Virus record (IMG/VR): IMGVR_UViG_3300030090_002221
Location: 1-30,767 of that record
From: a virus
Direction: 5' to 3' (one strand)
DNA: 30,767 bases
Shown here: one piece after another, positions 1 through 30,767 of the stretch
How the letters are laid out: every line of letters starts with the position of its first letter
How positions within the stretch are numbered: the stretch's first letter is position 1
Notes under the pieces: generated by a model
What the model saw: only the letters and a program-made list of their open reading frames with translations
The model's database searches: none
What the model was told of the DNA's origin: nothing
Translations under genes and position numbers: made by a program

Positions 1-1
1 A

Positions 2-97
2 GCAACAAAAAAATTTGGATGTATGAATTTTTTTAACATTGACAAAGATGGCTCAGATGCTGTCATAGAAAACATAATTAATGAATTTAATAAATAA
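2..97 (+). CDS. C-terminal part of small helical protein (partial, left end)
   Basis: This is the last 31 codons and stop of the gene that is complete at 30304-30516. The window begins inside it. The two copies differ by one base (72 versus 30491), changing Asn to Ser in the segment VIE(N/S)IINEF. It is followed by the variable small gene and denV, the same order as at the right end. I read it as the same locus met a second time when the circular genome was assembled, rather than a broken paralogue. The function is unknown. Confidence 0.7.
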   Translation, partial: ATKKFGCMNFFNIDKDGSDAVIENIINEFNK

Positions 98-104
98 TAT
101 AAAA

Positions 105-314
105 ATGAAAACAAAATTCAAAATAAATGATCAAATTACTTTTAAAGTAAAAATTTTTGGACGAGAAACTTTAAAAACAAATAAAATAAAATATATCGAA
201 AAAATTAATGATAAAACAATATATTTCGTTGGTGGTATTGGAAAATCATTAGGAATACAATTAAATGGTAAAGAAGATTGTTTTATGGTTACAGAAAAAA
301 ATATATTAAATTAA
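105..314 (+). CDS. variable-locus small protein, left allele (69 aa)
   Basis: This is a 69-residue basic protein with alternating hydrophobic and charged residues, which suggests a small beta-barrel; no family is recognised. An in-frame ATG at 81 lies inside the preceding gene. I chose the ATG at 105 because it follows that gene's stop and sits at the matching place in the other allele (30524). The flanks (1-111 and 322 onward) are nearly identical to the right end of the window, but the body of the gene is not alignable to its counterpart at 30524-30706. It lies directly upstream of denV (7-base gap), so it is probably co-transcribed with it. Confidence 0.6.
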   Translation: MKTKFKINDQITFKVKIFGRETLKTNKIKYIEKINDKTIYFVGGIGKSLGIQLNGKEDCFMVTEKNILN

Positions 315-321
315 TATAAAT

Positions 322-699
322 ATGACTAGAATAAATGTTGGAATACCTCCTGCTAATTTACATGCTAAGCATTTAATTGCAGAACATAGAGAAATCAAAA
401 GAATACCAAATTGTATTGCAAAAGGTAAATATAATATGAATAATATACCTGAAAAATTTAAACTTGGTACAGGACACGTTAAATTCTTTTACGATAAATT
501 ATTATATTTGAAAAATAGATATATTAAATTATATAATGAATGTATTAATCGTGGTTATAATGTGCAAAATTATGTTAGCGCTTGGAATAATGTTCCACCA
601 CATTTAATGAATAATTATGTACCTACTAAAAATGATGTTAAATTAATTAAAAATCGTATTAATCAAAAATTAAAAAACAATGGAAAAACAACAATTTAA
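322..699 (+). CDS. denV: pyrimidine dimer DNA glycosylase (T4 endonuclease V-like)
   Basis: This 125-residue protein closely resembles T4 DenV, which cleaves the glycosidic bond at UV-induced pyrimidine dimers and then nicks the abasic site. It starts MTRIN, so removal of Met would expose the catalytic N-terminal Thr. The segment HLIAEHREIKRIP matches T4 HLMAEYRELPRVF, placing the catalytic Glu at residue 24 (Glu23 in T4). The motif LGTGHVKFFYDKL matches the T4 LGAGHVTFFYDKL segment. The T4 protein is 138 residues, and the shorter C terminus here lacks the aromatic WYKYYG tail. It overlaps the next gene by 20 bases. The first 57 bases recur identically at 30711-30767. It probably repairs phage DNA in sunlit habitats. 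Confidence 0.93.
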   Translation: MTRINVGIPPANLHAKHLIAEHREIKRIPNCIAKGKYNMNNIPEKFKLGTGHVKFFYDKLLYLKNRYIKLYNECINRGYNVQNYVSAWNNVPPHLMNNYVPTKNDVKLIKNRINQKLKNNGKTTI

Positions 700-937
700 A
701 GTGATCAACAGAACAACAAGAGAAGAACAAATATTTAATAGTGATGAAATATTAAGATTTTTTAAATGTGAATATGATCACCAAACCAAAAAAATTAAAT
801 ACAATAATAAGATACAAGATTATGCTATATCTCAAATAGAATCAGATGAAGAAAAATTTATGGATAATGTAATTATTTCTTTAATTGGATTATGTATAAT
901 AATTCTAACAACTAAAATAGTAATGTCATGGATTTAA
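680..937 (+). CDS. small protein with C-terminal membrane anchor
   Basis: This is an unrecognised 85-residue protein. The first 60 residues are charged and soluble-looking. Residues about 62-82 (VIISLIGLCIIILTTKIVM) form one strong hydrophobic helix, consistent with a tail-anchored membrane protein. It overlaps denV by 20 bases and the next gene by 10, so it belongs to the rightward operon and is probably translationally coupled. No function can be assigned. Confidence 0.65.
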   Translation: MEKQQFKVINRTTREEQIFNSDEILRFFKCEYDHQTKKIKYNNKIQDYAISQIESDEEKFMDNVIISLIGLCIIILTTKIVMSWI

Positions 938-1290
938 AATGTCAAGATTTTTATTTTAAAAGTGGAAATATATATGGAACTTTTGGAACAGTAAAAAAAT
1001 TCGATTCAGGTACTAACAAATATTATACTGATCTAGAAGAACAAGAAATGTCTATTAGAATATATGGTACTATGGATCAAATTGATCAAGCATTAGAAGA
1101 ATATATGAAAGATACTGATATTATTTTAGATGAATGTTATGACTTCAAAATAGAAAAAAGAGGAACATTTTGGGGTGATTTTTATGGAAAAGATTTAGAT
1201 AAACATAATGAAGAAGTCCAAACAAAATTAGATAAATATAAAAAATTATATAAAGAAAAAAATAAAGCAATAATAATAAGATTAATATGA
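928..1290 (+). CDS. hypothetical protein (120 aa)
   Basis: This protein belongs to no family I recognise. The N-terminal half looks beta-rich and acidic, and the last 30 residues are a Lys-rich helix (DKYKKLYKEKNK). It shares an ATGA overlap with the next gene (1287), typical of coupled translation, and overlaps the previous gene by 10 bases. It is part of the rightward denV operon, so an early accessory role is possible but unproven. Confidence 0.65.
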   Translation: MDLKCQDFYFKSGNIYGTFGTVKKFDSGTNKYYTDLEEQEMSIRIYGTMDQIDQALEEYMKDTDIILDECYDFKIEKRGTFWGDFYGKDLDKHNEEVQTKLDKYKKLYKEKNKAIIIRLI

Positions 1291-1511
1291 CAAAAAACAA
1301 GAAAACAGAAGAAGAACCAATTCAATATGAAATACTAAACGATATTAATACTTTCCATTGTTCTGATGGTGAAGTAGTTTTTAGAGGTAAAAATTCAATG
1401 GGTAAAGATTTTATTTTAACATTTGATGCCTACAATTTTCTTTGTTGGGTTGATCAAGACACTATTAAACATGTTAAAGAAAAAACCATTGAGCATATTA
1501 AAATGCTATAA
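1287..1511 (+). CDS. hypothetical protein (74 aa), last gene of rightward operon
   Basis: This is an unrecognised 74-residue acidic protein with a predicted beta-rich centre (GEVVFRGKNSMGKDFILTF) and a helical C terminus. It starts in an ATGA overlap with the upstream gene. Its stop overlaps the stop of the leftward metallophosphoesterase gene (1506) by six bases, so two opposing operons meet with no intergenic space for a conventional terminator. Confidence 0.62.
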   Translation: MTKNKKTEEEPIQYEILNDINTFHCSDGEVVFRGKNSMGKDFILTFDAYNFLCWVDQDTIKHVKEKTIEHIKML

Positions 1512-2225
1512 AGGCATTAAAAGATTAATTGGTAAAGTTCCATCATTTAATATAACTGCACAACCAACAGCAGGTCTTTTACCATATTTTGCGTATGCCA
1601 TAGCATAAGTTTTATGATTAATTCCGCAACCCACCTGAGTGCCAAACACCCTGAATTTTTTACCTACATAATGTTCAGTATAGCATTGTGTATGTAGATG
1701 TCCTTGTACTGTGTTCATCATATCAGCACGACATTTTGTTCTCGCAGTACCACCCTCACCATGTATGTATTGAACTTTATCTTTTTCATATCTTTCTAAA
1801 AACTCCCAATTAGGTGTTTCTAATACTTCTTTATAGGATTTTATCCATTTACTAGGAATTGCTGATGTTTGTGCCTTTCTCATTATTATTCTATCATGGT
1901 TGCCAATTATAATTTTTGCGTTAGGAAACGCTTTATACCATCTAGCAATCCTTTTAATAGATAATTCCAACTCAGCCAAACCACCCAACCCATCAGCAGA
2001 AGTTTCGTGATAACTGCTATAGTGATTGTCGATAATATCACCAATAAATACAACTTCAGTACAGAAATAAGTTTCATATTGTTTCTTACACCAATCAAGA
2101 TACCCGTCCAAGCAGAATGGCTCATGCAAATCTCCAATAACTAATACATTATTAGTTTTTTTCCTCATTTTCTGCAAGGCGAGGATCTCTTTTGGTTTTA
2201 ATCTATATCTGTTACTTTTTAGCAC
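1506..2225 (-). CDS. calcineurin-like metallophosphoesterase
   Basis: This 239-residue protein has the full metal-binding motif set of the calcineurin-like phosphoesterase superfamily, in order: GDLH (31-34), GDIID (62-66), GNHD (108-111), a His near 155 (YIHGEGG) and GHLH (175-178). Such enzymes use two metal ions to hydrolyse phosphomono- or diesters; the substrate could be nucleic acid, nucleotide or phosphoprotein and cannot be read from the sequence. It is the last leftward gene, overlapping the upstream small membrane protein by 14 bases and located with the lysis genes. No signal peptide is seen, so a cytoplasmic site is likely. Confidence 0.88.
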   Translation of the reverse strand: MLKSNRYRLKPKEILALQKMRKKTNNVLVIGDLHEPFCLDGYLDWCKKQYETYFCTEVVFIGDIIDNHYSSYHETSADGLGGLAELELSIKRIARWYKAFPNAKIIIGNHDRIIMRKAQTSAIPSKWIKSYKEVLETPNWEFLERYEKDKVQYIHGEGGTARTKCRADMMNTVQGHLHTQCYTEHYVGKKFRVFGTQVGCGINHKTYAMAYAKYGKRPAVGCAVILNDGTLPINLLMPL

Positions 2226-2406
2226 TATCTGCTATTCCTTGTCCTATTACTAATGCGATCAATGCGTTACAAATTGCTGTAGTTTGATCAGGGTCTAATC
2301 CAAAAGATTCGTGTAAAAATTGCACAAGTATAGCTGTAATAGTATACCATGCTTTTCTTGACTTTAGGATTTTACCTATTAAAAAGTTTTTTAATAATTC
2401 ATTCAT
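2212..2406 (-). CDS. small membrane protein, holin-like
   Basis: This 64-residue protein has two hydrophobic stretches, about 19-33 (AWYTITAILVQFLHE) and 44-58 (AICNALIALVIGQGI). They are separated by a short acidic turn containing GLDPDQ, and the end is charged. The pattern of a basic start, a hydrophobic segment and a terminal IGQGIAD motif is seen in small phage membrane proteins next to endolysins. It lies just after the M15 peptidase gene, so a holin or holin-accessory role is plausible. Another holin candidate lies at 2872-3039, and which one makes the lesion is not decidable here. Confidence 0.6.
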   Translation of the reverse strand: MNELLKNFLIGKILKSRKAWYTITAILVQFLHESFGLDPDQTTAICNALIALVIGQGIADSAKK

Positions 2407-2434
2407 GTTATATAATTTTAGTTAATAAATTTAG

Positions 2435-2797
2435 TTAAGAATATAACCAAAAAACATCTTGGTCTTTTGAGTTATCCACATCACAGTGTATATAAGTTTT
2501 ACCTATTCCAATCCTATTTATGCCTACACTTATTAATGCTTGAATAATTAAAGCGCGATCACGACTACCAATACATAAAATATCCGCTGCTAATCCTTTG
2601 ACATGAGAACTGCCTACCCTACCACCAACTTTAAAATTCCATTCTTTTGTCCTATATCCACTTGTAATTTTAAATGGAACACCTGCATTATGTCTAGCAT
2701 AATCCAATTTAATTAAGAAATCTTTATCCATGAGTTCTCCTGATTCGGTTTGATCAGGACTATCAAATTCAGATAATTTAAAATACTTTAAATCCAA
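2435..2797 (-). CDS. M15 family peptidase endolysin
   Basis: This 120-residue protein is of the Peptidase_M15_3 (VanY/DD-carboxypeptidase-like) type found in phage endolysins, which cut peptidoglycan cross-bridges. It has FKLSEFDSPD at the start, the ITSGYRT core, and zinc ligands in SSHVKGLAADI (His65, Asp72) and HCDVD (His104, with Asp106). No signal peptide is present, so export should depend on a holin. The start is a TTG one base after the TAG of the upstream 32-codon reading frame, and the family-like N terminus supports it; the next ATG (residue 23) would remove the conserved SEFDSPD block. Confidence 0.9.
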   Translation of the reverse strand: MDLKYFKLSEFDSPDQTESGELMDKDFLIKLDYARHNAGVPFKITSGYRTKEWNFKVGGRVGSSHVKGLAADILCIGSRDRALIIQALISVGINRIGIGKTYIHCDVDNSKDQDVFWLYS

Positions 2798-2798
2798 A

Positions 2799-2897
2799 CT
2801 ATTTTTTTACGTTAGTATATATTTTTGTGCCATGTGCAGTTATACCAACACAAACTTTATCGTCTTTTTCTTTATTGGTTTTTTTCTTTTTTGTCAT
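2799..2897 (-). CDS. tiny Lys-rich reading frame in lysis region (32 aa)
   Basis: This is a 32-codon frame beginning MTKKKKTNKEKDD and ending TKIYTNVKK. Its stop lies one base before the endolysin TTG, and its start overlaps the end of the holin-like gene (2872-3039) by 26 bases. It may be a real small basic protein, or a translated leader that delivers ribosomes to the weak TTG start of the endolysin. The length is too short for firm coding evidence; the position is the main argument. Confidence 0.4.
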   Translation of the reverse strand: MTKKKKTNKEKDDKVCVGITAHGTKIYTNVKK

Positions 2898-3039
2898 AAT
2901 TAAAAAATTTATATATCGTAAAACTAATTGCTAAAATTAAAGAAATGAAAGTTAACACTTCATTAACTTGCACTATACTTATTCCTATCGCTGTACTATT
3001 TGCTATTCCTACTTGTAGTGTATCTTGCACTTCCTTCAT
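2872..3039 (-). CDS. single-TM holin-like small membrane protein (55 aa)
   Basis: This short gene fills the apparent gap between the connector and endolysin genes. The 55-residue product begins MKEVQDTLQVGIANSTAIGI, has a hydrophobic helix at about 27-44 (EVLTFISLILAISFTIYKF) and ends in a charged tail (NYDKKEKNQ). This organisation, and its position two small frames upstream of the M15 endolysin, fits a small holin. It overlaps the 32-codon frame at 2799-2897 and the basic 37-codon frame at 2996-3109. I consider it the best holin candidate, by context and topology rather than by family signature. Confidence 0.65.
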   Translation of the reverse strand: MKEVQDTLQVGIANSTAIGISIVQVNEVLTFISLILAISFTIYKFFNYDKKEKNQ

Positions 3040-3109
3040 TTTTCTTCTTTTTAAGATAAGTTTTCAATTTAGTTTTATTTATTTTTTTTGTTTTATAGTA
3101 TTTTTTCAT
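2996..3109 (-). CDS. tiny basic reading frame after connector gene (37 aa)
   Basis: The ATG follows directly after the TAA of the connector gene (stop at 3112-3110, start at 3109). The 37-residue product is strikingly basic: MKKYYKTKKINKTKLKTYLK and then KKKNEG. It overlaps the holin-like gene by 44 bases. A translationally coupled small protein is possible, but low complexity and short length make chance a real alternative. Confidence 0.35.
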   Translation of the reverse strand: MKKYYKTKKINKTKLKTYLKKKKNEGSARYTTSRNSK

Positions 3110-3688
3110 TTATGTTAAATCAGATGAAGTTAAGAAATCTCTTAAAGTTAATTTAGTATCTTGTTGTCTTGATTTTTCAAGATTCATTCCTGCGTAATAA
3201 GCGTTACTATCAGGACTAACATCTGCACCACTATTAGTGTTATATTCAGGAAAACTGCCTGTATTATTACAAATGTAATCAATCATTCTTTCCATATAAT
3301 ATTCGCCTGTATTTTTAACTTCCTCTCTTAAATGCTGTGCTTCTTCCGTACTTAAAGCATTTCCTGTTTCTGATGTCTTTGAATAAATATTCCCATTTTC
3401 CACTTTAAATCGAAGAAATGGTATTGCATGATATAAAGCAAAATTTGGTAGCATATCACCAATATAAGTGTCTAATAATGTTTTATAAGCTGAATTAGCA
3501 GGATCATTTATAGTACCTGCAGTTATTAAATCTTTTAATTTTTGATTTAATTGAGTTCCTAATTTAGTTTCTACATAAAGTTTTTGCGCTTGTTTTACAA
3601 ATGGTAATAGCAAATCTACATCTACATTCATATTAATCGCAGTAGAATTTTTAAGTTTATCTTCGGATATAAAAAGTACGTATGACAT
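3110..3688 (-). CDS. head-tail connector/head completion protein (DUF6712-like)
   Basis: This 192-residue protein has the layout of the connector-like family common in Bacteroidota phages: an N-terminal FISEDKLKNST segment, then NVDVDLLLPFVKQAQKLYVETKLGT, a helical core around YKTLLDTYIGDMLPNFALYHAIPFL, and a helix ending YYMERMIDYI. These proteins are thought to sit below the portal like HK97 gp6. It directly follows the portal gene (five-base gap), which supports this role. The assignment rests on remembered family features, not an alignment. Confidence 0.7.
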   Translation of the reverse strand: MSYVLFISEDKLKNSTAINMNVDVDLLLPFVKQAQKLYVETKLGTQLNQKLKDLITAGTINDPANSAYKTLLDTYIGDMLPNFALYHAIPFLRFKVENGNIYSKTSETGNALSTEEAQHLREEVKNTGEYYMERMIDYICNNTGSFPEYNTNSGADVSPDSNAYYAGMNLEKSRQQDTKLTLRDFLTSSDLT

Positions 3689-3693
3689 ATTTT

Positions 3694-5565
3694 CTAATTT
3701 CTAGGTTCTAAATAACCGTTGTTCTTCATATTTCTAGGTGCTATTGCTACCAATTCATCATTTCTTTCTGCAGTGAAGCCTTGACTTCTAGCAGTTGTTG
3801 CTTTTATAATTACATCATCTTGGATAGGATCAGGATAATAAACGTAATTATCTTCATTTTTTGGTGCTTTATAAATACGTCTTTCCCAATAATGGAAACA
3901 TTGTGGTCCTCCTTTGTAAAGAAAAATATCATAATTTTTTGCTCCTTTAGGTCCAAATCCTGGATTTACAGCCATTTTTCCCATTTTTATTATATCTTCC
4001 TTTCTGTATATTTTTCCTGCTGTCATCATTTTTTGACAAAATTCTCTCCTAGTTCCACTTTGATTAGTTAAGGATTCATCTCTAGCATAAACATATCTTA
4101 CTTTATAAAACGCTGTGCCTTTTCTATTTAGTCCATCTTGCTTACTTCTAGCGTTAGGATTTGCTCTACCTGTAGATGTAAGTTCTAGTTTATTGTTTGC
4201 TATGTCATTTAATTCTTTTTCGTAATCAAAATCTCTATGTTCACCATCTACTATTTCTGTATTAATAATTTCCCAATTTTCAGGTATATCTTCAAGTGTT
4301 TCTAAATAGGTTTCTAAAGTTGAGAAATCTGACATTTTAGTCATATCTTCTTTTACTACAACATCTTCATCTAAAGGTGGTAATCCTAATTCCTCTCTAA
4401 TTTCATCTTGCGTCATTACAGCAGCCAAATCTTGATTAGTAAATCTTGTAGTAATAGGTTTCAATTGCACAAAAGACAATGGCATATCCATATTATTACA
4501 ATAAAACAACTTATTTAGTATTTTTATAATATGATCTTGGAATGGTTTAATTACAGTATTTAGGTAAAAGTTTGCTGCTGTATTTAACTCATCAGCATTA
4601 TTTCCTAATCCTGTATCTGACTTTATTCCCATAAGCATAGGACTTGTAACTCTATGTCCTGTTAGAATATTTTGTACAAGTAATTCTTGTAGTGCTAGAT
4701 ATTGCTTATCTGCATCAGCCATAGAAATTGGATTAATTTCAGGCGTTCTTGTTTTATCGTCAGAAAATGTTAGTACAAATTTTCCACTATTATGAGCACC
4801 TGTAAACTTATCTGCTAAACTTCTTTCAATTTGTAATCTTTCTTCTTGTGTTGGAACTCCATTAGCAAAGGAAATAAAGTAACTTCCTGAGAATCCATTT
4901 TGTATGTTATTTAGATGGAACTCAGCCACGTTTTGGTCTATTAATGCCCAATTATTAGCTGCAAGATAATCAGGTGTATGGTAGACGTTCATATCAGGAC
5001 TATATAATCCACTATATAATATCTGATTAGCACTTGTTCTGTCATGTTTATTAAATGCAGGTACTTTATATGGTTTATTTTGCCTAGTATTTCTCCAATC
5101 AGAACAGACGTAATAATTACAAACTTTACCCATTTCATCAGGTTTTTCTGCTCTTACTTTTTCAACAGGAATATGGTAAATTTCTGCAATTTCTGTCCTA
5201 TCGGCAGACCATACTATGTTTAAAGCAAAAGCACCCTGTAATTTGAAATCAAAAGCAACTTTTTTAATAACTTCATGTAAAGTTTCGTGAGAATTACATT
5301 CAGCCATAAATTGCTTTAATTTAACTAATCTTTTTAAATCTGCATTTTCTTCATCTTCAATAATTATATCTTCTGCACTTATCATTTCTGCAGTTGCATT
5401 GATAATAGCAGCCTGAGTAGAACTATTGTAATATAAATCTATAAGGAACTGAGGATATAAGTTTTTCCAATCTTCTGTTCCATATTCAATATAATCTTTT
5501 CCTCTTGTTTCAACAACTTGTGGCGCTGTGGTAGTTTCTAAATTTACACTTAAAATATTTTCCAT
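3694..5565 (-). CDS. portal protein with long C-terminal extension
   Basis: This 623-residue protein is the portal, the ring at the capsid vertex through which DNA is packaged and the tail attached. Residues about 1-400 have typical portal features: early TQAAIINATAEMISAEDI, the FDFKLQGAFALNIVW region, and the QELLVQNILTGHRVTSPMLM helix before the NTVIKPFQDHIIKILNKLF stem. HK97-type portals are about 400 residues. Here the last 200 or so form an added domain with KNYDIFLYKGGPQCFHYWERR, a block I associate with virion proteins of Bacteroidota phages. The gene lies 15 kb downstream of the terminase, after the capsid genes, which is unusual. The connector follows it. Confidence 0.85.
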   Translation of the reverse strand: MENILSVNLETTTAPQVVETRGKDYIEYGTEDWKNLYPQFLIDLYYNSSTQAAIINATAEMISAEDIIIEDEENADLKRLVKLKQFMAECNSHETLHEVIKKVAFDFKLQGAFALNIVWSADRTEIAEIYHIPVEKVRAEKPDEMGKVCNYYVCSDWRNTRQNKPYKVPAFNKHDRTSANQILYSGLYSPDMNVYHTPDYLAANNWALIDQNVAEFHLNNIQNGFSGSYFISFANGVPTQEERLQIERSLADKFTGAHNSGKFVLTFSDDKTRTPEINPISMADADKQYLALQELLVQNILTGHRVTSPMLMGIKSDTGLGNNADELNTAANFYLNTVIKPFQDHIIKILNKLFYCNNMDMPLSFVQLKPITTRFTNQDLAAVMTQDEIREELGLPPLDEDVVVKEDMTKMSDFSTLETYLETLEDIPENWEIINTEIVDGEHRDFDYEKELNDIANNKLELTSTGRANPNARSKQDGLNRKGTAFYKVRYVYARDESLTNQSGTRREFCQKMMTAGKIYRKEDIIKMGKMAVNPGFGPKGAKNYDIFLYKGGPQCFHYWERRIYKAPKNEDNYVYYPDPIQDDVIIKATTARSQGFTAERNDELVAIAPRNMKNNGYLEPRN

Positions 5566-5566
5566 A

Positions 5567-6373
5567 TTATAATAAAGAGTTTAGATAAATATATAAATTT
5601 TTTCTTTCAGTAGCTGAAAGCACATGGTCTTTATAAATTAAAAGATTTTTAATAACACCCTCAAAATTATTAGAACCATCTGCAGAAGCACCAATATTAT
5701 TAATTACAAAAGCATCAGAATCATTATTAGTAGTAACCCCCCAAATTTTGTCATCATACATAGTTTCTTGATGTACATAGCATCTTAAATTACCTGAAAC
5801 CCCTCCTGACCTTTGTATAGTAATAATGAAATCTTTATTTGTTACGATAGTGTCTGTTGCTTCAGTAAAATTACTATTTCCTGTGCCACCAATTTTACAT
5901 CTAAATCCTGCATCTGATTGTATCCTAAAAAAATTATTAGCATTAGAACCATAAACTGCTTTTTGAGATAGGTCAGAAAAAATTACATGGCACATAATAC
6001 TAAAATCCTCATTTTCGTCAATTTCAACATCAGATGCCATATTCATATATTGATTTCCATCAAAATGACAATTTGGTTTTTCTGTAACAGGTGCAGAACT
6101 ATAAACATTCCATCTTGGTTTTACATCTTCATCTGCTTGTGTAGCTGCGTTACCACCTATTATATCTGTCCATAAATTTATTCTGTCACCAATTGCCATA
6201 TTTCCATCAGAAGTACGGTGTGGTGGTGATAAAGTACTACCTGCTGCATCTTGATCAGCCGCTATACTTTCTTGAAATTTATACCAGGTAACTAAACCTG
6301 TTATATCTCTAGGATTAAACCTAACATTTTTAATAGTTGGTAAACTAAGTGCTAAAGATTGTTTTAATACCAT
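5567..6373 (-). CDS. concanavalin A-like lectin/LamG-fold virion protein
   Basis: This 268-residue protein shows the pattern of phage LamG/ConA-like jelly-roll domains. There is an N-terminal hydrophobic lead with DITGLVTWYKF, then INLWTDIIGGN, CHFDGNQYMNM, a central FSIMCHVIFS strand and a C-terminal FEGVIKNLLIYKDHVLSATE followed by a short helix. Such domains bind carbohydrate on cell surfaces or decorate the virion. It overlaps its upstream neighbour by one base (TAATG) and ends just before the portal gene. It is probably a capsid decoration or adsorption protein. Confidence 0.7.
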   Translation of the reverse strand: MVLKQSLALSLPTIKNVRFNPRDITGLVTWYKFQESIAADQDAAGSTLSPPHRTSDGNMAIGDRINLWTDIIGGNAATQADEDVKPRWNVYSSAPVTEKPNCHFDGNQYMNMASDVEIDENEDFSIMCHVIFSDLSQKAVYGSNANNFFRIQSDAGFRCKIGGTGNSNFTEATDTIVTNKDFIITIQRSGGVSGNLRCYVHQETMYDDKIWGVTTNNDSDAFVINNIGASADGSNNFEGVIKNLLIYKDHVLSATERKNLYIYLNSLL

Positions 6374-6657
6374 TATGACCTAGTTTCGTAATAACACAAA
6401 GCAACACCTGAACTTAAAGTTATAGCTGTTACATTAAGAAAAATAGTTGTTCCTGCTGCCATAGTTGTATGCAAATTAGATATAGCAGAACCTGCCACTG
6501 CAGTTGCATTAGCTGCTGTAATATTTGATATTACACTTTCTACAGGAAAATGAATGCAATAATAATCTTTACCTGACATAGCAGTAGTAGATATTACATC
6601 ACATTGGTTTTTTCCTAATTGCTCATATAAAAGTTCGTTGTTATTTTCTATTCCCAT
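6373..6657 (-). CDS. small virion-associated protein (94 aa)
   Basis: This protein is not recognised as a family. It is a 94-residue Ala/Thr-rich, beta-leaning sequence (NITAANATAVAGSAI, LHTTMAAGTTIFLNVTAITL) of a composition common in phage structural proteins. It lies between two putative decoration proteins and overlaps the LamG-like gene by one base. A head decoration or fibre-support role is inferred only from context. Confidence 0.55.
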   Translation of the reverse strand: MGIENNNELLYEQLGKNQCDVISTTAMSGKDYYCIHFPVESVISNITAANATAVAGSAISNLHTTMAAGTTIFLNVTAITLSSGVALCYYETRS

Positions 6658-6668
6658 TTTATTTTATT

Positions 6669-7361
6669 TTAATAATATATATAATTTTTTTCGTATATGT
6701 TTGCTGATATTTGTGCTTCTTTACCAAATCCTCCACCTGTTAGTGTTACTTTTGGATTAGATGTATATCCACCACCTTTATTTGTTAAAGTAACTGTATT
6801 AATCTCTCCACCTAATATAGTGCAAGTCGCTGTAGCTTGTGAAATTGATCCAGATTCTATTGAAATAGTAGGTGGTGAAGTATATCCAAAACCTGCATAA
6901 TCAATAGTTAATTCCACTACATAGTTAGAATGTTGTACGTATTGCACTTGTTCTTCACCTGTTTCTTCTTCTACATATAATTTTCCTATTTCTACTAATC
7001 CACTAACTAAACCATATTGAGTTTCGTCAGGTAATACAGAATTTTCTGTCATTGGTGCATGTTCACCATCTAATTGGATATTTTCTTGCCAAGATATTTC
7101 GTAAACTTCATATTTCCAATATCCTGCAGGAGTTAAATTTATTCTTCCTGTCAATGTATTAGGTGTAGCGTGATAAGTGAAATCACATTTAGTATATCTG
7201 TCAGTTATTGTTTCTGTAGTTGCATAAGAATAAATAGTATCTCCTGTCATATCATTCGTAAACTTAAATAAATGATTCCAATTAGAAGCAGAAGTATTAA
7301 TTCTATTTTCTTTTGTAGTGACATAAACAGTAAAATTTTCTTTTTGTGTTGCATGAATCAT
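6669..7361 (-). CDS. beta-repeat virion protein
   Basis: This 230-residue protein has an N-terminal domain of about 150 residues and a C-terminal pair of repeats of the type GYTSPPTISI...ATATCTILGGEINTVTLT and GGGYTSNPKVTLTGGG. These Gly-Tyr-Thr-Ser repeats occur in many phage structural proteins and bacterial surface proteins and form stacked beta structure. It follows a transcription terminator after the tail tube gene. The N-terminal part has a virion-protein appearance (YWKYEVYEISWQENI). It may be a decoration or head fibre protein. Confidence 0.6.
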   Translation of the reverse strand: MIHATQKENFTVYVTTKENRINTSASNWNHLFKFTNDMTGDTIYSYATTETITDRYTKCDFTYHATPNTLTGRINLTPAGYWKYEVYEISWQENIQLDGEHAPMTENSVLPDETQYGLVSGLVEIGKLYVEEETGEEQVQYVQHSNYVVELTIDYAGFGYTSPPTISIESGSISQATATCTILGGEINTVTLTNKGGGYTSNPKVTLTGGGFGKEAQISANIYEKNYIYY

Positions 7362-7396
7362 ATTATATAATAGAAAATACTATAATATATTTGCTT

Positions 7397-7424
7397 AAAA
7401 AAGAAAAGAGGGCAAATTGCCCCC
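7397..7424 (-). terminator. intrinsic terminator after tail tube gene
   Basis: On the leftward strand a GC-rich hairpin (GGGCAA paired with TTGCCC, arms at 7417-7422 and 7410-7415) is followed by a T-rich tract (TCTTTTCTTTTTT, 7409-7397). This is the textbook form of a Rho-independent terminator, placed between the tail tube stop (7460) and the next start (7361). Confidence 0.8.
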
Positions 7425-7459
7425 TAATCAAAGATATAAAGATTACTTAAGTAAGAATA

Positions 7460-8026
7460 TTATGATGATACTATAGGAATCTGAGCTCCTGAATCTGCGT
7501 TATCAAATGCAGTAGCAGTATAATCTTTCATAAATACAAAAGGCTCAGGCTCTAAACCATCGAAAGTCAGAGTGTAACCATTCCTATCTCCAAATGCCGC
7601 TCCAGTGTCCTCAGTTCCTGCATTTAAACTCATTGAGTTGTGTCTACCTAGACATATAATTTGATTATGCCCATTTGCTAACAAAGAATTTAACTCACAA
7701 AATATAACTACTTGAGTTTGTCCAAGTAATTTAATCTCATTTTGATCTTCTTTAGTTAATTTATTTAATACCATGTTTACTGTAGGTGTATAAAATAACG
7801 TTCCATTTTCTACTGATCCTGTAATTGATTCAGAAGCGTTAGTAGAACCTCTAGGAACTACGTATTTATACAAACTATTAGTAGTCATGTCTATATCTGT
7901 TATTTCGGAAGATGTTACAGTCATAGAAGTGATTTGATCAGATACTGCGAAATATACCGCTTTTACGCCACCTGAAATCCTCGAACAATCTAAGCCTCTT
8001 CCTTTAGTTAATGAAGTACATGCCAT
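7460..8026 (-). CDS. probable major tail tube protein
   Basis: This 188-residue protein begins MACTSLTKGRGLDCSRISGG and ends with GDRNGYTLTFDGLEPEPFVF. That layout is seen in tail tube-like structural proteins of Bacteroidota siphophages. A central charged helix (MVLNKLTKEDQNEIKLLGQ) is followed by beta strands. The gene stands alone between two intrinsic terminators, directly after the capsid gene, as expected for a protein made in bulk. It could instead be another abundant head or tail structural protein; the family call is from pattern memory. Confidence 0.6.
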   Translation of the reverse strand: MACTSLTKGRGLDCSRISGGVKAVYFAVSDQITSMTVTSSEITDIDMTTNSLYKYVVPRGSTNASESITGSVENGTLFYTPTVNMVLNKLTKEDQNEIKLLGQTQVVIFCELNSLLANGHNQIICLGRHNSMSLNAGTEDTGAAFGDRNGYTLTFDGLEPEPFVFMKDYTATAFDNADSGAQIPIVSS

Positions 8027-8043
8027 ATTTTCGTGTTTTAAAA

Positions 8044-8074
8044 GTTAAAAACAGAGGGTATATTTCAACCCTCT
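8044..8074 (-). terminator. intrinsic terminator after major capsid gene
   Basis: A perfect seven-base stem, AGAGGGT (8053-8059) with ACCCTCT (8068-8074), has an eight-base loop. On the leftward strand it is followed by GTTTTTAACTTTT. It lies between the capsid gene stop (8087) and the tail tube start (8026). The other strand is also T-rich after the stem, but no rightward gene precedes it. Confidence 0.75.
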
Positions 8075-8086
8075 ATTTTATAATTA

Positions 8087-9022
8087 TTATGATTGGTGAA
8101 CTATATCTGTTCCAACTCCTAATTGTACGCCACCAGTGTATTTAGCAACTAAACGTACATTATCTGATCCATCTAAAGCAGCCATATCCATCAAAGCAAT
8201 TCTTGTAGTGTCAGATAATAAATCTGTTCCAAAGAATAAGTTTGATTTTTCAGCAGCTACCATTTGGTTGTTAGGCATACCTGGACAAACTGCAATCTTG
8301 TATCCCTCGAATACAGGCTCATAGTCTCCATTCATGTTATAAGCATTTACATATCCTAAAGTAGATACTGCAGATATATATAAAGCATAAGTTTTAGCGT
8401 TCATGTATATATGCAAATCATCTTTAGTTAAAGCAGAATTTAAATTAGATGCCATTGCTCCAGTTAAAGATTGTAGGTTAGCTATTATATTAGAAGCGTC
8501 ATAAGGAGCAGTAGCCGTGTCAGCGTGTACTGTTCCATCTACTGCGAATGCTCCTGTAGTTGCAGTTAGGAATCCTTCAAATTCTCCATTTGTTGCTCCT
8601 GTTCCTGTCCAAATATTATTTTCAGCTGCGTTTGCGATTATTTCACCCATGTATGAAATTACGTAATCTTCAAAACTTGCAGGTAGTGGAGCTCCTGCAC
8701 CTGCTCTCATTTCTAAAGCTTCCCAAGAACTTAATAAGTTATTCTTACATAAACTAAGATTAACCTGTAGGTTCTTTGGCTCTAGGATTTTTTCAGTCAA
8801 TTCTAATTTTCCTTGACTTTCAAAGTCACAAGTTGCATTTCTTACAAGTCCTTCTCCCCCTGCATCAACGCCATGCGACATTCTTTGGATAACTGATTTA
8901 TACTTGATATTTTCTATCATAGTTAAAAAATCTAAACTCTTAGCTTCTTTTAAAGCTGCTGAGATATAGAATCCAGCTGCTTTTCCTGCAAACGTAGATC
9001 CTGTTATAGTTGGTTGTGCCAT
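8087..9022 (-). CDS. major capsid protein (HK97-fold type)
   Basis: This 311-residue protein looks like the major capsid protein of Bacteroidota siphophages. It has a short N-terminal region, a KNLQVNLSLCKNNLL stretch before the core, the segment ENNIWTGTGATNGEFEGFL, and a C-terminal block NLFFGTDLLSDTTRIALMD followed by VRLVAKYTGGVQLGVGTDIV. The order upstream is XkdF-like protease, acidic scaffold, capsid, the usual prohead module. A strong terminator follows it, consistent with high expression. The start ATG has the recurring AAATTATGGCA context of the late genes. Confidence 0.87.
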   Translation of the reverse strand: MAQPTITGSTFAGKAAGFYISAALKEAKSLDFLTMIENIKYKSVIQRMSHGVDAGGEGLVRNATCDFESQGKLELTEKILEPKNLQVNLSLCKNNLLSSWEALEMRAGAGAPLPASFEDYVISYMGEIIANAAENNIWTGTGATNGEFEGFLTATTGAFAVDGTVHADTATAPYDASNIIANLQSLTGAMASNLNSALTKDDLHIYMNAKTYALYISAVSTLGYVNAYNMNGDYEPVFEGYKIAVCPGMPNNQMVAAEKSNLFFGTDLLSDTTRIALMDMAALDGSDNVRLVAKYTGGVQLGVGTDIVHQS

Positions 9023-9048
9023 AATTTATTATTTTTATTTATTAATTA

Positions 9049-9747
9049 TTATTTATTAAGATTATATATGAATCTTTCTTTTTTAGACAATTTGTTGTAC
9101 TCTTTTCTTGATAACGTTGGTTTGTCTGAAGTAAACTTATTAGTGTTTATAGGAGTTTCTGCAGGTTTTTTACCTAACTCTATTTTTAAATTTTCAACTT
9201 CTTCTTTTAACGCTTGTGCTTCTTCTTGAGAAAATTCAACCACTTCTGTAGTTTTTATAGATTTTGGATTCGTACCTGGTTCAGACATTTCAACTTCTTC
9301 TTCTTCAACTGAATCTTCACCTAATTTAGATTTTAGGTCAGCAACAGCGTCCTCTAAATTCTTAATTCTTTTTTCCATACCCTCCCAATCAGCAACATCT
9401 GCTTCTTCGTCATTGTAGTCATCTTCCTCTTTATCTTCTTCTTTTTCAGCTTCTACTTCTTCTTTTGGAGTTTCAGCTTCTTCTGTTTCTGTTTCCATAA
9501 CTTCAGCAACTACTCCCTCATCTTCAACTCTAAAAGATACACCTGTATCAGTTTTATAAGTTCCAATTGGTAATGGAATTGTTGTTCCATCTTCTGTTAA
9601 AACGCTAATATCCACGCCTTGTGCTAATTCTTCTGCAGTAGATACCAATATTGTACCATCTTCAGTTTTAGCTTGCCATTCTAATTTAATAGCTTCGGAT
9701 TCCTTATCTAATCCAAGCGCTACAAGTATTTGATTTTTAATATCCAT
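9049..9747 (-). CDS. capsid scaffolding protein
   Basis: This 232-residue protein is highly acidic, with a Glu/Asp-rich middle (residues about 80-155) and predicted coiled coil (GMEKRIKNLEDAVADLKSKLG), and a Lys-rich C terminus (RKEYNKLSKKERFIYNLNK). An acidic coiled-coil protein with a basic capsid-binding tail, encoded immediately upstream of the capsid gene and downstream of a protease, is the signature of a scaffold degraded during prohead maturation. The N-terminal 75 residues look like a small beta domain (WQAKTEDGTILVSTAEELAQG) and may be a second functional unit. Confidence 0.75.
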   Translation of the reverse strand: MDIKNQILVALGLDKESEAIKLEWQAKTEDGTILVSTAEELAQGVDISVLTEDGTTIPLPIGTYKTDTGVSFRVEDEGVVAEVMETETEEAETPKEEVEAEKEEDKEEDDYNDEEADVADWEGMEKRIKNLEDAVADLKSKLGEDSVEEEEVEMSEPGTNPKSIKTTEVVEFSQEEAQALKEEVENLKIELGKKPAETPINTNKFTSDKPTLSRKEYNKLSKKERFIYNLNK

Positions 9748-9778
9748 AGTTTTTAGTATTTGTTATATAATAGTTAGT

Positions 9779-10504
9779 TTACTTATTTATTTGATTTTCT
9801 TGTATTATTTCATTTAATGCACGTAAAATTTCTTCATCTGTAGGTGTTCTTTCGTTCATTTGTTCAAATTTGTCCACAAAGTAACCCTCTATAGATAATC
9901 CTTTTAACTCTCCTGCTTTAATTTTTTCCCATAATTCATTGTTCTCAATTTTCATTTTTACAAACCATGTTCCATTTGGTAAATCAAATCCATATAATTT
10001 AGATTTATCTTGATCACCCTCTTTTATCCATGATTCTATTGTAAGAACACCTGATACTCTTTCTTGATGTTGATAAGTTGCCTTATGGTGGTTATTATGT
10101 TTTAAATATAATTCACTTGCTTTCCTTACCGTTTCAGGACTAAAATAAACATAGTAATCTGAATCAGTATTTGGATCATATCTAAATATTTGTTTGTTTG
10201 GTATAAGTGCAGGACTAACTAACATTCTTTTTTCCTCATCAATTTTTGCAAATGTTAAATTATTCTTTTCTTTACCAAAAAACACAAAATCCTGCTCTAT
10301 TGCAGGTGCTGTAACTAAACTTATAGCGTCAATAGCCAATTCTTCAGAATCGTTATCTATAACTAATTCTACAATTTTAGTCGTTTTTTCTTCTTCGTAG
10401 TGGTTATTAGGATTTGCTTGTTTACATTCTTCTATAGAATCGTATTCACATTCTCCTCTATCACCCCACTTTGCTTTTCCGTTATCGCATTTCTTACAAG
10501 GCAT
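9779..10504 (-). CDS. prohead protease, XkdF-like
   Basis: This 241-residue protein matches the XkdF-type putative phage serine protease pattern. It has ISLVTAPAIEQDFVFFGK, then KRMLVSPALIPNKQIFR, the FSPETVRKASELYLKH helix, a His-rich HHKATYQHQ stretch, TWFVKMKIENNELWEKI and GELKGLSIEGYF. The N terminus has six Cys in MPCKKCDNGKAKWGDRGEC...ECKQ, a short CxxC module seen on related proteins. Position directly before scaffold and capsid supports a role in prohead maturation. Confidence 0.8.
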   Translation of the reverse strand: MPCKKCDNGKAKWGDRGECEYDSIEECKQANPNNHYEEEKTTKIVELVIDNDSEELAIDAISLVTAPAIEQDFVFFGKEKNNLTFAKIDEEKRMLVSPALIPNKQIFRYDPNTDSDYYVYFSPETVRKASELYLKHNNHHKATYQHQERVSGVLTIESWIKEGDQDKSKLYGFDLPNGTWFVKMKIENNELWEKIKAGELKGLSIEGYFVDKFEQMNERTPTDEEILRALNEIIQENQINK

Positions 10505-10538
10505 AATATATAATAGTTTTAATTGTTATTTATTTGAT

Positions 10539-12455
10539 TTATATCGTACTGTTTCTTCTAATTTCACCTAATTGCTCCTGAGAATTAGACATTTCATCAG
10601 TAACTACAAACGCTTTAATTGGATCAGGTTCTTCACCACCACCTAATGTGAATGCACCACTACCCATAATTGCTTCTGTTGGTGCAGCTTCTACAGTATT
10701 TGCAGCTTCTACAGATGAAGCGCTTAAATCAGGTGTAGTTTGATCAGGTGGCGAATTGCTTTCTGACCTTATCGCTTGAATGTTTTTAAATCCTGCTACT
10801 ATTGCAGCTGCTGCCGCTATACCACCAAGAACAGGACCAACAACAGGAATAGATGACATTGAGGTAAAAGCTTGAGTTGCACCTAAATAAGTTTGGATAG
10901 TTGCCTGTGCAATTGCTGCAGCTTTTCCTGCTTTACTTTCTTTACCCATTATATCTGATAATTGTCCAAAAGCGTCAGATGCTAAACCTATTTTTTGTCT
11001 CGTAGTTAATTCTTCATCTTTAGTTTCTTGCTGATTTATTTTTGCTTTAGCACGTGCATATTTTTTATCTATTTCTTCTTTTAATGCTGCAAAATTTTCC
11101 ATACCTGCAATAGATTCCATTTCTTTTCTTTGCTGTATATCTAATTCTGCTTCTGCTCGTCTCGTTTCATCTTCTATAAGTGCTAAGAAATTTTCATCAC
11201 GCAATTCCTGTAATAATTCAGCTTCTTCTGCTCTTTTTTCAGCAGCTTTTTCCGCTTCTTCTTCTTCTTTAGCTGCTTTTTCGTCTAATTTAGCTTGTTC
11301 TTCTTCATCTCTTGCTTTTTTCTCTGCTGCTATTTCATTTTCAAAAGCATTTACTTCTGTCATTACTCGCCTACGCATTTTCATAGACGCAGTTTGTTTT
11401 TCAATTAATGCAACTTTTAAATCTGCTAATTTTTGTTCATCTTCTACTAAATTTTCAGATTGTGCCATTGCTTCTTGCTGTACTCTTACTCGTTCAGCTG
11501 CTAATTCTAACTCTCTTTGTGTTGTTTGCTCCTCTAACTCTAAAGCTTTTTTAAGATTATCTAACCTTTCTTGTGCAGATAATGATTCATCTTCTGCAGC
11601 TAATCTTGCTTTTTCTATTTCTTTTCTTGTTTCAGCTTTTTGTATAGCAAACTGCATTTCTGTATCTCTTAATTTTTGAGTTGCTTTTTCTAATTCTCCC
11701 ATTATTTCAACCTCTTTCTTGATCTCCTCACCCATTCCTGAAAATGCTTCTTTAGTTTCACTTATTGCTTCTTTTAATGAGGTTTTTCCTGTAAAGAAAT
11801 TTTTAATAATACCACCAAATTGAGAAATTCTATCTTTTATCACATCAACTGCAGCACCTACTTTTGCAAACACAACTGCTAATTCATCTGCTCCTCTTTT
11901 AGTGCTAGTAAAATAAGTCATTAATGAACCAAAAGCAATTAATAATGCTCCTATACCTGTACTCAATATTCCTGCAGTAATAGTACTAAACATTAATTTA
12001 GCAGTTGGTATAATTTTACCCATAGTTGCTTTGACATCATTTAAAGATACACCCATAATCCTTAAATTACCTACTCCCTCATCTAATGCTTTATTGCTAT
12101 CTTTTTGTGCGTCATTGAATTTTTTAACTTCTTTTCCTGCTTGAGATTGTTGTTGTTTTAATTCTTTAAGACCTATTTTTTCTAATTTTAATTCTTTTGT
12201 GGTATCTGCTATTTGTTTATTCAAATCTCCCATACCTTTGTAAAATGCTCCTTTTGGTATAGCGTCCTGTTTTGCTTTTAATTCAATTAGATTTTTTTCT
12301 AGATCATTTATTACGTTATTTTGGATATTTATTTGATCACCTAACTCAGTATATTCTTTTGTAACTGAATCTAAAGATTTTTCAAACTCTTTTACCTCTT
12401 GCGTTGCTTGTTTTATATCTGATTTTACCGAAAAAATTAATTCTTCACTTGCCAT
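10539..12455 (-). CDS. tail tape measure protein
   Basis: This 638-residue protein has long coiled-coil regions at both ends, and the middle is Glu/Lys/Ala-rich (residues about 230-480). A hydrophobic pair of helices lies at 151-182 (FSTITAGILSTGIGALLIAF) and a second Gly/Ala-rich hydrophobic patch nearer the C terminus (VVGPVLGGIAAAAAIVAGF). These are the marks of a tape measure, which sets tail length and leaves the tail tip during DNA entry. No peptidoglycan hydrolase domain is seen. By the usual rise per residue of about 0.15 nm the tail should be near 95 nm, an inference. It lies downstream of the tip genes rather than upstream. Confidence 0.88.
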   Translation of the reverse strand: MASEELIFSVKSDIKQATQEVKEFEKSLDSVTKEYTELGDQINIQNNVINDLEKNLIELKAKQDAIPKGAFYKGMGDLNKQIADTTKELKLEKIGLKELKQQQSQAGKEVKKFNDAQKDSNKALDEGVGNLRIMGVSLNDVKATMGKIIPTAKLMFSTITAGILSTGIGALLIAFGSLMTYFTSTKRGADELAVVFAKVGAAVDVIKDRISQFGGIIKNFFTGKTSLKEAISETKEAFSGMGEEIKKEVEIMGELEKATQKLRDTEMQFAIQKAETRKEIEKARLAAEDESLSAQERLDNLKKALELEEQTTQRELELAAERVRVQQEAMAQSENLVEDEQKLADLKVALIEKQTASMKMRRRVMTEVNAFENEIAAEKKARDEEEQAKLDEKAAKEEEEAEKAAEKRAEEAELLQELRDENFLALIEDETRRAEAELDIQQRKEMESIAGMENFAALKEEIDKKYARAKAKINQQETKDEELTTRQKIGLASDAFGQLSDIMGKESKAGKAAAIAQATIQTYLGATQAFTSMSSIPVVGPVLGGIAAAAAIVAGFKNIQAIRSESNSPPDQTTPDLSASSVEAANTVEAAPTEAIMGSGAFTLGGGEEPDPIKAFVVTDEMSNSQEQLGEIRRNSTI

Positions 12456-12465
12456 AATTTATGTT

Positions 12466-13392
12466 TTAAAATGTTACGTTTGTAGATATAAGTTCATGTA
12501 TGTAAACAGATGCAGACCATAAATTTTGCACATTATTTCTATCTGATACTTGTATTGTCATAGATTTAACGTCTGTGGTTGAACTATCTACCATACTAAA
12601 AGAACCATTTACCCCAGCGCCACCACCTGAATCATATTTTGCTATATTTCTAGTCATTCCTACTATAAAAATCATATTATAACTATCGTCTATTCTTGCT
12701 ACACCTTTTAAATTTCTATAAGAGAAATTACCTGCTGTTCCATTACTACCCCCCTGTTCAAATCTTGTCATGTAAATCTCATATCCTACTATACTATTAT
12801 TTTTTACATTTATATAATTAGTTCCATCACCATTTACAGTTAAATTAGTTGCAGTATTATCTGTAGTTGTTCCTGACAACTGTATTAATGACATCTGTCT
12901 GTCGTAATAAAATAGTGTTCTTTCATCTCCCTCTACATAAGTTTGTAAATTTACACCACCCCCTTTTACGAATTCTGATTGCCTTGTAGCTGTACCATTT
13001 ACACCTATCGCTACTGTATTTTTTAAACTATTATCTATATAATTACCCTCTCCTGAAATAATGTTATTTTTAGCAAAACCACGCACCTCATTATTTTGTC
13101 CACCTATTATTGTATTTACTACACCTTTTTCTATTATATGATCAGTACCAATTTGAGTGTTTTTTCCTTTATACATATTCTGAGTAATTTTAGAATTGTA
13201 TTGTTGGTTTATCCTACAAACTTGATTGAAAGAATCGTAAGTATATCCATAAGCGCGACATTCTTTCTCACTAGGAACTATATTATGTATTGTTCCATTT
13301 GTAAATAATACATTACCAAGTGGATCAATTTCATAGGGCGCTACATTGTAGCCATTTATATATCTTATATATGGTTTAAAACTATCACTCAT
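12466..13392 (-). CDS. tail fibre/tip protein with YadA-like head repeats
   Basis: In this 308-residue protein, residues about 85-145 contain stacked motifs of the form NTIIGGQNNEV, NNIISGEGNYI and NTVAIGVNGTA, like the left-handed beta-roll repeats of trimeric adhesin heads. The C-terminal half is Gly/Asn/Ser-rich and beta-like, as in phage fibre tips. It overlaps the large tail-tip gene by eight bases. A trimeric fibre or receptor-binding role is likely, though no receptor can be inferred. Confidence 0.68.
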   Translation of the reverse strand: MSDSFKPYIRYINGYNVAPYEIDPLGNVLFTNGTIHNIVPSEKECRAYGYTYDSFNQVCRINQQYNSKITQNMYKGKNTQIGTDHIIEKGVVNTIIGGQNNEVRGFAKNNIISGEGNYIDNSLKNTVAIGVNGTATRQSEFVKGGGVNLQTYVEGDERTLFYYDRQMSLIQLSGTTTDNTATNLTVNGDGTNYINVKNNSIVGYEIYMTRFEQGGSNGTAGNFSYRNLKGVARIDDSYNMIFIVGMTRNIAKYDSGGGAGVNGSFSMVDSSTTDVKSMTIQVSDRNNVQNLWSASVYIHELISTNVTF

Positions 13393-16204
13393 TAGGCAAA
13401 AGGATTAATTCGACAACAGATAAGGTGTCAGGTTTATAATTTATTTTATTTACTCTAAATTTTCTATTTCTAATCATAATTCTATCGTAAAATTCAAAGT
13501 TATCTATATCATTTTCAGTTAAATATAATTTTACTTTTATTGTCCTAGTATCTGGGTGATATAATTGCTCAAAATATGATTGGTAATATAGCATGAAAAG
13601 GTTCATAGTTGGCGCTGTTCCCATACCATTAATAAATTGACATGCTCCAAAATTTAGATCAGTTGTAGTTAATGGATTAGTAGATGGCACTTCACTTGTA
13701 TGAGAAAATAGATTGTAGGCTTGTGCATTTGTTCCTACTGTACCATTTTGGTATGGTGTATAAAATGTAGGCAAACCACCCATATTATATGGACTATCCC
13801 CTGAAACATTATATAAGATTCTTGGTTTATTTTCAAATGAAGTAAATTCTGTTCCCTCATCATTTGCACTATAAATAGCAGGGGCTATAAAATTAGGAAA
13901 GAAATCAAAGATAGGTTTCATAACTGTAGCAGCAAATGGTGTAGCTTCTATTTTTTCTTCACCTGTAACTAAAGTATATTCAGGCACTTGCCATTTCAAA
14001 CTTCCATAATTATATCCACCTGTAGCGCTTTTATATACACTAAATGGATAATCCTTATCCTCAGCATATTGAAAAGTAGTTGTTTGTTTTAATTTAAGAG
14101 GTTCTAATTTTGTATCATCTATATCTACTTTTTCTGTCCAATCCCTTGTTGTTGGATTAAATAACCAATCTTCTATAAATACAAATTGGTATGGTTCAAT
14201 TATTAAATTAGTTGGATTATCTTTATCTTGTATTACAACTAAATTAAACATGGTAATAAGACCTTTTATAAATTCCCATTGTCCTAAATCCCCCCTTAGT
14301 GTGTTAAGCATTGAGCCAACATTTATATTACCTTGATTTGCTCCACCCCATATCCTAGATACTGATGTTAAAGAAGCTGAAGCGCCTAATGTTAAAATAT
14401 TAAAGAAAAAAGCTATAGTGTCACCTGTCATTAATGTTCTTTCGAATTTACCTGTAAGATGAACTATATCTCCTGCTTGTCCTACTAAAGTTTCTGCATT
14501 TGCAATAGGTTGTGCGTTTCCAAACTGTGTCCATGGTATACCAAAAATAAAAATAGTATTAGCATTATTTAAAGTAATATAGACATCATATTCAATAGAA
14601 AATTTAGTGTAGTCAGAAGTTGCAGTAAATATACCTGTAGTGTCATCATAACCGCAGTTAGCAGGAAATGAATCATTACTAGGAAATATTAAGAAATATC
14701 CACCTGAACCTGCAGAACCTCCACCATAAGTAAAATTTTGTGCAGAATCAGTAGACAAAAACATTGCTTGTCCTGTACTCATAGCGTCCATAGGAGATTC
14801 ATCACCACCCCAATTAAAATCCATATAATAATCTCCAAACACAGAATCTACAAACTGAGATTGGTAAGTAAAACCTGCTTCTGCGAATATATTTTGCCAT
14901 AAATATTTCACATTTAACCATGGACGATAAACATCTTCTAATCTGTTGATTGATGGCATTCCTTCTGTTGCACCATTTCCAATCTGAATTTGTGTAGCAG
15001 ACGCATTAATGTTTCCTGTCCAATCGCAAAAAGGATATCTTAATACAGATGTTGTAGTTGCTCCTACAGGTCCTGCAAATTCATTAGGATTAGTTAAAGG
15101 ATTTTCTAATGCTATTTGTCCATAATTAGCGTCTTGTATATTATTACGATTATATTTATGAGTTAATTCCATAAATACATTACTTAAATCAGAAAATTTC
15201 TTTGCTTTTAATATTTCTGCTAATGATGTAGATTTAGAATATAAATTGACATTATAACTTCTCTCACCTTTCTTTTCTTGTACATTGATCAACCTAAGAT
15301 ATCCATCAAATATCGTAATTCCATTTTGTTTATAAATCGCCCTCGTTTGTTTGTAAGGATTAAAAGATGGTGTGAGCATACTATCTTTAGTTATTTCAAA
15401 TATATACTCAAAAATATTATTATTATGTTTTGTAGCAGGTAAATTGAAGTTTTTAGAATATGATTGTTGCTTTTCTCCTGCATTAGTAAAACTATCTATA
15501 CTTAATGTAATAGGAATTTCCTGTTCATTATATAAATCACATATTACTTGTCCATCATCATACAAATCTAAAGGTGCTGCAGTTGCTCTTATTTCTACAT
15601 TATTAATACCTAAATAATCTGAACTTGTTTTACTTGCATATTGCAAAACAAGATAACCATAAGTATCTAATGCTGTAAAAGTTATTGGTGTATTTGGTCC
15701 TAAAGTGTCTGTTCCTTGTATTATTTGAGGTAATGCAGGTGTATTTAATACTCTATCAGGACTTACACTTGTTGCATTTGCTACACCAAATTGTAAAGTG
15801 TCTAAAAATCCTGTATTTGCTCTTGGTTTAGATGTAGATGTTCTTAACTCATATTGCTGTCCAGGTATCATACCATCTATTCTTTGATATATACCAACAT
15901 AAGGTACAGAAGATCCTAAATTTGCACCCTGAAATCTAACTTCCGGTGTTAGTGTTGTATTATTAAATGATGTCGTAATTCCATTAGTTATACCATTATG
16001 ATAGAAAGATTGCCAATTATTTACAGGTGGTAAAGTATTTAAAGCGTTAAAAGTTAATTCGTAAGGAGTATAAGATAAAACAGTTTGACTTAATGGAGCG
16101 CTTGTAAACGCTTGTCCATCTGCCACTAAATTCGCTCCAATGTTCCCACTTATTTGAGAATAACCTTGATAATTCTGTGGATATAAAACTAACTGTATTG
16201 ACAT
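13385..16204 (-). CDS. large tail-tip/baseplate hub protein
   Basis: This 939-residue protein is the largest in the genome. The N-terminal 200 residues resemble a carbohydrate-binding-like beta domain (GMIPGQQYELRTSTSKP). The region after about 210 (ICDLYNEQEIPITLSIDSF, then FDGYLRLINVQEKKGERSYNVNLYS) has the look of hub or Tal-like proteins of Bacteroidota phages. The C terminus (FEFYDRIMIRNRKFRVNKIN) is also typical. It lies between another large tail protein and a fibre. It likely forms the tail tip that contacts the host surface; no enzyme motif was seen. Confidence 0.68.
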   Translation of the reverse strand: MSIQLVLYPQNYQGYSQISGNIGANLVADGQAFTSAPLSQTVLSYTPYELTFNALNTLPPVNNWQSFYHNGITNGITTSFNNTTLTPEVRFQGANLGSSVPYVGIYQRIDGMIPGQQYELRTSTSKPRANTGFLDTLQFGVANATSVSPDRVLNTPALPQIIQGTDTLGPNTPITFTALDTYGYLVLQYASKTSSDYLGINNVEIRATAAPLDLYDDGQVICDLYNEQEIPITLSIDSFTNAGEKQQSYSKNFNLPATKHNNNIFEYIFEITKDSMLTPSFNPYKQTRAIYKQNGITIFDGYLRLINVQEKKGERSYNVNLYSKSTSLAEILKAKKFSDLSNVFMELTHKYNRNNIQDANYGQIALENPLTNPNEFAGPVGATTTSVLRYPFCDWTGNINASATQIQIGNGATEGMPSINRLEDVYRPWLNVKYLWQNIFAEAGFTYQSQFVDSVFGDYYMDFNWGGDESPMDAMSTGQAMFLSTDSAQNFTYGGGSAGSGGYFLIFPSNDSFPANCGYDDTTGIFTATSDYTKFSIEYDVYITLNNANTIFIFGIPWTQFGNAQPIANAETLVGQAGDIVHLTGKFERTLMTGDTIAFFFNILTLGASASLTSVSRIWGGANQGNINVGSMLNTLRGDLGQWEFIKGLITMFNLVVIQDKDNPTNLIIEPYQFVFIEDWLFNPTTRDWTEKVDIDDTKLEPLKLKQTTTFQYAEDKDYPFSVYKSATGGYNYGSLKWQVPEYTLVTGEEKIEATPFAATVMKPIFDFFPNFIAPAIYSANDEGTEFTSFENKPRILYNVSGDSPYNMGGLPTFYTPYQNGTVGTNAQAYNLFSHTSEVPSTNPLTTTDLNFGACQFINGMGTAPTMNLFMLYYQSYFEQLYHPDTRTIKVKLYLTENDIDNFEFYDRIMIRNRKFRVNKINYKPDTLSVVELILLPNE

Positions 16205-16206
16205 AA

Positions 16207-17709
16207 TTATGGTCTTTGAGATTTTCTGTTGTTTGCTGTTTTAAAAGTAAAACTATATTGGATTAATTTATCATTTATTTTAGTTTTCTTTTTATAAGAT
16301 GAATCTGTAAGATTAACAGGTGTAGAAAATTTATTTACTACATTACCTTGTGAAAATGTAAAATATGGATTTATTATATACATCTCATTACTATTAAATA
16401 ATTGTTCTAACCATTGTGCTTCTTCTTCTGTTATATAATCAGTATTTACTTTTATGGTTTCATCTGTTGTAATTAAATAATTTTTGCTTCCCCCTGCTTG
16501 TGCATTTACATTAAATGTATTAGAGTTCCATGTGCCTTTTAATTTTGTATAAGTTTTCCTTTTTGTTTTTAATTGTCTAGTAGATTTTTTCATAAATGTA
16601 TAATAATCCCATGCTCCCCATTTATTCAGCCAAGCTATACGTACAGGTGGATAAAGGCATTCTTTTATAATATATACTTTATATTGCTCCCCTATAACAT
16701 CATTATTATTAGCATGACAATCTATTGAATAATAAGTAAAATCATTTGTATCTATATTAGTTACTGCATTTTGAAAATCACCACTCCAACCTCTTAGATT
16801 AGCAGGATATAACCCTGCAAATATCATTTTAGTTTTAGATCCTATATAATTAGGAATATCGTTACCATTTTTACTATATCCACCATTTATTTGTTCATTT
16901 TCTATAGTAATAGGCGAACCTATTGCCACATCCTCACTTGTTCTTGGTTGTACTGTAATATATGCTATAGTATCTTCTGTACCTGCATCTGCTACTTGAA
17001 AAGAATTAGTCGATTGTTCTAAATCATTAAAAAATGCCATAGTACCATAACAATTTATTGTAGCATATTGTACTTTAGGTGCGTCAGTTATAAAGCCACC
17101 TACTCTAAAATCACCATCTTTTTTTATTATATAATCGTATAAATCATAACCATAACTTGGTAAAGTTGTAGTAGGATATGTCAATACATCTTGATCATTT
17201 AAAACCCCATTAAAAACTAATAAATTGCTTGAACCTGCATAAAAAGGTGCTACACCCATTTGATTTGCAGGTGCAGAACCATCCCAAACACCACCCCCTA
17301 TATATTCAACTTGAAAATCAAATGAAACATATAATATACTATTATCAGAATAAGCATATCTATCTATATTATGGATAGGATGATAGTTACCCATATCATT
17401 ATAGAAATTACCTTGTATTGTTGAAATAGCACTAGGATTAGATGAGTTCATTCCTGAGTAAGTAGGTTTTACTACATTTTCAATAATATTTCCAAAATCA
17501 AAAATTACCCTGCCTGAAGCGTTAGGACTTGCTTTAAAAGTTCCAGTATATAATATGTTACTCATATTCTCAAAATCTGAGACATATATATTACAAATAA
17601 CTTTAGCACCTTCAAATGTTAGTGTTCCTGTATCTTCAAATATTACAAAAGGTATTATCGAACCTGCAGGTAAAGTGTTATATCCAGGTGCTTGTTCTAC
17701 TATTATCAT
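16207..17709 (-). CDS. distal tail protein candidate (500 aa)
   Basis: This 500-residue beta-rich protein shows no enzymatic motif. The C-terminal third has WLNKWGAWDYYTFMKKS, LKTKRKTYTKL and NTDYITEEEAQWLEQLFNS, a combination I associate with a conserved tail protein of Bacteroidota siphophages encoded next to the hub. Position directly before the 939-residue protein and after the gp10-like gene supports a distal-tail or baseplate role. The specific name (Dit) is inferred, not shown. Confidence 0.6.
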   Translation of the reverse strand: MIIVEQAPGYNTLPAGSIIPFVIFEDTGTLTFEGAKVICNIYVSDFENMSNILYTGTFKASPNASGRVIFDFGNIIENVVKPTYSGMNSSNPSAISTIQGNFYNDMGNYHPIHNIDRYAYSDNSILYVSFDFQVEYIGGGVWDGSAPANQMGVAPFYAGSSNLLVFNGVLNDQDVLTYPTTTLPSYGYDLYDYIIKKDGDFRVGGFITDAPKVQYATINCYGTMAFFNDLEQSTNSFQVADAGTEDTIAYITVQPRTSEDVAIGSPITIENEQINGGYSKNGNDIPNYIGSKTKMIFAGLYPANLRGWSGDFQNAVTNIDTNDFTYYSIDCHANNNDVIGEQYKVYIIKECLYPPVRIAWLNKWGAWDYYTFMKKSTRQLKTKRKTYTKLKGTWNSNTFNVNAQAGGSKNYLITTDETIKVNTDYITEEEAQWLEQLFNSNEMYIINPYFTFSQGNVVNKFSTPVNLTDSSYKKKTKINDKLIQYSFTFKTANNRKSQRP

Positions 17710-18254
17710 AATTTAATTTTTTGTTTTATTTCACTTATATTTTCTACAATTTCATCACTTAATATTCCTAACATATCTTGTCCAAATTTTTTAAGCCCTG
17801 CACCTAAAGGTTGCTGAAAAAAAGACAAACTCTTTATTCCATCTCTTTTTATTTTTCTACCTATTAAAAATGCTAAATTTGATACAAATCTTCCTGACTT
17901 TTTATCTCTACCTCTACCTAAACCCTTAGGTTTTATACCTTTTTTCTTAATCCATTTAGATAATGGCTCAGGTGGTGGTTGTTTTGCTCTAAATTTATAT
18001 GGACTTTCTACTTTTCTACCATCATAAGTAGTAAATTCTTGTATTTTTTTATTCCCACTTACACCTTTATCTAAAAAAGCACCATAATCAGCCATATAAA
18101 ATTCAACTACATAACCTGTTCCATCTTTTGTTACATTTGCTCGTATAGTATCTGATAATGCAGTTGATCCTTTTGCTTTTTTTAACCTTTTTTCTGAATC
18201 ACGTACTACTTTTTGAGCAAATTTAGTAAAATATGTATTGAATGCTTGTTCCAT
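17706..18254 (-). CDS. HK97 gp10-like neck/tail completion protein
   Basis: This 182-residue basic protein resembles the gp10-like tail-component family. It has an N-terminal helix (FAQKVVRDSEKRLKKAKG), DYGAFLDKGVSG in the middle, PPPEPLSKWIKKKG after it, and a C-terminal FLIGRKIKRDGIKSLSFFQQP. Such proteins act at the head-tail interface. It overlaps the following tail gene by four bases (ATGA type). Confidence 0.75.
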   Translation of the reverse strand: MEQAFNTYFTKFAQKVVRDSEKRLKKAKGSTALSDTIRANVTKDGTGYVVEFYMADYGAFLDKGVSGNKKIQEFTTYDGRKVESPYKFRAKQPPPEPLSKWIKKKGIKPKGLGRGRDKKSGRFVSNLAFLIGRKIKRDGIKSLSFFQQPLGAGLKKFGQDMLGILSDEIVENISEIKQKIKL

Positions 18255-18257
18255 TTA

Positions 18258-18713
18258 TTATGTAAGAGCCACAAATGTTTCAATTTGACAATCTGTAGCA
18301 CCTGCAGGTTTTATATCTAATCTTGCTATGTTTTCAAAACTAGTAAATCCAGGTGATGTATCAGCTTCTGCAACCATAACACCCTCACCATTAAATAATA
18401 TATGCGACGCTAAAGGTCTTAATTTAACTGTATATGTACTTGCTGTACCAACTATTGCTAGATATACTGCGTCAGTTGAACTTAAATTAGTTAATCTTAT
18501 ATATGCTGTATTTTCTACATCTAAATTAAATGTTCCTGCACTTGCATGTGGTGTAGATGCAAATGTTGCTATAGTTGTTGTTTGTGAGTGTGTACATGGT
18601 ACTACTCTTTCGAAACTATCAGTAATACCTGAAGTGGTAATTACATTATTATTTCCTCTTGTTTGTCCATTTATTGATACACTTTCTGATAGTGTAACTG
18701 TTAGTTCTGCCAT
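18258..18713 (-). CDS. small beta-rich structural protein (151 aa)
   Basis: This 151-residue Ser/Thr/Ala-rich protein is predicted all-beta (ELTVTLSESVSINGQT; YIRLTNLSSTDAVYLAIVG; ILFNGEGVMVAEAD). The family is not recognised, but composition and location between two tail-completion genes imply a virion component such as a tail or decoration protein. The start has the late-gene AAATTATGGC context. Confidence 0.58.
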   Translation of the reverse strand: MAELTVTLSESVSINGQTRGNNNVITTSGITDSFERVVPCTHSQTTTIATFASTPHASAGTFNLDVENTAYIRLTNLSSTDAVYLAIVGTASTYTVKLRPLASHILFNGEGVMVAEADTSPGFTSFENIARLDIKPAGATDCQIETFVALT

Positions 18714-18781
18714 AATTTATATTTTAATTGTTATTTTAAAAAAACCTATTTCTATTTTATATTTACCTATTTTAAATTTCA

Positions 18782-19318
18782 CTATTCTCCTTGCCCTCTT
18801 TGTGGCATTGGTATATCACAAGATTGGAAATCATTATGTACTACTACACTAATAGAAAATACCCAACCTGCTACTAAATTATCAAATCTCTCATTAAATG
18901 GATCTAATGTCATTTCACCATCTATCCAATATTTCGCTTCATTTATATCATTTACTCCCTGCATTGATTGCTGAGTTCCATGCCTTAACATACCAATTAT
19001 ATCAGTACATATCTGTAAGCAGTCACTTAGAACTTCTTGTTCATTTGTTAAATTTACAGATGATTGTATTGCAGTATTAGTCCAACCTAAATCTTCACTT
19101 ACTAAATCCATTACAAATATCTGAAAGTTATAATTTAATTGACTTTGCCCTGTTACCACATTAGTAGGATTTATGTGCATAATAGGAAATAACTCATTTT
19201 TAGCTAAATTAACTTCCCATATATCGCCTGTAGTTGTTGTTTTTATTTGGTAATGGTTATCACCTATATTTTTTAAAGTGTTTACTACGTTATTATATGT
19301 CTTATTATTTACTGCCAT
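18782..19318 (-). CDS. tail terminator/completion protein candidate
   Basis: This 178-residue protein has a helical N terminus (VVNTLKNIGDNHYQIKT), then YNFQIFVMDLV, a long helix (NEQEVLSDCLQICTDIIGML) and a C-terminal FNERFDNLVAGWVFSISV ending with CDIPMP. I recall this arrangement from Bacteroidota phage proteins near gp10-like genes, where tail terminators sit. It follows the frameshifted tail chaperone by overlap and precedes other tail genes. Confidence 0.58.
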   Translation of the reverse strand: MAVNNKTYNNVVNTLKNIGDNHYQIKTTTTGDIWEVNLAKNELFPIMHINPTNVVTGQSQLNYNFQIFVMDLVSEDLGWTNTAIQSSVNLTNEQEVLSDCLQICTDIIGMLRHGTQQSMQGVNDINEAKYWIDGEMTLDPFNERFDNLVAGWVFSISVVVHNDFQSCDIPMPQRGQGE

Positions 19319-19593
19319 TTATTTTTATTTAATTGCACATTTTTTCTTTCTTGCAGATCAGTTTCATAACTTAACCACGTTAAACATTCTAATAGTGGTA
19401 ATTTTGTTATAGTATCTAAATTCACTATCTCACCATTTGCTAATCTATATAAAACACCAAACCAACTCCATTTATCAGCAAAATCCTCTTGGTTATCTAT
19501 CGTTGCTCTTTCATTTTCATTTGCAGATTTTTCTGCGCTAGCTCCATCAAATATAATGGCAAAATCTTCAATAATTTGCTGCCTAAACTCCAA
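19309..19593 (-). CDS. tail chaperone C-terminal extension, made by -1 frameshift
   Basis: This frame has no good start of its own; only a TTG lies at 19593, directly after the T-run. It is in the -1 frame relative to the gene at 19497-20114 and overlaps it by 97 bases. Slippage at the T-run at 19592-19600 would join the first 174 residues of that gene to these 94 codons, beginning LEFRQQIIEDF and giving a 268-residue fusion. This mirrors the lambda gpG/gpGT pair. The extension is mixed acidic and ends basic (NVQLNKNKWQ). No free-standing product is expected. Confidence 0.75.
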   Translation of the reverse strand: MEFRQQIIEDFAIIFDGASAEKSANENERATIDNQEDFADKWSWFGVLYRLANGEIVNLDTITKLPLLECLTWLSYETDLQERKNVQLNKNKWQ

Positions 19594-20114
19594 AAAAAAA
19601 CCAGTGCTGATTGCACTTGCTCTGCAGACATTTTTTTAAATTCTTCTGCCCTAATTATCGTATTACCATCGTAAGCTTGTATAGTATATGCTTCATTTTT
19701 TTTATCAATAACAGGACGATATAATATTGCCATAATTTGTGGCATGTGATCATGTATGCCTAACTTTATATAATGTTCTAAATCTGCAAATTCTCCTATT
19801 GTCATGTCATCTAAATTTGGATGAAAACCATATTCTTTATTATCTACAGTTATAATGTTTTGTAAATTTTCATTTGCTTGTACCTGCATTTCTGCTATTT
19901 TTTTAATAATTACAGAAACATCATGAATAGATAATTGCTTAATTAATTTTTTAGGAATATCAGCTAACGCATTTATATTATCTATAGCGCTATTTGCTTT
20001 ATGCTCATCTTTTACTTTCATTAATTTGATCCATCTTTCTAAATTTACATCTTTCCAATTTTGTATTAGATCAAATTTGTAAGTTTTATTATCCTTTTCG
20101 ATAGATATCTTCAT
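19497..20114 (-). CDS. tail assembly chaperone (short form, gpG-like)
   Basis: This 205-residue mainly helical protein has MKISIEKDNKTYKFDLIQNW at the start and a TIGEFADLEHYIK segment in the middle. Unshifted translation continues past residue 174 (VFF) into a 31-residue tail. At the codons for V172-F173-F174 the message has GGTTTTTTTTTGG, containing the slippery heptamer T TTT TTT in the correct phase for -1 slippage. The short and long products would be the paired chaperones that coat the tape measure before tube assembly. Unlike in lambda, the tape measure gene lies about 7 kb further downstream. Confidence 0.72.
   Translation of the reverse strand: MKISIEKDNKTYKFDLIQNWKDVNLERWIKLMKVKDEHKANSAIDNINALADIPKKLIKQLSIHDVSVIIKKIAEMQVQANENLQNIITVDNKEYGFHPNLDDMTIGEFADLEHYIKLGIHDHMPQIMAILYRPVIDKKNEAYTIQAYDGNTIIRAEEFKKMSAEQVQSALVFFWSLGSKLLKILPLYLMELAQKNLQMKMKEQR
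19591..19602 (-). promoter_or_regulatory. programmed -1 ribosomal frameshift site (T-run)
   Basis: Nine consecutive T (leftward strand; A-run at 19592-19600) lie between GG and GG. The zero-frame codons are GTT TTT TTT TGG, so two Phe tRNAs can slip back one base on T TTT TTT and continue TTG GAG TTT in the frame of 19309-19593. The short overlap and the absence of an ATG in the second frame support programmed slippage. An assembly error in the homopolymer is the alternative. Confidence 0.7.
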
Positions 20115-20179
20115 AGTATTTAATAGAAATTTTTGTTTTTTAGTTTATTATTATATATTTGCGCCTGTTTTCATTGTTT

Positions 20180-20210
20180 TAGGGGGGCTCTGCATAATGC
20201 AACCCCCTTA
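20180..20210. terminator. GC-rich hairpin after terminase gene
   Basis: G-rich (20182-20187) and C-rich (20203-20207) arms enclose a second small inverted repeat, TGCA-TAA-TGCA. It starts within a few bases of the terminase large subunit stop. On the leftward strand the bases after the stem are CTAAAACAATG, without a clear T-tract, so it could be a weak terminator, an mRNA-stabilising hairpin or a processing site between packaging and tail genes. Confidence 0.55.
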
Positions 20211-20211
20211 T

Positions 20212-21543
20212 TTATTGTACATAATATCTTCCATAATTACCATCTATTTCATAATACATACGCATAGCCATTGCGTCAGAATAATCAGGTGACCTACCTA
20301 ATATTGCTTTAATTGTATCTTTAGGAATTATTTGTAATTTATTATCCTTATCTGCATCTTTTGTCCTAACTTGTTCTAATTCTTCAATTATATTATTTTT
20401 AATATTTACATCATTACAATCTATACCTATTTGTGCTTTATTGATCAAATCAGACATTTTATAATAACATTGAGTTTTTAAATTTTGATAATTTTCTTTT
20501 TTTAATGCTTTTGCATTGTTTACAAAACCTGTACAACGCAAGAAATCCTTTGCACCCCCACCAACACCATCTTCATCAATTATAATATTACGTAATGGCA
20601 CACTATTTTCTTGTTGCATACGTCTAACTTCGTCCACAACGTCATTTATAGCGCTTTTAAGCAATGTTTTTATTTTTTTAATATGTAACCCCTCCCAATA
20701 CATTATAATCGTTCTATCGCTTCCAAATCGTGCTACATCACAACTAATATATTTGTCTCCCTTAATTCCTTTTTGATCAAATAAGTTTATAATTGCATCA
20801 TAATCAATTAAAGCATCGTTTGTTGCATCATATTCCCAATTACCAAATAGTAATCTTTGTTTTGATAATTCATCTAAAGTTAGTAATTGTTTTTTGTAAT
20901 ATTTGCTTATATAGTCATTATCATCTACTAATGATTGTATAAATTTACGATATGGTTTTTGTTTACCCTCTTTGCTTGGCCGATAATATTGAGTATATAC
21001 CCAATTTTTTGCAGGATTGCAGGTCATTAATAATTTTGGTATAAGATTATATTGATCAAGTTTGTACCTCATTCTACTAGATACTACATTTTTTGCTTTT
21101 TCAGTTATTTGATTTGCCTCATCTATGAAAGCGCCTGTAATTTCAAGTGATCCTAAATTATCAAAATTCTTATCTGATGGATATAAGAATAAATCTTTTA
21201 ATATTATTTCTGATTTGTTATAAAATGTTATGACGTTAGAACTTGCATTAAAATGGTAATGCTCATTTGCGTTTAAATTATACATTTCACACACTTCAAA
21301 AAATGTATTTAATGTAGTTTTCTTTAAACTATCTAATTTAGACCTGCCCATTAGATATCTTGTTTTAGGATTTTTAAGACACATTAATATTAACCATGAG
21401 CAACCTACAAATGATTTGCCACCACCTGCTGCTCCACCAAATAATACCTCTGTAGTTGTTTTATCAAATAAATATTTTATAGCAATTTTTTGAGTATGAG
21501 TAAAATTTGCTATTGCCCAATCGTTTTCAATGTTCAATGCCAT
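20212..21543 (-). CDS. terL: terminase large subunit
   Basis: This 443-residue packaging motor ATPase and nuclease carries Walker A GGAAGGGKS (36-44), Walker B ITGAFIDEAN with Asp141-Glu142, and a coupling motif LLMTCNPAKN (171-180). The RNase H-like nuclease follows, with acidic residues in CDVARFGSD (Asp269), IIDEDGVGGG (Asp323 region) and PDYSDAMAMR (Asp423). It overlaps the small subunit gene by 17 bases. It cuts concatemers and drives DNA into proheads through the portal, which is encoded unusually far away (3694-5565). Confidence 0.96.
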   Translation of the reverse strand: MALNIENDWAIANFTHTQKIAIKYLFDKTTTEVLFGGAAGGGKSFVGCSWLILMCLKNPKTRYLMGRSKLDSLKKTTLNTFFEVCEMYNLNANEHYHFNASSNVITFYNKSEIILKDLFLYPSDKNFDNLGSLEITGAFIDEANQITEKAKNVVSSRMRYKLDQYNLIPKLLMTCNPAKNWVYTQYYRPSKEGKQKPYRKFIQSLVDDNDYISKYYKKQLLTLDELSKQRLLFGNWEYDATNDALIDYDAIINLFDQKGIKGDKYISCDVARFGSDRTIIMYWEGLHIKKIKTLLKSAINDVVDEVRRMQQENSVPLRNIIIDEDGVGGGAKDFLRCTGFVNNAKALKKENYQNLKTQCYYKMSDLINKAQIGIDCNDVNIKNNIIEELEQVRTKDADKDNKLQIIPKDTIKAILGRSPDYSDAMAMRMYYEIDGNYGRYYVQ

Positions 21544-21877
21544 CTATATTAACCTTAATTTTTACAGGTTCTGCTGATGTTAAATCTAATTCTTGTTTTT
21601 CTATATATCCTCTTTTCTTACCTTTTGTTTTTAAATAGAATATAGTTGCAGGTGTATTGCCATTTTTTATTTGCGAATGTAATTGACTTTCTGCAAAATC
21701 AAGTGCTATATTTTCTATTTCTTTAACTTGATCAGCAAATTCTTTATCCTCTTTTAACCATTTATAATATGTACTTCTTGGAATATTTGCTGATTTACAA
21801 GCAACTGTTACCACGCCTAAACTATTTTCTAAAGCTTGTAACATTGCTTCCTTTTTTATATGTCTACTTTTGTCCAT
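21527..21877 (-). CDS. terS: terminase small subunit
   Basis: This 116-residue DNA-recognition partner of the large subunit has an N-terminal helix-turn-helix at about 12-45 (LGVVTVACKSANIPRSTYYKWL) and an acidic helical middle. A segment KTKGKKRGYIEKQE resembles small terminases of the phBC6A51 type. Its start is in a TAATG overlap with the glycosyltransferase stop, and its end overlaps terL. Confidence 0.87.
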   Translation of the reverse strand: MDKSRHIKKEAMLQALENSLGVVTVACKSANIPRSTYYKWLKEDKEFADQVKEIENIALDFAESQLHSQIKNGNTPATIFYLKTKGKKRGYIEKQELDLTSAEPVKIKVNIDGIEH

Positions 21878-23223
21878 TATTTAATGTATTTATCTAATAA
21901 AATATTATAATTATAACCAAACTCATTTAATATACATTTTATTTTTGTTTGTGGAAAAGATTGACTTGCATATCCTAATCTGAATATAAAATTTTTAAAT
22001 TCATTAAGGTCTATTTTATCATAAGTATCCAAGTAATTTTTTATTTTTGTTTTGCTTTCTTCTTTTTTAATACTTTCAAAGACATTTGTTTTATTATCTT
22101 TTACCATATCTTGAAAATATTTATCTATTTTTTTTGCATGAGTATCTAATAATAATTTATCTTTTTCTTTATATTTATATTCTCTTATATTTTTAGTAAG
22201 TATATTTTTAAGAATTTTATATTGTTCTTCTTCTGTTTCAAATAAATAAGGATAATCTTTATCTACTAATTCAGGAAAAGTAACTTTATTAGGCGCTATT
22301 ATTAATTGATTATTCATTATACTTTCTGCGATACTTATACAAAATGTTTCATGTCTACTATTTATTACATTTGCATGACATTTGGATAACTCCTTTAGAT
22401 AATCTTCATGCAAAATAAAAGATTTAACTTCAGTATATGGTTTATTTTCTACTTGTCCTAAATTACCTTTATCTCCTGCAGTTAAAACGACTTTAAATTT
22501 TTCTCCCTCATTATATAATCTATCAAACATAGCAAAAGTATCTTTCCAATTTTTATATCCATCTAATCTATGATTATAAATAAAAGTAAATGTATCATAT
22601 TTTTCTTTGGTTTCTATTTTGTTGCAATATCCACCTATATCTATTATAACCTTTTTTTGTAATTTATCTATTTCTTTTTTATTTAAGATGTCTTTTGCTT
22701 CTTCTATTAGCATATTATAGCAATGTTTGGTATGGAAATAATTTACATCAGCGCACATGCTTCCTATAATCTGATCCAACATTATATGTCGACATGGTAA
22801 ATAATTTGTTAAGCGTTCTAGGCTTCTATGTATTACATAATGGTGATAATTGAATACCTTAGTTCTAAAATCATCTACGATAGTGTCTTGGAAATACCTA
22901 AAATGATGTCCTTGCTCAACTACATTATTCCAAACTATGTCAATAGCATATTTTTTATATATTTCTCTAAACACATTAGTATTAAAATGTATAACTTGGT
23001 GCTTTTTACTTCTTGGAAATGGTATTTGTAATATTTTAATTTTTTGATCAAGATTGTCTTTTATATATTTTCTGTTTTTATCTAATATTAAGAAAAAATT
23101 ATAATTATTTGTTTTTATCAACTCATTACATAAATTTTTTATAATTACATAATTACTATCTGCATTTATATTATCTACAGAAAACATTGGATATATTAAT
23201 ATGTTTAATTTTGTACGTTGCAT
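21877..23223 (-). CDS. GT-B glycosyltransferase (GT4-like)
   Basis: This 448-residue protein has the two-domain GT-B look. The N-terminal Rossmann half begins LNILIYPMFSVDNINADSNY. The C-terminal half has IYNHRLDGYKNWKDTF (215-230), FKVVLTAGDKGN and the sugar-nucleotide motif SRHETFCISIAES, in which Glu292 and Glu300 form EX7E. It then runs through LIIAPNKVTFPELV. The extra 100 C-terminal residues are charged and helical. It is inserted between ParB-like and terS genes, overlapping both, so it is a stable member of the operon. Targets could be phage DNA bases, virion proteins or host glycans; none is proven. Confidence 0.82.
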   Translation of the reverse strand: MQRTKLNILIYPMFSVDNINADSNYVIIKNLCNELIKTNNYNFFLILDKNRKYIKDNLDQKIKILQIPFPRSKKHQVIHFNTNVFREIYKKYAIDIVWNNVVEQGHHFRYFQDTIVDDFRTKVFNYHHYVIHRSLERLTNYLPCRHIMLDQIIGSMCADVNYFHTKHCYNMLIEEAKDILNKKEIDKLQKKVIIDIGGYCNKIETKEKYDTFTFIYNHRLDGYKNWKDTFAMFDRLYNEGEKFKVVLTAGDKGNLGQVENKPYTEVKSFILHEDYLKELSKCHANVINSRHETFCISIAESIMNNQLIIAPNKVTFPELVDKDYPYLFETEEEQYKILKNILTKNIREYKYKEKDKLLLDTHAKKIDKYFQDMVKDNKTNVFESIKKEESKTKIKNYLDTYDKIDLNEFKNFIFRLGYASQSFPQTKIKCILNEFGYNYNILLDKYIK

Positions 23224-23738
23224 GATACATTTTTAAATTTATCTATTAATGTTGTAATTTCTGAGAATAAATTTTCATATTCTGACCTAGGCACTTTTAA
23301 CGTAATAGTTACTTCATTGTTTATTGTTGCATTCGATCCTTCTTCAAATAGTTCTTCTTCGTATATATCATCTTGGTTTTGCCATACATCTAACCCCCAT
23401 TCTGCTAATTGCTGAGTATTCCACTCATTACCTAAAATATCCCAATCCCATTCACCAAAATTCACATTGTCTTTTACTATAAATTCATCTTTTTGCTGTT
23501 GCGTCCAACCTTTTGCAATATCAACCCAAACCTCTTTTAACCCTGCATCTTTACATGCTTTTAACCTCATGTTCCCACCTAAAACAACCATATCTTCATC
23601 TACAACTATAGGTCTTTTTTCTAACATTTCAGGAAATTCCTTTATGCTATTTACTAATTTGTAAAATTTATCGTCTTTAATTACTCTAGGATTTTTTCTG
23701 TTTCCTCTTATTTTATATATTTTTATTTTTTCTTTCAT
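23205..23738 (-). CDS. ParB/Srx-like domain protein
   Basis: This 177-residue protein has a ParB N-terminal-like fold signature: NPRVIKDDKFYKLVNSIKEF, then RPIVVDEDMVVLGGNMRLKA followed by GLKEVWVDIA. After it come WTQQQKDEFIVKDNVNFGEW and WDWDILGNEWN, the usual tail of phage ParB-like proteins near terminases and methyltransferases. Roles in this group include nuclease or DNA-modification partners; plasmid partition is not implied. It overlaps the glycosyltransferase gene by 19 bases. The acidic C terminus ends with an unclassified beta segment (VTITLKVPRSEYENLF). Confidence 0.85.
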   Translation of the reverse strand: MKEKIKIYKIRGNRKNPRVIKDDKFYKLVNSIKEFPEMLEKRPIVVDEDMVVLGGNMRLKACKDAGLKEVWVDIAKGWTQQQKDEFIVKDNVNFGEWDWDILGNEWNTQQLAEWGLDVWQNQDDIYEEELFEEGSNATINNEVTITLKVPRSEYENLFSEITTLIDKFKNVSCNVQN

Positions 23739-23998
23739 TAATCAAAATTTTCGTTAATACCTCTTTCACCTAACAATTTTTCTTTAGCGCTTTTCCACAT
23801 TTTATCTCTTTTAGCAGATAATGTAGGTTCTGTCCTAATTAAATTAGGAAAACCTGTGAAATCTTTTTCTAATTCCTGCATATATTTACCACAATCACAT
23901 ACTGCTTCAACTGTTCTCCATTTACCATCTATATTTTTTATGGTTGCTTTTGTTAAATCTTTAGTCTCTTTACCACATTTACAAATAAATCTAATCAT
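23738..23998 (-). CDS. small zinc-ribbon-like protein (86 aa)
   Basis: Two Cys pairs, FICKCGKET (near the N terminus) and AVCDCGKYM, suggest a single zinc ribbon. The remainder is a charged helical tail (SAKRDKMWKSAKEKLLGERG). It overlaps both neighbours by a few bases between DUF3310 and ParB-like genes. A DNA- or protein-binding role is possible. Similar small proteins occur upstream of phage terminases. Confidence 0.65.
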   Translation of the reverse strand: MIRFICKCGKETKDLTKATIKNIDGKWRTVEAVCDCGKYMQELEKDFTGFPNLIRTEPTLSAKRDKMWKSAKEKLLGERGINENFD

Positions 23999-24234
23999 AA
24001 CTTTCCTCCTGTTATTGTTTTTACTTTTTCTACTAACTCATCTAACTCAAAATGTAGATGATTAATAGCTTTTCTAATATCCTCTACACCACCATCTTTA
24101 TGCTTTCTTTTTGATCGCAATAAATATGTTACTGCTGTACCAACATTATAACTCAACTCAAAATTGGCAACCACATCTTTTGCCATATAACCTTTTTTGC
24201 CTTTGTAATATTCAGGCACATCTTTTTCTGTCAT
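23995..24234 (-). CDS. DUF3310 (SaV-like) protein
   Basis: This 79-residue protein matches the short DUF3310 pattern well. It has PEYYKGKKGYMAKDVVANFELSYN, then VGTAVTYLLRSKRKHKDGG and VEDIRKAINHLHFELDEL. The family is widespread in phages and its biochemistry is not established, though it is sometimes annotated as nucleotide kinase-like. The start is in an ATGA overlap with the 41-codon membrane protein gene, and the stop overlaps the zinc-ribbon gene. Confidence 0.85.
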   Translation of the reverse strand: MTEKDVPEYYKGKKGYMAKDVVANFELSYNVGTAVTYLLRSKRKHKDGGVEDIRKAINHLHFELDELVEKVKTITGGKL

Positions 24235-24356
24235 TTTTTATATTTTTTATATTTATATACTACATAACTTAAAATCGGTGTTCCATAAATTAGTGTCAAC
24301 AAGCTAGGATGAGGCTCGCCGCATAAGCCTGTTATGTGTTTTAAAAATTCAATCAT
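24231..24356 (-). CDS. GLCGEPHP small membrane protein (41 aa)
   Basis: A 41-codon gene lies in the gap between DUF3310 and the upstream zinc-ribbon gene. It has ATGA overlaps at both ends (24356-24353 and 24234-24231), strong evidence for coupled translation. The product begins MIEFLKHITGLCGEPHPSLL, has a hydrophobic helix (LLTLIYGTPILSYVVY) and a basic end (KYKKYKK). I recall GLC-GxxHP small membrane proteins from other Bacteroidota phages. The function is unknown; the conserved Cys-His motif just before the membrane helix is its notable feature. Confidence 0.78.
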   Translation of the reverse strand: MIEFLKHITGLCGEPHPSLLTLIYGTPILSYVVYKYKKYKK

Positions 24357-24754
24357 TTTTTATATTTTTTATAAATTAATCTAATTCCATCAAACGCCGA
24401 AGAAATACAAGTGCTACAATTTGTATTTGGATTATATCCTGCTCCTGAAATTACGTTCCAAAGTTCTATCATTTTTTGTTTACTATCCTGATTTTTTGCT
24501 CTACCTGTTTTTAGGTTATCCCATAACTCTATTACTTCTTCTATTATCTCTTTTGGTATTTCTTGATTAACGTTTAATTTTTTTTCTTTACTCCATTTAT
24601 CAATAGGACACTTTGCATAACTTAATCTTGTCTTAATGTGCATAAAGCAACCACATTTCTTACAGCTGCCTGTCAATTTAAAAAAATGATCACATTTTCT
24701 ACATATTTTTATCCTTTTATTATATGTTTCTTTATTGACAATGTATTTACTCAT
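24353..24754 (-). CDS. zinc-ribbon protein (133 aa)
   Basis: Residues about 16-55 hold a Cys cluster, IKICRKCDHF...TGSCKKCGCFMHIKTRL and YAKCPIDKW, typical of phage zinc-ribbon proteins of unknown role. A helical region follows, and CSTCISS near the C terminus adds a further CxxC pair. It overlaps the sigma-like gene by eight bases and the 41-codon gene by four. DNA binding is a reasonable guess. Confidence 0.75.
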   Translation of the reverse strand: MSKYIVNKETYNKRIKICRKCDHFFKLTGSCKKCGCFMHIKTRLSYAKCPIDKWSKEKKLNVNQEIPKEIIEEVIELWDNLKTGRAKNQDSKQKMIELWNVISGAGYNPNTNCSTCISSAFDGIRLIYKKYKK

Positions 24755-25295
24755 TTTTTATTTTATCTTTTAAAATGTTTCTTACTTTATCTATAGTTGT
24801 AAAAAGACTATTTCTGCTTATGCCTGTTTTATACGCCAAACTATCTAAAGTGTTGTTTTCTTCGTAATATAACTCAAATACTTTTTTATCATACCAATGT
24901 ATATTGTCTAAAGCTTTATCAATTTTTTCTAATTTCTCCCATTGTCCTGTTTCTGTAGTATTAGGTATGTTATATATACTTCTATGAAAATTATCTTTAG
25001 AAGTGTGCGTCATATTTATACCTACCAAATTGGTATAATATTTTTTATATTTATAATAAAATGGACTTCTTTTGCTTGTCAAGGCTCTTTTTAATACAAC
25101 TGCACCATATTTAATTATTCCATTTTCACCATCTTTATCCCAAATATTTTTTAAAGTTTCTTGATTCATTGACAGAAAATAAAGCATAAGTTCTTGTACT
25201 GCATCATCTATAGTCTCCTTATCTTTAGTTAATCCATAACACATTGTTCTGAATTTTTTAGATAATTTTGATATTTCTAAATAGATTTCAGTCAT
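24747..25295 (-). CDS. sigma-70-like transcription factor
   Basis: This 182-residue protein has a region-2-like helix pair (KETIDDAVQELMLYFLSMN) and a C-terminal region-4-like helix-turn-helix (YDKKVFELYYEENNTLDSLA, then YKTGISRNSLFTTIDKVRN). The length is typical of ECF-type sigma factors. Divergent members of this type in Bacteroidota phages sit between early genes and terminase. It could direct host polymerase to late promoters; late genes here have no obvious conserved promoter I could define. It overlaps both neighbours by eight bases. Confidence 0.75.
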   Translation of the reverse strand: MTEIYLEISKLSKKFRTMCYGLTKDKETIDDAVQELMLYFLSMNQETLKNIWDKDGENGIIKYGAVVLKRALTSKRSPFYYKYKKYYTNLVGINMTHTSKDNFHRSIYNIPNTTETGQWEKLEKIDKALDNIHWYDKKVFELYYEENNTLDSLAYKTGISRNSLFTTIDKVRNILKDKIKNE

Positions 25296-25644
25296 TTATA
25301 GTTTCAAATTTTTCTATCTTATTAATCATTTCTTGTAGCATTTCATTTAATACTGTCCTATAAGAATTTAATTTAATTGAATTGCTTTTAGTTTCTAAAC
25401 CTGCAAAAAAACCATTAGTCGCTACAGTAAGATTAATAGGTAACAGCATTAACCAATCATACCAATTACTAACTTTGACATTACTTCCATAAGTATTATG
25501 ATATTCAATTATGATATCTAATACCTCTAAAAATTGTTCATATTTTTTTTTCGTAGATGCCTCATTTACAAAGTCTTTTATAGTATATATATACTTTTCT
25601 ATAATTTGTTTGTGTAATGAGTTAGCGTATATTGGTTTTCGCAT
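25288..25644 (-). CDS. hypothetical protein (118 aa)
   Basis: This is an unrecognised, mostly helical protein with a moderately hydrophobic middle (WYDWLMLLPINLTVATNGFF). It overlaps the sigma-like gene by eight bases and follows NinG after a short gap. Its position suggests it belongs to the DNA-metabolism or late-switch group; nothing in the sequence shows an activity. Confidence 0.6.
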   Translation of the reverse strand: MRKPIYANSLHKQIIEKYIYTIKDFVNEASTKKKYEQFLEVLDIIIEYHNTYGSNVKVSNWYDWLMLLPINLTVATNGFFAGLETKSNSIKLNSYRTVLNEMLQEMINKIEKFETIND

Positions 25645-25665
25645 ACGCCAAAGTTAGAAAAATTT

Positions 25666-26070
25666 TTAATCTATTCCTTTTTCTTTCTTTAAGTTATCAA
25701 CAGCGTTTTTATAATAACTTATTTTTTCTTCATAATCAAATCTAAACATTTTGATAGATTTCCTAGATAAAATGTATAAATTTTCTGATGTATTTTTTCC
25801 ATATTTATTATCAAGATTTTCACCAAATTTCCATTGCATGCCTTGTTCAAACATATTACATTTAACACACTGTACTTGACAATTTTCTTCGTGCCACCTA
25901 GTTGATTGATGTCTGCGGCTCATAAAATGACCACATTGTAATTTTTTATAGTGATCAATTTTATAACATGTAAAGCATTCTGTTATTCCATCTTCATAAG
26001 CATATCTTAATCTTATATAAAGACTAAACCATTTATCTAATTCTTTTTTTAATTTACTTATCGATTTCAC
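25666..26070 (-). CDS. ninG: NinG/Rap-like recombination protein
   Basis: This 134-residue protein matches the lambda NinG family, Holliday-junction-related recombination nucleases with an HNH-like zinc site. It has CFTC (Cys32, Cys35), LQCGHFMSRR (Cys46, His48), a TRWHEENCQVQCVKCN block (Cys68, Cys71), and then GMQWKFGENLDNKYG. Lambda NinG is about 204 residues, so this is a compact version. It overlaps the winged-helix gene by 17 bases. Confidence 0.88.
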   Translation of the reverse strand: MKSISKLKKELDKWFSLYIRLRYAYEDGITECFTCYKIDHYKKLQCGHFMSRRHQSTRWHEENCQVQCVKCNMFEQGMQWKFGENLDNKYGKNTSENLYILSRKSIKMFRFDYEEKISYYKNAVDNLKKEKGID

Positions 26071-26347
26071 AATACATGCCTAACTGTTTTGATAATTGAA
26101 TTGGTGGTTGGTTGTATACGTATTTTGCTATACTTGTGTTTCTTCCAAACCTATTTTTTGTTTTTATAGTATGCACATCTATATTATATCCTTTTTTTCT
26201 TGCTTTGTAAATAATATCTGCTAATCTAGTTGCTCCATATTGTTGAATAGCTTCCCAAGATGTTATTGCTCCATAATTTGCTAAATGCCATAATACAGCA
26301 TCTGCTTGTGTTTTTACTTCATTTTCTTTAATTTTAATTGCTTTCAT
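26054..26347 (-). CDS. winged-helix DNA-binding protein (HTH_55-like)
   Basis: This 97-residue protein has one winged helix-turn-helix. The segment TQADAVLWHLANYGAITSWE is followed by AIQQYGATRLADIIYKARKK and GYNIDVHTIKTKNRFGR, the pattern of a small phage family with conserved GxITSxEA and TRL motifs. It is likely a DNA-binding accessory or regulator. It overlaps ninG by 17 bases. Confidence 0.8.
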   Translation of the reverse strand: MKAIKIKENEVKTQADAVLWHLANYGAITSWEAIQQYGATRLADIIYKARKKGYNIDVHTIKTKNRFGRNTSIAKYVYNQPPIQLSKQLGMYCEIDK

Positions 26348-26365
26348 GTTTTTATAATTTGGTTA

Positions 26366-26587
26366 TTAAATATTTTCTTTACATTCAGGACATCTTCCTT
26401 GATCTTTAATTTCATTAGTAATTTCTTCGTTACAGCATGTTAGTGGTGGATGCATGTTATCAGCATATTCGCATGCTTGGTTATATAGATTAGAATCTAT
26501 TTCTTGTATATAATCTACAAAATAATTAAACCATTCTAAAGTTTCTTCGCAATCGCCATAAGCAAAATAGTGATTTTTATTTTTCAT
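26366..26587 (-). CDS. small Cys-containing protein (73 aa)
   Basis: This is an acidic 73-residue protein. Its C terminus has LTCCNEEI and GRCPECKENI, a possible zinc finger formed by two Cys pairs. The N-terminal half is helical and aromatic (YGDCEETLEWFNYFVDYIQE). It starts in an ATGA overlap with the upstream gene. No family is recognised. Confidence 0.6.
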   Translation of the reverse strand: MKNKNHYFAYGDCEETLEWFNYFVDYIQEIDSNLYNQACEYADNMHPPLTCCNEEITNEIKDQGRCPECKENI

Positions 26588-26913
26588 TGTATTAATTTAT
26601 TTTTTGGTTTATAATAAGGTATATTTTTTTGTCCTAATGTTTCAGTCATGTAAATGGCATTATCGATAGTTTTTTTATGATCAATTATCCACTTATAAAA
26701 TGTTCTTATATTTAAAAAAGGTTCAAATGTTCCAAATCTAACACCTAAATGAAATGCTGTTTCTATTTCTTCAAATGTTAAATTTTTAAATCTTTTTTCT
26801 GTTTGCAAATCATTTGCTAATATTTTCGCTAATGACGCCATAGTTTTTCCATCAGTTTTTAAACCTAACTCTATAGAGGTTTTTACTATTAATTCATAAC
26901 ATTTTTCTTTCAT
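26584..26913 (-). CDS. hypothetical phage replication-region protein (109 aa)
   Basis: This is a helical protein with the pattern MASLAKILANDLQTEKRFKN, followed by LTFEEIETAFHLGVRFG and NIRTFYKWIIDHKKTI. Similar proteins occur in replication regions of Bacteroidota phages, but I cannot name a function. It overlaps the methyltransferase gene by four bases and the next gene by four. Confidence 0.62.
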   Translation of the reverse strand: MKEKCYELIVKTSIELGLKTDGKTMASLAKILANDLQTEKRFKNLTFEEIETAFHLGVRFGTFEPFLNIRTFYKWIIDHKKTIDNAIYMTETLGQKNIPYYKPKNKLIQ

Positions 26914-27572
26914 AATGATAATATTATTTCTTTACATAATTCATAAGGCACTTTACTTCTTTCATAATTACCTTTTATACCTTGCGTTCCTGTTTGTGAA
27001 CCTCTTGGTGCTGATTCATGACATGGATCACCATTTTTACATATAGGTCTAGGTAACCAACCTTGTAATTTGTTATCTCCAAATAAATCATTATTTGATA
27101 AATGATTAGTCCATATATCTGTTGGTTTCATTCTTTTATCTCCATATTGACAATATGTTACTGTTGCTCTAGGTAATTTTTGCATAAACTTTAATTTTCT
27201 TAATTTACCTCTAGGATTTTCTATAAAAAAATAATCAGGTTGGAAAAAATCTATTATCTCTAATGTTTTTCTAACAATTTGACAACCAACTATTGCTTCT
27301 AATGTTTTTGGTGTATGATCTTTATTCCAATGATGACCAATACTTGCAACACTAAAATAGGTGCATGGTGGACTTGCCCAAACACAGTCTATTTTATCTA
27401 TTCCTTTTTTAAATAAATGTTTTGATAATTCATGACAATCTAAATCTAATATATTTTTTACTAAATCTATATTTTTAAAAGATTTAATATCAGTAGAAAA
27501 AGTTTTATAACCAAATTCCTCTGCTACCTTACTAAAACTCCTACTCCCTGCAAATAATTCTAATATATTCAT
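26910..27572 (-). CDS. compact cytosine-C5 DNA methyltransferase
   Basis: This 220-residue protein resembles the C5-cytosine methyltransferase catalytic domain. Motif I is LELFAGSRSFSKVAEEFGY (4-22); motif IV is WASPPCTYFS with catalytic Cys70; motif VI is FFIENPRG, with Glu118; motif VIII-like TYCQYGDKRMKPTDIW; and a C-terminal KVPYELCKEI like motif X. Typical enzymes are 300-450 residues; here the variable target-recognition region is very short. No restriction enzyme lies beside it, so it looks solitary and protective. It overlaps the replication protein gene by four bases. Specificity cannot be read. Confidence 0.85.
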   Translation of the reverse strand: MNILELFAGSRSFSKVAEEFGYKTFSTDIKSFKNIDLVKNILDLDCHELSKHLFKKGIDKIDCVWASPPCTYFSVASIGHHWNKDHTPKTLEAIVGCQIVRKTLEIIDFFQPDYFFIENPRGKLRKLKFMQKLPRATVTYCQYGDKRMKPTDIWTNHLSNNDLFGDNKLQGWLPRPICKNGDPCHESAPRGSQTGTQGIKGNYERSKVPYELCKEIILSL

Positions 27573-28204
27573 AAATATTCTTTTCCTTTTATATATTCAT
27601 TTAATTGCTGATCAATTTTGGAAGTAATTTTATTTTTGTTCCAATTTTCATTATTTCTACACCACCGTTTTAATCTTAAATTATGATTAAAAGTTTTTTC
27701 TAATTCAAATTTCATTTTAGTACCACTTTTATTTTCTTCTGTCCAATAATCAACAAAATCTTGTAATATATCTTTAGAAATATCTGTTATTTGAAAAATA
27801 ATTTCTTCAAATTTTAATTTTCTATTATATATATTATTATATGTAATATTATTATTTATAGTAGTAATATTATCAGTAAACTTATCTTTATTAGAGGTAG
27901 GTAATTTTTGTTTTGTAGAGTGATCAATTATAGTTATATACCTTACATCAATTTCTTTACTATTAGGTTTATAAACAACTTTTCTTTTTATGTAATTTTT
28001 TTCTTCTAATTGTTTTAACCATTTTTGAATTGACACTTTACTAACATTGTATAAATCAGCAAAATATTTAGTACTTGCATGGCATTTTCCATTCATATTA
28101 CATAATGCAGTAATTTCTGCAAATAATAATTTAGCATTAGGTATTAATGTTTGATCATAACGCACATCTGCAGTAATTACAGCATAATAATTTGGTTTTG
28201 TCAT
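27569..28204 (-). CDS. winged-helix replication protein (O/DnaD-like)
   Basis: In this 211-residue protein, residues 1-80 form a helix-turn-helix domain: YYAVITADVRYDQTLIPNAK, LLFAEITALCNMNGKC, FADLYNVSKVSIQKWLKQLE. This is the pattern of phage replication initiation or replisome-organiser proteins. The C-terminal part has DFVDYWTEENKSGTKMKFEL and a Trp/Arg-rich end (LRLKRWCRNN), typical of proteins that load helicase. The linker is Asn-rich (TTINNNITYNNIYN) and is encoded by an AT-rich repeat that could be the origin, as inside lambda O. It overlaps neighbours by four bases at both ends. Confidence 0.78.
   Translation of the reverse strand: MTKPNYYAVITADVRYDQTLIPNAKLLFAEITALCNMNGKCHASTKYFADLYNVSKVSIQKWLKQLEEKNYIKRKVVYKPNSKEIDVRYITIIDHSTKQKLPTSNKDKFTDNITTINNNITYNNIYNRKLKFEEIIFQITDISKDILQDFVDYWTEENKSGTKMKFELEKTFNHNLRLKRWCRNNENWNKNKITSKIDQQLNEYIKGKEYL
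27823..27873. other. AT-rich iteron-like repeats in replication gene (candidate origin)
   Basis: The ten bases GTAATATTAT occur at 27843-27852 and 27864-27873, with 21 bases between starts (two helical turns). Just to the left lie more TATTATATAT-type repeats (27823-27841). The stretch encodes the Asn-rich linker of the winged-helix replication protein. Lambdoid origins lie in the same place inside gene O. General AT-richness could produce such repeats by chance. Confidence 0.4.
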
Positions 28205-28710
28205 TTAATATGTATTTGAAATTTATATTCTTGTAATACAAATTTAATTCTTTCCAATTGATTAGAAAAATCGAAATAAGACGTTTTTATAATAGTTTCT
28301 ACTTTTCCTGATTTCACTAATATACCAACTTCATTTTTATCATTTTCTTTAACACCATTCCTGATCAAATGTTCTTTTAAATGATGTTCATCTATAAATT
28401 CCTTTTTATTATCATATAAATCTATATATGCTTTATAAACACGATTAAATGTATTACGATATTCTTCCCAACCTCCATAATTGTTTTTATGTTGTTGCAT
28501 ATAATACCAAACAGTTACTCTATCCCTATTTAATACTTTTGCCATAATAGAATCCCTAGTTCTTTCTTCTAATTTGCATATTACACAAGCAACCATTCTA
28601 GGTATTTGTAATTCTATTTTCCTGCTTTTTTTAGCAAGTGATCCTTGTGGCAATCCAACTACTGATGTAGTTAAATCGCATATTTGTTTAAAATTTTCTT
28701 GTGGTGTCAT
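28201..28710 (-). CDS. DnaA domain IV-like DNA-binding protein
   Basis: Residues about 36-76 resemble the C-terminal DNA-binding domain of DnaA: IPRMVACVICKLEERTRDSI, then MAKVLNRDRVTVWYYMQQHK, with NRDRVTV at the place of the DnaA signature RDHTTV. No ATPase domain is present. The rest is charged and helical. The ATG at 28710, five bases after the ssb stop, is preferred over the upstream MM at 28734/28731, which would overlap ssb by 20 bases. It may bind DnaA-box-like sites in the phage origin or act as a regulator. Confidence 0.75.
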   Translation of the reverse strand: MTPQENFKQICDLTTSVVGLPQGSLAKKSRKIELQIPRMVACVICKLEERTRDSIMAKVLNRDRVTVWYYMQQHKNNYGGWEEYRNTFNRVYKAYIDLYDNKKEFIDEHHLKEHLIRNGVKENDKNEVGILVKSGKVETIIKTSYFDFSNQLERIKFVLQEYKFQIHIK

Positions 28711-28714
28711 AAGA

Positions 28715-29053
28715 TTAGAATGGTAAATCATCATTATTTTCTTTAGGTAAAGCTACATTTTTATAAGTTATATCTGCATTTTGATTAGCAAACCAATATC
28801 CCTGTATTGAATGAAAATATTTTCCATTCCATTCTCTACTAAATACATTTGCTAAAATTGTTATGGTATCACCCTCTTGAAATTTATTTAATCTTTCTAT
28901 TTTATCTTCGCCAAAAGCTTCAACACAAATTTCTTTATTGTATTGTTCATGAGGTCTTTCTATTAGAACAGATTGTTTTTTCCATTCTTTTCCTGTTTTG
29001 CTAATTCCTGATTCAATTTTAAATTTTTTAATTATTGTTCCTGTAATTTCCAT
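28715..29053 (-). CDS. ssb: single-stranded DNA-binding protein (DUF3127-like OB fold)
   Basis: This 112-residue protein matches the Bacteroidota DUF3127 type. It begins MEITGTIIKKF, has KEWKKQSVLIE, FQEGDTITILANVFSREWNG and KYFHSIQGYWFANQ, and ends in NNDDLPF, an acidic SSB-style tail that binds partner proteins. It should coat ssDNA during replication and recombination. The start follows an A/T-rich leader downstream of a structured element (29086-29153). Confidence 0.85.
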   Translation of the reverse strand: MEITGTIIKKFKIESGISKTGKEWKKQSVLIERPHEQYNKEICVEAFGEDKIERLNKFQEGDTITILANVFSREWNGKYFHSIQGYWFANQNADITYKNVALPKENNDDLPF

Positions 29054-29074
29054 ATTTATTTATTTATTAATTAT

Positions 29075-29156
29075 TAAAAAAGAAAGTGAGAGGATAACCT
29101 TGATCAAAGTATAACCGCTGAGTTAATATTAATATTGGTTCTAAACCTCTCACAAT
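29075..29156 (-). ncRNA. branched RNA-like structured element with terminator tail
   Basis: An eight-base perfect stem, GTGAGAGG (29086-29093) with CCTCTCAC (29146-29153), encloses 52 bases containing further inverted repeats: CCTTGATCAAAG (29098-29109), AACC (29113-29116) with GGTT (29137-29140), and AATATTAATATT between them. On the leftward strand TTTCTTTTTTAATAATT follows. This could be an intrinsic terminator with an elaborate loop, a regulatory leader of ssb, or a small RNA. No known riboswitch class was recognised. Confidence 0.5.
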
Positions 29157-29161
29157 CTATG

Positions 29162-29548
29162 TTAGTTCTTTTTAAATTCTTCACTTTCATCTTCACCAAA
29201 AACTCCTAATTCGTAAAATCCTGTCAGTTTTAATATTGCTCTAGACATGGCTCTTTTTTCAGCCATCTCCATTACATACCAAGTATTGCAGTTTCCATCT
29301 GCATAACTTTTGCCTTTCAATGCACTTCCAAATGTTTGTGTATATATATCACCTTTCATTGCTGTTGCTTTCACTGAAGCGAAATTAGGTTCGCATTTAA
29401 TGACTTTATACTCTATTTGTATGTTTTCTAATGCTTGTATTTTTTCTATCCCACTTCTTGTAATTATAACATAGTGTTGATGCTTAAATATATTATCAGG
29501 AGTAAGTCCATATTTAATATATTTTTCTTTTAATTTTTCTTTGTTCAT
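29162..29548 (-). CDS. early phage protein, possible annealing-protein relative
   Basis: This 128-residue protein is helical and beta mixed. The C-terminal block NTWYVMEMAEKRAMSRAILK followed by LTGFYELGVFGEDESEEF is like a segment of phage single-strand annealing or recombination proteins, in which a MAEKRA helix precedes an acidic end. The whole is shorter than RecT, Erf or Sak (usually 180-270), so the name is uncertain. Its neighbour ssb is consistent with recombination. The start has the repeated A-rich leader ending AAAAACAATG. Confidence 0.6.
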   Translation of the reverse strand: MNKEKLKEKYIKYGLTPDNIFKHQHYVIITRSGIEKIQALENIQIEYKVIKCEPNFASVKATAMKGDIYTQTFGSALKGKSYADGNCNTWYVMEMAEKRAMSRAILKLTGFYELGVFGEDESEEFKKN

Positions 29549-29553
29549 TGTTT

Positions 29554-29931
29554 TTAATTTAATTGATTAATAATTTCTGTGATCATATCATCGTTTAATT
29601 TTTTGTTCCAATATTTGTCATGTAATTTAGTATCATTTAAAATATCTTCTCCCATTATATATACATACATATTAACTAATTTTTCAGGATTAGTTACATC
29701 AGTATATAATTCACCAAATTGCCATTTTTCATATTCTTGCACTTCACGAATAATATTAAAAACACCACCATTTTTTTCAAGCCATTTTTCTGCTTCATAA
29801 GTTCCAACAATATAATAATTTGTGTTAAATATTTCATTATGTACTTCATCTGCTTCTATATTTGTTCCTTTTAATGATTCTAACCCATCAATAGTGAAAT
29901 CAATAAGTTCTGCTTTAGTATGTTGTTTCAT
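29554..29931 (-). CDS. early hypothetical protein (125 aa)
   Basis: This is an acidic mixed helical protein with TNYYIVGTYEAEKWLEKNGG, VFNIIREVQEYEKWQFGELY and a NPEKLVNMYVYIMGEDIL helix. I recall similar early proteins in Bacteroidota phages without a known activity. The stop is five bases before the next start. The leader AATAATAAAACAATG is shared with the first gene of the operon. Confidence 0.65.
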   Translation of the reverse strand: MKQHTKAELIDFTIDGLESLKGTNIEADEVHNEIFNTNYYIVGTYEAEKWLEKNGGVFNIIREVQEYEKWQFGELYTDVTNPEKLVNMYVYIMGEDILNDTKLHDKYWNKKLNDDMITEIINQLN

Positions 29932-29954
29932 TGTTTTATTATTTAAATTAATAA

Positions 29955-30113
29955 TTAAGCTACTATAAAATCTTCAACATGTTCTCCTGTAGGCTTTCCA
30001 TCTGCATATATTGTAGCGCTAGGACAAATACCTTCAGAAATAACATAATCTACTAATTCATATATATTTTCGAATAATTCTTGTTCGTCTTGTAAGTGAT
30101 AAATTGTGTTCAT
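29955..30113 (-). CDS. first early leftward gene, small acidic protein (52 aa)
   Basis: The longest open frame begins with a TTG at 30146, but that codon lies within the proposed -7 promoter box. I chose the ATG at 30113 because it carries the AATAATAAAACAATG leader of the next gene. The 52-residue product is acidic and helical, then beta-like (DEQELFENIYELVDYVISEG; ATIYADGKPTGEHVED). No family is recognised. Confidence 0.6.
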   Translation of the reverse strand: MNTIYHLQDEQELFENIYELVDYVISEGICPSATIYADGKPTGEHVEDFIVA

Positions 30114-30143
30114 TGTTTTATTATTTAATTGATTAATATGAGA

Positions 30144-30174
30144 CAAATATAATATAGTTTCCTATATCCTGCAA
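30144..30174 (-). promoter_or_regulatory. leftward early promoter (Bacteroidota type)
   Basis: On the leftward strand TTG (30174-30172) is followed after 18 bases by TATATTTG (30151-30144), an exact match to the Bacteroidota -7 box TAnnTTTG with a near-standard spacing to the -33 box. Transcription would start about 20-25 bases before the ATG at 30113. Confidence 0.55.
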
Positions 30175-30198
30175 CATCTTAACATAGTTTTCAAAATA

Positions 30199-30225
30199 CT
30201 TATTAACAGATATAATGTTTATAAG
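30199..30225. promoter_or_regulatory. inverted repeat, candidate operator
   Basis: CTTATTAAC (30199-30207) and GTTTATAAG (30217-30225) form nine-base arms with one mismatch around a nine-base spacer that contains TATAAT. It lies between the divergent leftward and rightward operons, where a regulator could control both. No repressor gene was identified in the window. Confidence 0.4.
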
Positions 30226-30303
30226 TAAGTTAAAAATTGTATTTTCTATTTTTTTCTTATATGGATTAGATTTATATTTACACTATAATTAAACAAAAAA
30301 ACA
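30226..30303 (+). promoter_or_regulatory. rightward operon leader with weak promoter signals
   Basis: This stretch before the ATG at 30304 holds a long T-rich tract, TATATTTA (30273-30280), which differs from TAnnTTTG at the last base, and TATAAT (30284-30289). No well-spaced -33 TTG was found, so the exact promoter is uncertain. The leader ends in AAACAAAAAAACAATG, the same style as the leftward early genes. Confidence 0.35.
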
Positions 30304-30516
30304 ATGAACAAACACTTTTTAAAAATCGGACAAACTATTGATAATTTAACAAAAAAATTATGTAATGATGGTTTTACTTATGAAGAAGCTTGCGATTATA
30401 TGAAAATTATATATGATGAAGCAACAAAAAAATTTGGATGTATGAATTTTTTTAACATTGACAAAGATGGCTCAGATGCTGTCATAGAAAGCATAATTAA
30501 TGAATTTAATAAATAA
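30304..30516 (+). CDS. small helical protein, first gene of rightward operon (70 aa)
   Basis: This 70-residue protein is predicted helical (TIDNLTKKLCNDGFTYEEAC, YMKIIYDEATKKFG) with a DKDGSDAVIESII end. No family is recognised. Its 3' part is repeated at 2-97. It leads the operon containing the variable gene and denV, and the variable gene's ATG lies eight bases after its stop. Confidence 0.68.
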   Translation: MNKHFLKIGQTIDNLTKKLCNDGFTYEEACDYMKIIYDEATKKFGCMNFFNIDKDGSDAVIESIINEFNK

Positions 30517-30523
30517 TATAAAA

Positions 30524-30706
30524 ATGAAAAATAAAAATTTTACAATCGAAACAAAAGTACAATATTTAAAAGAATTTATGTTTGGTAAAGAAGAACTTGT
30601 AATTGCAACAATAGTTGCTAAAAACGGTTACAAAATTCTTTTAGATAATGGAGATGAATTTAATAATGTGTCTAATTTATCTATGTATTTAACTCCTATA
30701 AAATAA
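30524..30706 (+). CDS. variable-locus small protein, right allele (60 aa)
   Basis: This 60-residue protein is predicted beta-rich (KVQYLKEFMFGKEELVIATI, then KNGYKILLDNGDEF), possibly a small SH3-like or Tudor-like barrel. It occupies the same slot as 105-314, with the same ATGAAA start and the same upstream gene and denV start, but the bodies do not align. It is likely an allele from a different phage in the population, or the other copy in a tandem arrangement. Confidence 0.6.
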   Translation: MKNKNFTIETKVQYLKEFMFGKEELVIATIVAKNGYKILLDNGDEFNNVSNLSMYLTPIK

Positions 30707-30710
30707 TAAT

Positions 30711-30767
30711 ATGACTAGAATAAATGTTGGAATACCTCCTGCTAATTTACATGCTAAGCATTTAATT
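30711..30767 (+). CDS. denV: denV N-terminal part (partial, right end)
   Basis: The first 19 codons (beginning MTRINVGIPPANLHAKHLI) are identical base for base to 322-378, and the window then stops. This is the second meeting with the same denV gene at the end of a circular assembly, rather than a second full gene. Confidence 0.75.
   Translation, partial: MTRINVGIPPANLHAKHLI

Follow-up and report, generated by a model that had tools for sequence, protein, structure and literature searches.

Two small genes in one early-operon slot at the overlapping ends of a phage contig

The stretch of DNA analysed here, called the window throughout, is a 30,767-base IMG/VR virus record with a GC content of 28.7%. 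It is best explained as one circular phage genome of about 30.4 kb, drawn from a population with at least two near-identical strains that would differ in a single slot of the early operon, a reading to which we assign a probability of roughly 0.8. The evidence comprises an end overlap far beyond chance, a difference between the ends the size of one open reading frame (ORF), circular assemblies among relatives, and the gain, loss and switching of genes in the homologous slot. One strain would hold a small gene, A, and the other a different small gene, B, in the same place; the assembler would have completed one circuit of the genome and stopped in the slot, following the A strain at one end and the B strain at the other. 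Recombination through the shared flanks may be the route by which A and B are swapped, and coexistence of the two versions in the sample is likely.

End overlap and circular map

Positions 1-111 and 30420-30530, both on the plus strand, were taken in the earlier note for one locus with a single mismatch, and self-BLAST of the window bears this out (99.1% identity, E 4e-52). The first 71 bases are common to both copies of this left flank, the mismatch follows at 72/30491 (A/G, giving Asn/Ser in the upstream gene c70), and the copies are again common to position 111. On the right, self-BLAST aligns 313-378 with 30702-30767 (97%, E 2e-25), and within this alignment the two plus-strand copies of the right flank, 319-378 and 30708-30767, are identical over 60 nt that hold the spacer and the first codons of denV. 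The same note had described this match as free of mismatches, which is correct, and as 57 nt long (322-378/30711-30767), which falls short of the full 60. Only these 111 and 60 nt of flank are seen twice in the window. No single k-mer length fits both exact overlaps (71 and 60 nt), and an attempt to derive the assembler's k from them led nowhere.

Between the flanks the left end carries ORF A (105-314, plus strand, 69 aa) and the right end ORF B (30524-30706, plus strand, 60 aa), in arrangements that are alike: the stop of c70, 7 nt, the start ATGAAAA, the stop of the ORF, a short spacer and the ATG of denV. Because A and B share this start and the same end before denV, the two versions differ by one ORF and little else. 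By self-BLAST, neither cassette has another copy in the window. The A and B proteins align no better than chance: their local alignment score (30) is attained by 1204 of 5000 shuffles and the global score by 1196 of 5000. The sole hint of kinship is a weak hhalign match (27 columns, probability 6%, E 0.006 for a single pair). With the shuffle test non-significant and hhalign weak, homology of A and B was rejected, and to call them alleles of one gene is too strong.

A search with the terminase returned 315 relatives; the best 80, at 78-91% identity, were retained. From 29 long records, the 20 longest (28.0-33.1 kb) were compared as the long relatives. Exact terminal repeats of 98-127 nt occur in nine of them (G001, G003, G005, G008, G009, G010, G011, G015 and G017; 28.6-31.5 kb in length) and a 41 nt repeat in G014, while a further four have imperfect terminal overlaps (G006, 152 nt at 96.7%; G007, 256 nt at 97.7%; G018, 145 nt at 85.5%; G020, 95 nt at 96.8%). 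The ends of G012 share two short diverged matches, and an end overlap is absent from G002, G004, G013 and G019, a short 82% match in G002 not being terminal. The repeats lie in different genes in different relatives, which indicates that these genomes map as circles and that contig ends are arbitrary points on them. Fixed direct terminal repeats should be identical and lie at fixed physical ends, and here the relatives end in different genes and the ends of the window differ in mid-overlap. The imperfect overlaps, at 85-98% identity in four of 20 long relatives, further indicate that strain differences at assembly ends recur in the group; in those four they are point differences, and no other clear whole-gene difference within a terminal overlap was seen among the 20. 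The nine circularising relatives support the earlier note's view that both ends belong to one locus and that the genome measures about 30.4 kb, and the window most likely represents a circularly mapping genome of that size with two sequence versions at the junction. Subtraction implies a circle of 30,419 bp with A and of 30,389 bp with B.

Among 33 records that match the large terminase, the closest named phage is Flavobacterium phage 11b (AJ842011; 53.6% identity over 95% of the query), which has a genome of 36 kb against the circle of about 30.4 kb implied here. On this basis a host within the Flavobacteriia is a fair guess. A megablast of positions 1-12000 against the phage collection gave no match.

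Both cassettes might instead lie in tandem in one genome (c70-B-denV ... c70'-A-denV), the contig having broken inside the duplication. The contig by itself fits such an arrangement, with A and B each seen once, at an end, but duplicated flanks 99-100% identical would then have to surround unrelated middles, the 20 long relatives lend no support, none of them having c70 or denV, and the lengths of the nine exact-repeat relatives agree with a single circle of 30.4 kb. A tandem is accordingly improbable.

Slot genes and an apparently inverted operon

The slot lies in an early operon on the plus strand, whose presumed promoter or leader (30270-30303) contains TATATTTACACTATAATTAAA at 30273-30293; this sequence occurs nowhere else in the window, even when 3 mismatches are allowed (0.03 expected), and its promoter function is putative. 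Scans for promoters, terminators and tRNAs yielded no useful result. The first gene is c70 (30304-30516, 70 aa), whose 3′ part forms the left flank and recurs at 1-97, followed by A or B and then by denV (322-699, 125 aa), a pyrimidine dimer DNA glycosylase (phrog_1183, E 2e-38; Pfam Pyr_excise, E 2e-14). Downstream are o85 (680-937) and o120 (928-1290), two early genes common to relatives by sequence match, and o74 (1287-1511), the last gene of the operon. The metallophosphoesterase gene o239 (1506-2222, minus strand; phrog_221, E 3e-45) adjoins on one side, and beyond the other side lies o128 (29162-29548, minus strand), also common to relatives. Several other features of the window were observed in passing. 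The product of o120, a gene that many relatives share, resembles the SpoIISA toxin of Pfam at a score below the cutoff (E 6.5e-5; 23.2 bits vs 27). A short leader sequence is repeated upstream of three consecutive minus-strand genes (29542-29572, 29923-29946 and 30104-30138) and could provide short homology between gene starts. Next to the terminase genes lies a glycosyltransferase gene (21877-23223), detected in two of the 20 long relatives, and positions 26910-27572 encode a cytosine-type DNA methyltransferase, detected in one of them.

At E 1e-5, c70, A and denV are found in none of the 20 long relatives. The small flanking gene had been described as conserved, which does not hold for c70: neither it nor A has a confirmed relative in viral_contigs, by a search on exact 8-residue patterns that finds close relatives only and may exclude the records nearest the window, or any match at E 1 in the phage collection, and against 37,478 stop-to-stop frames of the relatives' loci the best values were E 2.4 for c70 and 0.57 for A. 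The cassette does adjoin denV, which has 115 relatives in other viral contigs; its absence from the long relatives means that it is not conserved in this phage group. Within the stretch from o239 to o120, c70, A or B, and denV are the window's accessory genes.

For B the same close-relative search found one relative in viral_contigs, and the phage collection held none. A copy at 80% identity lies in locus L164 downstream of the same o239 gene, with other neighbours and without c70 or denV, and B is present in one of the 20 long relatives (G011, E 1e-5). A two-row model built on B matched five of the 29 long records, G011 strongly; the other four matches (E 0.002-0.003) cover 17 positions within longer frames and were judged to be chance. 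Neither A nor B has a family match at E 0.01 or better. The structure model of A, for which no relative was found, is unusable (pLDDT 47). The best of five AlphaFold models of B reached pLDDT 80 and consists of beta strands, the other four scoring 40-49; in fold searches it had no match at E 0.001 (E 0.14 for the best PDB entry and E 0.014 for the best viral one), with SH3/Tudor-like barrels among the non-significant matches. The place of A and B in an early operon makes accessory proteins acting on the host plausible, and small early proteins directed at the host or its defences are the most likely assignment, a guess from position.

The operon from c70 to o74 appears to be inverted relative to that of relatives, a feature overlooked in the earlier note. 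In the window c70, A or B, denV, o85, o120 and o74 are on the plus strand and o239 and o128 on the minus strand; in all 75 loci compared, o120 is on the same strand as o239. The 21 nt at 30273-30293 before c70 are identical in L179 (the same record as L272), 78 nt past its o239; among the relatives compared the exact match is confined to L179, and the stretch before c70 aligns with five relatives. Since this leader stretch follows o239 in relatives, the operon appears to have been inverted together with its leader. In the window the stops of o74 and o239 overlap (1511 and 1506). In G001 a longer inverted block has its last stop at 2252, 4 nt from the o239 stop (2257), and in L164 B and a 155-aa ORF are reversed after o239 (3653, 3648). 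Reversed genes thus converge on the o239 stop in three genomes (window 30304-30767 plus 1-1511, L250:1-2257 and L164:2995-3653), with content that differs each time and stops within 6 nt, which is perhaps a recurrent inversion boundary; opposite-strand ORFs after o239 also occur in L228/L229 and a few others. A repeat search of G001 turned up eight inverted matches, all of them short and weak (best E 0.009).

The inverted orientation is common to both ends of the contig, an argument for their origin in one phage type. This bears on an assembly chimera, in which one end was extended by reads of a less related phage that has only the overlap stretch in common with the first. The ends of G016 overlap over about 2.8 kb at only 75-79% identity, so that a contig end may run into a diverged relative, but in the window the flanks are 99-100% identical and both ends have the same unusual operon orientation, and a chimera is unlikely. 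Near-identical flanks and shared orientation place both ends in very close relatives, at which point a chimera merges with the reading of two near-identical strains. The G016 overlap itself (L280:814-3584 vs the last 3 kb of L281, covering portal and the next gene) may be a larger two-version end, or a chimera.

Although the inversion could suggest a programmed diversity system exchanging the gene, either site-specific inversion or a diversity-generating retroelement, this is very improbable: no inverted repeats, as expected at both boundaries of an invertible (phase-variable) element, were found at E 1 between 1300-1800 and 30000-30400, the window contains neither a second nor a template copy of either cassette, and a PHROGs scan covering 28 of its 50 ORFs returned no site-specific recombinase or reverse transcriptase family. 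A secondary "transposase" match (E 4e-5) proved to be the small terminase subunit.

Variation of the slot among relatives

The 20 long relatives have a strongly conserved gene order, with o239 followed by o85, o120, o74, o128 and ssb where detected, mostly on one strand. The earlier note had proposed to look in related contigs for further cassettes in this slot; in relatives the stretch from o239 to o120, to which the slot belongs, holds 97 further ORFs in 52 clusters across 75 loci (0 to 9 per locus), an upper figure in that cluster c1 may be a diverged o85. The o239 search behind this comparison kept the best 80 of at least 559 confirmed matches. Loci were oriented with o239, those without o239 and L164 (its o239 match being reversed) were dropped, and the 75 represent 73 contigs, with L095/L204 and L098/L225 each from one contig.

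In 44 pairs of loci the o239 genes are at least 93% identical. The match breaks off 63-148 nt beyond the point where the o239 match ends, and resumes at 93% or more, in 16 of these pairs; 10 are collinear, each with an identity of 99.6% or higher; and in 18 it breaks off and does not return to 93%, in at least 2 of them at a contig end. The pairs are not independent: L098/L225 sets one contig against itself, and several loci are nearly the same. Merging by hand (L098/L099/L225, L228/L229, L177/L180, L182/L183, L206/L207, L211/L237, L214/L216 and L233/L235) leaves 26 distinct pairs, of which 11 lose and regain the match and 15 do not regain it, with no collinear pair left. A match was counted as regained at the first stretch to reach 93%, weaker intermediates being skipped (L098/L228, 87.5%; L209/L212, 90.9%). 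Distances run from the end of the tblastn o239 match, which stops at residue 228 of 238 in L208, L209 and L212, where true distances from the stop codon may be about 30 nt shorter. The clearest pair, L208/L212, has a flank at 99.4% identity, 242 vs 721 unmatched nt, and then 97.1% identity; some other cases are plain insertions or deletions (L132 vs L123 and vs L178).

In 11 of 15 hand-picked pairs the break is no more than 15 nt from where the first ORF begins in one or both members, and in the other four it lies elsewhere (L098/L228, L167/L168, L194/L205 and L208/L209). The 15 comprise 11 of the 16 regaining pairs (the five omitted repeat L098/L228) and 4 of the 18 non-regaining pairs. In L173/L186 the break comes directly after ATGAAAA, like that between A and B in the window.

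Some intervals in these genomes vary more than the slot does. The spacing from o239 to ssb has a standard deviation of 232 nt (n=14), a statistic computed on main-strand genes with gaps from -1000 to 8000, and four of the other 24 intervals exceed it (o230-portal, 1329; o86-terS, 624; o109-nuc134, 411; o177-o109, 286). Comparison of three whole-genome pairs shows the slot to differ, along with other places, in G003/G006, where the largest difference sits before terS, and in G008/G007; it is not listed for G014/G016, which differ in 18 other gaps. Judged from these sequences, the relatives habitually change their gene content downstream of a shared leader, which supports from independent data the hotspot idea advanced in the earlier note; that part stands on variation among close relatives (16 of 44 pairs), and a hotspot in the sense of the most variable interval does not.

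Relation to known islands of phage diversity

Flexible gene modules, or metaviromic islands, with coexisting variants have been described in other environmental phages (PMC7468147; PMC3909814), and they resemble the window in having near-identical flanks around abruptly different gene content, in a slot that varies among close relatives. The window has such flanks, 111 nt at 99.1% and 60 nt at 100% (visible lengths only), around dissimilar ORFs, and its slot varies in this way in the 44 pairs described above. Those islands were found via read recruitment, whereas the present case is drawn from one contig and its relatives, and homologous variants in PMC7468147 are often near 40% nucleotide identity, unlike A and B, which have no significant similarity.

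A broader model is possible, with the odds somewhat against it, in which the early operon would be a standing platform for cassette exchange: a conserved leader through ATGAAAA would anchor recombination, single ORFs would be swapped precisely from start to stop, the platform could flip as a unit at the phosphoesterase stop, and the window would have caught two strains one swap apart. The A/B slot is a good example of a known process of phage diversity, not a new system, and it illustrates that the ends of a contig can preserve differences in gene content among wild phages. It also provides an early-operon slot, in an AT-rich phage group with 315 IMG/VR terminase matches, at which gene replacement near the start codon could be followed with long reads.

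Follow-up and report, generated by a model that had tools for sequence, protein, structure and literature searches.

How is a domain encoded in the -1 frame joined to the protein encoded in the zero frame of the same phage gene, and is it the ribosome or the RNA polymerase that makes the shift? The DNA in which we met this question is a viral contig of 30,767 bases with a G+C content of 28.7% (IMG/VR record IMGVR_UViG_3300030090_002221), which was analysed over its whole length and is called the window here; its late genes are carried by the minus strand. The ends of the contig (1-378 and 30420-30767) form an imperfect direct repeat, in which two stretches of 111 and 66 bases (99% and 97%, respectively) are separated by a part that diverges; the genome may thus be circularly permuted or nearly complete, and not a fragment.

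Zero-frame codons 172-175 read GTT TTT TTT TGG (19601-19590, minus strand) and enclose nine consecutive Ts, hereafter T9, at 19600-19592. The initial annotation had recognized these codons and the nine-T run and had placed them at 19591-19602, one base off. From the frames we reproduced the two products that it had proposed, a 205-residue form and a 268-residue fusion that ends in 94 residues of the -1 frame (Table 1). Its statement that the -1 frame opens exactly at the T run had to be corrected, as this frame is already open from approximately 19635, some 12 codons 5′ of the run. Its report that the frame lacks an ATG could be extended: neither ATG nor GTG occurs in the open part of the -1 frame before the run in the window, and the same absence was found in 168 of the 169 relatives checked. 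The TTG that the ORF caller assigned as a start for the -1 frame is the leucine codon at the slip and no start. The sole other run of at least nine As or Ts in the window is a T9 on the plus strand (25543-25551), which reads as A9 in the sense of a minus-strand ORF of 118 aa (25644-25288) and would be slippage-prone in principle.

Table 1. Window coordinates of the slip site, the two frames and the genes discussed with them.
Feature	Position	Strand	Evidence and remarks
T9 slippage run	19592..19600	minus	sense strand CTGG-TTTTTTTTT-GGAG; T9 or T10 in 390/390 relatives
Zero-frame ORF, short product, tail-assembly-chaperone-like N domain	20114-19497	minus	205 aa; PHROG 32199 (E 2e-11) and family alignment
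-1 frame domain	19309..19593	minus	94 residues past the slip (LEFRQQ...NKWQ), stop 19309; PHROG 38404
Fusion-encoding span	19309..20114	minus	268 residues = 174 zero frame + 94 -1 frame
Terminase large subunit, just upstream of the T9 gene	20212..21543	minus	PF03237
178-aa gene, start overlapping the end of the -1 frame	18782..19318	minus	tblastn
182-aa gene, same conserved block	17706..18254	minus	PHROG 29822
Tape-measure-like protein, 638 aa	10539..12455	minus	PHROG tape measure families, best E 2.5e-11

Using the 205-aa protein as a query against IMG/VR, we obtained 18 loci with 53-62% identity, and T9 at the same place together with an open -1 domain was present in all 17 that were sufficiently complete. 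Further relatives were collected with profile queries built from both parts and from distant members (more than 550 matches per profile), and the sample described here comprises the 390 fetched loci that carry both parts, window included; 277 of these differ from one another in the 40 nt on either side of the run. In all 390 loci the reading frame of the second domain is offset by -1 from that of the first. Among the 277 distinct sites, 249 have nine Ts and 28 have ten, and runs of eight or fewer or of eleven or more were never seen. An alignment of relatives, which had been proposed earlier as a check, finds the T run and the frames kept in 390/390 loci, and none of these loci has eight or ten Ts that join the two frames without slippage. 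Because some of the queries held the FF residues of the junction, we ran an independent motif scan of IMG/VR as a control for bias (at least seven Ts followed by AYMATTTAGG). It returned 80 matches, 75 of them family members, and the run was exactly T9 in 75/75, with no T7 or T8; the five non-members had seven Ts (three) or nine Ts (two). On this basis we are nearly certain that the frameshift at T9 is real and conserved.

Among the relatives are two phage isolates, Nonlabens phages P12024S and P12024L, as well as three bacterial genomes with Flavobacteriaceae prophages. The contig of Flavobacterium sp. MFBS3-15 has a G+C content of approximately 50%, and T9 is conspicuous there; two further Flavobacteriaceae genomes with the family locus came from a family-level genome sample. 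A phylum-wide genome sample gave no new prophage, and a single-protein query from the Flavobacterium prophage matched no viral contigs. We infer that the phages are a large family of aquatic (in the case of the window, marine) phages of the Bacteroidota type. Three family contigs (L170, L171 and L172) were assigned to metagenome-assembled genomes that bear the labels Euryarchaeota and Pseudooceanicola, which probably reflects contamination during binning.

Selection on the two frames can be read from the mismatch rates among related sequences. At zero-frame codon positions 1, 2 and 3 these rates are.217,.124 and.378 on the 5′ side of the run, which is the pattern of a normal gene, and they fall to zero within the run. 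On the 3′ side they are.108,.281 and.277, so that change is slowest there at what the -1 frame reads as codon position 2. This pattern shows that the -1 frame is translated and is under purifying selection. The conserved motif of the -1 domain is FFLxFR...WGWFGxMYRL...LTWLSYETDL.

In the explanation that we prefer, ordinary decoding would produce the 205-residue protein, and a fraction of expression events would slip at T9 and produce the 268-residue protein, whose conserved, helical C-terminal domain comes from the -1 frame. The machine that slips is most likely, in the main, the host RNA polymerase: nine to ten rU:dA pairs would fill its RNA-DNA hybrid and realign, one U would be added, and normal translation of the U-inserted mRNA would enter the -1 frame, whereas a transcript that had lost a U would soon run into a stop codon. 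The insertion of one U at the run gives exactly the -1 frame, and the +1 frame, which a deletion would open, stops after 3-17 codons (median 4). The documented threshold for efficient slippage of bacterial RNA polymerase is a run of nine As or Ts (PMC5009743, PMC1088944), and for the polymerase of E. coli a preference for poly-T, and for insertions over deletions, has been described (PMC6260861). If this reading is true, the ratio of the two products would be set by the length of the polymerase hybrid and by nucleotide supply, not by the ribosome.

The main alternative is conventional -1 programmed ribosomal frameshifting as in lambda G/GT, with a tandem slip of tRNA-Phe on T_TTT_TTT, which we consider possible but less probable. 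Every member has this heptamer in frame, as any T9 must, and both U_UU.U_UU.C and U_UU.U_UU.U belong to the shift-prone heptamers of E. coli (PMC4066793). Many tailed phages use ribosomal frameshifting at this step, some of them without stimulators (PMC5009743), and the length of the run could have been kept because longer U runs raise the efficiency of the shift. However, seven Ts, or six plus a C, would do for the ribosome, yet nine or ten are always kept. The run occurs in codon phases 0, 1 and 2 with 19 codon solutions, each with 9-10 Ts (for example, GTT TTT TTT TAC, CGG TTT TTT TTT GCT, GGT TTT TTT TTG and CTT TTT TTT TTC). On a tree built from 98 rows, which used columns adjoining the site and is not fully independent of it, the phase or the length must have changed at least 15 times, and each change keeps nine or more Ts. 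Where TTC ends the run, the start has been extended to give T10. The phase drifts, but the length stays.

In the usual phase, a change of the last T of the second TTT to C would be silent in both frames (TTT/TTC for Phe; TTG/CTG and TTA/CTA for Leu) and would leave T_TTT_TTC. For E. coli ribosomes the tetramer U_UU.C is, if anything, slippier than U_UU.U, and T_TTT_TTC is shift-prone (PMC4066793). This run-breaking, doubly silent TTC was never seen at the site, though TTC accounts for 14-17% of the Phe codons in these genes; the probability of its absence by chance would be approximately 6e-8 if the rows are taken as independent, a value that is overstated and only indicative because the members are related. 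The variation among equivalent shift-prone heptamers that would be expected of a ribosomal slip is missing from the family: T7, T8 and the silent TTC are all absent. Fusion through the -1 frame, the first half of the programmed frameshift named in the initial annotation, is strongly upheld by conservation; the second half, a ribosomal slip at a heptamer, is less in keeping with a kept feature that consists of at least nine Ts in any phase.

The same loci supplied a comparison set of 1,631 other genes, with 1.22 Mb of coding sequence. Only one T run of nine or more outside the family was found in this set, against approximately 17 expected from synonymous shuffles; seven such runs were listed, and six of these are family members that had slipped past the filter. 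Runs of nine or more As number 33 against 128 expected. In-frame T_TTT_TTT heptamers, by contrast, are tolerated and number approximately 100; the count of 102 includes a few from family members left in the set. The purging of 9+ runs from other genes, which serves as a criterion of slippage, is therefore seen in these phage genes, and replication slippage or mutation may account for part of the depletion.

Ribosomal frameshifting is frequently, though not obligatorily, accompanied by a downstream stem-loop or pseudoknot, and no conserved downstream structure was found in 60-nt windows over 99 representatives when nested structures were considered (mean z approximately 0). On the upstream side, a nascent-RNA hairpin that ends 2 nt before the run was rejected as a general feature (p = 0.14 over 99 representatives), but in the clade of the window it is striking, with an excess over synonymous shuffles of approximately 2 kcal/mol. 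Several members have a small perfect hairpin two bases before the run, such as TGTGAT-AGC-ATCACA; in the relative L240 (1955-1987) the perfect arms measure 6 bp. A hairpin of this kind resembles a nascent-RNA hairpin and could aid polymerase slippage.

The preservation of length in any codon phase points to RNA polymerase slippage. Against this reading, T8 could have been tolerated, as the E. coli polymerase slips from seven Ts. Moreover, ribosomal slippage may add to the yield because every T9 or T10 contains an in-frame T_TTT_TTT; a longer U run may make the ribosome shift more readily, and both machines may contribute. Judged by the sequences as a whole, we consider with fair confidence that polymerase slippage is a more likely mechanism than a ribosomal shift at the heptamer only.

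It is very unlikely that two separate genes are present and that the -1 frame is started independently, by reinitiation or coupling. The annotation of Nonlabens phage P12024S, in which a start is placed inside the domain, agrees with such an arrangement, but the near-universal lack of ATG and GTG ahead of the run (168/169) does not, conservation begins at the run itself (FFLxFR), and T9 would need no conservation. Phase variation, in which replication slippage would change the length of the DNA run so that some genomes express a single fused gene and others the short form, is less probable still and is largely refuted. Homopolymers this long are mutable, and tracts from A7 to T9 act as phase-variable switches in some bacteria; a switching tract should, however, show in-frame fused copies, and the 390 loci all have the same -1 relation. 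An error of sequencing or assembly, or a frameshift mutation that recently split one continuous gene, is refuted for the T9 family. Homopolymers are indeed prone to error, and a few predicted viral proteins in BFVD (A0A516L611, A0A6J5N0W0) seem to have both domains in one chain, but none of the 390 loci has one continuous gene, and the same frames and run recur in three bacterial genomes, two phage isolates and contigs that number in the hundreds and differ in origin.

The two PHROG families to which the N domain and the -1 domain belong (32199 and 38404) are both of unknown function. A Pfam search gave nothing above the cut-off, PHROG 166 ('tail protein') was matched weakly (E 0.003-0.1), and profile comparison with lambda G and T (hhalign) revealed no similarity. 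The AlphaFold models are of moderate confidence (pLDDT 71 for the N part and 61 for the C domain); the N part is modelled as a mix of small beta hairpins and helices, and the C domain is predicted to be all-helical. An Ig-like capsid or tail decoration is argued against by these modelled folds and the helical C domain. A fold search of the PDB gave no match. In BFVD, the N model has strong matches to unnamed phage proteins and a weaker match to A0A8S5V8Z8, which is named 'Tail assembly chaperone protein' there (E 5e-3, probability 0.98, TM 0.41).

Because homology to known chaperones was not found, we infer the chaperone role from architecture and neighbourhood, and on these grounds a tail-chaperone-like role is likely. 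The initial description as a tail chaperone agrees with the frame architecture, but the Pfam, lambda G/T profile and PDB searches gave it no match, and the gene has the large terminase, not the tape measure gene, as its neighbour. Chaperones of the lambda type bind the tape measure with the N domain and the tail tube with the C domain, and they are absent from the virion. The two products of the T9 gene would probably act together as such a pair, in the manner of lambda G/GT.

A large terminase homologous to that of the window was present in only 37 of the 245 relatives with flank, and another type is often found. The constant neighbours among relatives are the downstream genes: of the 235 relatives with enough flank, tblastn detected the 178-aa gene in 228, on the same strand and approximately 300 nt past the Ts, whereas 200 have the 182-aa gene. 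We take the product of the latter to resemble head-tail completion proteins. The tape-measure-like gene lies approximately 7 kb downstream of the T9 gene. Elsewhere in the window, a portal protein of 623 aa (PF04860, 3694-5565) has its gene downstream of that for the major capsid protein, which is unusual for tailed phages. A ParB-like gene and the small terminase flank a glycosyltransferase-like gene (PF00534, just above the cut-off, 21877-23223), and a C-5 cytosine DNA methylase-like gene (PF00145) is found at 26910-27572.

Taken as a whole, the explanation of a dual-product structural-assembly gene, whose fusion would arise mainly through a slip of the host RNA polymerase at T9 and whose products would serve as a chaperone pair, seems to us moderately probable. 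We would give an even chance to the broader proposal that, throughout this family of tailed phages, slippage of the host RNA polymerase on a T9-T10 run of fixed length yields the tail-assembly pair and takes the place of the ribosomal frameshift on which lambda and most other long-tailed phages rely. Since only the length of the homopolymer is kept, in every codon phase, the family would be a clean natural case for a role of the polymerase in DNA phages. Furthermore, two PHROG families of unknown function would acquire a functional meaning, and a correction is obtained for many aquatic phages whose annotation overlooks the C-terminal domain or lists it as a gene of its own.

Textbooks attribute the frameshift in tail assembly genes to the ribosome. 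Our literature search found no earlier description of the T9 family, nor any of slippage in the tail genes of phages, and the relevant passages of a review contain no mention of polymerase slippage in tailed-phage structural genes. The T9 gene resembles lambda G/GT in its short protein with a -1 frameshift extension, as seen in the frames and conservation of 390 loci, and in its place in a late structural operon. It differs in its site, which is a T9-T10 run and not a heptamer such as GGGAAAG, and has no detectable sequence or profile similarity to lambda G/T; the lambda gene lies between the major tail protein and tape measure genes (order checked), whereas the T9 gene follows the terminase. 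The closest known pair is gene 38/39 of the Nonlabens phages P12024S and P12024L, which is homologous, has T9 and the -1 offset and lies downstream of the large terminase, but has been annotated as two separate hypothetical proteins and is approximately 31% identical over the matched part. With the transcriptional slippage known at 9A/9T in Thermus dnaX, IS elements and Shigella mxiE and spa13, the family shares a conserved homopolymer of at least nine As or Ts, overlapping frames, independence of codon phase and the purging of 9+ runs from other genes. Most IS elements have A in the sense strand, in contrast to the T found here, and the present, putative case concerns an assembly gene of tailed phages.
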